DNA of 64,000 nt from Opitutaceae bacterium. GTDB lineage: Bacteria > Verrucomicrobiota > Verrucomicrobiia > Opitutales > Opitutaceae. Position 1 is the stretch's first letter. Every line of letters begins with the position of its first letter. This document shows positions 1-64,000 of this stretch, piece after piece. The stretch is from the NCBI GenBank assembly GCA_003151495.1, contig PLXR01000161.1, positions 189-64,188 of the forward strand, in the 5' to 3' direction. The notes below the pieces were generated by a model that ran no database searches, was not told the origin of the DNA, and saw only the letters and a list, made by a program, of their open reading frames with translations. The position numbers were made by a program, and so were the translations under genes.

Positions 1-3000
1 CATCGAGAGCATCTTCTTCCAGAGGTCAAGGGCTTCGATCTTGTGCCCGTGGACCTTGCCCTCCTCTGAGAGCTTTTCGTAGTTGAGATAAAGCTCCTCG
101 AATTTCCGGCCGTAAGCGTCGTGGAGATCCGGAACCTCGTTGGCACGGAATAGGGTCCACGTTCCACGGGCCTCCATCCGTTTCATGAACAGGTCCGGAA
201 CCCAGTTGGCCGTATTCATGTCATGGGTACGGCGGCGATCGTCACCTGTGTTCTTCCTCAGTTCGAGAAATTCGAAGATGTCGTTGTGCCAACTCTCGAG
301 GTAGGCGCAGCCTGACCCCCGTCTCTTGCCTCCTTGATTGACCGCCACAAGTTGGTCATTATGAAGCTTTAAGAAAGGTATGACGCCCTGGGACTCACCG
401 TTGGTACCTCCAATGTGAGCACCCGTTCCCCTGACTGCGGTCCACGACCCTCCGAGGCCGCCCGCCCACTTTGAAAGATAGGCATTCTCCGCGATTCCGC
501 GTTGGAATATTCCCTCGATCGAGTCGTCTACGTAGTAGAGGTAGCAATTGTGTGCGCAGATTCCCGCGGCCGAGAATGACGGATCACCCTCCACCTGGAT
601 ATCGTGAACGTCTCCCGAATAATCTGAAAGCTTCACTCCATCGACCCTATAGAACGCCCTGCCATCGATGAAGAAACGCCGATTCCTCCACTTCGGATTC
701 TCGCCCTGGAAATCGAAGAGATCGATACCCTTGCCGACCTTGCAGGCCAGCCTTGGCGCGTCGCTGGGCGTGATCGCAAGCACATAGGGCTGGACCCGAG
801 CGAGCCGCGACATTGAGGGCTTCTGCACTATCGGAAGGATGCCTAACTTCAGCGCAACCTGGAACAACTGGAGGATCAGGTCACGATTCGACAGCTGGAG
901 CGAAAGCTGCGTGCGATGAACCGCGCAGGCATCACCCCGGAATACCCCCACTAGGAGCTCTTCAAGGGCCTCGTTTGGAGCCTCGATCACGCACTGCGGC
1001 AGCTTCTTTGTGTCAAAGCCGGTGCCAAAGAGCGCCAGCATGAAGCTCACCGCGAGCTTCGAGTGAAGCACCACGCAGGTGCATTCGCCACTGCCCTTCT
1101 GGAGGAGAGGCGTGATTCCAAAAACCCGTTCGCAGAGTTCCACCGTGTCGGAGATGAAATCCACCTCCGTGCGGCCGAATGTGAAGAACAACGAATCCCT
1201 CCCCTGGCAGTGCCCTTCGGAGAGGTAGTATCCCACAAGTCGGAGGAAAACCCCGTCAAGCGGGACACTCGCTCGGATCGCCTTGACCTGGGTCTTGGCG
1301 GTCGGCTTGTCGTACCGCTTTTCGTCCTGGTGCGCCTCAAAGAGGAAACCATCCTTCTCGATCAGAAGACCGTTATCAATGAAGTCGGCTGGGCTCAGGA
1401 CAACGGCGCGTTCCACCCTAGGAAACAGCATCTCGACAAAATCCCCTTCCTGGAGTTCACCCGCCTTAGTCCAGGCAGCGTCACCCAAGAAATCCACCTT
1501 CGCTATGCGCTCGCAGACCGCTGCATATTGGTTCTTCACAGTGAAGCACTGTTCGCGCCGTCCCCGGTATTCGATGCAGGCGGACTGCCCGCCTGAGGCC
1601 CTTTGGCGGACGCAGGCCGCGGCTTTGGCCGGGATCGCAAAGAGAAGGTGATCCTCCGTGGGTCGGATCCAGGCCCTTCCACCCAACATCGCGGAAAGGG
1701 AAACCTCAACCAGGCGTTTTTCGTTCGCCTTGGCTCGGGTGCCGAGGACTCGCCTAAAAGTTCCGTCCTGCGCGAGCACCCTTTCCCCTTCGCGGATATC
1801 CATTATGTTCCTCATTCCGGTTGACGTGACAACCGGCGTATCGCCAGGGAAGCAGCTCGACAGCTGACTGTGCAACGTCCCGCTGTTGAAGAGCGTCGGG
1901 GTGGAAGAGCAAAACCTGCGCGTCTTGTAGAGCTCGTAAAGGCCCACGGCCTTCGACTCACGATCACCCTTCTCGTCAAGGAACAGACCCATCGCGACGC
2001 GCATCCAGAAGAACTGAGGGGTCTCGATCCGACGGGTCGGCTTGGAAACCTTGTCGACTATCAGGTAGCGGTCATAGAGCGTCTGGACCCCCAGGAAGTC
2101 GAACTCGAGGTCTGACGACGGGTCCAGGGCTCCGGCAAGCCTCGCGAAGTCAAATTCTAGCAGGCGCGGGTTGAGGCGCTTGATCGCGATTCCATGCTCA
2201 ATGTACTTCCTGAACGCCTTCTGGTGGCATTCCTTCAGCTTGGCTATGCCGTCCTTGAGGATGTCCCAGCCGAGCACCTCCTCGTAGATATAGGTCAGCT
2301 GGATCCGCCCTGCGAACTTAGCGAAGTCCGCATCCCTTTCGATCAGGGTCTTGGAGTTGAGGATGATCGTCGCATCCAGGTCCTTCTGTGAGATCTGGTC
2401 ATACACCGCCCTGCGGAGTTCCAGCTCGATCTCCTCGCCCGACAGGCACAGGTCGAGGCCCGTCGTTGCGAACTCGATCCTCTTCCTGAGGTCCGCGCCC
2501 TCCCAGAGAACCGTCTCGCCGTTGGGTTTCTTCACGACCACGAGGGTCTCCTGGCCCGGTGCGGCCGCGCCCGGAGCCTCGATCACCGTGTCCGAGCCCA
2601 CGGTTTCGCGGGCCGCGGCCCGCTCGGCCCGGAAAAGGATGTAGGCCTCGGCGACCTTGAAATGTCCGGCCTTCATGAGCTCCTCCTGGACGATGTCCTG
2701 GACCTCCTCGATCCGCACAAAGGCCTGGTTTGAAGCATTCACCCGGTCGGATACGGTCTTTGCGATCGCCACGGCTGGCGCCGAGTCCCGGGACATCGAC
2801 AGGAAGGTCTTCCTCACTGCGATCTCCACCTTGCTGTCATTCCAAGGCACGACCTGGCCGTTGCGCCGGATGACGCGCACGGCGCTTTGGGCGGCCGACT
2901 CGCGGCTCACCGAGATCTTCCTCGAGCGGTTGAGCAGGAGGCTCTTGGCCACCATGTAGGCGTTGTTGTCGACCAGGGTCTTCTCAATGAGCTCATAGAG

Positions 3001-3342
3001 GCCGTTGAGCGTAAGACGGAGCGGGTTCTGCTTGCGGGCCATCTCGGTCAGGTTCCCGGCGAGCTCGCGGCAGATCTGGGCCACCCATGAACGGTTCTTG
3101 TCGTTGAATATGTCCTTCTCGCCCTGGGAGATGAGGACGTTTGTCAGGGCCTTGCCGAGCGTATCGGCGACCTCCGCCATGTCGAAGCGCTCCTCACCAT
3201 GCGGGCAAAGCAGGACGATCGGCGGCAGCGCGATCTCAACGGGGGCGATGACGTCTTTCCAAGCGTAAAGGGGTTTGAGCTCTGTCGGTGCGTGGACCGT
3301 GCGCTTGAGGGCAAGGTCGTGGGCCAGGGGAGTGTTGTTCAT
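1..3342 (-). CDS. nrdA: Class I ribonucleotide reductase alpha subunit, interrupted by an intein; 3' end outside window
   Basis: Large catalytic subunit that reduces ribonucleotides to deoxyribonucleotides in the cytoplasm. It starts at ATG 3342, with AGGA eight bases upstream, and stays open to base 1 (1114 codons), so the C-terminal catalytic part is not visible. Residues about 30-145 look like a degenerate ATP-cone region and residues about 150-245 a clear ATP-cone (RRNGQVVPWNDSK), the ATP/dATP allosteric domain. The barrel begins with TPTLFNSGTLHSQLSS at residues about 481-496. It is then cut by a 436-residue intein and resumes with CYLYYVDDSIEGIF; that Cys corresponds to E. coli Cys225, the first redox cysteine. 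Later extein segments (SQGVIPFLKLHND, NQGGKRRGSG) match class I R1 proteins. nrdB lies 147 bp upstream, so the two are probably cotranscribed. The duplicated N-terminal regulatory region resembles the long Chlamydia-type R1. Confidence 0.95.
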   Translation of the reverse strand, partial: MNNTPLAHDLALKRTVHAPTELKPLYAWKDVIAPVEIALPPIVLLCPHGEERFDMAEVADTLGKALTNVLISQGEKDIFNDKNRSWVAQICRELAGNLTEMARKQNPLRLTLNGLYELIEKTLVDNNAYMVAKSLLLNRSRKISVSRESAAQSAVRVIRRNGQVVPWNDSKVEIAVRKTFLSMSRDSAPAVAIAKTVSDRVNASNQAFVRIEEVQDIVQEELMKAGHFKVAEAYILFRAERAAARETVGSDTVIEAPGAAAPGQETLVVVKKPNGETVLWEGADLRKRIEFATTGLDLCLSGEEIELELRRAVYDQISQKDLDATIILNSKTLIERDADFAKFAGRIQLTYIYEEVLGWDILKDGIAKLKECHQKAFRKYIEHGIAIKRLNPRLLEFDFARLAGALDPSSDLEFDFLGVQTLYDRYLIVDKVSKPTRRIETPQFFWMRVAMGLFLDEKGDRESKAVGLYELYKTRRFCSSTPTLFNSGTLHSQLSSCFPGDTPVVTSTGMRNIMDIREGERVLAQDGTFRRVLGTRAKANEKRLVEVSLSAMLGGRAWIRPTEDHLLFAIPAKAAACVRQRASGGQSACIEYRGRREQCFTVKNQYAAVCERIAKVDFLGDAAWTKAGELQEGDFVEMLFPRVERAVVLSPADFIDNGLLIEKDGFLFEAHQDEKRYDKPTAKTQVKAIRASVPLDGVFLRLVGYYLSEGHCQGRDSLFFTFGRTEVDFISDTVELCERVFGITPLLQKGSGECTCVVLHSKLAVSFMLALFGTGFDTKKLPQCVIEAPNEALEELLVGVFRGDACAVHRTQLSLQLSNRDLILQLFQVALKLGILPIVQKPSMSRLARVQPYVLAITPSDAPRLACKVGKGIDLFDFQGENPKWRNRRFFIDGRAFYRVDGVKLSDYSGDVHDIQVEGDPSFSAAGICAHNCYLYYVDDSIEGIFQRGIAENAYLSKWAGGLGGSWTAVRGTGAHIGGTNGESQGVIPFLKLHNDQLVAVNQGGKRRGSGCAYLESWHNDIFEFLELRKNTGDDRRRTHDMNTANWVPDLFMKRMEARGTWTLFRANEVPDLHDAYGRKFEELYLNYEKLSEEGKVHGHKIEALDLWKKMLSM
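547..1854 (-). mobile_element. RIR1-type intein with LAGLIDADG homing endonuclease, inside nrdA
   Basis: In-frame protein-splicing element of 436 residues (precursor residues 497-932). The N-terminal block starts CFPGDTPVVTSTG. Block B has TEDH at intein residues 66-69. The C-terminal block reads VHDIQVEGDPSFSAAG then ICAHN, and the next extein residue is Cys. All splicing residues are therefore present: Cys1, TxxH, penultimate His, terminal Asn and +1 Cys. A two-motif LAGLIDADG endonuclease occupies the middle, with LVGYYLSEG at intein residues 206-214 (bases 1239-1213) and LLVGVFRGDA at 300-309 (bases 957-928). Both motif acids (Glu, Asp) are retained, so the endonuclease may be active. The reading frame is open throughout. 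Insertion lies directly before the catalytic cysteine, so no active reductase can form without splicing. Splicing and cleavage activity are inferred from motifs only. Confidence 0.96.
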
Positions 3343-3489
3343 TTCTATGTTCCTAATTATAAGATGTTTGCAATAGCGCGAGATTGGTCGGGGCGAAGTT
3401 TACCCCGTGCGCCAGTGACGGCAGTTTAAGGGACCGCTAAACGATGGGGAGACGGTCGGCTGAAGTGCTCTTTTCGGGCGGCTCTTTGG

Positions 3490-4575
3490 TCAGAGCTCGT
3501 CGTCCGAGGCGACAGTCAGGGAGGATGCTTTTTGGTATTCGGTTACCCGGCCCTCGAAGAAGTTCTGCTCCTTCGCGATGTCCATCATCTCGGCGAGCCA
3601 AGGTAGGGGATTCTTGATGCCGCCGGAAAGCGGCGCCAAACCGCAGCCTTCGAGGCGGCGATCGGCGATATAGTCTATGTAGGTTTGAAAGTCCTCGAGC
3701 CTCAGCCCCACTGCGTTCACAGGCAGGCAGTCACGGATGAATTCCTTCTCCAGAGAGACCGCCTCGCGCATGAGGCCGCGAAGCTCCTCCTTGTACTCGG
3801 GGGTCCAGATTTCGCGGTTCTCCTCGACCAGGTCCATGAACAGGTTGCGGAACACTTCGATGTGGTTCGACTCGTCCCTGAGCGTGTAGCGGAACATCTG
3901 CCCGATGCCGGGGAACTTGTTCTGCCGGTAAAGCGACAGGATCATGCCGAATAGGCCGTAGAACTGGGTCCCCTCCATGCACTGGCCGAATACGAAGATG
4001 TTCGAGGCCAGGAGGCGCTTGTTCTCTATCTTAGTGAGGTCCAAGTCCCTACGAAGCTCCTTGGATATCCGCGTCACGAATTCGTTCTTTCTTACGATCG
4101 TCGGGACGTCCTCGAACATCGCCTCGCACTCGTGCGGGTTGATGCCCAGGGAGGCGATCATGTAGAGGAGGGAGTCCGCGTGTATGTTCTCCTCGTGGGC
4201 GTGCCGACCGAGCACGAGCTTTAGCTCCGGAGCCGTGACGAGCTCCCGGACCACGTGTTGGATGTTGTCGCCAACGATCCCCTCTGCCGCCGAGAAATAG
4301 CCGATGCCCATCCGTATGATCCAGCGCTCGACGTCGGACACGGCCTTGGCATCGCGCCACTGCTCAATGTCCTTGCCCATTGGGATGTCCTCCGGCTCCC
4401 AATGGTTGGCCTTCATCGTCCGATAAAGGTCGTAGGACCACTGGTATTTCAACGGAAGGAGGTTGAACGTCATCGTCTCGCGGCCGTTGATCACGCGCTT
4501 GGCTGCAAACGCGGCTTCCGCTTTAGCCTGGTCGAGGACGAAGGTCTTGGTACCTACCTGAAAGATTTTCTGCAT
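3490..4575 (-). CDS. nrdB: Class I ribonucleotide reductase beta subunit, tyrosyl-radical-less (Ic/Id-like)
   Basis: Radical-generating small subunit (R2), 361 residues, partner of the downstream nrdA product. The metal ligands can be read as Glu98 (in SAAEGIV), Glu129 and His132 (in EENIHADSL), Glu201 (in CMEGTQFY), and Glu235 and His238 (in LRDESNHIE). The first ligand is Glu rather than the Asp84 of E. coli R2. The position of the radical tyrosine (E. coli Tyr122) is Leu136. The local sequence SLLYMIASL aligns with the Chlamydia segment carrying Phe127. These two changes mark R2 proteins that use a metal-centred oxidant (Mn/Fe in subclass Ic, Mn2 in Id) instead of a tyrosyl radical. Which metal is used here cannot be told from sequence. 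A C-terminal Tyr (EYQKASSL) and an acidic tail fit the R1-docking end. The start is ATG 4575. Confidence 0.96.
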   Translation of the reverse strand: MQKIFQVGTKTFVLDQAKAEAAFAAKRVINGRETMTFNLLPLKYQWSYDLYRTMKANHWEPEDIPMGKDIEQWRDAKAVSDVERWIIRMGIGYFSAAEGIVGDNIQHVVRELVTAPELKLVLGRHAHEENIHADSLLYMIASLGINPHECEAMFEDVPTIVRKNEFVTRISKELRRDLDLTKIENKRLLASNIFVFGQCMEGTQFYGLFGMILSLYRQNKFPGIGQMFRYTLRDESNHIEVFRNLFMDLVEENREIWTPEYKEELRGLMREAVSLEKEFIRDCLPVNAVGLRLEDFQTYIDYIADRRLEGCGLAPLSGGIKNPLPWLAEMMDIAKEQNFFEGRVTEYQKASSLTVASDDEL

Positions 4576-4627
4576 GGCGGCTGGCGTGAAAAAGGGTGAA
4601 TGCGGGGTAAACAGGGGCTATTTCCGA

Positions 4628-4675
4628 CGCGAAATAAGTCTAGGCGACCAAAAGTTGCTGGAACTTATTTACGCG
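4628..4675 (-). promoter_or_regulatory. Long inverted repeat in the nrdB leader
   Basis: On the minus strand CGCG-T-AAATAAGT is followed, after a 23-base loop, by ACTTATTTCGCG. The arms form a 12-bp stem with one bulged T. It lies about 53-100 bases upstream of the nrdB start and downstream of the NrdR-like boxes, so it would be in the mRNA leader. It could be an RNA structure or a protein-binding site. No known riboswitch class was recognised. Confidence 0.5.
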
Positions 4676-4682
4676 TTGTTGA

Positions 4683-4730
4683 CCACAACAGGATGTGGTC
4701 GACAGCCCGAACGGCCACAACCTATTGAGC
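4683..4730 (-). promoter_or_regulatory. Tandem NrdR-like boxes upstream of nrdB
   Basis: Two imperfect 16-mers, CCACAACAGGATGTGG (4683-4698) and CCACAACCTATTGAGC (4715-4730), each match the NrdR consensus acaCwAtATaTwGtgt at 11 of 16 positions by my count. The first lies in a perfect inverted repeat GACCACA-N6-TGTGGTC. The boxes start 32 bp apart, about three helical turns, which is the arrangement known for NrdR operators of ribonucleotide reductase genes. The second overlaps the candidate -10 element. Binding by NrdR is inferred; no nrdR gene is in the window. Confidence 0.6.
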
Positions 4731-4905
4731 TTTGGTTTTCGCCCGTCAACAGGTTTGTGAGCCTCAAATGTTAAATATTTCCAATTTTTCGGTGTTGACT
4801 GCCGTTTGGGGGGGAATTGCCCCCTTTTCGGCCCCGGGGGCACCCTCCCCTCAGGCCCCCGGTGCCGCAAGGGCGTCCGGCACGGCACCGCCTCCCTGTA
4901 TCCTA

Positions 4906-6087
4906 TTATTCGTTACGACCGGGGATGTGCCCGAGCTGGTGGCCGTGCACGACCACGGAATCACGGCCGCCGCGGTTGAGGCGGTCGAGGACCCCCGCGA
5001 GCTTCCGGCGCTTTTCGTCGCCCTGGGCGAACATCTCGAGCTGCGCCGGGCCCGCATCGACCCCGGATAGGCGCACGCTCACGAGTCGGAGCGGCCTGCG
5101 CTTCCCCCACGCCGCGCGGAGCAGAGGTGCAACGAGCGGATAGAACGGCGCCTCTATGTCGGTCGGCGCCTCGAGGCTCTGCCCGTGTGACTCGTGGGAA
5201 AAGTCGGGGTAGCGGACCTTCACCGTGATCGTGCGCACCTTGACGCCGTCGGCGCGGACCATGGGGAGGAGTTGGTCGATCATGCCTTTCGCCACCTTCT
5301 CCACCGCCGCAAACTCTCCCTGGTCGCAGGCAAACGTCTCCTGCTTGGAATAGCTCTTCGCGTCCTCTCGCTCCACCTCGACGGGGCTGTCGTCCTCCCC
5401 GCGTGCCCGGGCTAGCACGGCGCGCCAATCCCTGCCGAAGACCGAGGCCATCTCGTCCTCGCTCAAGGCGAGCACGTCCCGGACCTCGCGTATGCCCCTC
5501 AATGCGAGCGCGGCCTCCGTCTTTGCCCCGATCCCGGGCAGGCGGCCGATGGAAAGCGGCTCCATGAAGGCCGCCTCCTCCCCGTGTCGCACCACCACGA
5601 AACCCTCCGGCTTCCGGAGCTTAGAGGCAATCTGGGCGACGAGCTTGTTCGAGGCGATTCCCATCGAGACCGGGATCCTCAGCTCCTCCCAAATCCGCCG
5701 CTGAAGGCCGCGCACGGCAGCCTCGATCTCCCCCAGTCCACCGAGGCGGCAGGGCCCAAGGTCGAGGTAACCCTCGTCGATCGAGTTGCGCTGCACGTCG
5801 GGCGTCAGGCCCTCGCACAGGTCAAACATTCTCCGCGACACCTCCCCGTAGAGGCCGGAAGTGTGCGGGATGAGCACCAGGTCCGGGCATACGCGCAATG
5901 CACGGGCGGACGGCATGGGTGTGTAGACCCCGCAAGCCCGGGCCTCGTAGCTGGCCGACGAGATGATGCCCCGCTCGCGCCCGCCCACGGCGCACCTCTT
6001 GCCCACCAGGGACGGGTTGCGCGCCTGCTCGCACGAGACGAAGAAAGCATCCGCATCCAGATGCACGATTGTGGGAAGGTCCGTCAT
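4906..6087 (-). CDS. dinB: DNA polymerase IV (Y-family translesion polymerase)
   Basis: Error-prone polymerase that copies past DNA lesions, 393 residues. The palm-domain metal ligands are visible: Asp11 in VHLDADAFF, and Asp104-Glu105 in NSIDEGYLDL. The segment SASYEARACGVYTPMPS is the usual fingers region. A helix-hairpin-helix of the thumb follows (IGRLPGIGAKTEAAL, LSEDEMASVFG). The little-finger domain ends with AQLEMF, which resembles a beta-clamp-binding motif, and then a short tail VLDRLNRGGRDSV as in many DinB/UmuC proteins. The start is ATG 6087. It stands alone upstream of the nrd genes, with a long leader region before the divergent sigma factor gene. No LexA-type site was recognised. 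Confidence 0.95.
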   Translation of the reverse strand: MTDLPTIVHLDADAFFVSCEQARNPSLVGKRCAVGGRERGIISSASYEARACGVYTPMPSARALRVCPDLVLIPHTSGLYGEVSRRMFDLCEGLTPDVQRNSIDEGYLDLGPCRLGGLGEIEAAVRGLQRRIWEELRIPVSMGIASNKLVAQIASKLRKPEGFVVVRHGEEAAFMEPLSIGRLPGIGAKTEAALALRGIREVRDVLALSEDEMASVFGRDWRAVLARARGEDDSPVEVEREDAKSYSKQETFACDQGEFAAVEKVAKGMIDQLLPMVRADGVKVRTITVKVRYPDFSHESHGQSLEAPTDIEAPFYPLVAPLLRAAWGKRRPLRLVSVRLSGVDAGPAQLEMFAQGDEKRRKLAGVLDRLNRGGRDSVVVHGHQLGHIPGRNE

Positions 6088-6537
6088 ACCCGTTCCCCCC
6101 GATCAATCAGCCTCGCCCGCGCGTATGCCAGGAGGGTTCACGGTCCGGTACATGCCGGCGTACGGTGCATCGGCCCCTCCCCTTCCTTCGGGATCCCCGC
6201 CTTTCATGCAAAGGCTGCAGGGAGCGTCGGGTCCCATGGGCAGGGTGCTTGGATTGGGCGGGCCGTATTTCAACCTTGGGCGTTAGCCACATCGGCGGGC
6301 CCAAGGGCAGTCAAGCATGGATGCTCCGCCACGAAACGGGATTTGGAATCTCGGCAGTGCGGATCAGGAAGGCACCCATGCAGATTGCGGAATGCGGCTC
6401 CGGCTCGGTTGCAAAATGCACGAAAAACGGGGTGCCAAACCCCTGTCGTCGCGGGTCATAGAAATGTAATATGTTTTTTAGTATTATCTTATGTAACTTC
6501 GCAAGAAAGTGGCACGGCGAAAGGTACATCGTCGGGC
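6088..6537. other. Non-coding region between divergent dinB and the ECF sigma factor gene
   Basis: A 450-bp stretch with no supported gene. The half near the sigma factor gene is AT-rich, with candidate -10 TATTAT at 6482-6487 reading rightward. A hairpin GGGGT-N5-ACCCC (6429-6443) is followed on the minus strand by TTTTT (6426-6422). This has the form of an intrinsic terminator for leftward transcripts, but no leftward gene precedes it. Promoters for both flanking genes must lie here. Confidence 0.4.
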
Positions 6538-7209
6538 ATGAACACCGAAGCCATTCACGACGCCGACCTGGTGCGGCGGTTCAACGGCGGCGACGAGTCC
6601 GCCTTCGGAGAGATCATGGGCCGCCACAAGGCGCGAATATTCGCGGCCGCCATGGCGCTCCTGCGCAACCACGCCGACGCCGAGGAAATCACGCAGGACA
6701 CCTTTGTGCGCGCGCACCGGGGCCTCTCCACGTTCCGCGGGGACTCGTCCCTGGCCACGTGGTTGCACCGGATCGCCGTCAATCTCGCGCGGAACCGGTA
6801 TTGGTACTTCTTCCGGCGGCGCAGGCACGTGACACTCTCGATCGACGCCGCGATCGGAAGCGAGGGGGACGGCACATTCTCGGACCTTATCTCGACAAGC
6901 GCACCCGATCCGTCCCAGGAAGGCTCCCGCAATGAGTTCCTGGAGAAGGTGGAGGCGTGCCTTGAGAGCCTGGAACCCTCCCATCGCAGGATACTGTCGA
7001 TGCGGAGCGTCCTCGACCAGTCCTACGAGGAAATAGCCTCGGCGCTTGGAATCAACGTGGGCACCGTGAAGAGCCGGATCGCAAGGGCCCGCGAGCGCCT
7101 GCGCCGCAAGCTTGAGCAGGAGTGCCCCGATTTTGCCCGCGACAGCAACCCGTTCGGGTGGTTCGAGCCGGCCAGGGGCGAGGGCCAGGCCGCTGTCGCA
7201 GCCACGTAG
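6538..7209 (+). CDS. ECF-family RNA polymerase sigma factor
   Basis: Extracytoplasmic-function sigma-70 factor, 223 residues from ATG 6538. The reading frame is open further upstream, but the sequence before this ATG has no sigma character. Region 2 covers residues about 20-90 (FGEIMGRHKARIFAAAM, HADAEEITQDTFVRAHRGL, LATWLHRIAVNLARN). A basic linker RRRR follows, then region 4 at residues about 145-195 with the helix-turn-helix YEEIASALGINVGTVKSRIARARERL. A short Gly/Ala-rich tail follows. No anti-sigma factor gene adjoins it; the next gene is convergent, 14 bp away, and the upstream gene is dinB. Its regulon and signal are unknown. Confidence 0.93.
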   Translation: MNTEAIHDADLVRRFNGGDESAFGEIMGRHKARIFAAAMALLRNHADAEEITQDTFVRAHRGLSTFRGDSSLATWLHRIAVNLARNRYWYFFRRRRHVTLSIDAAIGSEGDGTFSDLISTSAPDPSQEGSRNEFLEKVEACLESLEPSHRRILSMRSVLDQSYEEIASALGINVGTVKSRIARARERLRRKLEQECPDFARDSNPFGWFEPARGEGQAAVAAT

Positions 7210-7223
7210 CGGGAACCCACCGG

Positions 7224-7838
7224 CTATAGGGGCGCCCCGACCGTCCCCGTGCCGGTGCCCGGGCGCGACACGTCCCGGACCCCCGCCTCCCGCAGCATCG
7301 GCACCACCTTCTTGACGTAGCAGTCCGGGCAAATGCTGTGGCTAAAGGCAAAGCTGGTCCGCTCCTGGATGTAGCTCTCGATCTGCTGCCAGTAGTCCTT
7401 GTCGTCCCGTATCTTTTTGCAGTAGCCGCACACGGGCAGGATCGTCTCCAGCTGCTGGACCTCCTTCGTGAGCCTGAGGATCCTCTCGGCGACATTGAGG
7501 CGCATCCATAGGTCGTCCACGTTGACGGGCTTCACCAGGAACTCGTCGACGCCGGCCGCCATCGCCGCCTCGCGGTTCTCGCGGGTGGCCGCCCGCTGGG
7601 AGACGAGGATGAAGTAGACGTAGTCACCCTCCCGCTTGCGAACGCGCCTGCAGAGCTCAAGGCCGTCCATCCCCGGCATCATCCAGTCGCTCACCACCAC
7701 CCGGGTGTCCTTGTCATCCAGCTTGGCGAGCACCTCGTCGCCGTTGGCGGCCGCAACAAGCTCGTGCCCGCACTGCCGAAGCATCGCCTCCAGCATCATC
7801 CGCGAAATCGGGTCATCCTCTAGGGTCAGGATCTTCAT
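7224..7838 (-). CDS. Response regulator with C-terminal CxxC...CxxC domain
   Basis: 204 residues. The N-terminal receiver domain (about 1-120) has acidic pocket residues in LEDDP and phospho-acceptor Asp in VVSDWMMPGMDGLEL, with Lys in FLVKPVNVDD. The C-terminal part, about 130-190, is not a DNA-binding domain. It reads LPVCGYCKKIRDDKDYWQQ and later HSICPDCYVKK, a pattern of two Cys pairs often seen after receiver or PAS domains in environmental bacteria and of unknown function; metal binding is possible. It starts six bases after the stop of the hybrid histidine kinase, so the two are probably cotranscribed and the kinase is its likely partner. The output mode is unknown. Confidence 0.9.
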   Translation of the reverse strand: MKILTLEDDPISRMMLEAMLRQCGHELVAAANGDEVLAKLDDKDTRVVVSDWMMPGMDGLELCRRVRKREGDYVYFILVSQRAATRENREAAMAAGVDEFLVKPVNVDDLWMRLNVAERILRLTKEVQQLETILPVCGYCKKIRDDKDYWQQIESYIQERTSFAFSHSICPDCYVKKVVPMLREAGVRDVSRPGTGTGTVGAPL

Positions 7839-7844
7839 CGGCCT

Positions 7845-10800
7845 TCAGTCCCTGAGTGTAGGCGCAGCAAGCGCCACCTGCAAGCGGTGAAGCGCCTCCC
7901 GAAGGGCGCCGAGGCCCGCGTCGACGCCCGTCCAGTCCCCGTCCTTCGCGAGCCGCTCCACCGCGAGGGCGGCGTCCTGGGTCTGGCGGGCGCCGAAATT
8001 TGAGCAACTGCCGGCGAGCCGGTGCGCCGCGTCGGCGAGCTCGGCGCCGGCGCGCCTCGACGCCATCAGCGCCATCTCCTCCGGGCTTCCGGAGTGGGCC
8101 GCGATGAACGCCTCGACCATCTCGGGCAGGAGCGAGGGCCCACGGACGCCGGGCAGGTCGCGAATCACGGCCAGCATCTTTGGATCGACGCTCCACGCCT
8201 GTGCCGGCGCGCTCGACGACGCATGGTCAGCCGGCGCGGAGTGCCCCGGGCCCAGCCCGCATCGCTGCAGGGACGAGCGCAGCGCCTCGGGCCTGAGCGG
8301 CTTCGAAACATAGTCGTTCATCCCGGCGGCCGCGCACCTTGCCCGGTCGCCCGGCATGGCGTAGGCCGTCAGCGCGATGATCGGCATCGACGGATCGACG
8401 CCGGCCAGGGTGCCTGAACGGATCCGGCGCGTGGCCTCGTAGCCGTCGAGCACGGGCATCTGGCAATCCATGAGCACGGCGTCGTAGCGGCGCTCCTGGA
8501 GCATGGCGAGCGCCCGCTCGCCGTTCACGGCGACGTCGGTCGCGTAGCCCATCTTCGCAAGGATCATCCGCGTGACGGTCTGGTTCGCCGGGTTGTCCTC
8601 CGCGACGAGCAGGCGCAGTCCCGCCCCCGCCGGCTCAGGTCCCGCCTTCGCCGGCGCCTTCACGTACGCGACCCCCTCCACCGCCAGGTCGCGCTCCGCC
8701 GCGGCGGCCAGGCTCCGCAGAAGGTGCGCCGTGCGCACGGGCTTCGTGAGCAGCCCCTGGAACTCAATCCCGGCAAGCTTGGCCGACTCGTCCGGCGGCC
8801 CGGCAAGGGAGAGCTTGATGAGCGACAGGCCCTGCAGATTAGGGTCGGCGCGCACCTCACGGGCGAACCCAAGGCCGCCCCCGCCAGGGATATTCCAGTC
8901 CAGAAGCACGATCCGGAACGGCATCCCGGCCTTGGCCTGCGCGCGGAGCCGCGCCAGCGCGGCCCCGCAGTCCGCCACGGCCTCCGCGAACACCCCGTGG
9001 ACGGAGAGCTGGCCGAGCAGGATGCGCCTGCTCGACGCGTTGTCGTCGACCACCAGGACCCGAAGGTTCTGGGGCAGGACCGGGGACGGCGACGCCGCGG
9101 GCCGGTCCGGCGACTTCTTCAGCTCGAGCTCGAACCAGAACACCGACCCGCGGCCCGGCTCGCTCTCAAAGCCAATGTCGCCGCCCATGAGCTCGACGAT
9201 CTGCCGGCTGATGGCCAGGCCAAGCCCGGTGCCGCCAAAGCGGCGGGTGGCGGTGCCGTCGACCTGCGTGAAGGCCTCGAAGAGGCGCTCGTGCGCCTCT
9301 CTCGGGATGCCGATGCCGGTGTCGCGCACCTCGAAGCGCACCTTCAGCCATTTGTCGGTCTGCCGCACGAGGTGCGCGCGGAGCACCACCTCGCCCTCGT
9401 CGGTGAACTTTATCGCGTTTGCGACCAGGTTCGTGAGCACCTGCCGGATGCGCCCCGCATCGCCCTGCATCGGCTGGGCGAGCGCCGGGTCGAAGTCGCA
9501 GAGAAGCTCGAGGTGCTTCTCGTGGGCCCGCGTCGCGAGCAGGGCGAGCGTCTCCTCCGCGACCACCTGCAGCTCGAGCTCGACCGGCTCGATGCGGAGC
9601 TTCCCGGCCTCCATCTTGGAGAAGTCCAGGATGTCGTTGATGATCGTCAGCAGGTTCTCCGCGCTGCCGATCATCACGCCGCACATCTCGCGCTGCTCGT
9701 CGTCGAGCGGCGTCTCCAGGAGGAGGCCCGCCATGCCGATCACCCCGTTCATCGGCGTGCGGATCTCGTGGCTCATCGTCGCGAGGAATTCCGACTTCAG
9801 GCGCGAGGCCTCGAGCGCCTGGTCGCGCACCCGCGAGAGGTTGTCCTCGAGCCGCTTCCGGTCGGTGATGTCGGTGATGAACCCGTGCCAGAGGACTCCG
9901 CCGTCCGCCTCCCGCTCCGGCACCGAGCTTCCCATGAGCCAGCGCTCCGTCCCGTCCGCAAACCGCACGCGGTACTCGTGACGCCAGGGGATGAGCGTGT
10001 CTGCCGACTCCCGTATGGAGTCCCCGACCATGGCCGCGTCATCGGGGTGCAGGATCGCGAACACCTTGGAGGCGTCGTCGCGCACCTCCGCCGGGCTCAA
10101 CCTGTAGACCTCCCGTATCCCCTCGCTCGCGTACGGGAAGCACGAGGTGCCGTCGGGCCGCAGCCTGAACTGGTAGACGAGCCCGGGCACCTGCCGGCCT
10201 ATCTTCTCCAGGCGCCCGAGCAGCTCGGAGCGCGCGGCCTCGCTCTGCTTCTGGGCCGTGACGTCCACCGCGACGCCCACGAGCCAGAAGTCCCCCGAGT
10301 CAAGGCGGGTTATGGACACGGACTCGCGCACCCATTCCACCTGGCCCTCGTTGACGAGGCGGAATTCCTGGACGTAACCCGCCTGCCCGCCCGCCATCGC
10401 CGCGCGGCTCCGCTCCTCCATCTCGGCCCTCTCGGGGATGTTGAAGCTCTGCCACATGACCGGCCCGGGCGGCATCACGGCCCACGCCATGAGCCGCTGT
10501 TGGAGCGCCGACGGGTGGATCGTCGTCCGCCATTCCCAGCCGCCATCGGCCTCCCGCGGCGAGACGCGGACATTCGCCTCCCAAATGAGGCAGTCGGCCT
10601 GGCTCAGGATCCGGTGAAGGCGCTCCTCGCTGACCTTGAGCGCGGCCTCGGCCTCCTTCCTCGCGGTGATGTCCTGGGCGATCCCAAGGAAGCCGACGAT
10701 CACCCCGGCCTTGTCCCGCTGGGCCGTGACGGTCAGGAGCACGGGCAGGCGGCTTCCGTCCTTGCGCACGTAGGTCCACTCCCTCTCCTCGATGAGGCCA

Positions 10801-12371
10801 AGGCGGGCCCTTGCGACGAACGTCTCGAATCCCGGAGCGACCGGCCGGCCCAGGCTCGCGCTGAGCTCGGCGGCGCGGTGGGCGATCTCCTCCCCCAGGT
10901 GGATGACCTCGGGCGTCCGCTTGCCGACGACCTCGTCGCTCCTGTAGCCCAGCATCTTCTCGGCCCCGGCGTTGAAGGTCGCGATCACCCCCTCCGGGGT
11001 GGTGCTCACCAGGCTGAAGGTCGTGCCGTCCAGCACCGCCCTCTGGAGCTGCATGACGGTCGTCATCTCGTCCGCGCGGATGCCCAGCGAGGCATTGGCG
11101 AGCCGCAGCTTCTCCTCGGCGGCGCGCCACGCGTTCGAGGATCTGCGGGTCTGGACGATAGCCAGCCCTATCAACCCAAGCGCGATCAGGCTGCCAAAGA
11201 CCTGCACGATCCGCGTGCTCCTGATGACCCCTTCCATCTCCGCCTCCCGCTGAGCAAGGAGGCGCGCCTCCTCCGAGCGCGCCTCGTCCGCCAGCGCCTC
11301 AAGGGCCCCCGGGTCGGATTCGCCCAGCTGCGCGGCCAGAAGCTGCTCCGGCGCGGCTGAGCCGCCGCTCGCGCTCCGGGACCTGATGAGCGCTGCGTTG
11401 AGAGCCACCTTGTCCTCGGCGAGGGCGCGCAGCCTCTTCACCCGCGCGAGCTGCGCCGGGTCGCGGCCGACGAGCCGCTCGAGCTCGGCGAACCCGACCA
11501 GCACCTCCCCGCGGTGGTACTCGGCGAGCGCCTCGAACGCCTCCTTTCCGGACATCGCGTAGCCGCGGGCCGACGCCTCCATCCGCGCCACCTCGGAGAC
11601 CAGGTGGTCGATCGTGCTTCGCGCCTCATGGGTCGCGACAACCGAGCTGCCGGCGTCTATGAGGTCGGTGTTGCTCTGGACTGCGACCACGCGGATCGCG
11701 ACGAGCAGGCCGACGGCCGCCGCGATGAGGGGGGCGGAGCTCCTCCGTCCCTCCGAGTCCGTTCGCGCGCGCAGAAGAATGGCCGCCGAGAGCGCTATGA
11801 GGCAGACCATGGAGCTCGGCGCCATGCCGCGGTAGCTCGCCCCGACGGACGTCGGCGAGAGCGACGCCATGAAGCTGAGCAGGGGGAGGGCGGCCAGCGC
11901 GAAGGCTCCCCCGCCCAGTGCGACGAGGAGCCACGTGTTCCTGCGCCGCGCCGCCATCGCCACGAGGGAGGCACCGACCACGACGAGCGCCACGGCCGTG
12001 TTGGGCGCCATCTCCACCTTATGCTGCCCAGGCGTGATCACGCCGAGGCGCTCCCACAACCCGTCGTCCAGGTGCAGGGGCCACGCCGTGATCTTCTGCA
12101 CGATGATCGCCGACGCCGCGCAAACCACGGCGATGCCGCAGGCCCGCGCCGCGCCGAGCCACCCGGCGGCCACGGCCAGGAGGCCCGCTCCGCAGAGCCA
12201 CAGGCACAGGGCCGCGTTCATGACCATCGGCGAGCCGCGGGGTACGATCGAGATCAGGGAGGGCCAGCCCCCCACCCAGCCGATGACCACCACCGAGCTG
12301 ACCGCCAGCACCGCCGCGCCCAAGAGGCGCAGCTGGAGGGACTCGGTCGATGGGGGGCCAGCGCGATCCAA
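7845..12371 (-). CDS. Hybrid sensor histidine kinase (7 TM, CHASE3-like, PAS, HisKA, HATPase, two REC, Hpt)
   Basis: Very large membrane sensor of 1508 residues. About seven membrane helices lie within residues 12-232. A helical extracytoplasmic CHASE3-like segment covers about 235-385, with another membrane helix at about 388-407. PAS-type domains follow at about 440-575, 580-710 and 720-840 (closing motifs such as GFLGIAQDITARK and GFITDITDRK). The dimerisation domain has His868 in ATMSHEIRTPMNGVIGM. The ATPase domain has the GTGLGLAISRQIVELMGG motif. Two receiver domains follow, LRVLVVDDNASSRRI and LRLLVAEDNPANQTV, the latter with Asp in LMDCQMPVLDG. A C-terminal Hpt domain ends the protein, with His in DAAHRLAGSCSNFGA. 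This is a complete internal phosphorelay, whose final acceptor may be the response regulator encoded next. The ligand is unknown. Confidence 0.93.
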   Translation of the reverse strand: MDRAGPPSTESLQLRLLGAAVLAVSSVVVIGWVGGWPSLISIVPRGSPMVMNAALCLWLCGAGLLAVAAGWLGAARACGIAVVCAASAIIVQKITAWPLHLDDGLWERLGVITPGQHKVEMAPNTAVALVVVGASLVAMAARRRNTWLLVALGGGAFALAALPLLSFMASLSPTSVGASYRGMAPSSMVCLIALSAAILLRARTDSEGRRSSAPLIAAAVGLLVAIRVVAVQSNTDLIDAGSSVVATHEARSTIDHLVSEVARMEASARGYAMSGKEAFEALAEYHRGEVLVGFAELERLVGRDPAQLARVKRLRALAEDKVALNAALIRSRSASGGSAAPEQLLAAQLGESDPGALEALADEARSEEARLLAQREAEMEGVIRSTRIVQVFGSLIALGLIGLAIVQTRRSSNAWRAAEEKLRLANASLGIRADEMTTVMQLQRAVLDGTTFSLVSTTPEGVIATFNAGAEKMLGYRSDEVVGKRTPEVIHLGEEIAHRAAELSASLGRPVAPGFETFVARARLGLIEEREWTYVRKDGSRLPVLLTVTAQRDKAGVIVGFLGIAQDITARKEAEAALKVSEERLHRILSQADCLIWEANVRVSPREADGGWEWRTTIHPSALQQRLMAWAVMPPGPVMWQSFNIPERAEMEERSRAAMAGGQAGYVQEFRLVNEGQVEWVRESVSITRLDSGDFWLVGVAVDVTAQKQSEAARSELLGRLEKIGRQVPGLVYQFRLRPDGTSCFPYASEGIREVYRLSPAEVRDDASKVFAILHPDDAAMVGDSIRESADTLIPWRHEYRVRFADGTERWLMGSSVPEREADGGVLWHGFITDITDRKRLEDNLSRVRDQALEASRLKSEFLATMSHEIRTPMNGVIGMAGLLLETPLDDEQREMCGVMIGSAENLLTIINDILDFSKMEAGKLRIEPVELELQVVAEETLALLATRAHEKHLELLCDFDPALAQPMQGDAGRIRQVLTNLVANAIKFTDEGEVVLRAHLVRQTDKWLKVRFEVRDTGIGIPREAHERLFEAFTQVDGTATRRFGGTGLGLAISRQIVELMGGDIGFESEPGRGSVFWFELELKKSPDRPAASPSPVLPQNLRVLVVDDNASSRRILLGQLSVHGVFAEAVADCGAALARLRAQAKAGMPFRIVLLDWNIPGGGGLGFAREVRADPNLQGLSLIKLSLAGPPDESAKLAGIEFQGLLTKPVRTAHLLRSLAAAAERDLAVEGVAYVKAPAKAGPEPAGAGLRLLVAEDNPANQTVTRMILAKMGYATDVAVNGERALAMLQERRYDAVLMDCQMPVLDGYEATRRIRSGTLAGVDPSMPIIALTAYAMPGDRARCAAAGMNDYVSKPLRPEALRSSLQRCGLGPGHSAPADHASSSAPAQAWSVDPKMLAVIRDLPGVRGPSLLPEMVEAFIAAHSGSPEEMALMASRRAGAELADAAHRLAGSCSNFGARQTQDAALAVERLAKDGDWTGVDAGLGALREALHRLQVALAAPTLRD

Positions 12372-12419
12372 ACGGAATCCCTTTTGCCCTATGGGCGGGC
12401 CAAGACGAGTAAGAACGGA

Positions 12420-12437
12420 CCGGGCGGACCCGCCCGG
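12420..12437 (-). other. Inverted repeat between the YcaQ-like and kinase genes
   Basis: CCGGGCG-GACC-CGCCCGG, 7-bp arms with a 4-base loop, lies just after the stop of the YcaQ-like gene and 49 bases before the kinase start. There is no T-run after it on the minus strand, so it is either a weak terminator or only local structure. Confidence 0.4.
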
Positions 12438-12447
12438 GGCCGCCCGG

Positions 12448-13560
12448 TCACCGGGTCCTTAGGCCCAGGAACCGGGCCAACCCGGCGACGGCGACACGGG
12501 TCCTGTGCCCCCTCGCGACGGCCCGCGACACGACGCCGAGCCGGCCGGTGGCCCTGTCCGCCTTCAGGTCGACGTGGCCGACGAGCTCGGTTCCGGCGAG
12601 AACCGGAAGCGCGTAGTATCCCCGCTTTCGCTTGGGCGCCGGCGTGTAGGCCTCCCACGTGTAGTCGAAGCCCCAGAGGCCGCGGGTCACCCGCCTGTCA
12701 TAGATCATGGGGTCTAGCGGCGCCAGGAGGAGCGGGGCGGGATCGTTTGCCGGCCCGGCTGGCGGCTCGAACCAGGGGAGGTCCGATGCGAGGCAGTGCA
12801 GCGTCGGGCAACCCTCCACGGAGACCGCCACCACAAGGTCCTCCACGTGCGCGAGCTCCGCCCTCTTGAGGGCGACTAGGCGGTGCTGCCTGAGGCGGGT
12901 CAGGGCGAGCCATCGCGCGGTCTCGTCCGCGGTGTGCTCCCTTTGCGCGAGCACCGTGGAGGGGAGCACCCGCTCGGGGAGGTCGTAGAGCCGTCGGTTC
13001 TTCTCGCGACCCGCGATCAGGAGCCTTCCGTGGAAGAAGAGCTTTTGGAGGGTCGACTTCGCGAGCGTGGCGGCGCCCCAGACGCGGCTGCCCCTGCGGT
13101 CGTCGGCGAACGCCTCCGGCCCGAGCGGGCCGCCCTGGGCGAATCGCTCGAGCATGGCCTTGGCGAATTCCCTCTCGCGGGGCGTCAGGCGGCCCGACCA
13201 CGCGCTTGCCTGACGCGTCCTGGCCCTCATCGACGCGTGGAGGTGGGGCCATGCGTCCAGCGGGAGGGCGACCAGGATGCCGGTCGACGGCAGGTGGTGC
13301 TCAAACGCGGTGCGCCTGGCCGCCTCCAGAGGGGCCCCGTCGCCGTGGAGGTGCCTCATCAGCCCGCCCTCCTCGTACCCCCGGACCCGGTTCCTCAGGA
13401 TGTGGTCGTGCATCCGGCCGCAGATGTTGAGGGGGTCTATCTGGACGTAGCCGTGGTGGGCAATCGCCTCGGCGATCCCATCCGCCTGGGATTCGATGAG
13501 GTGGGCGCGCCTGAGGAAGGCTCGCGCCTCGAGGGGCGTCACCTTCCTGGCCCGGCTCAC
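12448..13560 (-). CDS. ycaQ: YcaQ/AlkX-type winged-helix DNA glycosylase
   Basis: 370 residues of the winged-helix family (HTH_42) that includes E. coli YcaQ, a glycosylase that removes alkylated bases and unhooks interstrand crosslinks. The catalytic QxD motif is visible early as VQIDPLNIC. Other family segments are MHDHILRNRVRGYEEG, YDLPERVLPS, LAPLDPMIYDR and the C-terminal VGHVDLKADR. The start is taken at GTG 13560, which overlaps the stop of the upstream amidase gene as GTGA; the longer open frame to 13806 runs inside that gene and is not used. The tight coupling suggests cotranscription with infC and the amidase. Repair function is inferred from the family. Confidence 0.88.
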   Translation of the reverse strand: MSRARKVTPLEARAFLRRAHLIESQADGIAEAIAHHGYVQIDPLNICGRMHDHILRNRVRGYEEGGLMRHLHGDGAPLEAARRTAFEHHLPSTGILVALPLDAWPHLHASMRARTRQASAWSGRLTPREREFAKAMLERFAQGGPLGPEAFADDRRGSRVWGAATLAKSTLQKLFFHGRLLIAGREKNRRLYDLPERVLPSTVLAQREHTADETARWLALTRLRQHRLVALKRAELAHVEDLVVAVSVEGCPTLHCLASDLPWFEPPAGPANDPAPLLLAPLDPMIYDRRVTRGLWGFDYTWEAYTPAPKRKRGYYALPVLAGTELVGHVDLKADRATGRLGVVSRAVARGHRTRVAVAGLARFLGLRTR

Positions 13561-14666
13561 GGCTTGGCTCCAGGTCGCGTCGGCACCGAGCGCGCAGGCG
13601 GGCCCGCGGGCGAGGAGGGCTGGGTCCCCGGGACGGCCCCGGCTGGCGCCACGGGTTCGGGACGGAGCCGGCGAAGGAGGTCGGAGTAATCCTGGATTCC
13701 CCCGAGGAGGGCGGCAGCGATCGCGTCGCGATAGGCCGGGGTTGCCAGGCGGCCGGCCTCCGTGTCGCTCGAGAGGAATGCCGACTCCACGAGGACACCG
13801 GGGCACTTCAGCATCCGGAGCACCCCGAGGTGCTCAAACTTCTCGCCCCGGTCGCCCGTGCGGAGGGAGTCCAGGAGCCTGCGGTGCAGGGCGCCCGCAA
13901 GGACGGCGTTCCACGTGTTGAACTCGTTGACGGGGGCGTCCCGTGCCTCCGAGTCGTCCTTCTCGCCCGGGCTCCACGAGTTGGTGGAGCGCTGGGAGCG
14001 TGGGGGAAAGGAAAGCACCTCGACGCCCGTTGTCTTCGTGTTGGGGTAGAGCGAATTGAAATGAATGCTGACGAGGAGGTCCGCGGATGCCTGGTTGGCG
14101 ATCTCCGCGCGGATCTGCTTGGGCACATCCACGTCCGTCTCCCGCGTCATGACGACCGCGTAGCCGGCTCCCTCGAGGAGCTTCCTGAGCCTGAGGGCGA
14201 CGTCGAGCGTGTAGGTCTTCTCCATCGTGCCGAGGGACCTGTTCTCGGTTCCGTGGTCCAGGCCCCCGTGCCCGGGGTCGATGGCGATCACGCGCGGCGG
14301 GCGCGGCGGGGCGGGACAGAGGTCGGGCCTGAGTCGCGGGACAATCCGGGCCTCGAAATCGGTGCGGCTGAGATAGAAGGTTCCCCGGCGCTCGATCACG
14401 GGATCACCCAGGAACACCCTGAGGCCCTTGATGTCGGACTCGCGGCTGCGGTCGGCGAGCCGGGCGACCGGCTGGGGTCCGTCCTTGAGCATCACCGCCG
14501 TCGGCGGGACCAAGCGCTCCATGCGAAGGCCGAGGCGGGCGGCGCCCTCCTCCAGGCTCACGTAGTCGATCCCGTTGCTTTTTACCTGCGCGAGGTCCGG
14601 GACCGCCGATGCGAGCGCCAGCGCGGGAATGAGGACCAGTGCGAGTAGAAACGCCGCCGGGCGCAT
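13557..14666 (-). CDS. N-acetylmuramoyl-L-alanine amidase (AmiC/Amidase_3 type)
   Basis: 369 residues from ATG 14666, which begins 14 bases after the infC stop. It has a signal peptide (MRPAAFLLALVLIPALALAS), so it acts in the periplasm, cleaving the amide bond between muramic acid and the peptide in peptidoglycan. A region of about 100 residues precedes the catalytic domain. Catalytic motifs are AIDPGHGGLDHGT (zinc His), the Glu in TMEKTYTLDVALRL, SIHFNS (zinc His), and VLVESAFLSSDTEA (Glu). The C-terminus is Pro/Ala-rich. Its role in cell separation is inferred from family. The position directly after infC, where most bacteria have rpmI and rplT, is unusual. Confidence 0.93.
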   Translation of the reverse strand: MRPAAFLLALVLIPALALASAVPDLAQVKSNGIDYVSLEEGAARLGLRMERLVPPTAVMLKDGPQPVARLADRSRESDIKGLRVFLGDPVIERRGTFYLSRTDFEARIVPRLRPDLCPAPPRPPRVIAIDPGHGGLDHGTENRSLGTMEKTYTLDVALRLRKLLEGAGYAVVMTRETDVDVPKQIRAEIANQASADLLVSIHFNSLYPNTKTTGVEVLSFPPRSQRSTNSWSPGEKDDSEARDAPVNEFNTWNAVLAGALHRRLLDSLRTGDRGEKFEHLGVLRMLKCPGVLVESAFLSSDTEAGRLATPAYRDAIAAALLGGIQDYSDLLRRLRPEPVAPAGAVPGTQPSSPAGPPARSVPTRPGAKP

Positions 14667-14679
14667 GGCCGCTTGGGGC

Positions 14680-15357
14680 TCAGGCCCCTGCAGCCTGCTG
14701 GTCGGAGGGGCCGGAGTCATCCTCATCCTCGCCCGTGTCCCCGCCGTCCTTCATGTGAAACTTGGCCTTGCGCTTGTTGGCCGGCAGCGGGGTCAGCATG
14801 ACGTGGATGTTCCTGCCGATCAGCTTGGGATCGGCATCGGGATGGCCCATTCCGGCGAGGTCGATCACGGCCTTCTTCATCACCTCGAAGCCGAGCTCGG
14901 TGTGCGCCATCTCCCTGCCCCGGAACTTGAGGCGCAGCTTGACCTTGTTGCCATGGTCGAGGAACTCCTCCGCGTGGCGGAGCTTCGTGTTGAAGTCGTT
15001 CGGCGCGATGCGGGCCGTGAACTCGATCTCCTTGATCTTGCTGGCGGTCGACTTGGAGTGGGAGTGCTTCTTCTGCTCCTCGTAGACGTACTTCCCGAAG
15101 TCCATTATCCTGCAGACGGGCGGGGTGGCGTTCGGGGCCACCTCGACCAGGTCGAGGCCGACCTCCAGGGCGAGGTTGACGGCCTTGGGCGTGTCCAGGA
15201 TGCCGAGTTGCTTGCCCTCGGGTGAGATCACACGGACCTGCGGAACCTTGATGCGGTGGTTGCGGCGTATGCTCGCGAACGGATCGTTGTTACGGCGCTG
15301 GAACTGCCCGCTGGGGCGGTTGCCGCCTGGGGCGGCCGGAGGAGTCGGTATGGCCAT
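14680..15357 (-). CDS. infC: Translation initiation factor IF-3
   Basis: 225 residues from ATG 15357; a TTG one codon earlier is the alternative start. IF-3 binds the 30S subunit and checks start-codon and initiator-tRNA pairing. The N-domain has RIKVPQVRVISPEGKQLG and LALEVGLDLVEVAP, then PPVCRIMDFGKYVYEEQKK at the linker. The C-domain has KEIEFTARIAPNDFNTKL and HGNKVKLRLKFRGREM. A short basic N-terminal tail and an acidic Asp/Glu/Ser C-terminal tail extend beyond the usual length of about 180. The genes rpmI and rplT, normally next, are absent; the amidase gene follows at 14 bp. The 67-bp space upstream may hold its own promoter. Confidence 0.96.
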   Translation of the reverse strand: MAIPTPPAAPGGNRPSGQFQRRNNDPFASIRRNHRIKVPQVRVISPEGKQLGILDTPKAVNLALEVGLDLVEVAPNATPPVCRIMDFGKYVYEEQKKHSHSKSTASKIKEIEFTARIAPNDFNTKLRHAEEFLDHGNKVKLRLKFRGREMAHTELGFEVMKKAVIDLAGMGHPDADPKLIGRNIHVMLTPLPANKRKAKFHMKDGGDTGEDEDDSGPSDQQAAGA

Positions 15358-15424
15358 CAATAATTACGCTGCTGGGTGTGTAGAATCAGGACACGGTCTC
15401 GTGAAACAGCCTCGAACACAACAC

Positions 15425-15820
15425 CTAAACGCTGAAGCTTTCGCCGCACGAGCAGCTGGCCTTCGCATTGGGGTTCGTGAACTTGAACCCGCCTGCAATC
15501 AGCTGGCTCGAGTAGTCGACCACCGTGCCCTTCAGGTAGAGCGCCGTCCTCGGGTCCACGATGACGGCAATCCCCGCCGATTTGACCAAGATGTCACCTC
15601 GCCTGGGCTCGGGGGCGAACTTGAGCTTGTAGCTCAAGCCGTTACAGCCCCCGCCGGTGATCGCCACCCGCAGGTAGTCCCCCTGGTTCTCGCGCGCGAT
15701 CAGCGCGCGCACCTTCCCGCCCGCCTGCTCGGTGAGGCGCACCAGGCCCTCGCTCCCCTCCCGGATCAGGGCGGGGGCTGCGGGGGCGGAGGAGGAGGCG
15801 GACTCGGGCACGGGGGACAC
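15425..15820 (-). CDS. HesB/IscA-type iron-sulfur cluster insertion protein
   Basis: 131 residues if it starts at GTG 15820, or 128 from GTG 15811. A-type carrier that delivers Fe-S clusters to target proteins. The three family cysteines are present, in TGGGCNGLSYKLKF and in ASCSCGESFSV at the C-terminus. The first GTG overlaps the pdxA stop TAG by one base, so it is probably translationally coupled to pdxA. The N-terminal Ala/Ser-rich stretch is longer than in E. coli IscA. Whether it corresponds to IscA, ErpA or SufA cannot be told, because no other isc or suf gene is near. Confidence 0.9.
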   Translation of the reverse strand: MSPVPESASSSAPAAPALIREGSEGLVRLTEQAGGKVRALIARENQGDYLRVAITGGGCNGLSYKLKFAPEPRRGDILVKSAGIAVIVDPRTALYLKGTVVDYSSQLIAGGFKFTNPNAKASCSCGESFSV

Positions 15821-16743
15821 TATCGCCCATTGCGGGCCCGAATCAAGCGCTGGGCGACGGACACGGCGTTTGAGAAGCTCCTTGGGCTCGCCACACCCTT
15901 TCCCGCGATCGAGAAGGCCGTGCCGTGGTCGGGGCTCGTGCGCACGTGGCCGAGCCCCAGCGTCACGTTGACGGATTCCTCGAAGTCGACCACCTTGAGC
16001 GGCCCGAGGCCCTGGTCGTGGTAGAGGGCCACCGAGACGTCGAACTCCCCCCTGAGCTGGCGGCCGAAGAGGGTGTCGGCCGGCTGGCACCGCGAGAGAC
16101 CCGGGTACCGCGCCCGGAGGGGCTCAAGTATCGGCTCGATCGTGTCGCGCTCCTCAGTCCCGATGAGACCGCCCTCTCCCGCGTGGGGATTCAGGCCGCA
16201 CACGCCGATCCGCGGCTCCGCCACGCCGTCCGCCCTGGCGAGCTCGTCGGCGGCCGCCACCGCACGCCCGATGTTGGCGGGCGTGAGCCAGGACGGGACC
16301 TCGCGAAGGGGAATGTGCCACGAAACCAGGGCGATCCTCAGCCTGCCCCCGCAGAAGGCCATAGTCGGATGCCCGCCCCAGCGCTCGGCGAAGAACTCGG
16401 TGTGCCCCGGGAACCTCCAGCCGATGGCGGCCATGCGCTCCTTGCTGACCGGGGCCGTCACGACCCCGGAACACTCGCCCGAAACGCACAGCGCCGCGGC
16501 GCGCTCGAGCGCCGCCCACGCGACGAGCGAACCCTCCCCGTCGGGGCGCCCTGGCAGCGCGGCGAAGTCCGCCATGCCGACCGCGATCTTCCGCGGGCCG
16601 TCGGGAAGCGTGGCGAGCCACCGGGCCGGGCCGATGACCGCGGCGTCGCGCGCCTCCCCGGGATTGGAGGCTATCCACGCCGAGACGACCTCGGGCCCGA
16701 TGCCCGCCGGGTCGCCGCAGGAGATCGCAATTGAGGGGTTCAA
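15820..16743 (-). CDS. pdxA: 4-hydroxythreonine-4-phosphate dehydrogenase
   Basis: 307 residues. NAD-dependent enzyme of the deoxyxylulose-phosphate-dependent pyridoxal phosphate pathway, oxidising 4-phosphohydroxy-L-threonine. The N-terminal ISCGDPAGIGPEVV is the family signature. Metal-binding histidines lie in FPGHTEFFAERW and in the conserved YHDQGLGPLKVVDF; LNPHAGEGG is also typical. It begins nine bases after the lpxA stop, and its own stop overlaps the start of the IscA-type gene. The three are probably one transcript. Confidence 0.95.
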   Translation of the reverse strand: MNPSIAISCGDPAGIGPEVVSAWIASNPGEARDAAVIGPARWLATLPDGPRKIAVGMADFAALPGRPDGEGSLVAWAALERAAALCVSGECSGVVTAPVSKERMAAIGWRFPGHTEFFAERWGGHPTMAFCGGRLRIALVSWHIPLREVPSWLTPANIGRAVAAADELARADGVAEPRIGVCGLNPHAGEGGLIGTEERDTIEPILEPLRARYPGLSRCQPADTLFGRQLRGEFDVSVALYHDQGLGPLKVVDFEESVNVTLGLGHVRTSPDHGTAFSIAGKGVASPRSFSNAVSVAQRLIRARNGR

Positions 16744-16752
16744 GGCTTCGGG

Positions 16753-17517
16753 TCAGCCTGCGTCCTCGTCCTCCAGGTCGCCCCTGCGCCTGGCCCGGGC
16801 GATCCCGCGTTTTCCCTCGGTGATGAATTGAAGGAACTTGCGGGCCTCGGCCGACTTGAACGTTCCCTTCGCCATCGCGGCGGCCGCGATCTCCCGGATG
16901 TTGCCCGCATTGAAGTACACCAGCCTGAAAGCGTCCTTGAGCTCGTTGACGGCATCCCTCGTCGCGCCGCGGCGCCTCAGGCCGACGAGGTTGAGGCCGG
17001 ACACCTCGTTTCGCTCCGCGACCATGGTGAACGGCGGTATGTCCTGGGTGATCCGCGACAGGCCCCCGACGATCGAGCCCTCCCCTATCCGGCTGAACTG
17101 GTGGAACGCCGCGCCGCCGCCGAGAACGGCGTTGTCGCCGACCACGACGTGGCCCGCCAGGAGGACGGCGTTGGCGACGACCACATTGTCCCCGACGCGG
17201 GAGTCGTGGGCGACGTGCGAGCAGGCCATGAAGAGGCAGTTGGCGCCCACCTCGGTGAAGGCCCCCGCCTCGGTCGAGCGGTTGATCGTCACGTACTCAT
17301 GGATGGTCGTGCCCGCCCCGATCCTCGCACCGGTCCTCACCGCAGGGTCGAACTTGAGGACCTGCGGGTCGCCCCCGATGACCGCGTAGGGGTGCACCGT
17401 GACCCGGTCCCCCAGGATCGCTCCGGACCGGATGATGGCGCCGGCGTGGATCACGCACCCGTCCCCCACCTGTGCGCCCTGCTCGACGATTGCCGTGGGA
17501 TGTATTGACGCCTTCAT
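16753..17517 (-). CDS. lpxA: UDP-N-acetylglucosamine O-acyltransferase
   Basis: 254 residues from ATG 17517; an ATG five codons earlier is possible. First enzyme of lipid A synthesis, moving a hydroxyacyl chain from acyl carrier protein to UDP-GlcNAc. It has a left-handed beta-helix of hexapeptide repeats from the start (IHPTAIVEQGAQVGDGCVI). LpxA-specific motifs include GGDPQVLKFDP, EYVTINRST and the catalytic His in ACSHVAHDSRVGDN. The C-terminal helical domain is present (LVGLRRRGATRDAVNELKDA). It shows that the organism makes lipid A, so it has an LPS outer membrane. The other lpx genes are not in this window. Confidence 0.95.
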   Translation of the reverse strand: MKASIHPTAIVEQGAQVGDGCVIHAGAIIRSGAILGDRVTVHPYAVIGGDPQVLKFDPAVRTGARIGAGTTIHEYVTINRSTEAGAFTEVGANCLFMACSHVAHDSRVGDNVVVANAVLLAGHVVVGDNAVLGGGAAFHQFSRIGEGSIVGGLSRITQDIPPFTMVAERNEVSGLNLVGLRRRGATRDAVNELKDAFRLVYFNAGNIREIAAAAMAKGTFKSAEARKFLQFITEGKRGIARARRRGDLEDEDAG

Positions 17518-17583
17518 CGGGGTGATCCTCAAAATTGGCTGCGCACAGTGCGAGAACGATTTGCCAGGTGCCGCCCCGGCGGC

Positions 17584-18237
17584 TCAGCCCTCGACGGGAG
17601 CCGCCTGCGAGGCGCGCGTCCTGCGGGCGGTCTGCATGCGGTCGGACAGGAGGTCGAGCTGGGCGTCCTTCAGAAGGTCGTAGTTCTTGAGCACCCGGAT
17701 CACCTGGAGCGTGTCGCTCTTCCCGTAGTTGCGGTGCGCGTCAATCTTGTCGATCAGGTCCAGGAGCATCGAGCGGAACGAGATTATCCCGTCCACGCCG
17801 CGTTCCTTCAGCAGCTCCACGCTCTGGGACCTGAACGGCTCCGCCGTGGGGAGCGCCGGGAGGACGAGGATCTTGGTGACGTCGCTCCCCACCCCGTCCC
17901 CCTCGGACGGGAAGAGCCTTGCCGCCTGCTTCAGGACGTTCTGCTCCAGGAACCCGAAGATCTCCGGCGATCCCTTGAGCGTGGCCGGCGTGAACACGCC
18001 GGTGTGCCAGGGCTTCACGGCCACGACCGCCTGGTGCACGAACTGCAGCTCCGTCGAGAAGAGGAAGAAGTCCGGCTTGCGGCTCCCCTTCCTCCACGAC
18101 GGGTTGTGGACAAGGAGGTCTATCTCCTCGTCACCGGCCTTCTTGCGCGCCTGCACCTGGTACTTGTGGACCTGGCGGACGAAAAAGCCGTTCTGCTCAA
18201 AGTACTCCCGGACAATGCCTTCGTCGATCGCTGACAT
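17584..18237 (-). CDS. Conserved-looking protein of unknown function
   Basis: 217 residues, soluble, not assigned to a family. The N-terminus reads as a helical start (DEGIVREYFEQNGFFVRQVHK). The middle has EEIDLLVHNPS and then AVVAVKPWHTGVF. The order Asp...(V)AVK recalls the core of PD-(D/E)xK nuclease folds, but this is only a weak pattern. The C-terminus is helical and basic (LLSDRMQTARRTRASQ). It lies between aroB (52 bp upstream) and lpxA (66 bp downstream) on the same strand, so it is a probable member of a housekeeping operon rather than mobile cargo. Confidence 0.75.
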   Translation of the reverse strand: MSAIDEGIVREYFEQNGFFVRQVHKYQVQARKKAGDEEIDLLVHNPSWRKGSRKPDFFLFSTELQFVHQAVVAVKPWHTGVFTPATLKGSPEIFGFLEQNVLKQAARLFPSEGDGVGSDVTKILVLPALPTAEPFRSQSVELLKERGVDGIISFRSMLLDLIDKIDAHRNYGKSDTLQVIRVLKNYDLLKDAQLDLLSDRMQTARRTRASQAAPVEG

Positions 18238-18289
18238 GACTCAGCTTATAGCGCCACCCGCGCAGGAACACACGAATTTTCGCCTTCCT

Positions 18290-19375
18290 TCAGTGGCAGC
18301 CGACCTCGCGCCAGGTCGCCTCGACGTCGGCCGGCTCCACGTCCCCCCTGATGACGGCCACCCCAGGGGCCCTCAGGAGGACGAATCGGAGCGCACCCGC
18401 CCGCGCCTTCTTGTCACGCGCCATTGCGTCCATGAGCTGGGCCACGGGGAGCGGGGAGCGCAGCCTCGTGGGAAGCCCGTGGGCAGCCACGACGGACTCG
18501 ATCCTCGCCACCTCCGTTCCCGCGATCATCCCGAGGCGGCTCGACAGCCTCGCGGCGGCGCAGAGGCCGACCGCGACCGCCTCTCCGTGGAGGTAGGTCC
18601 CGTACCCGGTCACCTGCTCGACCGCATGGCCGAAGGTGTGCCCCAGGTTCAGGAGCGCGCGGCCGCCGCTCTCGGCCGTCTCCCTCTCGTCGGCCTCGAC
18701 GAGTCCTGCCTTGATGCCGCAGCACACCCGGACCGTCCATGCGAGCCTGAGGTCGCCCGCCGAGAGGGCTGCGCGCTCGAGGTCCTCGAAGAGCAGGCGG
18801 TCGCCCAGGAGCGCCGTCTTGATCACCTCGGCCATTCCAGCGGCAAACTCCCGGGGAGGGAGCAGCCTGAGGAAACCCGTCGCTATGAAGACCAGTCTCG
18901 GCTGGTGGAACGCCCCGGCGAGGTTCTTTCCCGCTGCAAGGTTGATGCCGGTCTTGCCCCCGACCGAGCTGTCCACCATCGCGAGGAGCGTGGTCGGCAC
19001 CTGGTAGTAATCGATCCCGCGAAGGTAGGACGCTGCAGCGAAGCCCGCGAGGTCGCCGACGACCCCCCCGCCCACTGCGAAGACGGCCCCCGACCTGTCG
19101 AGACCCTTCGCCGCCAGGAAATCCAGTGCGCGGCCGAGTTCCGCGACCGACTTTGACTCCTCGCCAGAGGGCACGACCAGTGTCGCCGCGTCTCCGAACA
19201 GCTTTTGGAGCGTCGGGGCCTGGATCGTGGCCACGTTTCGGTCGGTGATGACCGCGATCCGCCGTGACGCTCCCTTGAGCTCCGCGACGAGGGTCCGCAC
19301 CTCCGCGGAGAGGTCCTCCGCAAAGAGGATGGAGTACGACCGGTCGCCAAGGTTTACTTGCAGGGTGTCAGGCAT
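18290..19375 (-). CDS. aroB: 3-dehydroquinate synthase
   Basis: 361 residues from ATG 19375. Second step of the shikimate pathway, converting DAHP to 3-dehydroquinate with NAD and a divalent metal. Signature segments are FAVGGGVVGDLAGFAAASY, VPTTLLAMVDSSVGGKTGIN and NLGHTFGHAVEQVTGY (metal His). GEAVAVGL and RDKKARAGALRFVLL follow as in the family. The open frame continues to 19513, but those codons are Arg-rich and unlike AroB, so the internal ATG is preferred. The DUF2937-type gene lies 67 bp upstream on the same strand. Confidence 0.95.
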   Translation of the reverse strand: MPDTLQVNLGDRSYSILFAEDLSAEVRTLVAELKGASRRIAVITDRNVATIQAPTLQKLFGDAATLVVPSGEESKSVAELGRALDFLAAKGLDRSGAVFAVGGGVVGDLAGFAAASYLRGIDYYQVPTTLLAMVDSSVGGKTGINLAAGKNLAGAFHQPRLVFIATGFLRLLPPREFAAGMAEVIKTALLGDRLLFEDLERAALSAGDLRLAWTVRVCCGIKAGLVEADERETAESGGRALLNLGHTFGHAVEQVTGYGTYLHGEAVAVGLCAAARLSSRLGMIAGTEVARIESVVAAHGLPTRLRSPLPVAQLMDAMARDKKARAGALRFVLLRAPGVAVIRGDVEPADVEATWREVGCH

Positions 19376-19442
19376 CGGGGCCTCTGAACTTGGCCGCTGG
19401 CGAACCGTCTGTCCATGGATTTGCGGCGGGCGCCGCCGGCGC

Positions 19443-20045
19443 TCACGCGGCGCCCCGAGGCCCCTGGTCCCTGCGCCTCGCCAGCCGCCGGACGATCGGT
19501 CCCCTGATCGCAAGGTGGTACGCGGCCAGGACCACGGCTATCCCGGCGCAGGCGTAGGCCAGGCCCTCCGCCGTCGTGGGGATCGCGGGGCGGTAGATCG
19601 ACAGGGTTGCCCGCGCGATTCCCCAGTCCGCGTGGGCCAGGAACACGAATGGCCGCGTCCATGCCGAGGCGCCCCGGAGCGCGGCGTCCGAGGCCGCGAG
19701 CTCGTCCACCCTGCTCATCGACGCCCTGACGACCTCCCCGAGCTTGCCCATCGCCTTGTCCGGGTTGGCCGCGGCTCCGGACACGAGCTGCTCCAGGCTC
19801 ATGCCCGACTGGGTGGCGGCGTCCTTGAAACGGTCGAGCGCCAGGCGGGCCTCGTCGAGGTGGCCCTCCAGCCTCTGGAGGTACTGCTGCATGAACTCCG
19901 GGAACTGGGAGAACGCGACCGCCCCCGCCACGCACAGGGCCCGGTCGAGCAGGCGCTCGGCACCCTCGGAGACGGACCTGAGAATGGGGGGCGCGGGCAC
20001 GCACCGACAGTCGCACACGGGACTCACCCTTGCCATCCGAATCAT
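19443..20045 (-). CDS. DUF2937-type membrane protein
   Basis: About 200 residues from ATG 20045, which has AGGGGG three bases upstream; the second ATG, 20036, has better spacing. The core LLDRALCVAGAVAFSQFPEFMQQYLQRLEGHLDEA matches the start of DUF2937 proteins when read in short pieces (SQFPEFMQQYLQRL). There is a hydrophobic segment near the N-terminus and another at the C-terminus (AYACAGIAVVLAAYHLAI), with a helical soluble part between. The protein ends in a basic tail. Function is unknown. It follows the polytopic membrane protein of the T4SS-like operon and precedes aroB, and could belong to either transcript. Confidence 0.75.
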   Translation of the reverse strand: MIRMARVSPVCDCRCVPAPPILRSVSEGAERLLDRALCVAGAVAFSQFPEFMQQYLQRLEGHLDEARLALDRFKDAATQSGMSLEQLVSGAAANPDKAMGKLGEVVRASMSRVDELAASDAALRGASAWTRPFVFLAHADWGIARATLSIYRPAIPTTAEGLAYACAGIAVVLAAYHLAIRGPIVRRLARRRDQGPRGAA

Positions 20046-20119
20046 CCGCCCCCTGGGGATCGCGGGCCGGGCCGTGGAACACGCGGCGCATCGAGCGGGC
20101 ATCCCGCCGCACCCCGACC

Positions 20120-21364
20120 CTAGGAGTCCGTGCCCGCCCCAGATTGGGATCCCCCGACCTCCCGCCGCCAGGCTATGGAGAACACCACGAGCATCGAGAG
20201 GACCAGCGACGGTATAAAGATGCGAAGCTCGTCAAGATTATGGGAGATGGACGAGACCACGAAGATCGCAGCTGCGGCGAGGACAAGCCTCCTGGCCCGC
20301 CAACCGATCGACCCCCATTCGGAGGCCAGCAGGAAAGCCATGAAGGCCAGGTAACCGCCGAGGAAGAAATAGGGATGTCCAAACCGCGGCCTCGCAATGA
20401 AGTCCCTCAGCAGGCTGATGTTGGCCGACCAGAAGCTCGCCGGCTCGCTGGCCCCCGATCCCTGGCCAAGCAGGCGGATGTTCTCAGACCAGAAGGTGGG
20501 GTGCGCCCCCGAGGCGCCGTGCACCGAATTGGCCACGCGCAGGGACACGACGATCGCCGTGGAGACGATGCCACAGAGGCCGCACCACGCCGACTCGCGC
20601 CAGAAGTTCCTTGGCCCGTGCCCGAAGGCGTGCAGTGAGAACCAGACCAGCGTGGCAAAGACGGCCGATTCCCTGTTGAGGAGCCCGATCAGGAGCAGGC
20701 AGGAAAAGGCGAGCCGGTTGCGGGCAAGTGCTGCGGCCGTGAGGGCGCAGAAGAATGCCGCGTCGAGGAAATCCGACGGGATCTCATAGATGTGCGTGAA
20801 CGTGGGGATCAGCGAGAGGGCGAAGAGCGCCGCGGTCGCGACGGCGGACATCGCGTCCAGCGCAAGGGTCCTCATTGACAGCCCCATGAATGCGGCGACC
20901 GCCAGGGTTGCCGTCACCCACCTGAAAAACACGTAGGTCCTGCCGAATTCCATTCCCGAAAAGTGCGAGAACCCCTCCATGAGATAGGGAAGCATCACCC
21001 GGTTCCGCCAGTCCCGCATGTCGAACTCGTCCAGCTGCCCGCCAAAATAGGCGGGGGAACGGTCATAGATCGCCTTCTGGCTGCCAATCGAGTCGCCCAT
21101 CGTCAGGAACCGCGGGTGCATCGTCAGCGAGACATGCGCCAAGACCGCCCCGCAAAGGATCAGGACAAACAGTATGGCAATCGCGCGCAGCCGCGAGCGG
21201 GCCTTGGAATCGTTTTGGGGAGCGTGCTCTCGGGGATTCAACAGTCGCGGCGGGCGCCGAATCCGGACAGGGGAATGCGCCATCCGCGCCGGGAAGTGCA
21301 CACGAAAATACCCTTCCTGCCGATCCCTTTGTTCGGGCGCGGTCCGCGGCACGGGCAAGATCAC
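20120..21364 (-). CDS. Polytopic membrane protein of unknown function
   Basis: 414 residues if started at GTG 21364, which overlaps the stop of the VirB6-like gene as GTGA. An internal ATG at 21283 would give 387 residues. About nine membrane helices can be read, starting with IAILFVLILCGAVLAHVSL and ending with RIFIPSLVLSMLVVFSIAW. A first loop contains WRNRVMLPYLMEGFSHFSG, and GLLNRESAVFATLVWF lies in the middle. The architecture is like the membrane part of C-type glycosyltransferases or their relatives, but no signature was recognised. The overlap ties it to the T4SS-like operon, of which it is the last member; a role in that system is inference. Confidence 0.75.
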   Translation of the reverse strand: MILPVPRTAPEQRDRQEGYFRVHFPARMAHSPVRIRRPPRLLNPREHAPQNDSKARSRLRAIAILFVLILCGAVLAHVSLTMHPRFLTMGDSIGSQKAIYDRSPAYFGGQLDEFDMRDWRNRVMLPYLMEGFSHFSGMEFGRTYVFFRWVTATLAVAAFMGLSMRTLALDAMSAVATAALFALSLIPTFTHIYEIPSDFLDAAFFCALTAAALARNRLAFSCLLLIGLLNRESAVFATLVWFSLHAFGHGPRNFWRESAWCGLCGIVSTAIVVSLRVANSVHGASGAHPTFWSENIRLLGQGSGASEPASFWSANISLLRDFIARPRFGHPYFFLGGYLAFMAFLLASEWGSIGWRARRLVLAAAAIFVVSSISHNLDELRIFIPSLVLSMLVVFSIAWRREVGGSQSGAGTDS

Positions 21365-22800
21365 AGCCGGGCACGAAGGATGCCCTTCGATTCATCCACC
21401 CTGGAGGCGGCGGATCCCATGGACGACCCGCCTTCCGCCGCTCCCGGCGGGAAACCGGGGTTCAATGGCACCGAAAGGAGCACGGCATCGGCCGCGCGGG
21501 CACCTGCCAGGCGTTCGCCCGCCGCCGCGCCCGCCGCAAACAGTCCCGCCCCGCCCGTGAACCCGGCCCCCTGCGCGAGGTTCAGCGCCAGGCGACCCGC
21601 CCCCAGGGACTGCCGACCGGCGACCCCAGCCGCCTGGGACATGAAGTGGGCACCCGTGGAGAGGAGCCTGTGGAGGAAAACGGGGCCAAGGATGGAGACC
21701 GTGGCGACCCAGAGGAAGAATCCTATTCCTCCGACAAGGATCGATAGGAGCGCGGCCACGTTTCCCATGAACCAATTGCCGAGCGCGGTCTCGACCACCC
21801 GCAGCTGGGCCTCGGAGGGGGCCCGGGACGCGATCGAACCCCATTGGAGGATGACGGCCATCTCGGGCACGCGGCTGGTCCCCGCGATGAGTGACACGAG
21901 GGCGTCATAGAGCGCGATCGTGCCGGAATGGCCGATCGCCCATGCCACCGGCCATAGGGCGAGCGACACCATGTTCATGACGTATCCCTGGGCAGCCTGC
22001 CGCGCGAAGTTGCCCTCGGGCAGGGAGAACATCCCGGTGAAGAGCGGAAGCATCATGGTTCCGGATACCGCGAGAAAATACCGCAGCTGCTCCATGAACC
22101 AGACAATCGCGGCGGCGCAGAGCAGCAGAAGGTAAAGGGGGACGACCGTGACCGCGATCAGCATGCATTTGAGCATGGCGGAGCCCAGGCCGACGCCCAT
22201 CGTGGCAAGCCTCACAATTCCGTTCCATGACGTCTCCGCACTCGACGCATAGTCGGAGGCGGTGTCCCACACCGCCACGCCATAGGCCTCAAGGTACCCG
22301 AGCACGCTTCCGTCGTTGGCGCCGTCGATCAGGGTCTCCCGTCTAAGGCTGCCTGGGGTCCTCTGCGCCGGCGGCTGTGAGAGTGCCCCCCTCCTCAGGA
22401 CATCGAAGAGCTGGCTCAGCTCGGGCATGGCATAGGCGGCCTTGACGCAGACCGCCGTCAGGTTGCGCGGGCCCCCGGTTGAGGATTCGTAGACGGCATC
22501 CGCTCCCTCCATCGCCGTGCGCATGAGGAAGGGTCCCCCTACGATGAGGGCAATCACGATCCAAGTCTTGGCTATCTCGCCAAGCTTGCCCTCACCGCCC
22601 GACCGTTGCGCGCGCAGGATGAAGCCCCAGAGCGTGAAGAGGGCCCCGAATCCGGTGAAGATCCACCCAATCCTGCCGAGCACCGCGGGTTCGCCGCCGG
22701 TCCCGTCGGTGAGCCCGCGGAATATCACGCCGCCGTCGTAGGCATTGAACACATCCAGAAGGTCGGAGACGGGAGGCGACTGTGCGATCAGCGGGTTCAA
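21361..22800 (-). CDS. VirB6/TrbL-like polytopic membrane protein
   Basis: 479 residues from TTG 22800, which overlaps the preceding stop as TTGA. Six or more membrane segments are visible: IGWIFTGFGALFTLWGFIL, WIVIALIVGGPFLM, MLIAVTVVPLYLLLLCAAAI, ALWPVAWAIGHSGTIALY, NVAALLSILVGGIGFFLW, and a Gly/Ala-rich C-terminal stretch. A long periplasmic region separates helices 2 and 3. This topology, with a Gly/Ala-rich tail, is that of VirB6/TrbL inner-membrane channel components of type IV secretion systems. Position after a TrbJ/VirB5-like gene supports the call. Sequence identity to known VirB6 is not obvious by eye. Confidence 0.7.
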   Translation of the reverse strand: MNPLIAQSPPVSDLLDVFNAYDGGVIFRGLTDGTGGEPAVLGRIGWIFTGFGALFTLWGFILRAQRSGGEGKLGEIAKTWIVIALIVGGPFLMRTAMEGADAVYESSTGGPRNLTAVCVKAAYAMPELSQLFDVLRRGALSQPPAQRTPGSLRRETLIDGANDGSVLGYLEAYGVAVWDTASDYASSAETSWNGIVRLATMGVGLGSAMLKCMLIAVTVVPLYLLLLCAAAIVWFMEQLRYFLAVSGTMMLPLFTGMFSLPEGNFARQAAQGYVMNMVSLALWPVAWAIGHSGTIALYDALVSLIAGTSRVPEMAVILQWGSIASRAPSEAQLRVVETALGNWFMGNVAALLSILVGGIGFFLWVATVSILGPVFLHRLLSTGAHFMSQAAGVAGRQSLGAGRLALNLAQGAGFTGGAGLFAAGAAAGERLAGARAADAVLLSVPLNPGFPPGAAEGGSSMGSAASRVDESKGILRARL

Positions 22801-23693
22801 TTCGAGGCGCCTCCTGTGTCCGCCGTCGACCAGAGCCTTAGGGCCGAATAGTCCGCGACGGCACCGTGGGGGACCGGCTTCCGGAGCGTCGCGAGGCGTT
22901 GGTCCTCGGCCCCGCGGGCGCGAACGGCGGCCGAATCGTTAAGCAGCGCCGATTCGGCAAGCAACTGCTCGTCCTTTGACTTCTCACGGGTTCCGGACGA
23001 GGCCCGATCCTGGCGGTCCGAAAGCTCGAGGTCGTCCAGGATGGCCCGGCGCCGGGTGTCCATGACCTGGTTCTGCGACTGGAGCTGACTGATCTCGGCC
23101 AGGAACGCCTGCTTCTCGGATTCCGTCGTCGAGCGCTTGAACCGTCCCCAGGCCAGGGTGAGTTCCGAGGCGAGCGCGTACCGGGCGGCCTGTTCCGATT
23201 CGATCTGCCCCTGGAGCTGGGCCGCGGACGAGGCGCCGCGCGCCAGGGCCTCGTACAGCGAGGGGTCGCGCGCCCGCTCCGACCCGAACACCTGCATCGT
23301 GACGCCCGCGCCGCTTTCCTTGAGCAGGTCCGCCGCGCCCTTCCGCCGGGCCGAGGCATCCATCGCCTGCCACGCCTGAAGCAGCTGCGCGTCGGTCTTC
23401 GCCCCCGCCGCAAGGAGGGCGAACTGGTCCGATATCCCCTCCAAGCCGGGAACCGCGCCGACCGCTGCCTTCGGATCGCCCGCGAAGGCCCTGAGTTCCC
23501 CAACGGTTCGCAGCGTCCCCGTCGCCGCGGCCAGCTGATCATTGAGCCTTTGAAGCTCGGCCGCCCAGTTGGCGGCCTCCGCGGGATTCGCGATCACGGT
23601 CACGAACGAGGTGTCGGCGAAGCCGAGGAACCCGCGCGAGACGGAGCACAAGGCGACCGCCAGGCAGGCCGAGGCGATCGGGCGGGTATTCAT
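22797..23693 (-). CDS. VirB5/TrbJ-like secreted helical protein
   Basis: 298 residues from ATG 23693, overlapping the lipoprotein stop as ATGA. It has an N-terminal signal-like segment (IASACLAVALCSVSRGFLGFA), so it is periplasmic. Long helical and coiled-coil-prone stretches follow (WAAELQRLNDQLAAATGTLR, TTESEKQAFLAEISQLQSQN). The pattern of a short export signal, ANPAEAANW and then Gln/Leu helices is typical of TrbJ/VirB5 minor pilus components. The C-terminus is polar. Assignment rests on pattern and on place in the operon, not on a diagnostic motif. Confidence 0.65.
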   Translation of the reverse strand: MNTRPIASACLAVALCSVSRGFLGFADTSFVTVIANPAEAANWAAELQRLNDQLAAATGTLRTVGELRAFAGDPKAAVGAVPGLEGISDQFALLAAGAKTDAQLLQAWQAMDASARRKGAADLLKESGAGVTMQVFGSERARDPSLYEALARGASSAAQLQGQIESEQAARYALASELTLAWGRFKRSTTESEKQAFLAEISQLQSQNQVMDTRRRAILDDLELSDRQDRASSGTREKSKDEQLLAESALLNDSAAVRARGAEDQRLATLRKPVPHGAVADYSALRLWSTADTGGASN

Positions 23694-23995
23694 GGGCCGG
23701 GACCTCCCGCCGGCACGGGCGAGGGAACGAACACGGGCACCCCGATGGACTCGGGGGCGAGCCGGCGCCCGTCGCGGGCCGTGCCAGACTCCTCCCAGCT
23801 GTAGTACTCTACCCGCCCGGCCGGACCCCGGCTGCCCGGCTTCTCGAGCGCCTGCCTGGCCCAGTAGAGGCGCTTGACCGCGTCGGCGGCGCCGGCGGCG
23901 TAGCCTTCCTCGTAGGCCCTGCGCTCGGTCCTGCCCGGGGCCGCCAGGCAGCCGGAGAGCGCGAGCCCGAGTACCATCGCGGATGCCGCCCTCAT
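23690..23995 (-). CDS. Small lipoprotein of the T4SS-like operon
   Basis: 101 residues. The N-terminus AASAMVLGLALSGCLAA contains a lipobox (LSGC), so the mature protein should be a lipid-anchored envelope protein starting at Cys16. A short helix, RAYEEGYAAGAADAVKRLYWARQ, follows, then a Pro/Gly-rich C-terminus. It overlaps the ATPase gene stop and the next start, both as ATGA. By size and place it could play the part of VirB7, the outer-membrane lipoprotein of T4SS, but there is no sequence signature for that. Confidence 0.75.
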   Translation of the reverse strand: MRAASAMVLGLALSGCLAAPGRTERRAYEEGYAAGAADAVKRLYWARQALEKPGSRGPAGRVEYYSWEESGTARDGRRLAPESIGVPVFVPSPVPAGGPGP

Positions 23996-26718
23996 TCCGG
24001 CTTCCTCCCCGACTCCGCAAGCACGCCCTCGTAGACCGAGGGATGCCTCCCGAGCGCCGCCGTCCTCCCGTCAAACACGGCGCCCGAGGACTCGGCGACG
24101 TAGAGCATGGCCGGGTCAATCTCGACGCGGACCGTCCCGCAGACGGGTACGGCGGACTCCCGGGAGAAGTACGTGAAATACGAGGCCTTCCTCGCGCCGT
24201 GCTGGTGCTCCACGAGCGGGTGCTGCCCGATCGCCCTCTGCGCCGCTCCGGGCAGCCCGATCACGGCCCCGATCCTCTTCACCTGGTCGGCGTTGTTCTG
24301 GCGCATCAGGAAGTACTGCTTGCACTGCCCAAGCAGGAGGTCCGTGAGGGAGGGATCGATATCGTCGATCTGTGAAGGCTCCTGAAAGGCCCCTATGAAG
24401 ACGCAGCGGTACTTTCGCATCTGTGCCAGGAGCTCCTTCACGAATTCCGTCGCGCCCGGGATGAGAAGTACCCTCCTCAGCTCGTCGAGTAGCATGACCT
24501 TTGACTGGGCGCGCGGCAGCGTGAGGATGTGTTGGCGGACGTGGTCGAAGACCACGTATCCGGCAAGCTCCTTGAGTGTGCCCTCGGGAAGCCGGCTCGT
24601 GTCCATGTGCAGGCCCCTTCCGCGCACGTCCATGTTTGTCGGGCCGTCAATGAAACCGCCTACCACCCCGCCTGACCGCAGTCCCTTCCCGAGTTCGGAC
24701 GAAAGAAAATCAAGTTCGGCCGTGACGGCGGCGCTCCTGTGGTGGGGCAGCCTGCCATGTCTCATGAGCGCGACAAGGCCGTCGAAGCGGGGATACTCGC
24801 CGGCGCCCAGGAGGCTGAATGCCATCGAGTCGATGTTCCTGCGGCCCCGGGGCAGCATCGAGCTGCGAAGGATCTCGTCCTCAGTAAGAGACCCGACCAG
24901 CTCCGCCGCAGCCGCGGGGTCGACCCTCTCGAGCTCCTGCAGCGCGAGGCAGCCATCCAGGATGTCGTCGTCACCGCGCCGCAGCCTCTCGGCCGCGAGC
25001 GCCCTCCTCGCAAGCGTCCTCCAGCGCCCCTCGTCGGCGTTTTTCCAATCCTCTGCGCAGTCCTCGAAATGGCACCGTACGTATTCCCCAATGAGGCCCT
25101 CCCGGCGCTTGTTCCGATCCTCATCCCTGGAGATCCCCACGAGCTTCATGCACGTCCTGACGACCCGCGCCACCGTCGACGACGTCAGCGGCAGCCCCAG
25201 CGTGTCGAAGGGGTTCAGCGTGATGTCTCCGGACTCCCTCAGGACAAGGCTCTGCATGCCGCAGAGCTGCGCCTGGGTCACAAAGGCCAATCCCTCCTCC
25301 TGGTAGAACCTGTAGGCCCAGTGGCTGTCGGTCTGGCTCATGAGGTCGATCAGGAACGCCGTCTTTCCGGAGCCGTTGACCCCCACGGCGATCGAGTGCT
25401 GCGGGGTGCCGTTCGCGGTGACCAGGCGCACGCCGACGACGCTGCCGCCCGGACTGTCGTACAAGGCCTGCGCCTCGTCGAGGTGCCCGGTGAACGTCGA
25501 GGATATCGGCAGCAGGTCCGCGAGGTTGTGGTTCTCCACATAGATGTCCCATCCCCGGTATGTGCCGCCCAGGTTCCCGGGCATCGTCTCGTAAAATAGG
25601 TTGCGCGCCTGCGCGTGGTTGTTCACCTGCATGAATTCGGCCCCGTCTATGCCCTGGAGGGCGGTTCGCATCGCAAGGGCCTTCGCCGCGATGCCCTCCG
25701 CGGTGTCGCTCCACACCCGGATTGTGAAAAGCAGGTTGAACGGGATCGTCACCGACGAGAGGAGCGACTCGATCCTACCCTGGCGAAGCCGGATGTCGTT
25801 CTCCACACCGGCAGCGCGGCGGTCCGCCAGGAACGCGCTCAGCTCGTCGACCTCGCGGCGCAATCGGTCGATCTCGCCGCCCACCGGGAGGGGACGGATC
25901 CCAAGCGAGATGTAGGCCCCGCGGTTCACCGCGTCCAGCACGGGCAGCAGCATGCCCGGCCTGGTACCCCTGGGCAGCTCGCGCATGACGAACAGGGCGT
26001 GATAGTTCCCGTCGAAGTAGAGGAGGCTGCCCCGCTCGGCACCGTCCCTGGACGCGAACACGTCGATGTCGCTGCGCATGCAGTTCGCCCTGACGGACCG
26101 GCTCGAATCGAAACCGCCCAGGGCGCCGGCTCTTGTCCCGGCGAACAACCTTCCAAGGCTTGGATTGAGGAACCTTCGGAGATGGAGAGCGTGGGCGCAG
26201 GTGTCCATCGGCGTCCAGCGGCCCAGCGGGTGGACCATGCCAAGCATCCTGAGCTGCGAGGCGAGGCCGGCATCAGCCTGCCGCAGGTACGATTCGCATG
26301 CCTGGATGGACCTCACGTCCCTGGCTGCCAGCCCCTCGCACGTCCTCCCGACGTAGACGTACACCTGCTCGCGGCGCAGGCTGCCCTCGGCGAGCCTCTG
26401 GCCGTAGTAGGTCCTCCGCACGGCCCTTGTCCTGCGGCACCACGGCACGGCGTCGCCCGTCGTGCCTGAATACGACTCAAGAGCCAGCTCGAAGTCATCC
26501 TCTACCGTCCAGTTGACCTGCAGCGCAGCGGACGAGCCCAGGAGGGCCAGAAGATGCGCGCTCTGCCTGCGCAGGTCCAGTATCGTGCGGTTGTCGGCGC
26601 TTCGAAGGTCCGGAACCTCGACGGAGGCGCCTCGCGACAGGCAGGTCCGTGAGTCCAACTGGGGGCCCCACCAGAGCATGTCGCGCTCGAACCAGCCCAC
26701 GGGAAAGGACCTGGCCAT
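23992..26718 (-). CDS. VirB4/TraC-like type IV secretion ATPase
   Basis: 908 residues. ATPase that powers pilus assembly or substrate transfer at the inner membrane. Walker A GVNGSGKT is at residues 446-453 and Walker B VMLLDE at about 741-746, followed by RKYRCVFIGAFQEPSQIDD as in the VirB4 C-terminal domain. NLADLLPISSTFTGH before the P-loop and the LNPFD motif after it (about 501-505) are also VirB4-like. The N-terminal half is long and divergent. The gene lies nine bases after the VirB3-like gene, in the usual B3-B4 order. No relaxase, VirD4 coupling protein or VirB8-B11 gene is seen in the window. Confidence 0.88.
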   Translation of the reverse strand: MARSFPVGWFERDMLWWGPQLDSRTCLSRGASVEVPDLRSADNRTILDLRRQSAHLLALLGSSAALQVNWTVEDDFELALESYSGTTGDAVPWCRRTRAVRRTYYGQRLAEGSLRREQVYVYVGRTCEGLAARDVRSIQACESYLRQADAGLASQLRMLGMVHPLGRWTPMDTCAHALHLRRFLNPSLGRLFAGTRAGALGGFDSSRSVRANCMRSDIDVFASRDGAERGSLLYFDGNYHALFVMRELPRGTRPGMLLPVLDAVNRGAYISLGIRPLPVGGEIDRLRREVDELSAFLADRRAAGVENDIRLRQGRIESLLSSVTIPFNLLFTIRVWSDTAEGIAAKALAMRTALQGIDGAEFMQVNNHAQARNLFYETMPGNLGGTYRGWDIYVENHNLADLLPISSTFTGHLDEAQALYDSPGGSVVGVRLVTANGTPQHSIAVGVNGSGKTAFLIDLMSQTDSHWAYRFYQEEGLAFVTQAQLCGMQSLVLRESGDITLNPFDTLGLPLTSSTVARVVRTCMKLVGISRDEDRNKRREGLIGEYVRCHFEDCAEDWKNADEGRWRTLARRALAAERLRRGDDDILDGCLALQELERVDPAAAAELVGSLTEDEILRSSMLPRGRRNIDSMAFSLLGAGEYPRFDGLVALMRHGRLPHHRSAAVTAELDFLSSELGKGLRSGGVVGGFIDGPTNMDVRGRGLHMDTSRLPEGTLKELAGYVVFDHVRQHILTLPRAQSKVMLLDELRRVLLIPGATEFVKELLAQMRKYRCVFIGAFQEPSQIDDIDPSLTDLLLGQCKQYFLMRQNNADQVKRIGAVIGLPGAAQRAIGQHPLVEHQHGARKASYFTYFSRESAVPVCGTVRVEIDPAMLYVAESSGAVFDGRTAALGRHPSVYEGVLAESGRKPE

Positions 26719-26727
26719 GCTCGCCCC

Positions 26728-27207
26728 TCAGGAGCCGCCGCTCGAGCCGCGAATCACACCCCGCGGATGTTCCAGATCGCCCGGGCGCTCCGGCCCGGAA
26801 GCCGCGGTTGCATCGAGGGCAACGCGCGGAATCACGGGAAAGCAGCGCAGCGGGGGATCCGCAAAGTCGAGGCGCAGGCCCAAGAGCGTCGACCACGTGT
26901 CTCCCTTGAAATGGGGAGGCCTGCCCATCACGAGGAACCTCAAATAGCCAAATCCCGCCGCGAACGGGGTCAGAGCGACGAGGGTATTGGTGATCCAATG
27001 GCGGCCGCCGGCCGTCCCGCCGATGAACAGCTTGAGCCCGATCAAAACGCTGAGGACGATACCCGCGAACATCGGCCAGAGGTCGTTGAATCCGATCCCG
27101 TCGATGCCAAGGTACCCCACCCTGGCCCTCCGGCCGGTGTTGCTGGGCGTGTAAGGAAGCGCTGGCTCCTGGGCCTCGGGTGACATGGGCGGCGGTCGTT
27201 GGCTCAC
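26728..27207 (-). CDS. VirB3-like membrane protein
   Basis: 159 residues from GTG 27207, overlapping the preceding stop as GTGA. A short proline-rich cytoplasmic start is followed by two hydrophobic stretches (WPMFAGIVLSVLIGLKLF and ITNTLVALTPFAAGFGYLRFLVM), as in VirB3, and then GRPPHFKGDTW and a polar tail. VirB3 is a small inner-membrane partner of VirB4, and this gene directly precedes the VirB4-like ATPase. The call depends on topology and order. Confidence 0.68.
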   Translation of the reverse strand: MSQRPPPMSPEAQEPALPYTPSNTGRRARVGYLGIDGIGFNDLWPMFAGIVLSVLIGLKLFIGGTAGGRHWITNTLVALTPFAAGFGYLRFLVMGRPPHFKGDTWSTLLGLRLDFADPPLRCFPVIPRVALDATAASGPERPGDLEHPRGVIRGSSGGS

Positions 27208-27488
27208 CAGGCGGGAAGGGTCCCGAGGGTCCAGACCGGGTTAATGATCCCTATTCTTATCGAGAACCAATACACGCCGGCGGAAATGGCGGGAATTCCG
27301 ATCGCCCACGCCGCCTCCTCGAGCTTGTCCTGCTTGTCCTGGGCCCGGTAGGCCCGCTGCGCGTGCTTTATCCCCTGCCATACCGAACCGGCCAATCCGA
27401 GGGTGAATAGCCAGCCCAGAACATCTGTGGCCTGGAATGCGGCGGCCAGGGCGGGTTTGAAGAATGAGGTTTCCATGTTGTGAGACAT
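27204..27488 (-). CDS. VirB2-like small membrane protein (candidate pilin)
   Basis: 94 residues from ATG 27488. Two hydrophobic segments (VLGWLFTLGLAGSVWQGI and AAWAIGIPAISAGVYWFSI) flank a charged helix (YRAQDKQDKLEEA). This helical hairpin is the form of VirB2/TrbC pilins, although a classical long signal peptide is missing. It is the first gene of the T4SS-like operon. A 186-bp spacer separates it from the divergent acyltransferase gene and must contain the operon promoter. Confidence 0.62.
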   Translation of the reverse strand: MSHNMETSFFKPALAAAFQATDVLGWLFTLGLAGSVWQGIKHAQRAYRAQDKQDKLEEAAWAIGIPAISAGVYWFSIRIGIINPVWTLGTLPAW

Positions 27489-27674
27489 GTCCTTTTTGCT
27501 GTGTTAGCAAGAACTTTCTCGTGCCCAGGGGAAGATTGCCGCATTGAGGTTGCCCTCCGTCCGTGTCCGCTCGAAATTGCGGCCCGTCCAGTCTACCGCG
27601 CAAAGGCCCAATAGCCGGGACAGTGTCGGTCAATGCGAACGGGGACCACTCCAAGCAATCCAATCTGAAACCCC

Positions 27675-28847
27675 GTGCCGCCCGAGGAGAAAACAGACCA
27701 TGATCCGTCAGCGGCAAGGACCCCGGCGGCCGGCCAGGCCGCGGCCCGCATAAGCTACCCGGATGTGCTCAGGGGCATCGCCATACTCCTGGTTATTTTT
27801 ACCCACGTCGGGCAGAGGGCCCAGCAGGGCAGCATGGTCGCGGCGCTCTCGGGATTCGGCCAGCTCGGCGTCCAGCTCTTCTTCCTGGTGTCGGGCTTCG
27901 CCCTGACGCTCGCGTGGTCGAACCGAAGGGAATGGTCGCCGGCCGTCACACGCTCCTTCTTTGTGCGACGCTGGTTCCGGATTGCGCCCGCCTATTACAC
28001 AGCCGTTGTCGGCTACTTTCTCGTCCGCTTGGCCTTGCGCTACTACGGGCCCCAGACTCACGGTGTGACGCCGCTCGACATGTACCGACCGACAGTAGTC
28101 GTGGCCAACCTCATCTTCGCGAATGGGTTTTGGGCCTCGGCGCAGAATTCCATTGTGCCCGGCGGGTGGTCCATCGCCGCGGAGTTCTTCTTCTACCTTC
28201 TGTTCCCGATCATCGTGACGCGATCATTTCCGGCGTTGATCGTATGCGCGCTGGCCATTCCCGCCGCAGTTGCGGCCGCCGCGCTCCGATACCACTCGAT
28301 TGGCGTCGCGCCGATAAACGACTCCTTCCTATACTTCTACCCGGTCATCCACCTCCCCTGCTTCGTCTCCGGCATCATTCTCCAGAAGAACCTTGGGGCC
28401 ATCAACAGGGGGAATTCCTACGTGGCCCTGGGAATTCTCGGCCTCTGCGGCGCAGCGGCAGTAGCGCTCATGTGGCAGTCGGGCTTCGGAGGCAACCTGT
28501 CCTTCCTGCTTGTCCCGGGCCTGGCCGCCTTTCCATTTGCATGGCTCCTGGTGGCTTCGAGCCGATCGTGGCTGGGCGATTCTGCGCCGCTGCGATCGAT
28601 CGGGGAGCGCAGTTTTTCGATGTACCTCAACCACTTCTTCTTCGTTAACGTGATGTCGCTGCTCGCTGGGCAAAAGCCCCAGAGCACCTCAGCAGTGCTG
28701 ATCGGGCTCGTGGTCATCATCGCCGTCTCGTACGCCGCGGCATTCCTTACCTACAAGTACATCGAGCTGCCATTCGTGGCCATCGGGAGGCGCCTCACGC
28801 GGGGCGCGGCGGCCGCGAGGACGCAAGCTGAACCCGCTCGCGGGTAG
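27675..28847 (+). CDS. Acyltransferase family 3 membrane protein
   Basis: 390 residues from GTG 27675; no better start is in frame. Integral membrane enzyme that O-acetylates or otherwise O-acylates surface sugars. The signature is near the start: YPDVLRGIAILLVIFTHV (the His is the presumed catalytic residue), then FGQLGVQLFFLVSGFALTLAW and RRWFRIAPAYYTAV. About ten membrane helices follow, ending YKYIELPFVAIGRRL, the usual C-terminal form. The gene is divergent from the T4SS-like operon and points towards the TIR island. Its substrate might be the polysaccharide encoded from 32 kb on, but this is inference. Confidence 0.92.
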   Translation: MPPEEKTDHDPSAARTPAAGQAAARISYPDVLRGIAILLVIFTHVGQRAQQGSMVAALSGFGQLGVQLFFLVSGFALTLAWSNRREWSPAVTRSFFVRRWFRIAPAYYTAVVGYFLVRLALRYYGPQTHGVTPLDMYRPTVVVANLIFANGFWASAQNSIVPGGWSIAAEFFFYLLFPIIVTRSFPALIVCALAIPAAVAAAALRYHSIGVAPINDSFLYFYPVIHLPCFVSGIILQKNLGAINRGNSYVALGILGLCGAAAVALMWQSGFGGNLSFLLVPGLAAFPFAWLLVASSRSWLGDSAPLRSIGERSFSMYLNHFFFVNVMSLLAGQKPQSTSAVLIGLVVIIAVSYAAAFLTYKYIELPFVAIGRRLTRGAAAARTQAEPARG

Positions 28848-29352
28848 GTAACGATCCTGAAGTTGTCCCCTTCGTTCCCCGGCCTCCAGCGAACCATCTC
28901 CCGCCGGCACGGAGTGATTCGCCTCAAGGAACTGCAGCCACCGGGATTGTCCGCGAACCTCCGCTGCTCTGATAATGCGCGCCTCCCGACGGCCATTCGG
29001 CCCATGTAGAGTGAGGCCGGCTCGATCCCTCTAGGAAGGCGGCGGCGCGCGCCCGCCGAGCAGCGGCGTTTCCAAGAATCTCCTCGATGCGGGCCCCAGC
29101 CCGAGTTGCGTTCCGGTAACGCTCGTTCCTAAGTCGCTGGCTCCGAAATGGTGCGGTCGCCGAGGATCGAATCCGGTGCTCGCTCGTTTTGCAAGCCAGC
29201 GACCGGTCAATAAGATCCGGGATTCCGTCGCAAGTCCCATATTTGCATGAGTTGCACGAGTCTGCAGGAGGTTGCACCAAGCGGCACCAATGTTGGCAGG
29301 AATTGAACAGGAATACCGGGTGCGCAACGGCCGCGTTGCTCGACTCGATTTC
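28848..29352. other. Non-coding region with a tRNA-3'-like sequence
   Basis: A 505-bp gap between the convergent acyltransferase and TIR genes. Short frames on the minus strand (for example 28924-29280) have no family resemblance and could be shadows or relics. The region carries the tRNA-like sequence at 29149-29205 and, at its right end, short tandem words around GTTGCAC. No terminator with a T-run was recognised. Confidence 0.45.
29149..29205 (-). pseudogene. tRNA 3'-half-like sequence (degenerate), possible att remnant
   Basis: On the minus strand a T-arm-like element (CCGGATTCGATCCTCGG, one weak pair) is followed by CGACCGC, A and CCA. It is preceded by an anticodon-arm-like segment with loop TTGCAAA and only three of five stem pairs. 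No matching 5' acceptor or D-arm is present. The final CCGCACCATTTC is identical to the end of tRNA-Gly at 31596 and its flank, giving a 12-bp direct repeat (plus strand GAAATGGTGCGG at 29145 and 31592). This fits the scar left when an element integrates into the 3' end of a tRNA gene. Confidence 0.5.
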
Positions 29353-31293
29353 TCAGCTCCGGGACCCTGTTGGCCCGAGGGGCGTCGCGTTCGCTGGCTC
29401 CGCGATCAGGACCTTGAACCTCGGATCGCTGCGAATCGAATCATACGAGGGATCGAGTCGAAGCACCTGCCGCGTCAGCAGGACCGCTCCACTCGGCAAG
29501 CCGATCAGTCCGGGTATCAGCGCAATGGCCTCATCGGTCCGTCCCAGCAATATCAGCAACCCCAACGCCCCAACGCTTGACCGTCGCCACCCATCCCCCT
29601 GGTCCTGCTCGATCCGCACGAAGACCCGACCGGCCTCCTCGACCCTGCCCAGGCGGGCCAGCACCTCACAGCGTACGACCATTGAATCGAGGTCCCCTGC
29701 CGCTCCCCGGTTATCGAGCATTGCGAGCGCTGCCGCCCAGTCGGCTCTGGCGGCTTCCTCGTGTCCAGCCAGCAGCTGCGCCCGGCCCGTCAACACGAGC
29801 TTTGGGCCGGTGAAGTATATGTCCTCGATAAAGTCCCGCGGGACCGCGCGCAGGAAATCGAGGGCGTGTTCCGGCTCTCGCCGCCACAGCCAGACCAACG
29901 TGGCGATGTTGACGCCGCGATTCTGCTGCAGCGTCGCCACCGGCACCTTCGCAAGCGAATCCCGGGCACGGTCCACGTCCCCGTGAAAGACCAATTGGAG
30001 CAGGGTGATGATAAGGTAGGCCCGCCCGGTAGGGGCCTGCGCGAGGGACTGTTCCGCGGCTTTCTCCGCCTCCGGAAGCTTGCCTAGGAAATAGTAGGCG
30101 CTGGCCTTGTCGGTCAGTGCAATGGGATCGCCTCCCGGTAGGGCCGCGGCACGGTCGTAGAGCGCGAACGCGTCCTCGGTCTTCCCCAGATAGCGCTCAA
30201 GATGTCCGAAGTTGCGCAGGGCCCTCCTGTCGGTTGGATTCACCTTTAGGAGCGAAAGATACAGCTGTTCGGCTTCCGCGCGGCGCGCCGGCTGCCGGGT
30301 GAACGCAAGTGCGGTGGCGAGCTGAGCTTCATAGGAGGACGGGGACAGGGACAAAGCCCTTTGCGCGTCGCTCTCCAGGGCCTGAATTCGCGCCGCCGTA
30401 CGATCATGGCCGTAGCCGAGCATCACGTATGAAAGCTGCGCGCGCGCCGCCCAGACTTCCGCATCGGCGGGATCGAGCGCCACGGCCTTGTCGCAAATCT
30501 GCTCGGCCAGCAGCATGTTTTCCCGATTGGTTACATCGGGCGCCTCGAACAGCGCCCGCGCCTTCTGCACGAGCTGGCGGGCCTCCGAGAGGGGCGCAGC
30601 AGTAGGCAGGGGGCTGGTCGCCCCCTGCGTCCGATCGGCGCGCTCGGCGACGGTTTGCGCAATCGAAAGCATCTTGGCGATCTCCTCAGGGCTTCGCCGC
30701 GGCCTGAGTGCGATATATACCAACGCCCCGGCGAAGATCGCCAGGCCAATCCAAAGCGGCACCGGCAAGCGCGTGGCCTTTGCTGCGGGGGTCAGGCCGG
30801 CGAGGCGCCGGGTGCCGCCGCGCAGCGCATCATCTGCCGGATTCCCGGCGAGCAACCTCGCCACCCGCGCGGCAAGTTCGCCGGGGGTATCACCTAACCT
30901 CAGCCTGGTCCATTGCACTTCCTTGAACTTCTCCGGAACGCGTGCCGCGGCATCCGCGACATCCCCGATGACGACGGGGAAAAGGAACGGATGGTCGTCG
31001 GCGAGCAGGTGGGAGCGATCGACCGCCAGCTTCCATTCGAGCCGGAAATACCCTTCCGCGCGCGCCTGCGTGTTCCCGGAAATCACAGGCACAAAGAGCG
31101 CGCAATCCTTGATCTGCGCGCGGATCCTCCGGTCCCAGGCGTCGCCGCCGCGCAATTCGCTTTGGTCGAACCACACCTCGACCCCTGCGGCGCGGAGGGC
31201 ATCACAGATATTCCTGGCAGCCTCAGTGTCCTGCGAGGCGTAGCTAAGGAAGACCGCTCCACGTGGGGTAATGGTTTGTTCGATGTTAAGCAC
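29353..31293 (-). CDS. TIR domain-transmembrane-TPR protein
   Basis: 646 residues from GTG 31293. The TIR domain covers residues about 10-150: AVFLSYASQDTEAARNI, then VEVWFDQSELRGGDAWD and ALFVPVISGNT. In GYFRLEWKLAVD, Glu86 is at the position of the catalytic Glu of NAD-cleaving TIR domains. A single membrane helix follows (VPLWIGLAIFAGALVYIAL, about 178-197). The rest, to about 600, is tetratricopeptide-like repeats (for example AVALDPADAEVWAARAQL, LKVNPTDRRALRNFGHLERY). Such proteins are common in Verrucomicrobia and may be signalling or defence proteins; the function is not established. It is alone on its transcript and lies between tRNA-like sequences. NADase activity is inference. Confidence 0.9.
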   Translation of the reverse strand: MLNIEQTITPRGAVFLSYASQDTEAARNICDALRAAGVEVWFDQSELRGGDAWDRRIRAQIKDCALFVPVISGNTQARAEGYFRLEWKLAVDRSHLLADDHPFLFPVVIGDVADAAARVPEKFKEVQWTRLRLGDTPGELAARVARLLAGNPADDALRGGTRRLAGLTPAAKATRLPVPLWIGLAIFAGALVYIALRPRRSPEEIAKMLSIAQTVAERADRTQGATSPLPTAAPLSEARQLVQKARALFEAPDVTNRENMLLAEQICDKAVALDPADAEVWAARAQLSYVMLGYGHDRTAARIQALESDAQRALSLSPSSYEAQLATALAFTRQPARRAEAEQLYLSLLKVNPTDRRALRNFGHLERYLGKTEDAFALYDRAAALPGGDPIALTDKASAYYFLGKLPEAEKAAEQSLAQAPTGRAYLIITLLQLVFHGDVDRARDSLAKVPVATLQQNRGVNIATLVWLWRREPEHALDFLRAVPRDFIEDIYFTGPKLVLTGRAQLLAGHEEAARADWAAALAMLDNRGAAGDLDSMVVRCEVLARLGRVEEAGRVFVRIEQDQGDGWRRSSVGALGLLILLGRTDEAIALIPGLIGLPSGAVLLTRQVLRLDPSYDSIRSDPRFKVLIAEPANATPLGPTGSRS

Positions 31294-31362
31294 GTGCCTA
31301 AGGTGCCGAATCTGCGAACGGGGCGTGTCGCTGGCCAGTCCAAAGCCCCCGTTTCCCCAAGA

Positions 31363-31412
31363 TGGTGCCGGCTGTCGGGGTTGAACCGGCCACGATCCGG
31401 CAACTGGCGGCC
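31363..31412 (-). pseudogene. Second tRNA 3'-end-like sequence
   Basis: On the minus strand GCCGG-TTCAACC-CCGAC forms a T-arm with one mismatch and is followed by A, GCCGGCA and CCA, as at the end of a tRNA. The segment before it does not fold into a proper anticodon arm and there is no 5' half. It lies about 70 bases upstream of the TIR start and could be a second integration scar or a relic tRNA. Confidence 0.42.
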
Positions 31413-31419
31413 ATAAAGT

Positions 31420-31566
31420 GTTAAACGCACGCTCAGTGAAGTGTGCCTAAAACTGCCGAAAGACCTCTGCCCACGATTGTGTTTTCGAACGCGCGTTTAA
31501 TCCGTTTAACAAACGGTTTTCTTTAAAAAGCTATGACGTAATAGCTACTACGATTCTGTTAAACGC
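31420..31566. repeat. Four copies of a 9-mer GTTAAACGC/GCGTTTAAC
   Basis: GTTAAACGC occurs exactly at 31420-31428 and 31558-31566. The reverse form occurs with one mismatch at 31493-31501 (GCGTTTAAT) and 31502-31510 (CCGTTTAAC). The copy at 31502 is half of an inverted repeat CCGTTT-AAC-AAACGG (31502-31516). All lie within 150 bp of AT-rich DNA between the TIR gene and tRNA-Gly. This looks like a multi-site protein-binding region such as arm-type sites, iterons or operators. Confidence 0.6.
31529..31546. promoter_or_regulatory. 18-bp near-perfect palindrome
   Basis: AGCTAT-G-ACGT-A-ATAGCT, palindromic at 16 of 18 positions, lies inside the repeat region upstream of the TIR gene and next to tRNA-Gly. 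It has the form of an operator for a dimeric regulator; none is encoded beside it. Confidence 0.5.
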
Positions 31567-31595
31567 TGTGGCTGCCATTCGAATTGGCCTTGAAA

Positions 31596-31670
31596 TGGTG
31601 CGGGTGCGGGGAATCGAACCCCGATTTCAAGCTTGGGAAGCTCACGTGATAGCCGTTATACTACACCCGC
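31596..31670 (-). tRNA. tRNA-Gly (anticodon CCC)
   Basis: 75 bases with encoded CCA. Acceptor GCGGGTG pairs with CACCCGC. The anticodon arm TGAGC-TTCCCAA-GCTTG pairs fully, allowing two G-T pairs, and gives anticodon CCC. The T-arm is CGGGG-TTCGATT-CCCCG. The D-stem has a mismatch. The 3' end is the left end of a repeat shared with 29145-29156. Confidence 0.95.
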
Positions 31671-31964
31671 GCTTTCCTGAACGGAAACAGACGGAAACGC
31701 TGCGCCAGCCACCGTCAGGGTCAAACATTAAGCGGATTTCCGCTGCGGCCGGAGGCTCCCCGTTCGAGTCCAATGACCAGGCCTGTCCATCGGGGAACCC
31801 ATCCCGGCCGGGCCATCGGCTTCGGCCTTCATTTGCTCGCTAACCACGCCCACAACTGCATGATGGCGACCTGTCCTCAATCCGTCCTTCGTGCCCCGTG
31901 CGGCGCCGAACGGCCGGCCTGACTTCACCCGTTTCAGGTACAGACTGGTCCTCACAATATCCCG
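31671..31964. other. Non-coding region upstream of the polysaccharide cluster
   Basis: 294 bp between tRNA-Gly and the first exporter gene. It contains a small inverted repeat AGCGGA-TT-TCCGCT near 31732. No clear promoter or open frame was seen, although the promoter for the large plus-strand cluster is expected here. Confidence 0.4.
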
Positions 31965-32816
31965 GTGTCCAGAACCTCTCCTCCCACACAAATTCCCGCG
32001 ACAAACGAGCTCGTCCTCCAGGCGGGCCGTATGGAAGCCCACTACTGGAGGGACCTCTGGTACTATCGCGAGCTCCTGGGTTTCCTGGCCTGGAGGGACG
32101 TGAAGGTCCGTTACCAGCAGACTTTCCTCGGGACGGCGTGGGCTGTGGTGCAGCCGCTTACGACTGTCGTCATCTTCTGGTTCGTCTTCGGACACCTCGC
32201 CAAGATGCCCTCGAGCGGCTCGTCCTACTTCATCGTTGTCATGGTCGGCCAGCTCGCCTGGCAGCTCTTTGCCAACACCCTTGGCAACACTAGCGGCAGC
32301 CTGGTCGGCAGCGCCCAGCTGATCTCGAAGGTGTACTTCCCGCGGCTGATCGTTCCCCTGTCCACGGTCCTGGTAGCGCTCATAGACTTCGCGGTAGTTT
32401 TTGTGATCTACGTCATCGCCGCGGTCTGTACGCGTACCATGCCCGATGCACGGATACTCTGGCTGCCCTGCTTCATTCTCCTGGCCCTGCTGCTGGCCCT
32501 GGGGCTGGGGCTCTGGCTGGCAGCGCTCACGGTACGTTTTCGCGACTTCAGGATCCTCGTGCCCTTCCTCCTCCAGATCGGCATATTTGCCACTCCGGTA
32601 GGCTACCAGACCAACTACCTTTCGACCTGGAAGGAGATTCTCGCATTGAACCCGATGACGGGGGTGATCGACGCGTTCCGCTGGAGCATGCTTGGTGCCC
32701 CGGACGGATTCGCATGGTATAGCTTCAGCTTCACGCTCGTGTGGTCGGCGATCCTGGTCTCCAGCGGAATCTGGTATTTTCGCACCACCGAGAAGACGTT
32801 CGCCGATGACATCTAG
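31965..32816 (+). CDS. ABC-2 type polysaccharide exporter, permease
   Basis: 283 residues from GTG 31965. Inner-membrane subunit of an O-antigen or capsule exporter (Wzm/KpsM type). The N-terminal cytoplasmic part WYYRELLGFLAWRDVKVRYQQ is the usual family start. Six membrane helices follow (for example TVVIFWFVFGHLAKM, LIDFAVVFVIYVIAAVC, LLALLLALGLGLWLAALTV). LNPMTGVIDAFRWSMLG is the conserved segment before the last helices. The ATPase gene begins two bases after its stop. It moves lipid-linked polysaccharide across the membrane and is the first gene of the cluster. Confidence 0.94.
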   Translation: MSRTSPPTQIPATNELVLQAGRMEAHYWRDLWYYRELLGFLAWRDVKVRYQQTFLGTAWAVVQPLTTVVIFWFVFGHLAKMPSSGSSYFIVVMVGQLAWQLFANTLGNTSGSLVGSAQLISKVYFPRLIVPLSTVLVALIDFAVVFVIYVIAAVCTRTMPDARILWLPCFILLALLLALGLGLWLAALTVRFRDFRILVPFLLQIGIFATPVGYQTNYLSTWKEILALNPMTGVIDAFRWSMLGAPDGFAWYSFSFTLVWSAILVSSGIWYFRTTEKTFADDI

Positions 32817-32818
32817 CG

Positions 32819-34039
32819 ATGAATGACCCGGTCATCAGGGTGGAGAACCTCTCAAAACTCTACCGCATCAGCCACCTCGCGAACCAGCGGACCGTGCGCG
32901 ACGCGGTTCATCACGGCCTCAGGCTGGTATGGAGACGCCTGAGGTGGAACACGCGGCTGAAGCGCGAGGAGTTCTGGGCACTGCGCGACCTGAACTTCGA
33001 GATAGCGAAGGGCGAGGTCGTCGGGATCATCGGAAGGAACGGCGCGGGCAAATCCACGCTGCTCAAGGTGCTTTCGAGAATAACGGAGCCCACAACGGGA
33101 CGCATCACGCTCCGGGGCCGCGTGGCGAGCCTGCTTGAGGTCGGCACCGGCTTCCATCCCGAGCTGAGCGGCCGGGACAACATATACCTCAACGGAGCCA
33201 TCCACGGGCTGACCAGGGCCGAGATCAGCCGCAAGTTCGACCAGATCGTGGAGTTCGCGGAGGTCTCGCGCTTCCTCGACACCCCGGTCAAGCGCTACAG
33301 CAGCGGGATGTACGTGCGCCTTGCCTTCGCAGTCGCCGCGCACCTCGAGCCGGACATCCTAATCGTTGACGAGGTGCTCGCGGTGGGCGACGCCACGTTC
33401 CAGAAGAAATGTCTCGGGAAGATCAAGGAGGTCTCGAGCACCGAGGGGCGCACCGTGCTGTTTGTGAGCCACAATCTGTCCTCGGTTCGCCAGCTCTGCA
33501 CGCGGTCGATCCTGCTGGACCAGGGCCGCCTTGTCTTTGACGGGCCCCCGAACGCCGCCATCGCCGCGTACACGCGCCAGGACAAGACAAAGGCCAGCTA
33601 CCGGCACATAGCCGGCGACGGCGCCGCGCGGATAACCGCGATCAGGATGCCGAATGACGGAGGGGGCGACGCCGTCTATCCAATCTTTGGAGAGGTTCGC
33701 ATCGAGATCCACTTCGAGGCCAAGCCGCAGGCAGGAAGCCTCGAGTTCTTCCTCCTCGTGTACTCGGATGACGGCGAGTGCCTCGCCGCCAGCTTCCAAA
33801 CCGACAGCGGGGCCAGGGTGCGCGCGGACGACCGGCGGCAGAGCGTCTCGGTTACCTTCAAGAATCCGTTCGCGCCCGGGCGCTACATGGTCTCGGCCGG
33901 CATCTTTGACGCCTACCGCCAGTTCCACGACTGGGTTGAGTTCGCCGAGGCCTTCGAGGTCGTGCCCGGCTTTGCCGACGGCAGGGCGTTTGACCAGCGG
34001 CTCGGGCAGGTGTCCCTATCGGCAACATGGTCCCCATGA
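32819..34039 (+). CDS. ABC exporter ATPase with C-terminal carbohydrate-binding domain (Wzt-like)
   Basis: 406 residues. The N-terminal nucleotide-binding domain has Walker A GRNGAGKST, the signature YSSGMYVRLAF, Walker B ILIVDEVLAVGD, and SHNLSS with the switch His. The loop LLEVGTGFHPELSGRDNIYLN is typical of polysaccharide ATPases. Residues about 255-406 form a beta-rich extension like the substrate-recognising domain of Wzt (FGEVRIEIHFEAKP, PFAPGRYMVSAGIFD). That domain usually recognises a modified end of the O-antigen, so export here may require a terminal modification such as methylation. The stop overlaps the next start as ATGA. Confidence 0.94.
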   Translation: MNDPVIRVENLSKLYRISHLANQRTVRDAVHHGLRLVWRRLRWNTRLKREEFWALRDLNFEIAKGEVVGIIGRNGAGKSTLLKVLSRITEPTTGRITLRGRVASLLEVGTGFHPELSGRDNIYLNGAIHGLTRAEISRKFDQIVEFAEVSRFLDTPVKRYSSGMYVRLAFAVAAHLEPDILIVDEVLAVGDATFQKKCLGKIKEVSSTEGRTVLFVSHNLSSVRQLCTRSILLDQGRLVFDGPPNAAIAAYTRQDKTKASYRHIAGDGAARITAIRMPNDGGGDAVYPIFGEVRIEIHFEAKPQAGSLEFFLLVYSDDGECLAASFQTDSGARVRADDRRQSVSVTFKNPFAPGRYMVSAGIFDAYRQFHDWVEFAEAFEVVPGFADGRAFDQRLGQVSLSATWSP

Positions 34040-34524
34040 CGAGCAGTCTCCCCATCTGGAAGCGTCTGGTTCTCCGCTTGGACAGGTGGTCCCAGCATAT
34101 CCGCGCCGAGGGCCTCCGACGGGGCTTCGCGGAGTGCGGGCGCGACGTCTCGATACAATGGCCGGTCGTGATCAACGGCGCAGACCACCTTCGGGTCGGC
34201 AACGACGTCTCGATCAACGCCTTTGTCCACATCTGGGCGCAGGGAGGCGTCACGATCGGTGACTCGACCCTGATCGCCAGCCACGTGGCGATCACCTCAC
34301 TGACCCATCCGCAGGACTCGGCCAAGTTCTCCGATAGCGTGGTCTCCAAGCAGGTCGTGATCGGCAGCAACGTATGGATAGGGTCCCATGCGGTCATAAT
34401 GCCCGGAGTCAGGATCGGGGACGGGGCGATCGTCGGGGCCGGGGCCGTAGTCTTGCGCGACGTGCCGGCAGGAGACGTTGTTGCGGGGGTCCCGGCAGTC
34501 TCCATCCGGCGCCCGAATCCGTAA
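34036..34524 (+). CDS. Hexapeptide-repeat acyltransferase
   Basis: 162 residues from ATG 34036, which overlaps the ABC ATPase stop as ATGA; an ATG three codons earlier is possible. It is a left-handed beta-helix enzyme of the maltose/nodulation O-acetyltransferase type. Hexapeptide repeats run through VGNDVSINAFVHIWAQGG, the catalytic-type His lies in TSLTHPQDS, and the end is IGSNVWIGSHAVIMPGVRIGDGAIV. It probably O-acetylates a sugar of the polysaccharide. Confidence 0.9.
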   Translation: MTSSLPIWKRLVLRLDRWSQHIRAEGLRRGFAECGRDVSIQWPVVINGADHLRVGNDVSINAFVHIWAQGGVTIGDSTLIASHVAITSLTHPQDSAKFSDSVVSKQVVIGSNVWIGSHAVIMPGVRIGDGAIVGAGAVVLRDVPAGDVVAGVPAVSIRRPNP

Positions 34525-34627
34525 ACCATGCGCGGCCAGCCCATGGGAACTCGGCACTCTCCTTCCCTCGCAGCCCTCGCGCGCGGTCCAGGGGCGGCTT
34601 CGGCCGCGAAACCCGGGTGCCGAGCGA

Positions 34628-35605
34628 ATGGGGCCGCCCCGGTGGCGGCCGTACCCGCCTAGCGCTCTCCGATACTTGGAATCCCGGGAAAAACCAAACC
34701 TTGCCAGGCTTCCTCCCGCTCCTCCGGGCCGGGTGGGCTGGCCATGGACGGTCGAATCCGCGGTGCCTGCCGGAGCCGACCTGGCCGCGCTGCCGCGGAT
34801 AACCGTGGTCACGCCGAGTTACCAGCAGGCGGATTTCGTCGAGGAATGCCTCCGGTCGGTCCTGCTGCAGGGATATCCCAACCTGGAGTATGTCGTCATG
34901 GACGGCGGCTCGTCCGACGGCTCGGCGGAGATCATCTCCCGTTACGCCGCCTTCCTGGACCACTGGCAGTCGCAGCCGGACGCGGGCCAGGGCAACGCCA
35001 TCAACCAGGGATTCGCCCGCGCGACGGGCGAGATCATCGGCTGGATAAACAGCGACGACATGCTTCTTCCGGGCGCCCTGTTCAGCGTGGCCAGGGCCTT
35101 CCTGAGCGGGCGGCCCGACATCGTCTACGGCGACGCGCTCAACGCGTTTGAGGACGACCGGACCCTCCAGTACTGGCAGGGCTATTGGGTTATCCCCTCG
35201 TTTCTCCAGTTCGGGGGGGTGATTTCCTCGCATGCGGTGTTCTGGCGGCGCTCGATCCACGTCCCCCTTTGGGAGGAATTGAACTGCAACGTCGACGGCG
35301 AGCTGTGGCAGCGCCTCGTTCCGGGGCACCGCCTCAAGTACCTGCCCCGGCCGCTGGGGGTCTGCCGCATCCACGGCGACACGAAGAGCAACGCCGAGCG
35401 CTGGCGCGAGAAATGGCGGCAGGACGACACCAAGATATGGGGCCGTCACGGGCGCCCGACGGACAGCCGGCTGTTCCGGCACTGGTTCGCCAGAAGCCAA
35501 CGCATCTTCAAGTGGGCCAGCTGGATGAGGGACCGGGCCGGGAAGCGCTCAGTGATTTCCTCGTGCCAATGGACTGATCGGACCTGGAGGGGCCCGAGGC
35601 CATGA
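34628..35605 (+). CDS. Glycosyltransferase family 2
   Basis: About 325 residues if started at ATG 34628. The frame is open from 34478, but the upstream codons overlap the acyltransferase gene. The N-terminal segment PPSALRYLESREKPNLARLP precedes the GT-A domain. That domain has ITVVTPSYQQADFVEECL, MDGGSSDGSAEII, and the DxD-like NSDDMLLPGA. FWRRSIHVPLWEELNCNVDGELW is in the acceptor half. It transfers a sugar from a nucleotide donor, probably in the cytoplasm on the growing lipid-linked unit. The donor is unknown. The stop overlaps the next start as ATGA. Confidence 0.88.
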   Translation: MGPPRWRPYPPSALRYLESREKPNLARLPPAPPGRVGWPWTVESAVPAGADLAALPRITVVTPSYQQADFVEECLRSVLLQGYPNLEYVVMDGGSSDGSAEIISRYAAFLDHWQSQPDAGQGNAINQGFARATGEIIGWINSDDMLLPGALFSVARAFLSGRPDIVYGDALNAFEDDRTLQYWQGYWVIPSFLQFGGVISSHAVFWRRSIHVPLWEELNCNVDGELWQRLVPGHRLKYLPRPLGVCRIHGDTKSNAERWREKWRQDDTKIWGRHGRPTDSRLFRHWFARSQRIFKWASWMRDRAGKRSVISSCQWTDRTWRGPRP

Positions 35606-36588
35606 GCGGCGCGGCCCCAACGCTCGCCCTCTGCGTGCCCGCGTACAACGCAACGGGCTTTCTCGCGCGGCTTCTCGAGGGAGCGCGCTCGCAGACCGTG
35701 CCGTTTGACGAGATCCTCGTCTACGACGACGCGAGCACGGACGGCACGGCCGAGCTCGCCCGAAGTCTCGGCGCGCAGGTGGTCCGCGGCACCGAAAACG
35801 TCGGCTGCTCCGCCGGCAAGAATGTCCTGGCCGCCCGCTGCTCCAGCACCTGGATTCATTTTCACGATGCGGACGACGCCCTGGAGCCCAACTTCGTGGA
35901 GGCCACACGCCGGTGGACCGCGATGCCCGGCGGTCCCGACGTCGTGTTCTTCAACTACCGCAGCCTGAGCCACGAGACAGGCGCGCCGCTGGGAAGCCGT
36001 GAATTCGACGGCGCCGCCCTGCGCAGCGACCCCCTGCGTTATTGCCTCACGGAGCAGATCAACCCGTTCTGCGGGATCTACCGCCGCGAACCCTTCCTCC
36101 TAGCGGGAGGCTGGGACGAGGACCGCAGGGTGCTCCAGAGCGAGGACCAGGCGGGTCACCTCCGGCTCGCGCTGGCGGGGCTCAAGTTCGACTCGGACCC
36201 GGCCTGCGTGGTCGTCAATTACATCCGCGCGGGCTCCATGACGACAAGCAACCTCCCTGGCGCGCAGCGCTCCACTTTCCAGGTGATGTCCAAGGCGGCC
36301 GCCTTGGTGCCGGCGAAGTACCTGCCCGTGGTGTCCGGGCGCCTCTGGGCGACAGCGGGCCTGTCGGCCGCATATGGAGACTGGGGCAACGCAGACCGTG
36401 CGGCGGCGCTCGCACTCAGGCTGACGGGCGGGGCGCCCCCATCCGGGGCAGCATGGTTCCGGTGGGTCGCGGCCCGCCGGCCCCAGCTGGCCCTTCGCGC
36501 AAGGGAGAGGCTCATCCGGGTCTTTCGGCCCTCCGCGCGCGCCGACCCCGTCTACCACCGCGTCCCGACGATCGCCCCCGACTCGTGA
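35602..36588 (+). CDS. Glycosyltransferase family 2
   Basis: 328 residues. GT-A fold with TLALCVPAYNATGFLARLL, VYDDASTDGTAELA, GCSAGKNVLAARC and the DxD motif in HFHDADDALEP. NPFCGIYRREPFLLAGGWDEDRRVLQSED carries the ED of the C-terminal catalytic region. The C-terminal part is helical and basic. The start overlaps the previous stop, and a 60-bp gap follows. Confidence 0.92.
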   Translation: MSGAAPTLALCVPAYNATGFLARLLEGARSQTVPFDEILVYDDASTDGTAELARSLGAQVVRGTENVGCSAGKNVLAARCSSTWIHFHDADDALEPNFVEATRRWTAMPGGPDVVFFNYRSLSHETGAPLGSREFDGAALRSDPLRYCLTEQINPFCGIYRREPFLLAGGWDEDRRVLQSEDQAGHLRLALAGLKFDSDPACVVVNYIRAGSMTTSNLPGAQRSTFQVMSKAAALVPAKYLPVVSGRLWATAGLSAAYGDWGNADRAAALALRLTGGAPPSGAAWFRWVAARRPQLALRARERLIRVFRPSARADPVYHRVPTIAPDS

Positions 36589-36648
36589 GCTCGCCATGCC
36601 CTGACCGCGCCGCCATGGTTTCCGCCACCCGCTGAAGCTCCAAGCAAC

Positions 36649-37611
36649 ATGGATCCCCTAGTCTCTGTAGTAGTCCCCTGCCACAATGCGGTTTCGTGGC
36701 TCGAGGCCGCTATCTCGTCCGTACGGGCGCAGACGTGGACCCGCATCGAGACCATCCTCGTGGACGACGGATCCGTTGACGGGTCAGGGGAGCTTGCCGA
36801 TCGCCTGGCCGGACCCGACATCCGAGTCCTGCACCAGGAAAAAAAGGGACAGTGCGCTGCCCTCAACGCGGGCCTTGAAAGCGCGCAGGGGGATTTCATC
36901 CAGTACCTGGACGCGGACGACCTCCTCGCCCCGGAGAAGGTCTCGATACAGCTTGCTCGGCTGCGCGACGAACCCCCGGGCTGGATAGCCTCGGGCGCGT
37001 GGGCCCGGTTCCAGGACGACCCCTCCGCTGCGGTATTCGAGGCCGAGCCGGTGTGGCGGGATCTCGCCCCGGTCGATTGGCTGGTCACTTCCTGGACGGG
37101 AGGGGGCATGATGCACGGGGCCGCATGGCTCTGCACCCGAAGCGTTGTCAATTCGGCCGGTCCGTGGAATGAGTCCCTCACCCTGATCAATGACCTGGAC
37201 TATTTCAGCAGGCTGCTGCTGGCCAGCGGCGGCATCGCCTTCTGTCCGGGCGCCCGGACCTACTACCGGTCGAACGTCGCGGGCAGCCTGAGCCGGCAGA
37301 CCACTCGGGGCGCGTGGGAGTCGGCGTTCAAGGCGACCGAACTCAGCATAGGCGCGATCCTCGCCCGGGAGGATTCGACCCGCGTTCGCAAGGCATGCGC
37401 CGTCAACCTCCAGCGCCTCGTGTACGGCGCGTATCCTTCGGCACCCGACCTTGTCGCCGGGGCTGAGCGGCGCATCGCCGAGCTCGGCGGAACCGATCTC
37501 CCCCCGAGCGGAGGAGCCGCTTTCCTGAAGCTGGCGGGGGTCTTCGGCTGGAAGTTCGCCCGCCGGGCGCAGCTGGTCGGACGGCGCCTTGGAGGGAGGG
37601 GAGCAACATGA
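36649..37611 (+). CDS. Glycosyltransferase family 2
   Basis: 320 residues. GT-A domain with LVSVVVPCHNAVSWLEAAI, VDDGSVDGSGELA, and DxD in YLDADDLLAPEKV. The acceptor region has GGMMHGAAWLCTRSVVNSAGPWNESL and LINDLDYFSRLLLASGG. The C-terminal end is basic (FARRAQLVGRRLGGR), consistent with membrane association. The stop overlaps the next start as ATGA. Confidence 0.92.
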   Translation: MDPLVSVVVPCHNAVSWLEAAISSVRAQTWTRIETILVDDGSVDGSGELADRLAGPDIRVLHQEKKGQCAALNAGLESAQGDFIQYLDADDLLAPEKVSIQLARLRDEPPGWIASGAWARFQDDPSAAVFEAEPVWRDLAPVDWLVTSWTGGGMMHGAAWLCTRSVVNSAGPWNESLTLINDLDYFSRLLLASGGIAFCPGARTYYRSNVAGSLSRQTTRGAWESAFKATELSIGAILAREDSTRVRKACAVNLQRLVYGAYPSAPDLVAGAERRIAELGGTDLPPSGGAAFLKLAGVFGWKFARRAQLVGRRLGGRGAT

Positions 37612-38324
37612 TCGCGATCGTGTCATCCACGGTGGCCCCAAGCACCCTCCCAAGCCACGACGGCGCCCGGACCACGCTCAGCCCGGAGACGCGCCTCGAG
37701 CAGACCCGAGGGACCATCGCCTGCCTGCTGGCGCTGGGCGCAAAGGAAATCATCGTCGCCGATAACTCGCCCGGCAACGGGCCCTCTGGCCTCAATGAGG
37801 CGCTCGCCCCCGCCCGCGTCCTTCACTTCGACCAGCCCCCCATCAAGAACAAGGGCATCGGCGAGTTGTGGCTTCTCCTCGGAGCGCTGCCGTCGCTCAG
37901 GGAGGGCGAGCCGATACTGAAGATCTCGGGGCGCTATCGCGTGGGCGGGGGCACTGGGCTCGCGCTTCGCGAAGGGGACGACATTGCGGCAAAGCTCCGC
38001 GGGAGCGGGCCCACGGCCGAGATATCCACGCGATGCTACCTTCTTCGCGACAAGGCCGTTGCAGCCGCGTTCTGGGAAAACGCCCTTGACCAGGTCTACG
38101 CCGAACGGAGCCGGATTGTGGGGCCGCGTTCGGTGCTCCGTATCGTCCGGAACTCGATCAACCCGGGCGGGGACAACTTCAGGTACTCGGATCCCAACAC
38201 GCTCTCGCTCGAGCAGGCGTCACTCCGGGCCATCAGGCACATCGGGCTTCGCCTGCGAGAGGTCGATAACCTGGACGTTGAGGGCACCTTGGGAAGCTGG
38301 ACCAACCCGCTCGTGAAGGAATGA
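37608..38324 (+). CDS. Unknown protein of the polysaccharide cluster, glycosyltransferase-like
   Basis: 238 residues, not assigned to a family. It begins IAIVSSTVAPSTLPS and contains GAKEIIVADNSPGNGPSGLNE and PIKNKGIGELWLLLGALPSL, followed by ILKISGRYRVGGG. The order of a Rossmann-like start, a VADNS segment and a later KISGRYR recalls GT-A type nucleotide-sugar proteins, but the usual DxD is not visible. The C-terminal part has NPGGDNFRYSDPNTLS. It is coupled to the preceding glycosyltransferase by ATGA, so it is probably part of the same pathway. Confidence 0.75.
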   Translation: MIAIVSSTVAPSTLPSHDGARTTLSPETRLEQTRGTIACLLALGAKEIIVADNSPGNGPSGLNEALAPARVLHFDQPPIKNKGIGELWLLLGALPSLREGEPILKISGRYRVGGGTGLALREGDDIAAKLRGSGPTAEISTRCYLLRDKAVAAAFWENALDQVYAERSRIVGPRSVLRIVRNSINPGGDNFRYSDPNTLSLEQASLRAIRHIGLRLREVDNLDVEGTLGSWTNPLVKE

Positions 38325-38358
38325 GTTTCCTGCACCCAACCGGCAACCGGCTCGCCCC

Positions 38359-39528
38359 ATGCGCATATTCCTGAGCTGCCAGCAGGCCCTGAAGCCCCAT
38401 GCCGTGCCGGCCTACGGCTTCTGGGAACACTATTTCAGAAATGCCCTGAAGGAAGCTGGGCACGAACTGATCGAGACCCCGGACGTGGACTGGGCGGAGG
38501 GGCTCACCCCCATGCAGGATGCAGATCGCGCCCGTTGGATGGGCAGGACCTGGCAGAAGACGGTCGATTTCCTCCGCGGGGAGCATTCGCGCAGGCCGGT
38601 CGACTTCTTCCTGGGCTATCTCTTCCCCTATCAGGTCGAGCCCTCGGCCGTGCGTACGATCCGCTCGTTGGGAATCCCTACCGTCAATTTCTTCTGCGAC
38701 AACATGCGCGAATTCGCCCGGGTTCCAGAGTCCTACGGCGACTTCGACCTGCATTGGGTGCCGGAGGCAGAGGCGCGCCCGATGTACGCGCAGGCGCACG
38801 CTCCGTTTCTCTACGCGCCGATGCCGATGTGGGTCCCCCTGGAACTTCGCAATGTGCCGCAGACGGAGACAGAGTCGGTCGTGTTCCTCGGCTCACATGA
38901 TCTCCTGCGCGAGGACCTTCTGGGGAATGTCATAAGGAAGGGGACCCGGCTCCAGGTGTACGGAGCGGGATGGGGTGGCGATGGCGGGACCCAGACGGGA
39001 GTCCCGGTATCGGTCGCCGGGAGGGTTCGGAACCAGTTGACGTTTGTCCGACGGGAGGGCCTTAGGGGCTTCGCCATGCGGGCGACCTACCAACTCAGGA
39101 CGAGAGGCTCCAGGGACTGGGAGGCCGTCCATGCACGGCCCGCGGTTCCGATGGACGACTATCTCCGCGTCACCCGGGAGAGCCGGGTGGTGATCGGGAT
39201 AAACCGCTGTCCGGGTTTCCGCCGCCCGTTTTGGGACTCGCTCAGGTATTCGCGCCTGCGGGACATCGAGGCGCCGATGCTGGGCGCGTGCTACCTCACG
39301 GAGACCGCGCCCGGACTTGAGGATCTCTACGACATCGGCGCGGAGATAGAGACCTACCGTGACGCGGCCGAGCTGGCAGACAAGATCGAGCGCCTCCAGG
39401 CGGATCCGACCCGGCGCCTCCAGCTCCGCCAGAGGGGCCAGCGTCGCGCCCTGTCCGACCATACGATCGAACGGACACTCGGCCGGCTGGCGGAAAAGCT
39501 CGGCATTCCCCCGCGGGACCGGAACTAG
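38359..39528 (+). CDS. CgeB-like glycosyltransferase
   Basis: 389 residues. It resembles CgeB/glycosyl transferase 1-2 proteins. The N-terminal half has PAYGFWEHYFRNALKEAGHEL, VNFFCDNMREFARVPESYGDFDLHW in pieces and FLYAPMPMWVPL. The C-terminal half has SVVFLGSHDLLREDLLG, GAGWGGD and ESRVVIGINRCPG, then the end LRDIEAPMLGACYLTETAPGLEDLYDIGAEIETY, which is the usual donor-binding part. It has a GT-B fold without membrane segments. Its product is probably a polysaccharide linkage; donor and acceptor are unknown. Confidence 0.87.
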   Translation: MRIFLSCQQALKPHAVPAYGFWEHYFRNALKEAGHELIETPDVDWAEGLTPMQDADRARWMGRTWQKTVDFLRGEHSRRPVDFFLGYLFPYQVEPSAVRTIRSLGIPTVNFFCDNMREFARVPESYGDFDLHWVPEAEARPMYAQAHAPFLYAPMPMWVPLELRNVPQTETESVVFLGSHDLLREDLLGNVIRKGTRLQVYGAGWGGDGGTQTGVPVSVAGRVRNQLTFVRREGLRGFAMRATYQLRTRGSRDWEAVHARPAVPMDDYLRVTRESRVVIGINRCPGFRRPFWDSLRYSRLRDIEAPMLGACYLTETAPGLEDLYDIGAEIETYRDAAELADKIERLQADPTRRLQLRQRGQRRALSDHTIERTLGRLAEKLGIPPRDRN

Positions 39529-39529
39529 A

Positions 39530-40513
39530 ATGGGACGGATTTGCATCACTTACCGGGCTGAACCCGAGGTTGACCGGTGGGTCCCCGGGGACCGCTGGAT
39601 AAGGCCTGCTGTCAGGCGGCTGGTCAGGGGAAGGCCACGCCCGGGCGGGATTGACAAGGTCTTCATCAACCTGCGCCTCGGACTGGACCGGCTGGGGATT
39701 CCCTACGAGGTCAACCTTCCGTACAAGAGGCTGCTGCCGGACGACCTCCTCGGGGTCCTTGGGCGCGGGCGCCATAGCCTGGACGGTTACAGCCGCAAAC
39801 AGCCCCTCGTGGCGGGCATAGGCCTGATGACCCACCCGAGCGAATGGCCGACGCTCTTTGATGACTTCCCGGTGGCGTGCTATCTCCAGCACAGCGCCTG
39901 GACCGAGGCACTCTACAGGCGGGCCTTCGGCAATCGCTGCGCGATCTGGCCGGTGGGCATAGACACGGAGGGTTGGAAGCCGGCCTCCGCAGGCGCAGGA
40001 AAGGACGTCGACTTCCTTATCTACGACAAGATTCACTGGGAAAGGCCGAAGCTCGAGCGGTCGCTCCTGGCGCCCATCAGGGAATCGCTGGACCGCCTCG
40101 GCCGGTCGCACATGACATTGAGATACGGGGCCTACGAGCCCCGGGCATACCGCGCGGCGCTCGGGCGGTGCCGCGCGGCGATCTTCCTGAGCGCGCACGA
40201 GAGCCAGGGCATAGCCTATCAGGAGGCCCTGGCCTCGGGGGTCCCCATACTGGCGTGGGATCCCGGCTTCAGCCAGGACCCGGAGCGGTTTCGCTGGGGC
40301 GAGCCCGTCATCCCGGCGACCTCGGTCCCCTATTTCGACGAGAGGTGCGGCAGGACCTTCGTGGATGGCCCCGCCTTTGAGGGGACCCTGAGCCTTTTTC
40401 TGGAGGCGCTGAGGTCCGGGGCCTACAGCCCCCGCGACTTCATCCTGGAAAACCTTACCGTTGAGAAATGCTCCCAGCGATTCGTGGACATCCTCCGGGA
40501 AAAGCTCCTATGA
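39530..40513 (+). CDS. Glycosyltransferase, GT-B fold (GT4-like)
   Basis: 327 residues from ATG 39530, two bases after the preceding stop. The N-terminal half has IDKVFINLRLGLDRLGIPYEVNL in two parts, and VACYLQHSAWTEALYRRAF. The C-terminal half carries FLSAHESQGIAYQEALASGVPILAWD, the E(x7)E-type donor-binding segment of GT4 enzymes. The end is LENLTVEKCSQRFVDIL. It is shorter than most GT4 proteins. The stop overlaps the next start as ATGA. Confidence 0.85.
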   Translation: MGRICITYRAEPEVDRWVPGDRWIRPAVRRLVRGRPRPGGIDKVFINLRLGLDRLGIPYEVNLPYKRLLPDDLLGVLGRGRHSLDGYSRKQPLVAGIGLMTHPSEWPTLFDDFPVACYLQHSAWTEALYRRAFGNRCAIWPVGIDTEGWKPASAGAGKDVDFLIYDKIHWERPKLERSLLAPIRESLDRLGRSHMTLRYGAYEPRAYRAALGRCRAAIFLSAHESQGIAYQEALASGVPILAWDPGFSQDPERFRWGEPVIPATSVPYFDERCGRTFVDGPAFEGTLSLFLEALRSGAYSPRDFILENLTVEKCSQRFVDILREKLL

Positions 40514-41289
40514 AGACCTTGTTCAACCAGATGATGGGATGGACCGGAGCCGGCAACATTCCGGTGCGCGCCCGTGGCGGGATGATTGCCGGGGCACGAT
40601 GGACGCTTTACCCCTTCAGCTCCTATTGGCGCGGTACGAGCGACCTGGAGTCGATACCCTGGGTGAACCGTTTCTGCGCGCCGGGCGGCTGCACGCTGGA
40701 CCTGGGGGCCCACTTTGGGCTCTACACTGTCGCGATGGCCATGCGTGTCGGCCCCTCGGGCCAGGTCGTCTCGATGGAGCCGGGGCCCGTGCCCAGGGAA
40801 AAATGCCTGCGTCATGTCCGACTCAATCACCTTGATTGGGTCCGCGTCTTCCCCGAGGCCGCAAGCAATGCCAACGGGTCGTTTCGGCTTGTGCAGGCCG
40901 AGGGTCCGGGCAGCACCACCGGATTCGTGGCCTCGGGCTCCGACACGGGCGTTGAGATCAAGTGCGTCCGGCTCGACGACCTCTATTCCAGGGAAGGCCT
41001 CAGGCCACCCGGTTTCATGAAGATCGACGTGGAGAACCACGGGGCCGAGGCGCTGGACGGGGCAAGGGGCCTCCTCGCCGCGCATCCCAACATCCTGATG
41101 AGTTTCCATAGCGAACAGGAACTCAGCGGGTCCCGGGAAATCCTCGCCCCCCTTGGCTACAGGGCCTACTCGCTGGCCGGCGAGGCGATCGTCTGGGAAC
41201 GCGCCCTCTACACGACCGTCGCGCTGTCGGTAATCCCCCAGGAAAGGCCGGCCGCGACCGAAGGGATTGCCGGAGGGACCTCCCGATGA
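40510..41289 (+). CDS. FkbM-family methyltransferase
   Basis: 259 residues from ATG 40510, overlapping the previous stop. S-adenosylmethionine-dependent O-methyltransferase. The binding-loop motif is TLDLGAHFGLYTVAMAM, followed by VVSMEPGPVPREKCLRHV (acidic end of strand 2). The FkbM motif FMKIDVENHGAEALDGARGLL comes later. It probably methylates a sugar hydroxyl, possibly the terminal residue sensed by the Wzt-like exporter domain; that link is inference. Confidence 0.9.
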   Translation: MKTLFNQMMGWTGAGNIPVRARGGMIAGARWTLYPFSSYWRGTSDLESIPWVNRFCAPGGCTLDLGAHFGLYTVAMAMRVGPSGQVVSMEPGPVPREKCLRHVRLNHLDWVRVFPEAASNANGSFRLVQAEGPGSTTGFVASGSDTGVEIKCVRLDDLYSREGLRPPGFMKIDVENHGAEALDGARGLLAAHPNILMSFHSEQELSGSREILAPLGYRAYSLAGEAIVWERALYTTVALSVIPQERPAATEGIAGGTSR

Positions 41290-41316
41290 ACAAACCGGAA
41301 TTAGGCTAGTCCGCCG

Positions 41317-42573
41317 ATGATGGCACCGAGAACCATGGCGAACGCGCCCGTCCCACGAATCCTTATCCTGGCGGCCGGGCCGCTTTGCCGCAACCCGCGC
41401 GTGCACAAGGAGGCCGTGACGCTTGGCAGGGCCGGCTTTGATGTCACCGTTTCGTCAATCGCCAACATAGAGCGCTTCGAGGCCTTCGACCGGGACATGC
41501 TAGTCGGGGCCCCATTCTCAAGGATTGCCGTCGACCGTCTCTCGCGCGGCCCCGCCAGTCGCATCGCGGGCTTCATGGAGCGGGCGGCGTCATGGTTGGC
41601 CCGCCGCGCAGTGCGCTGGGGGGTGGATTCCCCGCTGGCCCTGGGGCCGTATCACGCCCTCAGGGCGCTTGCCGTCCGGCACGCCGCAGACCTCACGATC
41701 GTGCACGCCGAGCTGCCGTTCTGCATCGGTGCGCATCTCATCGCCCGCGGCCTCAACGTGGCCGCCGATTTCGAGGACTGGCATTCGCGTGATCTCCTGC
41801 CATCGGCGCGGTCCGCAAGACCGCTCCGGCTCCTAGAGAAGACCGAGGCGCTCCTGATGCGCAGGTCCGCGTACTCCAGTGCACCCTCCGAGTCGATGGC
41901 GACGGCCCTGCATGCGGCCTACGGAGGGCAGGTGCCGATTGTCATACCCAATACATTCCCGCTCCAGCCGGAGCCCTCTCCCCTTCCCCGTCAGAGGCCG
42001 CCGTCGTTCTTCTGGTACTCCCAGACCATAGGCGAGGGCCGCGGCCTTGAAGCGTTCCTGTCGGCTTGGTCGCTGATGGCCGCCGAGAGCCGCGTCCGCC
42101 TCCTCGGCGAGGTGTCTGAGGCCTACAGGGAAAGGCTCGTGCGCAGCGTTCCGGAGCGCCGCCGGAAATCGCTGGACTTCCTGCCCTTGGTGGCGCCTGA
42201 CGCCCTGCCCGGCCTGATAGCCACGCACGACATCGGGCTCGCAATCGAGCCCGACACGCCCGAAAGCCGATTCCTGACGACGACCAACAAGGTTTTCCAA
42301 TACCTCAACGCCGGCCTCGCAATCGTGGCCACCCCGACGGCCGGCCAACGCGAGGTTCTCTCCAAGGTCCCAGGCTGCGGGATCCTCGCGGAGAGGTCCT
42401 CGCCCGAGGCTTTGGCGGCCCAGCTGGACGCCCTCGTGTCGAGACCGGGACTCCTTGCAGAGATGGGAGCGGCCGCCCGCGCCGGGGCCGTCAATTATTA
42501 TTCGTGGGAACGCTCCGAACCCGTTTTGATCGCCGCCGTGAACCGAGCCCTTGGCAAGCCCAGCGCCACATGA
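41317..42573 (+). CDS. Glycosyltransferase family 4
   Basis: 418 residues, GT-B fold. The N-terminal domain has RILILAAGPLCRNPRVHKEAVTL in two parts and ADLTIVHAELPFCIGAHLIA. The C-terminal domain has FFWYSQTIGEGRGLEAFLSAW, VRLLGEVSEAYRERL and the donor-binding part FLTTTNKVFQYLNAGLAIVATPTAGQREV. NYYSWERSEPVLI is close to the end. The start may be at any of three closely spaced ATGs; 41317 is the first. The stop overlaps the next start as ATGA. Confidence 0.9.
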   Translation: MMAPRTMANAPVPRILILAAGPLCRNPRVHKEAVTLGRAGFDVTVSSIANIERFEAFDRDMLVGAPFSRIAVDRLSRGPASRIAGFMERAASWLARRAVRWGVDSPLALGPYHALRALAVRHAADLTIVHAELPFCIGAHLIARGLNVAADFEDWHSRDLLPSARSARPLRLLEKTEALLMRRSAYSSAPSESMATALHAAYGGQVPIVIPNTFPLQPEPSPLPRQRPPSFFWYSQTIGEGRGLEAFLSAWSLMAAESRVRLLGEVSEAYRERLVRSVPERRRKSLDFLPLVAPDALPGLIATHDIGLAIEPDTPESRFLTTTNKVFQYLNAGLAIVATPTAGQREVLSKVPGCGILAERSSPEALAAQLDALVSRPGLLAEMGAAARAGAVNYYSWERSEPVLIAAVNRALGKPSAT

Positions 42574-43310
42574 GCAAGTCTACGATAAAGCGAGCCCTAT
42601 CGAGCCTGGGATGGTCCGTGCGCCGCGTCCCATCGGGAGTCGTCGTAGGCCACGACCTGCCCAGGGATCTCGCGATCGTCATGGGGCCCAGGCCGGACCC
42701 CGCCTGCATCGACGTCGGAGCCAACGTCGGCGACTTCGTGGAACTGCTCAAGACGACGCTGCGCGAGCCAAGGATCCACGCCTTCGAGCCCGCGCCCGAG
42801 CCGTTTGCGCGCCTGAAGGAGAGGTACGGGAGGGATCCCCGTGTTTGGCTGAACAATGCGGGGCTCGGGGCCGGGGATGGCCAGTTGAACTTTAACATCT
42901 ACGACAACCAGACCCTGAACTCCGCCCTTCCCATCTCGGAGGCGGGCACCGGCACCCTGGGAGGACCCAAGCTGCTTCGCACCACGCAGGTGCCGGTGCT
43001 CGCCCTGGACGGCTACGCGGACTCCCGTGGGATCGAGCGGATCGACCTCCTGAAGATCGACACCCAGGGCTTCGAGCTCCAGGTGCTCAGGGGCTCCGAG
43101 CATCTGCTGGCCGCGCGCAGGGTGAGCGTCGTGCTCCTCGAACTCAACTTCGTGCCGCTCTACGAGGGGCAGGTTGCCGGGCACGAGGTGATGGCCTTCC
43201 TCAGCGAGCGCGGATTCGGCCTCGTCGACTTCTATGAGAAATGTCGGCTGAACCCGTTCGTCGGGTGGTGCACGGCTCTCTTTGCGCTCCGTCCCCTGGA
43301 ATCCAAGTGA
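42570..43310 (+). CDS. FkbM-family methyltransferase
   Basis: 246 residues from ATG 42570. The AdoMet-binding motif is ACIDVGANVGDFVELLK, then IHAFEPAPEPFARLKERY. The FkbM hallmark LLKIDTQGFELQVLRGSEHLL and VVLLELNFVPLYEGQ follow. This is the second FkbM enzyme of the cluster, distinct from the one at 40.5 kb, so two positions of the glycan may be methylated. The stop overlaps the next start as GTGA. Confidence 0.92.
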   Translation: MSKSTIKRALSSLGWSVRRVPSGVVVGHDLPRDLAIVMGPRPDPACIDVGANVGDFVELLKTTLREPRIHAFEPAPEPFARLKERYGRDPRVWLNNAGLGAGDGQLNFNIYDNQTLNSALPISEAGTGTLGGPKLLRTTQVPVLALDGYADSRGIERIDLLKIDTQGFELQVLRGSEHLLAARRVSVVLLELNFVPLYEGQVAGHEVMAFLSERGFGLVDFYEKCRLNPFVGWCTALFALRPLESK

Positions 43311-44272
43311 GCGGCGCCGGTGCCACGCTTCAGATAAACCTCTCGCCCTCGGACTGGCGGCACGCACAGCACATCCTCCCCCACCAGATCCGGGCCCTGG
43401 GAGGCCAGGTGTCGGAGATCCTCCTAACCGTCGACCTCCACCGAAGCTCGGGCCGCTTTGCGGCCGGATGGGAGCACGGCCGCGACAACATCATGGCCCT
43501 CGCAAACACGATCGCCGGGGCCCGCGTCGTCGCGGTCGATTACGGCGAGGAGGCCCGCGCCCGTGTCTCGGCCGAGTTTTTCGGGGGCGCCAGTGTTCCG
43601 GAAAAGGACTTCAGAGGAGGCCCCTACTACGCCTATTTCTTCGGCATGAACGCGGCGAGCAACGATCTCGTCCTGCATACCGACTCTGACATCCTCCTTG
43701 GCGGGGGCAGCCAGACGTGGATGGGGGAGGCTTCGGCCCTCCTCGCTAGCCGCCCGGACGTGCTCTTCTCGGCGCCCCTGCCGGGACCGCCCGCTTCTGA
43801 CGGACGCCTGAGGCACATAGCCTCGAGCCCGGAGCCCGGGGAGAGGCGCATCCACCGGATCGACTCGATGAGCACGAGGATCTTCTTCATGGACCGGGCC
43901 CGGTTCCGCTCGGCGGTGGGGGCGTTGGTTCCGAGGCAGCCGCCGGCCCTTCGGAGCCGGATCAAGGCGCTTGTCGAGGGGAACCCCTCGGCAGACCTTC
44001 CGGAGCACCTTTTCACCCGCGCGATGAGGGAGAGGTCCCTCCAGCGGTGCGACATGCTCGGGACTGCGCCGGGAATGTGGTCTCTCCACCCACCCTATCG
44101 CTGCGAGGATTTCTACGAGAAGCTGCCCTCCCTGATCTCCCGCGTCGAATCGGGGGACGTGCCCGACGCACAGAGGGGGGACCACGACATCAACTCGAGC
44201 CTCGTGGATTGGAGCGAGGCCGTTGCCGCGCTCGCCAGGAACCGCTGGTGGCGCCGCCTCATTTCGCGATAG
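43307..44272 (+). CDS. Glycosyltransferase-like protein with DxD motif
   Basis: 321 residues from GTG 43307, coupled to the preceding stop. The N-terminus LQINLSPSDWRHAQHILPHQ and VSEILLTVDLHRSSGRFA resembles a GT-A start. The likely metal-binding motif is in LVLHTDSDILLGGG. RIHRIDSMSTRIFFMDRARF follows, a possible acceptor-side segment. It contains WSLHPPYRCEDFYEKL near the C-terminus. No exact family was recognised. It is the last gene before the convergent recR, so it ends the first polysaccharide sub-operon. Confidence 0.78.
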   Translation: MSGAGATLQINLSPSDWRHAQHILPHQIRALGGQVSEILLTVDLHRSSGRFAAGWEHGRDNIMALANTIAGARVVAVDYGEEARARVSAEFFGGASVPEKDFRGGPYYAYFFGMNAASNDLVLHTDSDILLGGGSQTWMGEASALLASRPDVLFSAPLPGPPASDGRLRHIASSPEPGERRIHRIDSMSTRIFFMDRARFRSAVGALVPRQPPALRSRIKALVEGNPSADLPEHLFTRAMRERSLQRCDMLGTAPGMWSLHPPYRCEDFYEKLPSLISRVESGDVPDAQRGDHDINSSLVDWSEAVAALARNRWWRRLISR

Positions 44273-44300
44273 CCGAGTCCGTGCCAGTCGCGGTGCCCCG

Positions 44301-44897
44301 CTAACTGAACGAGCGCCGGCTCTCGAGCGCGCTCTTGAGCGTCACGGAGTCGGCGTAGAGCACGCCGCCCCCGCTTGGGATTCCAAAGCCTATGCGGGTG
44401 AGCCTAACTGGGACGCCCTCGGGCAGGTGCCCGCAGATGTAGTGGCATGTCGCCTCGCCCTCCACGTCGTTCGAGAGCGCGAGAACGAGTTCGTCCACCT
44501 CGCCCGCACGGATGAGCTCCAGCAGACTGGCGATGTTCAGCTCGTCCGGGCCTATGCCGTGCAGCGGCGAGAGCCTCCCGTGAAGCACATGGTAAACCGA
44601 CCTCCACGAGCCGCTTCTCTCGATCGCGACCAGGTCGGGGACGTTTTCCACGACGCACACCGTCCTGTGGTCGCGCTTGGTATTGGCGCACACCGAGCAA
44701 AGCCCGTCCTCGCTCAGGTTCCCGCACCGGGTGCACCGGACCACCCGGGTGGACGCCTCCCCGAGCGCCGAAACAAGGGACTTGAGCTGCTCCGGCTTCC
44801 CGAGGAGCAGGTGGAGCGCAATCCTCTCCGAGGAGCGGTACCCGATCCCTGGGAGTTTCCGGAGCGCCTGCTGAAGGTTCTCGAAAGCGGTGCTCAC
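44301..44897 (-). CDS. recR: Recombination mediator protein RecR
   Basis: 198 residues. It helps load RecA at gaps together with RecF and RecO. The N-terminal helix-hairpin-helix (LRKLPGIGYRSSERIALHLL) is followed by a four-cysteine zinc finger, CTRCGNLSEDGLCSVC. The Toprim domain follows with VVENVPDLVAIERSG and HGRLSPLHGIGPDELNI, then LVLALSNDVEGEATCHYI. The C-terminal TRIGFGIPSGGGVLYADSVTL is typical. It lies five bases after ybaB, the usual ybaB-recR pair; dnaX is not upstream here. It is convergent with the polysaccharide genes. Confidence 0.97.
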   Translation of the reverse strand: MSTAFENLQQALRKLPGIGYRSSERIALHLLLGKPEQLKSLVSALGEASTRVVRCTRCGNLSEDGLCSVCANTKRDHRTVCVVENVPDLVAIERSGSWRSVYHVLHGRLSPLHGIGPDELNIASLLELIRAGEVDELVLALSNDVEGEATCHYICGHLPEGVPVRLTRIGFGIPSGGGVLYADSVTLKSALESRRSFS

Positions 44898-44902
44898 ATC
44901 CT

Positions 44903-45211
44903 TCAGAAGATTCCCGGCATCTGAAAAGCCGAAGTCACCTTCTGCATCTCGCTTTCATTGACGTCCTTGGCCTGCTTTCCGGCATCCTGGATGGCGGCGA
45001 GGATGGTGTCTGCCACCAACTTGGGATCCTCCTTAAGGAATTCCGGGTCGAGGGAGAGGGCCATGAACTTGCCCCCCGCATTGACCTTCACCTTGACGGC
45101 GCCGCCGCCCGCGGTCACGTCGATCTCCCTGGCCTCCAGCTGCGCCTGCAGCGACTCGATGGATCGCTGCATCTTCTGGGCTGTCTTGAGAAGTTTTCCG
45201 ACACCTGCCAT
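44903..45211 (-). CDS. ybaB: YbaB/EbfC nucleoid-associated protein
   Basis: 102 residues. Small dimeric DNA-binding protein. The helical N-terminus (GKLLKTAQKMQRSIESLQAQL) and VTAGGGAVKVKVNAGGKF in the sheet are typical, as is LVADTILAAIQDAGKQAKD near the end. It immediately precedes recR. Upstream, at 45212-45304, is the spacer to the divergent DJ-1 gene. Confidence 0.95.
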   Translation of the reverse strand: MAGVGKLLKTAQKMQRSIESLQAQLEAREIDVTAGGGAVKVKVNAGGKFMALSLDPEFLKEDPKLVADTILAAIQDAGKQAKDVNESEMQKVTSAFQMPGIF

Positions 45212-45304
45212 GGACCCAAGGTTTGCGAGTCACCGGGCAAATAACGAGGTGTTTTTGCGATATTTTCCGTGAGGTGGGGTCCCTGCGGGTGTTCAATTCA
45301 TGCC

Positions 45305-45850
45305 ATGCCCATTCCAACTGTGCTCGTTATCTTCCCAGCCGGGTTTGAGGAGATAGAGGCGGTCACGCCGGTGGATCTCCTCAGGCGCGCGGGGGCGCTC
45401 GTCACCCTGGCCTCTCTCGCCGAGGGGATGCATGTGACGGGGCGCAACGGCATGACGCTCCACACGGACGGCGCCCTGTCGGCGTTTGAATCCGGGAGCT
45501 TTGATTGCATCGTCCTGCCCGGGGGGCCGGGCGTGAAGCTGCTGAGCGATGATGAGCGTGTCGCGGGTCTGCTCAGGCGCCAGCTCGCCTCGGATGGATG
45601 GATTGCCGCCATCTGCGCGGCGCCGCTGGCCTTGGACGCCGCCGGTATCCTCAAGGGAAGGCGTTTCACGGCGCATGCTTCGGTGGCCGCGGACCTCCCA
45701 GGCGCCCTCCTCGACGAGAAGGTAGTAGTCGACGGCCGCATTATCACCTCGCGGGGCGCCGGAACAGCCCTCGATTTCGGGCTTATGATCATCGAGAAAC
45801 TGATCTCCCGCGACAAGGCCGCGGAAGTCGCAAAGTCCATATGTACGTGA
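45305..45850 (+). CDS. DJ-1/PfpI-family protein (YajL-like)
   Basis: 181 residues from ATG 45305. It has the DJ-1 fold with VLVIFPAGFEEIEAVTPVDLL at the start (Glu at the active-site entry). The nucleophile-elbow cysteine lies in WIAAICAAPLALDAAG, preceded by CIVLPGGPGVKLL. ITSRGAGTALDFGLMIIEKL matches the C-terminal motif. Proteins of this group are linked to protection from glyoxal-type and oxidative damage; the exact reaction is disputed. It is divergent from ybaB and followed by asnB after 153 bp. Confidence 0.93.
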   Translation: MPIPTVLVIFPAGFEEIEAVTPVDLLRRAGALVTLASLAEGMHVTGRNGMTLHTDGALSAFESGSFDCIVLPGGPGVKLLSDDERVAGLLRRQLASDGWIAAICAAPLALDAAGILKGRRFTAHASVAADLPGALLDEKVVVDGRIITSRGAGTALDFGLMIIEKLISRDKAAEVAKSICT

Positions 45851-46003
45851 ATATACGCCATTGTGAAGGGTTGCGGAATGCGCGCCGCGGCGTTGATATG
45901 GGATACCCATCCAGAGAGCTCCCAAAAGCCCCATGTTAGACCCAATCTGCCACCCCTGCGACGGCGCACCTGGTTGCGACGGGGCAATGCCTTTCACAAA
46001 TCC

Positions 46004-47908
46004 ATGTGTGGCATAGCAGGAATCGTGGATCCTGGCGCTCCCGCGGATGCCCGCGAGGGCTCCGTCGTCAGGATGTGCGACGCAATGGTTCACCGGGGTC
46101 CCGATGACGCGGGAATGGCCTCGCGGGGTCCCGCCACCCTGGGCATGCGACGCCTCGCAATCTTTGATCCGACCAACGGGCACCAGCCCATGACCACCCC
46201 TGACGGGAGGCACACGCTCGTCTTCAACGGGGCCATCTACAATTTCAACGCCCTCAAGGCTGAACTCGAGGCGGAGGGGTGGGTTTTCCGCACCCGCTGC
46301 GACACGGAGGTCCTCCTGGCCGCGCTCGCCCAGTGGGGAGAAAAGGCCCTGAACCGCCTTCGGGGAATGTTCGCCTTCGCCCTCTGGGACGCGGCGGAGG
46401 CGTCCCTCCTTGTCGCGCGTGATCCATTCGGGATTAAGCCCCTCTATTTCATCCACGAGGGGGGCCGCCTTGTGTTCGCCTCGGAGATAGGCGCCCTCCT
46501 GAGCGCAGGAATGTCCGACGGGGCCATCGACCCGTCCTCGGTTGCAGACTATCTTTCATGGTTCGCCGTTCCCGCCCCGGCCACCATCTTCAAGGGTATC
46601 TCGAGCCTGGAGCCCGGAAAATACGCGCGATTCTGCAGGGGACAGCTGAAGATCGAGACCTCTTGGAGCTTCCGGTCGATTCCCTCCGAACCAGGACCGT
46701 GCACCACCCGGCAGGATTTCATCCACGAATTGCGTGAGCGCCTCAATGACACGGTCCAGGCCCACGTCCTGGCCGACGTCCCTGTCGGGGCGTTTCTGTC
46801 GGGGGGCCTCGACTCCGCGGTCGTGGCCGGGCTGATGTCGCATGCAACGGGCGTCGCCCTGAAGACGTTCACGATCGGTTTCGAGGAGGACGGCTTCTCC
46901 GAGGCGGACGAGGCCGAGGCGACGGCCCGCCATTTCGGGGCGGTCCATCACACGCGTATCCTCACCGGGGACGAGGTCGCACGGGACCTCGACAAGTTCC
47001 TGGCCAGCTGCGACCAGCCGACAGGCGACGGCGTGAACACGTACTATGTGAGCCAGACCGCCCAGGAGGGCGGGGTTAAGGTGGCCCTCTCCGGGCTCGG
47101 CGGCGACGAGCTTTTCGGGGGCTATCCCTCGTTTCGCAACACCGCGGCCATGGCCGCCAATCTGCCGAGGTGGAGGCGCCTGCCCGCATTCCTGCGCTCG
47201 CCGACAACGGCGCTCTTGAACCAAGGCGGGGCGCGAGCCCGCAAGCTTTCCGATTTTCTGGCCTATGCAAGGGATCCCCACGAGCTGGGGGCCCTCCAGC
47301 GACGGGTGTTTTCAGAGAGGAGCCGGCTCGCGATTCTGGCACCCGACCTCGCGAGGAGCCTGCGCGGGTCCGGACCATTCCACCCGCAGCTTGCGGCGCT
47401 GCGCGCCGACGTCGACAGCGGCGACATCTTTTCCCTCGTGAGCGCCTGGGAGCTGCGGACGTACATGGCCGACGTGCTCCTGCGGGACAGCGACGTGATG
47501 AGCATGAGGCATTCCCTTGAGCTGAGGGTCCCGTTTGTCGACCGGCCCCTGCTGGAGTGGCTTTGGCGCCAGCCCTCCGCCTTCAAGGAAAGCCGCCGGC
47601 CGAAGGCGGCCCTTGTTGAGGCGACGTCGGACATCCTCCCCCCGGGCCTTGTGAAGCGCCGCAAGCGGGGATTCACCCTTCCATTTCCGATCTGGATGCG
47701 GAAGGACCTGCGCCCGTTCATCCAGGACACGCTGTCACCCGCGAGCCTCAGGAAGAGCGGCTTTTTCAGTGAGGCGCCGGTCCAGGCCCTCTGGCGGCAA
47801 TTCGACTCGGGCAGCGACAACCGTGAATGGTCCCGCGTCTGGAGCCTTGCCGTGTTGGTAAGCTTCGTGAACCGCACCCGTGCCCCCGCTCCCCTCGCTG
47901 CAAAGTGA
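46004..47908 (+). CDS. asnB: Asparagine synthase (glutamine-hydrolysing)
   Basis: 634 residues from ATG 46004, chosen because the second residue must be the catalytic Cys (MCGIAGIVD). The N-terminal glutaminase domain has MVHRGPDDAGM and FNGAIYNFNAL. The C-terminal synthetase domain has the PP-loop FLSGGLDSAVVAGL and ALSGLGGDELFGGYPSF, and ends with SLELRVPFVDRPLLEWLWRQP and KRRKRGFTLPFPIWMRKDL. In polysaccharide clusters such enzymes often amidate a uronic acid or another sugar carboxylate; either that or asparagine synthesis fits. The stop overlaps the next start as GTGA. Confidence 0.93.
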   Translation: MCGIAGIVDPGAPADAREGSVVRMCDAMVHRGPDDAGMASRGPATLGMRRLAIFDPTNGHQPMTTPDGRHTLVFNGAIYNFNALKAELEAEGWVFRTRCDTEVLLAALAQWGEKALNRLRGMFAFALWDAAEASLLVARDPFGIKPLYFIHEGGRLVFASEIGALLSAGMSDGAIDPSSVADYLSWFAVPAPATIFKGISSLEPGKYARFCRGQLKIETSWSFRSIPSEPGPCTTRQDFIHELRERLNDTVQAHVLADVPVGAFLSGGLDSAVVAGLMSHATGVALKTFTIGFEEDGFSEADEAEATARHFGAVHHTRILTGDEVARDLDKFLASCDQPTGDGVNTYYVSQTAQEGGVKVALSGLGGDELFGGYPSFRNTAAMAANLPRWRRLPAFLRSPTTALLNQGGARARKLSDFLAYARDPHELGALQRRVFSERSRLAILAPDLARSLRGSGPFHPQLAALRADVDSGDIFSLVSAWELRTYMADVLLRDSDVMSMRHSLELRVPFVDRPLLEWLWRQPSAFKESRRPKAALVEATSDILPPGLVKRRKRGFTLPFPIWMRKDLRPFIQDTLSPASLRKSGFFSEAPVQALWRQFDSGSDNREWSRVWSLAVLVSFVNRTRAPAPLAAK

Positions 47909-48993
47909 CGACCCTTCTCCTAGCACCCGAGCTCTTTACCGGCGAAGGCGGGATAATGCGCATACTCCGCCTCTACCTGAAGGCCCTCTGCGAATCCTCG
48001 GGCGACGGTGACTCGGTCAGGGTTATATCCCTGAACGACGGTAACGTGAACGCCGGGGACCTCGCCGCGTATTCAGACAGGCGGCTGGTGGAGTGGAAAG
48101 GATGCGCCCGGGGCAAGGCGAACTTCTGCTGGGCAGCGCTGCGGATGGGGTTGGCGTGCGACAGGATCGTTTGCGGGCACATCGGCCAGCTCCCGATCGC
48201 CTGGATCATCTCGAGGCTGAGGCCGGGATTGCCTTACTTCCTGGTTGCACACGGGATCGAGGTGTGGCGCCCGTTCTCCCCGCTTGAGCAAAGGGCGCTG
48301 AGGGGCGCCCGCCGCATCCTGTGCGTGAGCGACTACACCAGGCGCCAAATGCTCTCCCACTGCGATCTCGGGGAGGACCGCACGGTCGTGGTGCCCAACG
48401 CCCTGGATCCCACGCTTGAGCCGCCCAGGCCAGGGAAGCCGGATGACGCGACTCATCTCATCTTGTCGATCTCGCGCCTTACCACGGCCGACAATTACAA
48501 GGGGATCGAGCATCTGGTTGCCGCCATGCCGGCGATCCGGGCCGCCGTCCCGGGCGCGCGATTGCGTGTGATCGGCAGGGGCGACGGGCTGCCTGCACTG
48601 GTGGCCCAGGCCAGGAGCCTCGGACTCGAGGGCGCAGTGGATTTCGCGGGATTCATCGATGACGCGGGGCTTGGCGTGGAGTTCGAGAGGTGCAGGCTCT
48701 TTGCGCTGCCAAGCCAGAAGGAGGGATTCGGCCTGGTTTACCTGGAGGCCATGGCGCACGGGCGCCCCTGCCTAGGAGCCCGGTCGGGCGGCGTTCCCGA
48801 AGTGATCACGGAGGCCACGGGGGTACTCGTCGGCTACGGGGATGTCCCGGGGATCGCCGCCGGTGCAATTTCCGCATTGAAGCGCGATTGGAGCCTGGAC
48901 GCTCTTCTCGAGCGTGCACGATCCTTCTCCTACCCTAGGCTGAAGGCACAGCTGGAATCGGTGCTCTCCGCCCCGGAGGCTGTCAGGAAATGA
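47905..48993 (+). CDS. Glycosyltransferase family 4
   Basis: 362 residues from GTG 47905. GT-B enzyme with TTLLLAPELFTGEGGIMRIL at the start, YFLVAHGIEVWRPFS, and ILCVSDYTRRQMLSHC at the domain linker. The donor-binding half has HLILSISRLTTADNYKGIEHLV, RLRVIGRGDGLPALV and ALPSQKEGFGLVYLEAMAHGRP with the E(x7)E pair. It couples directly to asnB. Confidence 0.93.
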   Translation: MTTLLLAPELFTGEGGIMRILRLYLKALCESSGDGDSVRVISLNDGNVNAGDLAAYSDRRLVEWKGCARGKANFCWAALRMGLACDRIVCGHIGQLPIAWIISRLRPGLPYFLVAHGIEVWRPFSPLEQRALRGARRILCVSDYTRRQMLSHCDLGEDRTVVVPNALDPTLEPPRPGKPDDATHLILSISRLTTADNYKGIEHLVAAMPAIRAAVPGARLRVIGRGDGLPALVAQARSLGLEGAVDFAGFIDDAGLGVEFERCRLFALPSQKEGFGLVYLEAMAHGRPCLGARSGGVPEVITEATGVLVGYGDVPGIAAGAISALKRDWSLDALLERARSFSYPRLKAQLESVLSAPEAVRK

Positions 48994-49033
48994 GCCCCGT
49001 GCGGAATCGCGTCGTGAACCTGCCCCGTTTCCC

Positions 49034-50605
49034 GTGAGTCCAGGGTCCCAATCAAGCCAGCTTACCCGCCTGACCGAGATCGGCGAGCTGAGCGTGAAGG
49101 TTAGGCTCGCCGTGAAGAAGACGCTCTTCCCGCTGACCGGGCTCCTCGTCGCCGAGTCGGGGTACCTGTTCATCTTCGGCAAGCCCGGCGCCGCAGCTTT
49201 CGCAATGATGGCGGCAGGGAGCTGCATCGCGCTCGGCATCTGGTGCACCGGGGCGATCGGTCTCCCGCTTCTTCCGATGATGGTGATCCAGAGCCTCATC
49301 ATCTACGGCGTCCCAGTAATCGTCGGCCATGAGAACATCCAGATGTATCCGCCGTCGTTTGTCCTGAATGCCGGCGAGGAGGTGCTGATATTCAACCTGG
49401 CCATGATCTTATCCTGGAGGGCCGGAATGCAGGTATTTCACCCGTCCCCGCCCATTTGCTACGCCGTGCAGGAGTTCAACAGGAGTGGAGTCAAGGGGTG
49501 GAGCCGTCTGGGGTTCGGGATGGTCGCTGCCACTACCGCATTCCTGATGTTGCAGAGCCTCGGCCTCGCCGACCCGATAGTCTCTTTGTTGCCAAGCGGC
49601 TTCAGCTCAATTCTTGTCGCCCTAATCTCGGTCGTGAGCGCCAGCGGGTTTTTCCTGATCTCTATGATGATCGGCGGAGGGGAGGCCTCCGCCGTGGGCA
49701 AGTTCCTTTTCTGGCTGCTCCTGATCGTGAACGGCCTGATGTCAGCGTCCGAGCTGCTTCTCTATTCGGCCGCCGCCAACCTGATCACGGTGGCGATTGG
49801 GATATTCTGGGGCCGCGGGCGTGTCCCCTGGCGCTACCTGCTGGGGTCCGTTCTTGTATTGTCGTTCCTGAATACGGGGAAGACCACCATGCGAGAGCGC
49901 CATTGGCGGCCCGACCAGGATGAGCAGATCTCAACGACCTCGCTCCGAAACATGCCTTCCCTGTTCTCGGAGTGGACCGAGGTCAGTTACGACGCCATCC
50001 TCGAGAATCGGACCGCCCAGGACGCCAATTCACGCGAGGACCATGGGCGCGGAGACAATTCGACGGCGAACAAGAACCAGACCCTGCTCGATCGCATAGA
50101 CAACCTCCAGAATCTCCTCTACGTCATCGATGCCGTGGAAGCCGGACATGTGCCGCCCCTCCACGGGGCGACTTACGCGCTGATCCCGCCCCTCCTCGTG
50201 CCAAGGATCCTCGCGCCGAACAAGCCGCGTTCCCACGAGGGCCAGGTGATGCTGAACGTGCATTTTGGACGACAGAACCTCAGCGCGACATTCGACACCT
50301 ACATCGCGTGGGGACTCCTGCCCGAGGCCTACGGGAATTTTGGGGCGGTGGCGGGTTCGATTTTTCTCGGTTTGGTCTTCGGGATATTCTTTTCTTGGGT
50401 TGAGAACCTCACGGCCCGGAAGCTCGTGGTCTCCACCGAGGGATTCCTGTCACTGAGCCTCCTCATGGGCCTCATGAATTCCTTCGAGATGGTCGCCAGC
50501 GTCCTGGTGACCTCCATCTATCAGTCGTTCATCATCATCGCCGTCGCGAGCATGCCGTTCGTGCGAAGGACCGTGATCAGGCGCCCCACCCCCACGGACG
50601 CCTAA
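49034..50605 (+). CDS. Wzy-like O-antigen polymerase (membrane protein)
   Basis: 523 residues from GTG 49034. About ten to twelve membrane helices, with a large periplasmic loop at about 285-410 that includes TTMRERHWRPDQDEQ and HGATYALIPPLLVPRILAPNKPRSHEGQ in pieces. TYIAWGLLPEAYGNFGAVAGSIF follows, a segment like the conserved part of Wzy and related oligosaccharide repeat-unit polymerases. It would join repeat units in the periplasm. The sequence is poorly conserved as usual for Wzy, so the call rests on topology and context. Confidence 0.75.
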   Translation: MSPGSQSSQLTRLTEIGELSVKVRLAVKKTLFPLTGLLVAESGYLFIFGKPGAAAFAMMAAGSCIALGIWCTGAIGLPLLPMMVIQSLIIYGVPVIVGHENIQMYPPSFVLNAGEEVLIFNLAMILSWRAGMQVFHPSPPICYAVQEFNRSGVKGWSRLGFGMVAATTAFLMLQSLGLADPIVSLLPSGFSSILVALISVVSASGFFLISMMIGGGEASAVGKFLFWLLLIVNGLMSASELLLYSAAANLITVAIGIFWGRGRVPWRYLLGSVLVLSFLNTGKTTMRERHWRPDQDEQISTTSLRNMPSLFSEWTEVSYDAILENRTAQDANSREDHGRGDNSTANKNQTLLDRIDNLQNLLYVIDAVEAGHVPPLHGATYALIPPLLVPRILAPNKPRSHEGQVMLNVHFGRQNLSATFDTYIAWGLLPEAYGNFGAVAGSIFLGLVFGIFFSWVENLTARKLVVSTEGFLSLSLLMGLMNSFEMVASVLVTSIYQSFIIIAVASMPFVRRTVIRRPTPTDA

Positions 50606-50610
50606 ACCCC

Positions 50611-51444
50611 TTGGGAATCTTGCACTCGAACAGCAGCCCACTCTCCAGGTTGGCGGGCCTATTGACGCTCGGATGGTCGGACTCCCCGGGCGGGCGTTCG
50701 CTGCTGCGCCGAACGGCCAGCCGATCCATTCGCATTGCCCTTCGGATGCGCAGCCGGGATTTTACCCCGGGAACCTTGAAATCTGCCCTCATAATCTCGC
50801 CCCATCCGGACGACGAATCCCTGGGCTGCGGCGGCACCGCGGCTCTGCTAAGCCGGTCTGGAGTGCGCGTGTCCGTATTGTTCGTGACGGACGGCGGCGG
50901 CTCCCATCCGGGCCATACCACCCTCTCGCCCTCCAAGATAGCCGTGATCCGCAGAGAGGAAGCTTGCTCCGCAGCCGATGCCCTCGGCATCGACCTGAGG
51001 AACGTCACCTTTCTTGGGGCGGAGGACGGGACCCTCGGCGGCCTCGATGAGGGTGGCGGCAAAGCGATCGCTGACCGGCTCGAGGGGCTCCTCCGGCGGG
51101 CAAGGCCCGACACCGTTCTCTTGCCATGCCGGCGCGACGGCAGCTCGGAGCACGAGGCGACATTCATCCTTTTTCAGGCGGCAATGCGGCGATCCGGAGG
51201 CCTCCCGCGCGTCCTGGAGTTTCCAGTCTGGGCGTGGCGCAATCCTCTCCGGCTCCTGCGGCCCATGATCTCGAGCCGCACCGTGTGGCGTGTTCGGTAT
51301 CCGGGAATGATGGAGGTCAAGAGGCGGGCGCTCGGCTCGCACGCGTCGCAGGTCCTCCCGCTGCCACCCGACCCGAGGCCGGCGCTCCCCCCTGATTTCG
51401 TCGCCGAGTTCCAAGTGCCGGAGGAGTTCCTCTTCGAGCGATGA
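50611..51444 (+). CDS. PIG-L family deacetylase
   Basis: 277 residues if started at TTG 50611; ATG at residue 46 is the alternative. Zinc-dependent N-deacetylase of GlcNAc-type sugars. The metal motif is LIISPHPDDESLGCGGTAAL (HPDDE). RREEACSAADALGI and the later SSEHEATFILF supply further metal and catalytic residues. LLPCRRDGS lies between. It probably deacetylates an amino sugar of the glycan or its precursor. The stop overlaps the next start as ATGA. Confidence 0.92.
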   Translation: MGILHSNSSPLSRLAGLLTLGWSDSPGGRSLLRRTASRSIRIALRMRSRDFTPGTLKSALIISPHPDDESLGCGGTAALLSRSGVRVSVLFVTDGGGSHPGHTTLSPSKIAVIRREEACSAADALGIDLRNVTFLGAEDGTLGGLDEGGGKAIADRLEGLLRRARPDTVLLPCRRDGSSEHEATFILFQAAMRRSGGLPRVLEFPVWAWRNPLRLLRPMISSRTVWRVRYPGMMEVKRRALGSHASQVLPLPPDPRPALPPDFVAEFQVPEEFLFER

Positions 51445-52781
51445 CGGCCCAAGACCTCCAGGCAGCGCGCAGGAAGGTGCTGATCGTTTCGCCGCACTTT
51501 GCGCCCATAAATGCGCCTGACATGCAGCGCGTCCGGATGGCGCTGCCCTACCTCAGGGACAATGGATGGGAGCCTGTCGTCCTCGCCGTGTCCCCCGAGT
51601 CTGTCGAGGGCGGCGTGCTTGAACCGCTTCTGGAGGGGACGTATCCCGCCGACATCCGTATCGTGCGGGTTAAGGGGATACCGGCGCGGCTCACCCGGCT
51701 CGTGGGAGTCGGCAGCCTCTGGTGGCGCTGCAACCGCGCGCTGAACAAGGCCGGCGAGAAGCTCTTGGGATGCGAGCGGTTTGACCTGGTCTTCTTCAGC
51801 ACGACCCAATTCGGCGCATTCTCCCTGGGCCCGCGTTGGAAGAGGAAGTTCGGCGTTCCCTACGTGCTCGACTACCAGGACCCATGGATAAACGAATACT
51901 ACAAGAACACGGGAACCCGGCCCCCGGGGGGCAAGCTCAAGTTCGGAATTTCCCAATGGAGCGCGAGGCGGGCGGAGCCGAAGGCCCTGAGGGGTGCTTC
52001 GGAGGTGATCGCCGTCTCCAGCGCCTACGGAGAGACGCTGAAGAAGCACTACCCCTGGTTCGACCCGAAGACGGTCAAGTTCCTGCCCTTCGGGGCCTCG
52101 GAGGCCGACTTGGCGGTCGCCCGGACGCACCGGCCGACCGATCCGGTCGTCGATTTCGACGACGGGTACATCCATCACGTCTACACGGGCCGGTGCGGTC
52201 CGGATATGACCACCGCCTTGAAGATCCTCTTCCGCGCGTTCAAGCATTTCCTCCTCCTAAGGCCCGATGAGGCAAAGCGAATTCGCTTCCATTTCATAGG
52301 AACGGACTATGCGCCCCGCCCCTTCGGCCGCGAGTGGGTCATTCCAACCGCCGCGGCAGAGGACGTCGGTGCCTACGTCTCTGAATGCTGCTACCGGGTT
52401 CCGTATTTTGACGCCCTCTACTACCTGACCCGGGCAGATGCATTGATTGCGATTGGCTCCAACGATCCCACCTACAGCGCATCCAAGATCTTCTCGTATG
52501 TTCTCGCCCGAAGGCCGCTTCTCGTCGTCTTTCACCGCGACAGTCCCGTATTGGCGTTGGCCAATGCGATGAAGTGCGGCCAGCGTTACTCGTTCTCCGG
52601 TGACAAAGATGTGGAGCGCGTCGCCGTCTCTGTCGCGGAAGAATGGTTTGGTGAGGGAAAGATGGGCCAGCTCGTCGAGGCCGACCTTTCGGCATTCTTC
52701 CCCTATTCCGCAAAGAGCATGACGAAGGAGCTCGCCAAGTCCTTTGACGAGGCCCTCGAGGCAAAGGCCTCAAGCACATGA
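51441..52781 (+). CDS. Glycosyltransferase family 4-like
   Basis: 446 residues. It begins KVLIVSPHFAPINAPDMQRVRM and VLDYQDPWINEYYKNTGTR, as in WbuB-like enzymes acting on surface polysaccharides. VIAVSSAYGETLKKHYPW is at the domain hinge. The C-terminal half has SKIFSYVLARRPLLVVFH as the donor-site region. The stop overlaps the next start as ATGA. Confidence 0.88.
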   Translation: MTAQDLQAARRKVLIVSPHFAPINAPDMQRVRMALPYLRDNGWEPVVLAVSPESVEGGVLEPLLEGTYPADIRIVRVKGIPARLTRLVGVGSLWWRCNRALNKAGEKLLGCERFDLVFFSTTQFGAFSLGPRWKRKFGVPYVLDYQDPWINEYYKNTGTRPPGGKLKFGISQWSARRAEPKALRGASEVIAVSSAYGETLKKHYPWFDPKTVKFLPFGASEADLAVARTHRPTDPVVDFDDGYIHHVYTGRCGPDMTTALKILFRAFKHFLLLRPDEAKRIRFHFIGTDYAPRPFGREWVIPTAAAEDVGAYVSECCYRVPYFDALYYLTRADALIAIGSNDPTYSASKIFSYVLARRPLLVVFHRDSPVLALANAMKCGQRYSFSGDKDVERVAVSVAEEWFGEGKMGQLVEADLSAFFPYSAKSMTKELAKSFDEALEAKASST

Positions 52782-53980
52782 GCAGCCCATCAAAGGGAGG
52801 GTCGCGTCTCGCCGTGGTCCTCTCCCACCCGACCCAGTACTACAGTCCCTGGTTTCGCAGCCTCGCGGGCCTGGGCCAGGTCGAGCTGAAAGTGTTTTAC
52901 CTCTGGGATTTTGGCGTGCGCGCCCAGGTTGACCGGGGCTTCAAGGCGGCCGTGAAGTGGGATGTGGATCTACTTTCAGGCTACTCGCATGAGTTTGTCC
53001 CCAACGTCGCCCGGGATCCTGGCACGCACCACTTTTTCGGACTTCGAAATCCCGGCCTGAGCGCCGCCCTGGCGCAATGGAACCCGGCAGCGGTCCTCAT
53101 GTTCGGCTACAAATGGTACAGCCACGTGCGGGTGATGCTATGGGCCCGGTCCGCCGGCGTGCCCCTGATTTTCCGGGGTGACTCGCACTTTATCGGGAGG
53201 CCGAGGCCAGGCGCGGTGCGCACGCTGCTAATGCGGATCATCTACCGGCAGTTTGCAGCCGTGACCTTCGTGGGTGCGGCCAACAGAGGCTACTTCTCGG
53301 CCCTGGGCGTACCTGACGGTCGCCTTTTCTTCGCACCCCATTCGGTCGACGGCGCGCTTTTTGACAGCGCCAACCCGGCATACAAAGAGGAAGCCGCGGC
53401 TCTGCGAGCGAGGCTGGCCCTGCCCCCGGGAACCCGGGTTTTCCTCTTTGCGGGAAAGCTCATCCCGGAAAAGCAGCCCCGGGAGCTCCTTGATGCTTTC
53501 CTGGCGTTGGGACGACCGGACACCGCGCTGGTCTTTGTCGGGGAGGGTCCCGAGAAGGAGGGACTCCAGGCGGCGTGCCGTTCCGGGGCCGAACCCCTGG
53601 TCAGGTTCCTGCCGTTCGCCAACCAATCCGAGATGCCTTCGCGCTATCTCATGGCGGACGTCTTCGTGCTGCCCTCGAGGGGACTCTACGAGACGTGGGG
53701 ACTTGCGGTAAACGAAGCCATGCACATGGGCGTACCCTGTGTCGTGAGCGATCGCGTAGGGTGCCAGCAAGATCTGGTGACCGAGGGCGAGACGGGCTGG
53801 GTTTTTGCCTCCACCGACCCGTCCGGCCTGCAGAAGGCCCTTGGCGATGCCCTTGGGACCATCGAGTCACCCCTTCGCAAGTCCGAGATGTTGTCGGCTG
53901 TCCGAAAACGCATTTCCGCCTACACCTATACCCAGACGTCGGACGGCCTGATTGCGGCGCTTGCGAGCCTGGGAAGATAA
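52778..53980 (+). CDS. Glycosyltransferase family 4
   Basis: 400 residues. The N-terminal domain has LAVVLSHPTQYYSPWFRSLA and VKWDVDLLSGYSHEFVPN. The C-terminal domain has VFLFAGKLIPEKQPRELLDA, LVFVGEGPEKEGLQAA and VLPSRGLYETWGLAVNEAMHMG (E(x7)E). The start overlaps the previous stop. Confidence 0.93.
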   Translation: MSSPSKGGSRLAVVLSHPTQYYSPWFRSLAGLGQVELKVFYLWDFGVRAQVDRGFKAAVKWDVDLLSGYSHEFVPNVARDPGTHHFFGLRNPGLSAALAQWNPAAVLMFGYKWYSHVRVMLWARSAGVPLIFRGDSHFIGRPRPGAVRTLLMRIIYRQFAAVTFVGAANRGYFSALGVPDGRLFFAPHSVDGALFDSANPAYKEEAAALRARLALPPGTRVFLFAGKLIPEKQPRELLDAFLALGRPDTALVFVGEGPEKEGLQAACRSGAEPLVRFLPFANQSEMPSRYLMADVFVLPSRGLYETWGLAVNEAMHMGVPCVVSDRVGCQQDLVTEGETGWVFASTDPSGLQKALGDALGTIESPLRKSEMLSAVRKRISAYTYTQTSDGLIAALASLGR

Positions 53981-54003
53981 CTTCAGCATCACAGCCTACC
54001 CAT

Positions 54004-55158
54004 TTGCGTATAGCCATAGTGACAGGTTTTTTCCTTCCCGTACCCGCCGTGCGCGGCGGGGCAACCGAGAAGATTTGGAGCGGCCTCGCCCCCATGTTCG
54101 CGGCCGCCGGGCATTCGGTGACGATGGTATCCCGCTCCTGGCCCACCCAGGCCGAAAAGGAGACAAAGGACGGAGTCGCCCATATCCGCCTTCCGGGCTT
54201 CGAGCACACCCGACTCCTGCCCGTGAATCTCATCCTCGATTTCATCTGGGGAATCCGAGCTGGCTGGGCCCTGCCCGACGGGGACGTAGTCATATGCAAC
54301 ACGGTCAGCCTTCCCGCATGGCTCCCTTGGCTAAGGCCTTCGACGGGACGCGTCGCCGTGCTGGTCGGCCGGCTGCCAAAGGGACAGATACCGCTCTACG
54401 GCCGGGTAGCACGGCTCTACGCCCCTACACGCGCCGTGGCATCTCGTATCGGCGAGGCGGCGCCGTCGGCCTCCGCTCGGACAAGAGTCGTCGGGTATCC
54501 CATCGACTGGACGCTCCTAAGCGGCTCCCCGCCCCGGAGCGAAAGGCCGGTCACCATCGGCTTCGTGGGCCGACTGCATCCGGAGAAAGGGATCGAGCTC
54601 CTGCTTCGCGCTGCGCGAGAGCTTGCGGACCGAGCCGGGCTGCCCGAGTGGAGGATCGTCCTCATGGGACCGTCTTCCGTCGGGGACGGCGGAGGGGGCC
54701 GCGAATGGGTCCGGTCGCTTGACGAGGAATTCAGGCCCTCGCTAGGTGACAGGCTGGTCTGGCTGGACCCAGAATTCGACCCGCCTCGACTCGCAAAGGC
54801 CTACGGCGCGCTGGACATATTCTGCTATCCGAGTCTGTCGGACAGGGGTGAGACCTTCGGGGTGGCGGTCGCGGAGGCCATGGCTTCGGGATGTGCCGCC
54901 GTTGTCTCCTCCCTGGACTGCTTCGCGGATCTGGTGGTCGATGGGCAGACGGGCGTGGTTTTCGACCACCGTGGGCCCGGTGCGCCGTCGCGCCTCGCGG
55001 ACTGCCTCCAAAGGTTGGTGGCGGACGATGAGCTCAGGCGGTCCATGGCCGCAAAGGGCAAGATGCACGTCCGCCGGTTCGACTTTGCCGAGATATGCCG
55101 GTTCATCCTCAGCGACCTGTCCGAATTGACGGGCGCTGGGACAAAAAACCCCCAATAG
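54004..55158 (+). CDS. Glycosyltransferase family 4
   Basis: 384 residues if started at TTG 54004, the first start-like codon before the conserved RIAIVTGFFLPVPAVRGG; no ATG or GTG lies between this and the preceding stop. The domain linker has LYAPTRAVASRI. The donor half has VTIGFVGRLHPEKGIELLLR, WRIVLMGPSSVGDG and DIFCYPSLSDRGETFGVAVAEAMASG. The gap to the next gene is seven bases. Confidence 0.9.
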   Translation: MRIAIVTGFFLPVPAVRGGATEKIWSGLAPMFAAAGHSVTMVSRSWPTQAEKETKDGVAHIRLPGFEHTRLLPVNLILDFIWGIRAGWALPDGDVVICNTVSLPAWLPWLRPSTGRVAVLVGRLPKGQIPLYGRVARLYAPTRAVASRIGEAAPSASARTRVVGYPIDWTLLSGSPPRSERPVTIGFVGRLHPEKGIELLLRAARELADRAGLPEWRIVLMGPSSVGDGGGGREWVRSLDEEFRPSLGDRLVWLDPEFDPPRLAKAYGALDIFCYPSLSDRGETFGVAVAEAMASGCAAVVSSLDCFADLVVDGQTGVVFDHRGPGAPSRLADCLQRLVADDELRRSMAAKGKMHVRRFDFAEICRFILSDLSELTGAGTKNPQ

Positions 55159-55165
55159 TCCGACC

Positions 55166-55732
55166 ATGGCCAGCGAAGACCCATATCTGGGCCGGGGATG
55201 CTCCACGCCGTTCACGCGACGCGAGAACACGGAGCGAATGCTTTGGTGCGTTGTCCAGGCAACCCTGTTCCGCCTGAGCCCGCGGCCCTGCCACCGTTTC
55301 CGGGCCCGTCTTCTCAGGCTCTTCGGCTCGGACATCGCCAACCCGGGCAAGGTCGTCATATTCCCGACTGCATCGATCGTGTTCCCCTCCAAGCTCTCGC
55401 TGGCCCCCCGGGCGATGATCGGTCCCAACGTCGTGGTCTACAATCTGGCGCCCATCTCATTGGCCCGGGGCGCCAACATCAGCCAGAACTGCCACCTATG
55501 CGCAGGGACGCATGACTATTCCCGGTGGGAGATGCCTCTGGTCGCCAAGCCGATCACCATCGGGGAGAATGCCTGGGTCGCGGCCGACGTCTTCGTGGGA
55601 CCCGGGGTCTCGATCGGCGAACTTTGCGTCGTCGGGGCGCGATCGGTCGTCGTAAAAGACCTTCCGCCCCGGACCCTCTGCGCGGGCAACCCCTGTCGCG
55701 TCATTAGGGAGAGGATCATGCCCACATCGTGA
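55166..55732 (+). CDS. Hexapeptide-repeat acetyltransferase (WcaF-like)
   Basis: 188 residues. WcaF-type layout with an N-terminal helical part (MLWCVVQATLFRLSPRP, FRARLLRLFGSDIA), then hexapeptide strands (LAPRAMIGPNVVVYNLAPIS), and the His motif CAGTHDYSRWEMPLV. KPITIGENAWVAADVFVGPG and AGNPCRVIRERI end the beta-helix. It probably acetylates a glycan sugar. The stop overlaps the next start as GTGA. Confidence 0.9.
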   Translation: MASEDPYLGRGCSTPFTRRENTERMLWCVVQATLFRLSPRPCHRFRARLLRLFGSDIANPGKVVIFPTASIVFPSKLSLAPRAMIGPNVVVYNLAPISLARGANISQNCHLCAGTHDYSRWEMPLVAKPITIGENAWVAADVFVGPGVSIGELCVVGARSVVVKDLPPRTLCAGNPCRVIRERIMPTS

Positions 55733-56865
55733 AGCTTTGCCACATAGTGCCCAGTCTTGAGGCCCGCCACGGGGGACCGAGCAGGTCGGTCCTTGGGCTG
55801 GCCACAGCCCTTGCGGCGTGCGGGAACGAAGTGGAACTGCTGACCACGGACACCTCGGACCCATGGCGCCGGGTCGAGGGAAACCTTGAGGTGAGGGCAT
55901 TCGGGCGGGATTGGCCGAGGTCGATCTGCGGCTCCGCCGGCATGCGAAGGCACCTCCGCGCAGGCGGATTCGACCTGATCCATCACCACTCCATCTGGCT
56001 CCGAACGCTCGACTACGCGCACCGCGCCGCCCGGAGGGCCTCGGTTCCGCTCGTGGTTTCCCCGCGAGGAATGATGGATCCGTGGGCCTGGAAGCACCAC
56101 AACCGGCGAAAAAGCCTCGCGAGGAACCTCATTCATCCCGGAGCGTTTGAGGCAGTTTCAGGATGGCATGCCACCAGCGAGGAGGAGGCGAGAAGCATCT
56201 CGTCGCTGGGATTCAAGCAGCCCGTCTGCGTCGCGCCCAACGGCGTAGCGGCCCCCACCGACGAAGAACTTGCCGCCGCGGAGGTGCACTGGCGCCAGCT
56301 GGTGCCGGTGTCCAGCGAGCGGCCTGTCGCCCTATTCTACTCAAGATTCCATCAGAAGAAACGGCTGCTCGAGCTTGTCGACGCCTGGCTCGAACAGGGG
56401 CCCGAGGATTGGCTCCTTCTGGTCGTGGGAATCCCGGAGGACTACACACCGGCGATGATCGAGAACTATGTGCTCAGGGCGGGCAAATCCGGGCGTGTCC
56501 GCGCCTACGACGGGATCGGGCACCCGCCTCCCTACGCCATTGCGTCGCTGTTCCTCCTGCCGTCCCACGGCGAGAACTTCGGGATGTCGATCGCCGAGGC
56601 CCTGGCGTGCGGGGTTCCCGCCCTCGTCACGGACACGACGCCCTGGTCCGGATTGAACGAGACGGGAGCGGGGTGGTGCCTTCCATGGAAGGACTACGGG
56701 CCGGCTATCCGGCGGGCGACCTCGGAGGGCGTGGACGCGTTGCGGAAGAGGGGCGAGATCGGACGCGAATGGGTGCTCAGGGACTATTCCTGGGGGAAGG
56801 CGGCCAGTATCCTGTCGGAGTTTTACACCGCGATCGGTGCGGGCTCTGGCGCCCAAAAGCCGTGA
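55729..56865 (+). CDS. Glycosyltransferase family 4
   Basis: 378 residues from GTG 55729. It begins LCHIVPSLEARHGGPSRSVLG, with IHHHSIWLRTLDYAHRAAR and SPRGMMDPWAWKHHNRRK typical of a WcaI/colanic-acid-like subgroup. The linker has GWHATSEEEARSISSLG. The donor half has VALFYSRFHQKKRLLELVDA and LPSHGENFGMSIAEALACGVP. The stop overlaps the next start as GTGA. Confidence 0.93.
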   Translation: MKLCHIVPSLEARHGGPSRSVLGLATALAACGNEVELLTTDTSDPWRRVEGNLEVRAFGRDWPRSICGSAGMRRHLRAGGFDLIHHHSIWLRTLDYAHRAARRASVPLVVSPRGMMDPWAWKHHNRRKSLARNLIHPGAFEAVSGWHATSEEEARSISSLGFKQPVCVAPNGVAAPTDEELAAAEVHWRQLVPVSSERPVALFYSRFHQKKRLLELVDAWLEQGPEDWLLLVVGIPEDYTPAMIENYVLRAGKSGRVRAYDGIGHPPPYAIASLFLLPSHGENFGMSIAEALACGVPALVTDTTPWSGLNETGAGWCLPWKDYGPAIRRATSEGVDALRKRGEIGREWVLRDYSWGKAASILSEFYTAIGAGSGAQKP

Positions 56866-58286
56866 GAGGCGATACCCGCGGGAATGCGCCGACCGGGCTG
56901 GAACTGGCCGTAGCCGCCCAGATCACGGTCTTTCTCATCGGAGTCTCGTGGGCGTTCGGCGGCAACGCCGACTGGGTGAGGACGCCGATCTCGATCTGGG
57001 GATCGCTTGGAACAGGGCTCACGCTTGTGATCGTTGCCGCCAGGGGACACCGCGGGCGGATCATCCCCGGGAGTCTGGCATGGGCCCTGCCCGTTCTCGT
57101 TCTCTGCGCCCTGGTGCTCCTTTCGTGCCTGACCCCCGGCTACCGGCGAATGGCCTCGGAGGGGGGGGCGTTCCTGATGCCGCTGAACGTCCCCTGGTGG
57201 GTCCCCAGCGCGGCCCTTCCAGGGGTCACGCTGAGCGCCCTCTGGCTCTTCAGCGGAATCTATTTCTCGGCCTTCAATCTCGCGCTCGCGGTCAGGGACA
57301 GGGGCGTGATACGGATGGTTCTCGCGGTTGCCGTGGGCAACGCCCTCGTCCTCGCGGTATTTGGCACGATCCAGAAGCTCGTCGGTTCCGGAGGGATCTA
57401 CTTCGGGGCCATCAGGTCACCCCAGGACTATTTCTTCGCGTCGTTCGTCTATGACAACCATTGGGGCGCATTCATGATCCTGATGATAGGCGCATGCGCA
57501 GGTCTCACGCTCAGGTATGCGTTCGGCTCCCGGGGTGAGGGTTTCTTCCGCGGACCGTCATTTGCCGGGCTTGTGGCCGCTTCCCTTCTTGCGGTCTCGG
57601 TGCCCCTCAGCGGGTCAAGGGCGTGCACGCTCATGCTCGGAATCCTGCTGGTTGTCGCCCTTTGGAAGGGCGCGCCAAAGATCGCCGACTCGCTAGGCGC
57701 CTCTGGCGCCGACCCGGCGCTCGCATTAGTGGGAATACTGCTCATGACCATTCTGGCAATATTCGGGGCGTGGATCGTCGCGGGCGACGTCGTCAGGAGC
57801 CGCGCCTCAATGGCAAAGGCGCAGATCGCCGCCATCGTCTCCCAGGGAGGCCTCGGGACCCGGGCGATCCTCTACCGCGACACCCTGCGCATGGCGCGGG
57901 AACGTCCGGCATTCGGCTGGGGGATGGGAAGCTTTCCATCGGTGTTCCCGCTCTACAACTCCCAGAAGCCCGGGATCGACCGGATTCCCGTCGTCTATCA
58001 TGACGCCCACTCGGACTGGCTCCAGTCGATTGCCGAGATCGGCTGCGTCGGCACGCTCCTGATAGGCGCCTCCGTCGCCCTGCCGGCGCGGGTCCTGTTC
58101 CGGAGGCACGTCTCAAAGCTCCCCTATTTCCTGGCTGCCGGATGCATCCTGGTCGCCGCCTATGCCTGGGTCGAGTTTCCCTTCGGCAATGTCGCGGTCG
58201 TGCTCGCATGGTGGCTCTGCTTCTTCAGCTCGGTTCAGTACCTTCGCCTTTCGGGGCACGCCGAGATGCTCCCGCGAGGAAGCTGA
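56862..58286 (+). CDS. O-antigen ligase/polymerase family protein (WaaL/Wzy_C)
   Basis: 474 residues from GTG 56862. About eleven membrane helices. The large periplasmic loop has YRDTLRMARERPAFGWGMGSF, then VVYHDAHSDWLQSIAEIG; the RP..G.G and H..(W/Y)L pattern is that of the Wzy_C domain of O-antigen ligases and polymerases. It would transfer finished polysaccharide to lipid A-core or extend it in the periplasm. Together with the 523-residue protein it gives the cluster two candidates for polymerase and ligase. Confidence 0.87.
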   Translation: MRGDTRGNAPTGLELAVAAQITVFLIGVSWAFGGNADWVRTPISIWGSLGTGLTLVIVAARGHRGRIIPGSLAWALPVLVLCALVLLSCLTPGYRRMASEGGAFLMPLNVPWWVPSAALPGVTLSALWLFSGIYFSAFNLALAVRDRGVIRMVLAVAVGNALVLAVFGTIQKLVGSGGIYFGAIRSPQDYFFASFVYDNHWGAFMILMIGACAGLTLRYAFGSRGEGFFRGPSFAGLVAASLLAVSVPLSGSRACTLMLGILLVVALWKGAPKIADSLGASGADPALALVGILLMTILAIFGAWIVAGDVVRSRASMAKAQIAAIVSQGGLGTRAILYRDTLRMARERPAFGWGMGSFPSVFPLYNSQKPGIDRIPVVYHDAHSDWLQSIAEIGCVGTLLIGASVALPARVLFRRHVSKLPYFLAAGCILVAAYAWVEFPFGNVAVVLAWWLCFFSSVQYLRLSGHAEMLPRGS

Positions 58287-58289
58287 CCC

Positions 58290-59096
58290 ATGTATTCGGT
58301 CGTCATCCTCACCCTTAACGAGGAGCGGGCCCTGCCGGGTTGCCTCTCCTCACTTGCAGGCTGCAGCGACATTGTCGTGCTCGATTCCGGCTCGACCGAT
58401 CGCACCGTGGAGCTCGCGAAGGCGGCGGGCGCCAGGGTGTTCTTCAGGCCCTTCGATGACTTTGCCGGCCAGCGCAACTACGCACAGCGAGTCATCGGGT
58501 TCCGCCACCCCTGGGTATTCCATTTGGACGCCGACGAGCGCATGACTCCGGAGCTTGATGCGGAGTGCCGCCGATCCCTTTCGAGGAACGACCTCGACGG
58601 CTTCCGAGTGGCACCGAGAATGGTCTTTGAGGGTCGCTGGATTCCCCATTGCACCGACTATCCGGCCTTCCAGGCCCGCTTCGTCAGGGCGCCCGGGTTC
58701 GAGTTCATCCAGGTCGGGCACGGACAGCGCGAGGCATTGGGCATGCGCCTTGAGAACCTGCGAGAGGGATACATCCACGACACGTTCATCTACGGACGTG
58801 ATGCATGGCTGGAGAAGCACCGCGCCTACGCGAGGTCCGAGGCCATGGGCCTGCTCGAGGAGGGAAACGCCGTGAGGTGGGGCCTCCTGTTCTCCACGAA
58901 CCCGCTGGTGAGGCGCAGGGCCCTGAAGAGAGTGAGCTTCATCCTTCCCTGGCGCCCCGCACTCCGTTTCGTGTACCAATATTTCCTGCGCGGGGGCTTC
59001 CTTGATGGGAAGCAGGGATTGCGCTATTGCCTGCTTCTTTCACGATACGAGGGCTTCATCGCGGACGAGATCACCAAACTGAGACGAGAAACCTGA
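58290..59096 (+). CDS. Glycosyltransferase family 2 (WaaE/KdtX-like)
   Basis: 268 residues. The GT-A domain has YSVVILTLNEERALPGCLSSL, IVVLDSGSTDRTVELAKAAG, FAGQRNYAQRVIGFRHPW and DxD in FHLDADERMTPEL. This arrangement is that of WaaE/LgtF-like LPS core beta-glucosyltransferases. The C-terminal half has LPWRPALRFVYQYFLRGGFLDG, as in that family. The stop shares one base with the next start (TGATG). Confidence 0.93.
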   Translation: MYSVVILTLNEERALPGCLSSLAGCSDIVVLDSGSTDRTVELAKAAGARVFFRPFDDFAGQRNYAQRVIGFRHPWVFHLDADERMTPELDAECRRSLSRNDLDGFRVAPRMVFEGRWIPHCTDYPAFQARFVRAPGFEFIQVGHGQREALGMRLENLREGYIHDTFIYGRDAWLEKHRAYARSEAMGLLEEGNAVRWGLLFSTNPLVRRRALKRVSFILPWRPALRFVYQYFLRGGFLDGKQGLRYCLLLSRYEGFIADEITKLRRET

Positions 59097-60439
59097 TGCT
59101 GGCCACCAATCCGAACCGCAGGATACCGCTGCTCCTCCTCGCATCCGACCTGGTGTCCGTTGTGCTCGTGTTCAACCTGGTCAGCTACATGCGCGGCGTG
59201 GGTGCCGAGCCCTTCGTCTGGGCGCTGACCGGTCCCGCGATCGTCTTCTTCGTCTCGGTCCAGCTGATCGACGGCTATGGGGCGCGGGCCGACATGCTAA
59301 GCGTGGACTACTCCAGCAGCCACCTCATCGCCTCGTTCTCCGCATGCATCGCTACACTCCTGCTGACATTCGTCTTCATTCCCGCGGGGTTCGAGCTCCA
59401 GGCCAGCCGTGCGGTCATCCTCCTCAGTTTCGGGTTTCTGGGCCCCCTCACCCTCGCATATCGGCGGGTGATCTACGGGAGGACGGCCGTCGCGCGCAAC
59501 GAGCGGAGCATAGTCTTTGTGGGTGAGAAGGCGGATTTCGACGTTTTCGACGCCGAGTGTGAGAGGATGGGGACCCGGGCGCCCCGAACCCATGCGGACA
59601 CCTCGGTCGGGTTCGACTCGTTCGAGCGGGTCCTCGACTCGATCGCATCGTCGAGGATTCTTGTGGAGGCGATCGTTATCAAGGAATCCGGACGGGAGCT
59701 GCCGGCGGACCTCCCGTTGAAGCTGGTCCAGCTCTACTTCGACGGCACCCCGACCTACACCCTCGAGTTCTTCCATCAGGTGTACTGGAGGAAGATCCCC
59801 CTCTATCGGATAAATCCGGTGTGGCTCTTCCAGGAGGGTTTCCAGATCGCGAGGGAGCCCGTCTTCGAGCGCCTGAAGAGGATGTCGGACATCGTCCTTT
59901 CGGTGCTGGGGTTGGTGCTCTCGGCCCCGTTCATCGCCCTGGCGGCGGTTGCCATCAAGCTGGACGACGGCGGCAGCGTCTTTTTCCGCCAGACTCGGAT
60001 CGGGCGGCACCGGGTCCCGTTCATGCTGATCAAGCTCCGCACGATGGGCGAGGCTGCCGCGTCGGGAGACCCCTATACGAGGAAGGACGACGTGCGCATC
60101 ACGCGGATCGGGCGGCTGCTCAGGTCCGCGCGTCTTGACGAATTCCCGCAGCTTTGGAACGTGCTGCGCGGACAGATGAGCCTGATCGGCCCGCGAGCGG
60201 AATGGGACCGCCTGGTCAGCCAGTACGAGCGGGAGATCCCGAGCTATCATTTCCGCCACCTCGTTAAGCCCGGGATAACGGGCTGGGCCCAGGTGAACTA
60301 CCGCTACGGAACCGGGGTCCAGGACACGCTCAGGAAACTCGAGTACGACCTCTACTACATCCGCAATTTCTCGTTCATGCTCGATGCGTCGATAGTGCTG
60401 AAGACCCTCCACGTAATGCTGCTTCAGAAAGGCCGCTGA
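59096..60439 (+). CDS. Polyprenyl-phosphate sugar phosphotransferase (WbaP/WcaJ type)
   Basis: 447 residues from ATG 59096. It primes the polysaccharide by placing a sugar-1-phosphate on undecaprenyl phosphate. Four N-terminal membrane helices (IPLLLLASDLVSVVLVFNLV and so on) are followed by a cytoplasmic Rossmann-like part. The catalytic bacterial-sugar-transferase domain starts at about 260: RLKRMSDIVLSVLGLVL (membrane hairpin), FFRQTRIGRHRVPFMLIKLRTM, RLDEFPQLWNVLRGQMSLIG and KPGITGWAQVNYRYG. It is the last polysaccharide gene of the cluster. Confidence 0.95.
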   Translation: MLATNPNRRIPLLLLASDLVSVVLVFNLVSYMRGVGAEPFVWALTGPAIVFFVSVQLIDGYGARADMLSVDYSSSHLIASFSACIATLLLTFVFIPAGFELQASRAVILLSFGFLGPLTLAYRRVIYGRTAVARNERSIVFVGEKADFDVFDAECERMGTRAPRTHADTSVGFDSFERVLDSIASSRILVEAIVIKESGRELPADLPLKLVQLYFDGTPTYTLEFFHQVYWRKIPLYRINPVWLFQEGFQIAREPVFERLKRMSDIVLSVLGLVLSAPFIALAAVAIKLDDGGSVFFRQTRIGRHRVPFMLIKLRTMGEAAASGDPYTRKDDVRITRIGRLLRSARLDEFPQLWNVLRGQMSLIGPRAEWDRLVSQYEREIPSYHFRHLVKPGITGWAQVNYRYGTGVQDTLRKLEYDLYYIRNFSFMLDASIVLKTLHVMLLQKGR

Positions 60440-61855
60440 ATGGCGCGCAGTTACGACCTTGTGGCCATCGGGGGCGGATCCGCCGGCTTCAACGCAGCCC
60501 GGGTCGCAGCGGGGCTCGGCCAGCGCGTCGCCGTGATCGACGGCGCGAGGGAGCTTGGCGGCCTCTGCATCCTGAGGGGCTGCATGCCCTCGAAGACGCT
60601 GATCTACGCTGCCGAGGTTCTCCACCTCGCCCGCAGCGCCCCGAGTTTCGGACTCAGGGTCGCCGGGGCGACCGCCGACATGGCCGCCGTGCATGCCCGG
60701 AAACGGAGGATCATCGCGGAGTTCGCGGCGGATCGAGCGAGGCACCTCAAGTCGGGAGCCTTCGACCTGATCCGGGGATCGGCGCGGTTCGTGGACCCCC
60801 ACACCGTGGCGCTGGACGACGGAAGCAGGGTGCGGGCCTCCCGCTTCCTTATAGGCACCGGCTCGAGGGTGAGCGTGCCCCCGCTTCCCGGGCTGGCGGC
60901 CGCCCGTTTCTGGACGAGCGACGACGTGCTCGAGATTGATTGTGTTCCCCGGAGCGTGATTGTGCTGGGAGGGGGAATCGTCGCATGCGAGTTGGCCCAG
61001 TTCCTGGCCAGGATTGGCACCCGAGTGTGCCTGATCCAGCGCAGCAAGAACCTCCTCCGGGAGCACTCGCCCGAGTCCTCTAGGGTCGTGAGGCAGGCGT
61101 TCCTGGACGAGGGCATGGAGGTTCACACCGGCACGCGAATCATCGGCATTCGATCTGGTCCAGCGGGCACCACCGTCAGGTTCAGGGCGGGGCGAAAAAC
61201 CCTCGTGAGGAGGGCGCAACACCTCTTCAACGCCCTCGGCAGAGAGCCGGAGACCTCGGGCCTAAATCTTGCGGCGGCGGGCGTGAGGACGGCGCCCAAT
61301 GGCAGGATCCTCACAAACCGATGGCAACAGACAAGCGCGCGCCACATCTACGCGGCCGGGGACTGCTGCGGCCCCCACGAGATCGTTCATGTGGCCATCC
61401 AGCAGGCCGAGCTTGCCGCCCGCCACGCCGCTGGGCTAAAGGGACTGAAGCCGCTGGACGAGAGGATGCTGCTTAGCGTCGTGTTTACCGATCCGCAGAT
61501 CGGCACCATCGGTTGGCAGGAAAGGGATCTCGTGGAGCACGGCAGGCGCTACGTGGCGGCGAGCTACCCCTTCAACGACCACGGCAAGTCCATGCTCATG
61601 AACGCGAACTATGGCTTCGTGAAGGTCCTCGCCGACCCGAGGCGAGGCAGGATCCTGGGGGCCGAGATCGTGGGCAAGGACGCCGGGGAGCTCATCCATT
61701 GTTTTTCGGGGCCGCTCGCCATGGGCGCAACGGTACACGACCTGCTCCGGGCCCCATGGTACCACCCGACCCTCTCCGAGATCATCACCTATCCCCTCGA
61801 GGAGATCGCCGACAAGATCCGCAGGCCCGCGCCTACCCGGACCCTGCGCCACTGA
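60440..61855 (+). CDS. FAD-dependent pyridine nucleotide-disulfide oxidoreductase
   Basis: 471 residues. Class I disulfide reductase fold, like dihydrolipoamide dehydrogenase or mercuric reductase. FAD-binding motif DLVAIGGGSAGFNAARVAA. Redox pair in GGLCILRGCMPSKTL (CxxxxC). NAD(P) motif VIVLGGGIVACELAQFLARIG. Second FAD segment HIYAAGDCCG. The C-terminal catalytic His is in WYHPTLSEIITYPLEE. No 2-oxoacid dehydrogenase genes or HMA domain are present, so the substrate is unknown. It follows the sugar transferase directly, and its end overlaps the 3' end of hisA by 23 bp. Confidence 0.93.
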   Translation: MARSYDLVAIGGGSAGFNAARVAAGLGQRVAVIDGARELGGLCILRGCMPSKTLIYAAEVLHLARSAPSFGLRVAGATADMAAVHARKRRIIAEFAADRARHLKSGAFDLIRGSARFVDPHTVALDDGSRVRASRFLIGTGSRVSVPPLPGLAAARFWTSDDVLEIDCVPRSVIVLGGGIVACELAQFLARIGTRVCLIQRSKNLLREHSPESSRVVRQAFLDEGMEVHTGTRIIGIRSGPAGTTVRFRAGRKTLVRRAQHLFNALGREPETSGLNLAAAGVRTAPNGRILTNRWQQTSARHIYAAGDCCGPHEIVHVAIQQAELAARHAAGLKGLKPLDERMLLSVVFTDPQIGTIGWQERDLVEHGRRYVAASYPFNDHGKSMLMNANYGFVKVLADPRRGRILGAEIVGKDAGELIHCFSGPLAMGATVHDLLRAPWYHPTLSEIITYPLEEIADKIRRPAPTRTLRH

Positions 61856-62570
61856 TGCCCAGGAGGTCCGCAAGGTCCACCTTTCGCTCGTAGAGGGCCT
61901 TCCCGATGATGACGCCCTCGAGGTTCGGGCTCTCCTGGCGGATCTCGATCAGCTCGAGGACGTCGTCCCTTGAGCTCACGCCGCCGCTCGCGATGATGTT
62001 GGTCCTCACGGCGCCAAGCATGGTCTCCTGGGCGGGCAGGTTGGGCCCGGTGAGCATGCCGTCCGTGCCGACGTCCGTGTGGATGAGGGTCGATACTCCA
62101 AGGGCATCCATCCTTCGCGCCATCCCGAGCGCCGAGTCCCCCGTGGTGTCCACCCAGCCCTTCACCGCCACCTTGCCGTCCCTGGCGTCGATCCCCACCG
62201 CGATCCGCCCGCCGTAGGCCGCCACGAGCTCGGAGATGAACGCCTCGCTCTCGGCCGCGCGCGTGCCGATCACCACGCGGGCGATTCCCATCTTGAGCGC
62301 GCTGTCGACGGCCGCGCGGGTCCTCATGCCTCCGCCGAGCTGGACCTTCAGGCCGAGACGGGCGATCCGCTCCACGACGGCGAGGTTTCGCGGCTCCCCG
62401 GAAAACGCGCCGTCGAGGTCAACCACGTGCACCCATTTCGCGCCTGCGGCCTTGAACCCCGACGCGACCTCGGCGGGGTCCTCGGCGTAGACCGTCTCGG
62501 CATCCGCACGGCCCTGGGTCAGCCGGACGCAGCGTCCTCCCTTTATGTCGATCGCGGGATAGATGGTCAC
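61833..62570 (-). CDS. hisA: Phosphoribosylformimino-5-aminoimidazole carboxamide ribotide isomerase
   Basis: 245 residues from GTG 62570, chosen because the family starts at TIYPAIDIKGG; the longer frame to 62672 has no homology. Histidine pathway isomerase (ProFAR to PRFAR), a (beta/alpha)8 barrel. Catalytic Asp lies in AIDIKGGRCVRL, the second in STLIHTDVGTDGM. Phosphate-binding loops are KVQLGGGMRTRAA and IIASGGVSSRDD. It is convergent with the oxidoreductase gene; no other his gene adjoins it. Confidence 0.95.
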   Translation of the reverse strand: MTIYPAIDIKGGRCVRLTQGRADAETVYAEDPAEVASGFKAAGAKWVHVVDLDGAFSGEPRNLAVVERIARLGLKVQLGGGMRTRAAVDSALKMGIARVVIGTRAAESEAFISELVAAYGGRIAVGIDARDGKVAVKGWVDTTGDSALGMARRMDALGVSTLIHTDVGTDGMLTGPNLPAQETMLGAVRTNIIASGGVSSRDDVLELIEIRQESPNLEGVIIGKALYERKVDLADLLGISGAGSG

Positions 62571-62674
62571 TGGGCGTAAAGCTTCCAAGTACCCGACCAG
62601 ACGCAAAGGTATTTTTCCCCGTTGCGATCCCCGTGGTTTGGGGCGAGGTTTGTCGCCTTCCCACCCTCCCATAG

Positions 62675-63742
62675 ATGCCGCCCTACACGCCCCCCGCCTT
62701 CCTGACGGAACTCCTCCACGCCCGCTCCCCTTCCGGCTATGAGGCCGAGGCCCAGGCGGTGTTCGAGCGCCATGTGAGGCCCGCGGCCGACACGTTCACC
62801 GGGGACGCCCTTGGCAACCGGATCGCAACGCTCAACCCCCCCGGGAGCCCGACCCTGATGCTCGCGGGCCACATCGACGAGCTCGGCCTTATCATCACCT
62901 ACATCAACAAGGACGGGTTCATCTACTTCGACACTATCGGGGGCCATGACAGAACCGTGATCTCGGGGCGTCGGGTGGTGATCCAGACCGAGAAGGGCCC
63001 GGTGATGGGCGTGACCGGGAAACGCGCCGTGCACCTCATGGACGAGGCCGACCGCAAGAAGGTGCCGGAGATCCATGAGATATGGATCGACATCGGCGCC
63101 AGGACCAAGGCGGAGGCCCTGGAGCGGGTCTCCATCGGCGACGCGGCCACCTACGACCACGAGTTCGGGATGATCCACGGCACGATCGGCACCGCGCGCG
63201 CCTTCGACAACAAGGTGGGGGCCTACATCGTCGGCGAGACGCTGATCCGCCTCGCCGCGGGAGCCAAGAAGCCCGCCGCAAGGATCGTGGCAGTCGCGAC
63301 CTCCCAGGAGGAGATCGGCGTCAGGGGGGCCATGGGCTCGGGATATTCCGTCGACCCCCAGGTCGCCCTCATTGTCGACGTGGGCCATGCGACCGACCAT
63401 CCCGACTGCGACCACCGCAAGTTCGGCGAGACCAAGCTCGGGGGAGGCCCCATGTTATGCAGGGGCCCCAACATCAGCCCGAAGGTCTACGAGGGCCTAG
63501 TGAGGGCGGCCAAGAAGCTCAGGATCCCCTACCAGGTTGAGGGCGACCCGCGCCCCACCGGCACCGACGCCCGCGCGATCCAGGTCGCCCGCGGCGGCGT
63601 GGCCACGGGGGTGATAAGCATCCCCCTGCGCTACATGCACACCCCCAGCGAGATCGTCGACCTCGAGGACGTGGAGCGGTGCGTGAAGCTCTTCGTGGAA
63701 TTCGCCAGGTCGGTCCCGAAGGGCGACTACACCACCTGGTGA
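62675..63742 (+). CDS. M42-family metallopeptidase (aminopeptidase)
   Basis: 355 residues. Cytoplasmic co-catalytic metal aminopeptidase of the tetrahedral TET type. The first metal His-Asp motif is MLAGHIDELGLIIT. TARAFDNKVGAYIVGETL has the bridging Asp. ATSQEEIGVRGAM contains the catalytic Glu pair, and ALIVDVGHATDHP the next Asp. RYMHTPSEIVDLEDVERCVKL with the last His ends the protein. The start is ATG 62675; the divergent hisA begins 104 bp away. It converges on clpX. Confidence 0.95.
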   Translation: MPPYTPPAFLTELLHARSPSGYEAEAQAVFERHVRPAADTFTGDALGNRIATLNPPGSPTLMLAGHIDELGLIITYINKDGFIYFDTIGGHDRTVISGRRVVIQTEKGPVMGVTGKRAVHLMDEADRKKVPEIHEIWIDIGARTKAEALERVSIGDAATYDHEFGMIHGTIGTARAFDNKVGAYIVGETLIRLAAGAKKPAARIVAVATSQEEIGVRGAMGSGYSVDPQVALIVDVGHATDHPDCDHRKFGETKLGGGPMLCRGPNISPKVYEGLVRAAKKLRIPYQVEGDPRPTGTDARAIQVARGGVATGVISIPLRYMHTPSEIVDLEDVERCVKLFVEFARSVPKGDYTTW

Positions 63743-63767
63743 TCCCAGCCGGGGCGCCGCACGGCGT

Positions 63768-64000
63768 CTAGGCCGCGTTCTCAGTCGGGGTGGCCTTGGC
63801 GGCTCGCTTGACCGTCGGCCTGCGCCTGCCCGCCACGGATGCGGCGTCCACGATGACTTCCGTGACATCCTCCTGCTGCGGCAGGTCGTACATGACCTCG
63901 AGCATGATGCCCTCCAAAATTGCTCGGAGCGCCCTCGCGCCCGTCTTCAGCTCGATCGCCTTCGCCGCGATCGCCTTGACCGCGTCTGAGGTGAACCGCA
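63768..64000 (-). CDS. clpX: ATP-dependent Clp protease ATP-binding subunit ClpX, C-terminal end only
   Basis: Partial; the gene enters from the right edge and ends at 63768. The 76 visible residues read [19 protein letters not shown], then [20 protein letters not shown], which is the conserved ClpX C-terminal sensor-2 region. A basic tail with [17 protein letters not shown] follows. ClpX unfolds proteins for ClpP. It is convergent with the M42 peptidase gene, 25 bp apart. Confidence 0.93.

Follow-up and report, generated by a model that had tools for sequence, protein, structure and literature searches.

The question raised by this locus is whether a gene for a TIR-domain protein, lying beside a tRNA-Gly gene of an uncultured Opitutaceae bacterium and bracketed by a 12-bp repeat, belongs to a mobile element that integrated at the tRNA and lost, or never had, an integrase, as a preliminary description of this DNA had proposed. 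The window (the whole analysed stretch of 64,000 nt) contained a single ARAGORN call, tRNA-Gly(CCC), which alone also scored above the gathering threshold in the Rfam scan. The repeat GAAATGGTGCGG is real and exact, with no further occurrence in the window even when one mismatch was allowed (Table 1), and the match extends over 37 nt at 76% identity. Shuffled windows contained on average 0.36 matches to this 12-mer, and 6 of 100 shuffles contained at least two, so that the 12-mer by itself constitutes modest evidence. Eight of its 12 bases (CCGCACCA, on the tRNA strand) form the acceptor end common to both glycine tRNAs (CCC and TCC), the extra part being TTTC only. Ordinary tRNA similarity, which the preliminary description had named as grounds for dismissing the repeat, therefore accounts for these eight bases, but not for the tRNA half as a whole.

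Organisation of the tRNA-Gly(CCC) locus

The intact tRNA-Gly(CCC) is followed by unit 1, which ends in a tRNA-Thr(CGT)-type half with one mismatch across its last 25 nt, and then by the TIR-TPR unit 2, which ends in a conserved stretch (R1) and a tRNA-Gly(TCC)-type half. The similarity of the halves to tRNA in the alignments sets in sharply at the T-stem and stops at the CCA. Since these halves are those of other tRNAs (Thr and Gly-TCC), the interval comprises two units, not one. The outer half, previously read as a degenerate tRNA half, does exist; it was ruled out as a copy of tRNA-Gly(CCC), as its last 24 nt differ at six positions from that tRNA, at five from the tRNA-Gly(TCC) of this genome, and at only two from tRNA-Gly(TCC) of relatives, which gave the best fit. 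Likewise, the interval had been thought to hold only the TIR gene and its repeat-rich upstream DNA: the TIR gene is indeed the only gene above chance ORFs in both units, but the repeat-rich DNA is a separate 234-bp unit with a third tRNA half.

Table 1. Coordinates of the features of the tRNA-Gly(CCC) locus in the window
Feature	Position	Strand	Evidence or remark
Leader and start of type IV secretion operon, conserved left flank	27348..27517	-	In G008, 172-nt match at 75%; distance to the tRNA 146 bp
Acyltransferase gene, missing at the G008 empty site; its outer side lacks a tRNA half	27675..28847	+	Pfam Acyl_transf_3
Left copy of 12-bp repeat	29145..29156	+	CCA end of Gly(TCC)-type half plus TTTC; exact match
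tRNA-Gly(TCC)-type 3' half, end of unit 2, possible core site	29149..29176	-	28 nt, 89%
R1, conserved terminal stretch of unit 2; contains short repeats (TTGGTGC, GTGCAAC), possible arm-type sites	29231..29315	-	Shared with other TIR and toxin-antitoxin units (see text)
Unit 2 cargo, 646-aa protein with TIR domain, putative membrane segment and TPRs	29353..31293	-	TIR_2 3.7e-20, TPRs
Unit 1, 234-bp non-coding module from tRNA to Thr-type half, GTTTAAC-like repeats (read directly)	31362..31595	-	95% in G006
3' half of tRNA-Thr(CGT) type, closing unit 1; comprises T-arm, acceptor strand and CCA	31363..31393	-	31 nt, 90%, E 3e-7; alignment
Right copy of 12-bp repeat	31592..31603	+	CCA end of tRNA-Gly(CCC) plus TTTC; exact match
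tRNA-Gly(CCC), intact, CCA encoded, anchor of the proposed island	31596..31670	-	ARAGORN; Rfam RF00005, 56.7 bits
ABC-2 transporter gene, conserved right flank	31965..32816	+	80% aa in G008, adjoining the same tRNA

The two sides of the interval thus belong to different tRNA kinds, with an intact tRNA sharing 12 bp of identity only at the near end, and R1 plus a tRNA half at the far end. The acceptor strand of tRNA-Gly(CCC) is intact, and no half of its own kind was found in the 31.6 kb downstream. Islands at tRNA genes are marked by a direct repeat copied from the 3' end of their target tRNA; no such repeat is present at this tRNA, and the 12 bp are no simple attL/attR pair of it. The proposal of an integrase-less element was otherwise largely supported, as none of the ten PF00589 integrase matches of this genome falls on the contig of the window (C57), an empty site exists and the same unit end occurs with other cargo.

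The locus and its units in related genomes

Both comparisons suggested by the preliminary description, for an empty site and for the same repeat beside other cargo, gave positive results. Contig C223 of the relative G008 carries the same genes on either side of the tRNA locus, separated by about 146 bp where the window has 4.1 kb; the contig ends within the secretion operon, of which the first 47 aa are visible. The absent DNA includes the acyltransferase gene, which may or may not belong to the insertion. No tRNA half was found between positions 27400 and 29145, and this gene without a half was counted against the reading that we prefer below. The secretion operon itself lies outside the units and is conserved in relatives; its interpretation as an ICE, with the degenerate half as attachment site, was rejected because its first gene adjoins tRNA-Gly(CCC) in five relatives (with VirB4 in four of these).

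The 234-bp module was found at 95% identity over 234 nt in a second species (G006, contig C107), directly behind tRNA-Arg(CCT). The DNA that the two genomes share has a mean identity of 73.6% over 70 alignment rows, some of them duplicated because fetched stretches overlap, and none reaches 95%. In a family-wide DNA search for the module, this genus was represented by G000 and G001 alone, so the search was rerun within the genus. Judging from these alignments, the unit has recently occupied a different tRNA gene in each of two species.

R1 is common to a TIR unit of G002 and to toxin-antitoxin units of G005, G008, G010 and a further contig of G000 (C136), including units behind tRNA-Gly(TCC). 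The ends of the TIR units of the window and of G002 are 79% identical over 169 nt, whereas the encoded proteins share only 31-36% identity. Of 11 independent copies of R1, 10 have a tRNA 3' half behind them, versus 0 of 33 control positions and 1 of 150 random stretches, and the repeats adjoining the half recur across genera. In relatives, the DNA between tRNA 3' halves carries further TIR genes as well as toxin-antitoxin and unrelated genes. Three observations on R1 were counted against the preferred reading: it was found in 8 of 13 genomes of the genus and in 11 of the 200 sampled from the family; three of the six sequences from which it was built lack a recognisable half; and no recombinase could be tied to its ends by tblastn with 14 query integrases from beside R1, which returned little. 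Among the R1 surroundings examined, an integrase gene (268 aa) lies close by only in G002, and another about 13 kb away in G204.

Homologous or illegitimate recombination among tRNA genes and fragments could in principle have shuffled the segments in the absence of any site-specific recombinase, and would fit the foreign halves behind tRNA-Gly(CCC), the intact acceptor strand of this tRNA and the failure to link a recombinase to the unit ends. Identities of 12-30 nt are, however, short for homologous recombination, and the sharp limits of tRNA similarity and the recurrence across genera of the repeats beside the half also speak against it; we consider this explanation quite improbable.

Phages or plasmids as carriers of the units were rejected, as viral and plasmid searches gave no support: no TIR relative was confirmed in viral contigs, the exact 23-base R1 pattern had no match there, the 234-bp module was not found in phage records, and plasmid matches to the TIR-TPR protein covered at most 21% of it.

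tRNA 3'-half copies and a candidate route of exchange

In the stretches fetched from two genomes, ARAGORN predicted 75 tRNAs, a subset of those located in the genomes. The test covered the 73 whose downstream DNA extends for 200 bp or more, many of these downstream regions being shortened by contig ends. Copies of the tRNA's own 3' half were detected downstream on the same strand for 20 of the 73 (9/38 in G000 and 11/35 in G006), against 0 of 73 in the opposite-strand control. The G006 count was lowered from 12 to 11 by exclusion of a tRNA-Ala match (C41:185), which is the neighbouring tRNA. Units range from 0.2 to 5 kb; most measure 1-5 kb and carry one or two genes. The tRNA-Arg on G006 contig C107 yielded two matches, one being an intact tRNA call and the other a half, while a single tRNA-His of G006 is followed by 11 clear halves (a 12th, weak at 81% over 37 nt, lies outside the 22-kb stretch), with unit ends related to one another. 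Many of the halves are degenerate. PF00589 matches were located inside 4 of the 20 loci, all four in G006, a result counted in favour of the preferred reading as well as of the one that follows.

These last results bear on the possibility that the units are dead remnants: ordinary integrase-bearing islands that had inserted at tRNA genes would have had their integrases deleted, with immobile cargo remaining between former attachment sites. Integrase genes directly behind some tRNAs of the genus, the decay of many halves and the R1 build copies with no clear half are all compatible with such an origin. It nevertheless appears unlikely in view of a module that is 95% identical at different tRNA genes of two species otherwise at 74%, and of unit ends that stay alike where the cargo differs.

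TIR genes of the genus were scanned at 39 loci, a fetched subset of all its TIR matches. A tRNA or half was present within 3 kb in 13 of them, compared with 0/39 for reversed sequences. About seven of the 13 are intact tRNAs, and about three would be expected at one tRNA per 100 kb, so the excess is modest. The other 26 loci have neither a tRNA nor a half within that distance, a point also counted against the preferred reading, and on this basis travel in such units was rejected as a rule for the TIR genes of the genus.

Chance, or ordinary tRNA similarity, would make the halves unrelated tRNA pseudogenes and the TIR gene a mere neighbour. The eight bases common to glycine tRNAs and the not very improbable 12-mer agree with it, but the strand bias of half copies, the empty site in G008, the pairing of R1 with a half and the reversed-sequence result render it hardly credible.

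Taken together, the data make it probable that a small genomic island occupies the DNA 3' of tRNA-Gly(CCC), consisting of two integrase-less, cis-mobilizable cassettes in series that are moved in trans. The far side of each unit is a tRNA 3' half (T-arm, acceptor strand and CCA); in the TIR unit, some 90 conserved nt containing short repeats come before it. An attachment site may be formed by these repeats, as its arm-type part, and by the half, as its core; its partner would be a tyrosine recombinase encoded elsewhere. Such an enzyme would excise the units as circles and insert them either at the 3' end of a tRNA or at a half present from an earlier insertion, and units would consequently pile up. 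Also counted against this reading are that no excision was observed and that tRNA-Gly(CCC) keeps its acceptor strand while lacking a downstream half of its own type, which a simple T-loop exchange would not give; the reading does not account for the Thr- and Gly(TCC)-type halves behind a tRNA that retains its acceptor end.

A wider possibility, put forward tentatively and more doubtful than the reading of the locus itself, is that tRNA 3' halves serve the Opitutaceae for cassette recombination in the manner of integron attC sites. A recombinase from elsewhere would recognise the short repeats plus the T-arm/acceptor half and shuttle units of one or two genes (TIR effectors, toxin-antitoxin pairs and others) among many tRNA genes and across tRNA kinds, in arrays of about a dozen units. 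Integrase-less tRNA islands are easily written off as debris, but here unit ends are alike while cargo changes, TIR and toxin-antitoxin genes having the same unit end, and the many integrase-less segments in relatives hint at a common route for swapping single genes at tRNA ends. If a trans-acting recombinase were confirmed, this would constitute an integron-like exchange system for single genes, including defence genes, in Verrucomicrobiota, and the end-plus-half signature would find single-gene cargo invisible to integrase-based methods.

Known systems and the TIR cargo

Integrons and integrase-less attC clusters are same-strand arrays in which every short unit is closed by a recombination site and toxin-antitoxin cargo is frequent. 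The units described here share these traits, but a tRNA 3' half takes the place of that site, the array begins at an intact tRNA, and no integrase, as judged by PF00589, heads the arrays at the 16 of 20 loci free of such matches. Tycheposons of Prochlorococcus are cargo elements of 4-200 kb at tRNA genes, with a tyrosine recombinase at the tRNA-bearing end. The present units are likewise cargo at tRNA genes, but measure 0.2-5 kb and have no tyrosine recombinase; at our locus, the interval is 2.4 kb on a contig devoid of PF00589 matches.

Like cis-mobilizable elements (CIMEs), the units contain no integration or transfer genes. CIMEs also retain attL and attR on their two sides and depend for movement on the integrase of another element; the 95% identical module at two tRNAs would be an indirect sign of such movement. 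The ssrA islands of Dehalococcoides, according to the portions available of PMC3146451 and PMC5704250, accrete in tandem behind one RNA gene, are bounded by copies of its 3' end, lack an integration module in 15 cases and use a serine recombinase. Tandem arrangement and the frequent lack of integration modules are common to both; our units differ in measuring mostly 1-5 kb and carrying one or two genes, in using many tRNA genes, in combining one unit end with several tRNA halves and in placing foreign tRNA halves at one locus. Additive flexible genomic islands of Methylophilaceae (cassettes of 330 bp-42 kb; PMC10872708, which in part also covers tycheposons) and Alteromonas (PMC5217437) resemble our loci in their gene cassettes of variable size with recurring tRNA-end repeats. 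As described in the available portions of both sources, they involve one tRNA-Lys with a 20-bp repeat, and neither a shared repeat-rich unit end nor a change of tRNA. The literature search found no report of cassettes ending in a repeat-rich stretch plus a tRNA half, and nothing on TIR-TPR proteins in Verrucomicrobia.

The cargo protein had been described as TIR-TM-TPR. Profiles recovered the TIR domain (PF13676) and the TPRs, and the putative membrane segment between them was read from the sequence by eye. The TIR domain matches solved TIR domains (7uxr, AbTIR) across about 60 residues, and PADLOC returned TIR effector and some TPR models with partial coverage. The protein is likely a passenger; its carriage as defence cargo is plausible, the domain suggesting a phage-defence effector. 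The motif EGYFRxEW, which contains the putative catalytic glutamate, was invariant across six aligned relatives.

The tRNA-Gly(CCC) locus and its variable segment

Contig C57 (105,025 nt, of which the window covers positions 189-64188) belongs to a draft genome, G000, 80% complete and placed in the Opitutaceae, Verrucomicrobiota; the searches extended to twelve congeners (G001-G012). ARAGORN detected a single tRNA gene in the window, tRNA-Gly(CCC), followed on its strand by two tRNA 3' ends without 5' parts, referred to as halves. The preliminary description had proposed that the TIR gene is bracketed by a 12-bp repeat at the tRNA-Gly 3' end, as a possible integrase-less mini-island. The exact repeat was recovered at both places and nowhere else in the window, and the Gly-type half was borne out, whereas the Thr-type half had been overlooked. 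CCGCACCA within the repeat is the acceptor end common to these glycine tRNAs, and the informative feature is the half rather than the 12-mer. Since the last 24 nt of the Gly-type half show two mismatches to the relatives' tRNA-Gly(TCC), versus five to that of G000 and six to tRNA-Gly(CCC), this half looks, by sequence, foreign to G000.

An empty site was found in G008, where an identical tRNA-Gly(CCC) lacks the interval and has the neighbours seen in the window: the ABC-2 transporter gene (80% amino acid identity) on one side and, on the other, the type IV secretion operon, whose first gene matches at 74% over 47 amino acids, up to the contig end. The distance from the tRNA CCA to the conserved operon leader (172 nt, 75% identity between G008 and the window) is approximately 146 bp in G008 versus 4.08 kb in the window. 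The operon match starts 231 bp behind a tRNA-Gly(CCC) of only 76% identity in G002; a different gene, read as an acyltransferase, occupies the place in G004, and the secretion operon lies on the opposite side of the tRNA in G010 and G007. The TIR gene and halves therefore constitute a variable segment, most simply explained by insertion. The acyltransferase gene of the window, likewise absent from G008, may be part of the inserted segment; no tRNA half was found on its outer side. The type IV secretion genes are chromosomal rather than a recent ICE, because they are kept beside tRNA-Gly(CCC) in relatives (72-99% amino acid identity for some genes). The cluster beginning at the ABC-2 transporter gene, syntenic in G008, probably has a surface polysaccharide role.

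Coordinates of features in the window and in related contigs
Feature	Position	Strand	Description
Hybrid histidine kinase	7845-12371	-	1508 aa; CHASE3, PAS, HisKA, receiver and Hpt domains
Type IV secretion genes	22797-27488	-
VirB4-like ATPase	23992-26718
Acyltransferase gene	27675-28847
Gly-type half	29149-29176	-	tRNA-Gly(TCC) fit, 89% over 28 nt, E 6e-6
R1, conserved end of unit 2	29231-29315	-	repeat-bearing
TIR-TPR gene of unit 2	29353-31293	-	TIR_2, TPRs
Unit 1	31362-31595	-	234 bp, non-coding
Thr-type half	31363-31393	-	tRNA-Thr(CGT) fit, 90% over 31 nt, E 3e-7
tRNA-Gly(CCC)	31596-31670	-
Gene cluster	31965-37611 and beyond		ABC-2 transporter, ABC ATPase, acetyltransferase- and glycosyltransferase-like genes
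TIR unit (L064)	G002:C11:5260-8892		neighbours: integrase gene, PIN gene
ORF pairs	G006:C73:28120-29263 and 35290-36733		similar-looking; tRNA-His array cargo
Protease	G006:C73:29655-33707		kumamolisin-type, 1350 aa; in tRNA-His array
tRNA group	G000:C99:9827-10734		six packed genes, one strand, several low-scoring

Two units and their copies elsewhere

Unit 1, in which GTTTAAC-type repeats are readable, has a 95% identical copy in G006, directly behind tRNA-Arg(CCT) and again with a Thr-type half at its far end. DNA shared by G000 and G006 has a mean identity of 73.6% (70 alignment rows of at least 400 bp from fetched stretches, some duplicated by overlap), with none at 95% and a best row (87.5%) that is itself a stretch behind tRNA-Thr. 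Given 95% against 73.6%, the gene-less unit 1 has recently stood at different tRNA genes, one in each of the two species.

The approximately 170 nt after the TIR gene of unit 2 have a counterpart at the end of a G002 TIR unit (79% over 169 nt), although the two TIR proteins are only 31-36% identical. The G002 gene is bracketed by two Gly(TCC)-type halves, and no intact tRNA was found within the 11 kb fetched; over that range it is an array away from any tRNA. Association with other cargo, a sign suggested in the preliminary description, was also seen: the first ~90 nt of the unit 2 end close ~0.6 kb units immediately behind tRNA-Gly(TCC) in G010, G008, G005 and G000 (C136), whose cargo is a toxin-antitoxin pair. 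This assignment was by test for G000:C136 (ParE-like toxin, just under the Pfam cut-off) and G006:C70 (Phd-type antitoxin), and by sequence reading for the remaining units. The unit 2 end also closes both members of a series on G006:C70, namely a toxin-antitoxin unit and a TPR remnant that lacks the TIR part.

A sequence-only profile, R1, built from six such ends, found 12 places in 8 of the 13 genus genomes. For the 11 R1 places outside the profile build, the following 130 nt on the same strand were compared with a library of 81 tRNA 3' halves of 28 nt, a pass being 20 or more of 28. Ten of the 11 passed, with up to 26 of 28, the best-fitting kinds being Arg(CCG) (five), Gly (three), Ser and Pro (one each); passes were 0/33 at three control positions (other strand, other side), 1/150 among random 130-nt stretches of the window and 3/6 among the build sequences. 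Such a pairing of R1 and half would fit an attachment site composed of an arm-type and a core-type part.

tRNA-end copies across the genus

Stretches behind tRNA genes of G000 and G006 were scanned for each tRNA's own last 50 nt; downstream same-strand copies were found for 9/38 and 11/35 tRNAs, respectively, with 0/73 on the opposite strand. In the extreme case, tRNA-His of G006, the intact gene is followed by 11 halves (31-61 nt, 91-100%) spaced 1.0-4.9 kb apart over 22 kb, with a further weak half outside. Its cargo includes PIN, Phd, RHH and PemK/MazF genes, two TIR genes and an IS4/5-type transposase, among others. Two ORF pairs in this array, whose tested ORFs had no match in Pfam or PADLOC, are possibly an undescribed toxin-antitoxin pair. 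The His unit ends are related to one another within two families, each with its own short direct repeats and with likeness up to ~150 nt before the half.

Of 39 TIR loci scanned, 13 lie no more than 3 kb from a tRNA or half and the other 26 do not (reversed-sequence control, 0/39). Because only ~3 tRNAs are expected near these loci from tRNA density, TIR genes are enriched near tRNAs or halves, yet not confined there. The tRNA group on G000:C99 looks like a phage or plasmid tRNA cluster.

Possible mobilization and known systems

Most likely, the units would be excised and inserted by a tyrosine recombinase whose gene lies elsewhere in the cell or on a visiting element, with the short repeats holding its arm domain and the tRNA half its core. 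A recombinase for the unit ends was not found; among the R1 surroundings examined, an integrase gene lies nearby only in G002 (268 aa), and one is ~13 kb away in G204. Between tRNA and last half, PF00589 matches occur at 4 of 20 loci, all in G006, where an ORF on C5, interpreted as an integrase, may add a fifth. Integrase or integrase-like genes stand directly behind tRNA-Ser (C5 and C77), tRNA-Cys (C105) and tRNA-Pro (C126) of G006, with halves further on, and are candidates for the recombinase moving integrase-less units. Exchange in the T-loop would replace the tRNA acceptor strand; tRNA-Gly(CCC), ahead of foreign halves, retains its own and is therefore at odds with it. Exchange may instead take place at the CCA, site of the 12-bp identity, or the units may have entered older halves since lost.

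Tandem accretion of cis-mobilizable elements is described in passages of PMC5704250 and PMC3146451, and additive islands with repeated tRNA ends in passages of PMC10872708 and PMC5217437. Tycheposons and integron cassettes are further known systems. The present units are a variant of these several kinds, differing in their very small size, the many tRNAs used, the one unit end found with several half kinds and the foreign halves at one locus. The window element, which has no integrase of its own, most likely acts like a cis-mobilizable element; its two sides are of different tRNA kinds and may not form a matching attachment-site pair. The mini-island proposal is thus partly right, the locus being one place in a genus-wide habit rather than a lone element. 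Traces of this habit extend to the family's other genera: among 200 family genomes sampled, R1 occurred in 11, six of this genus and five of other genera.
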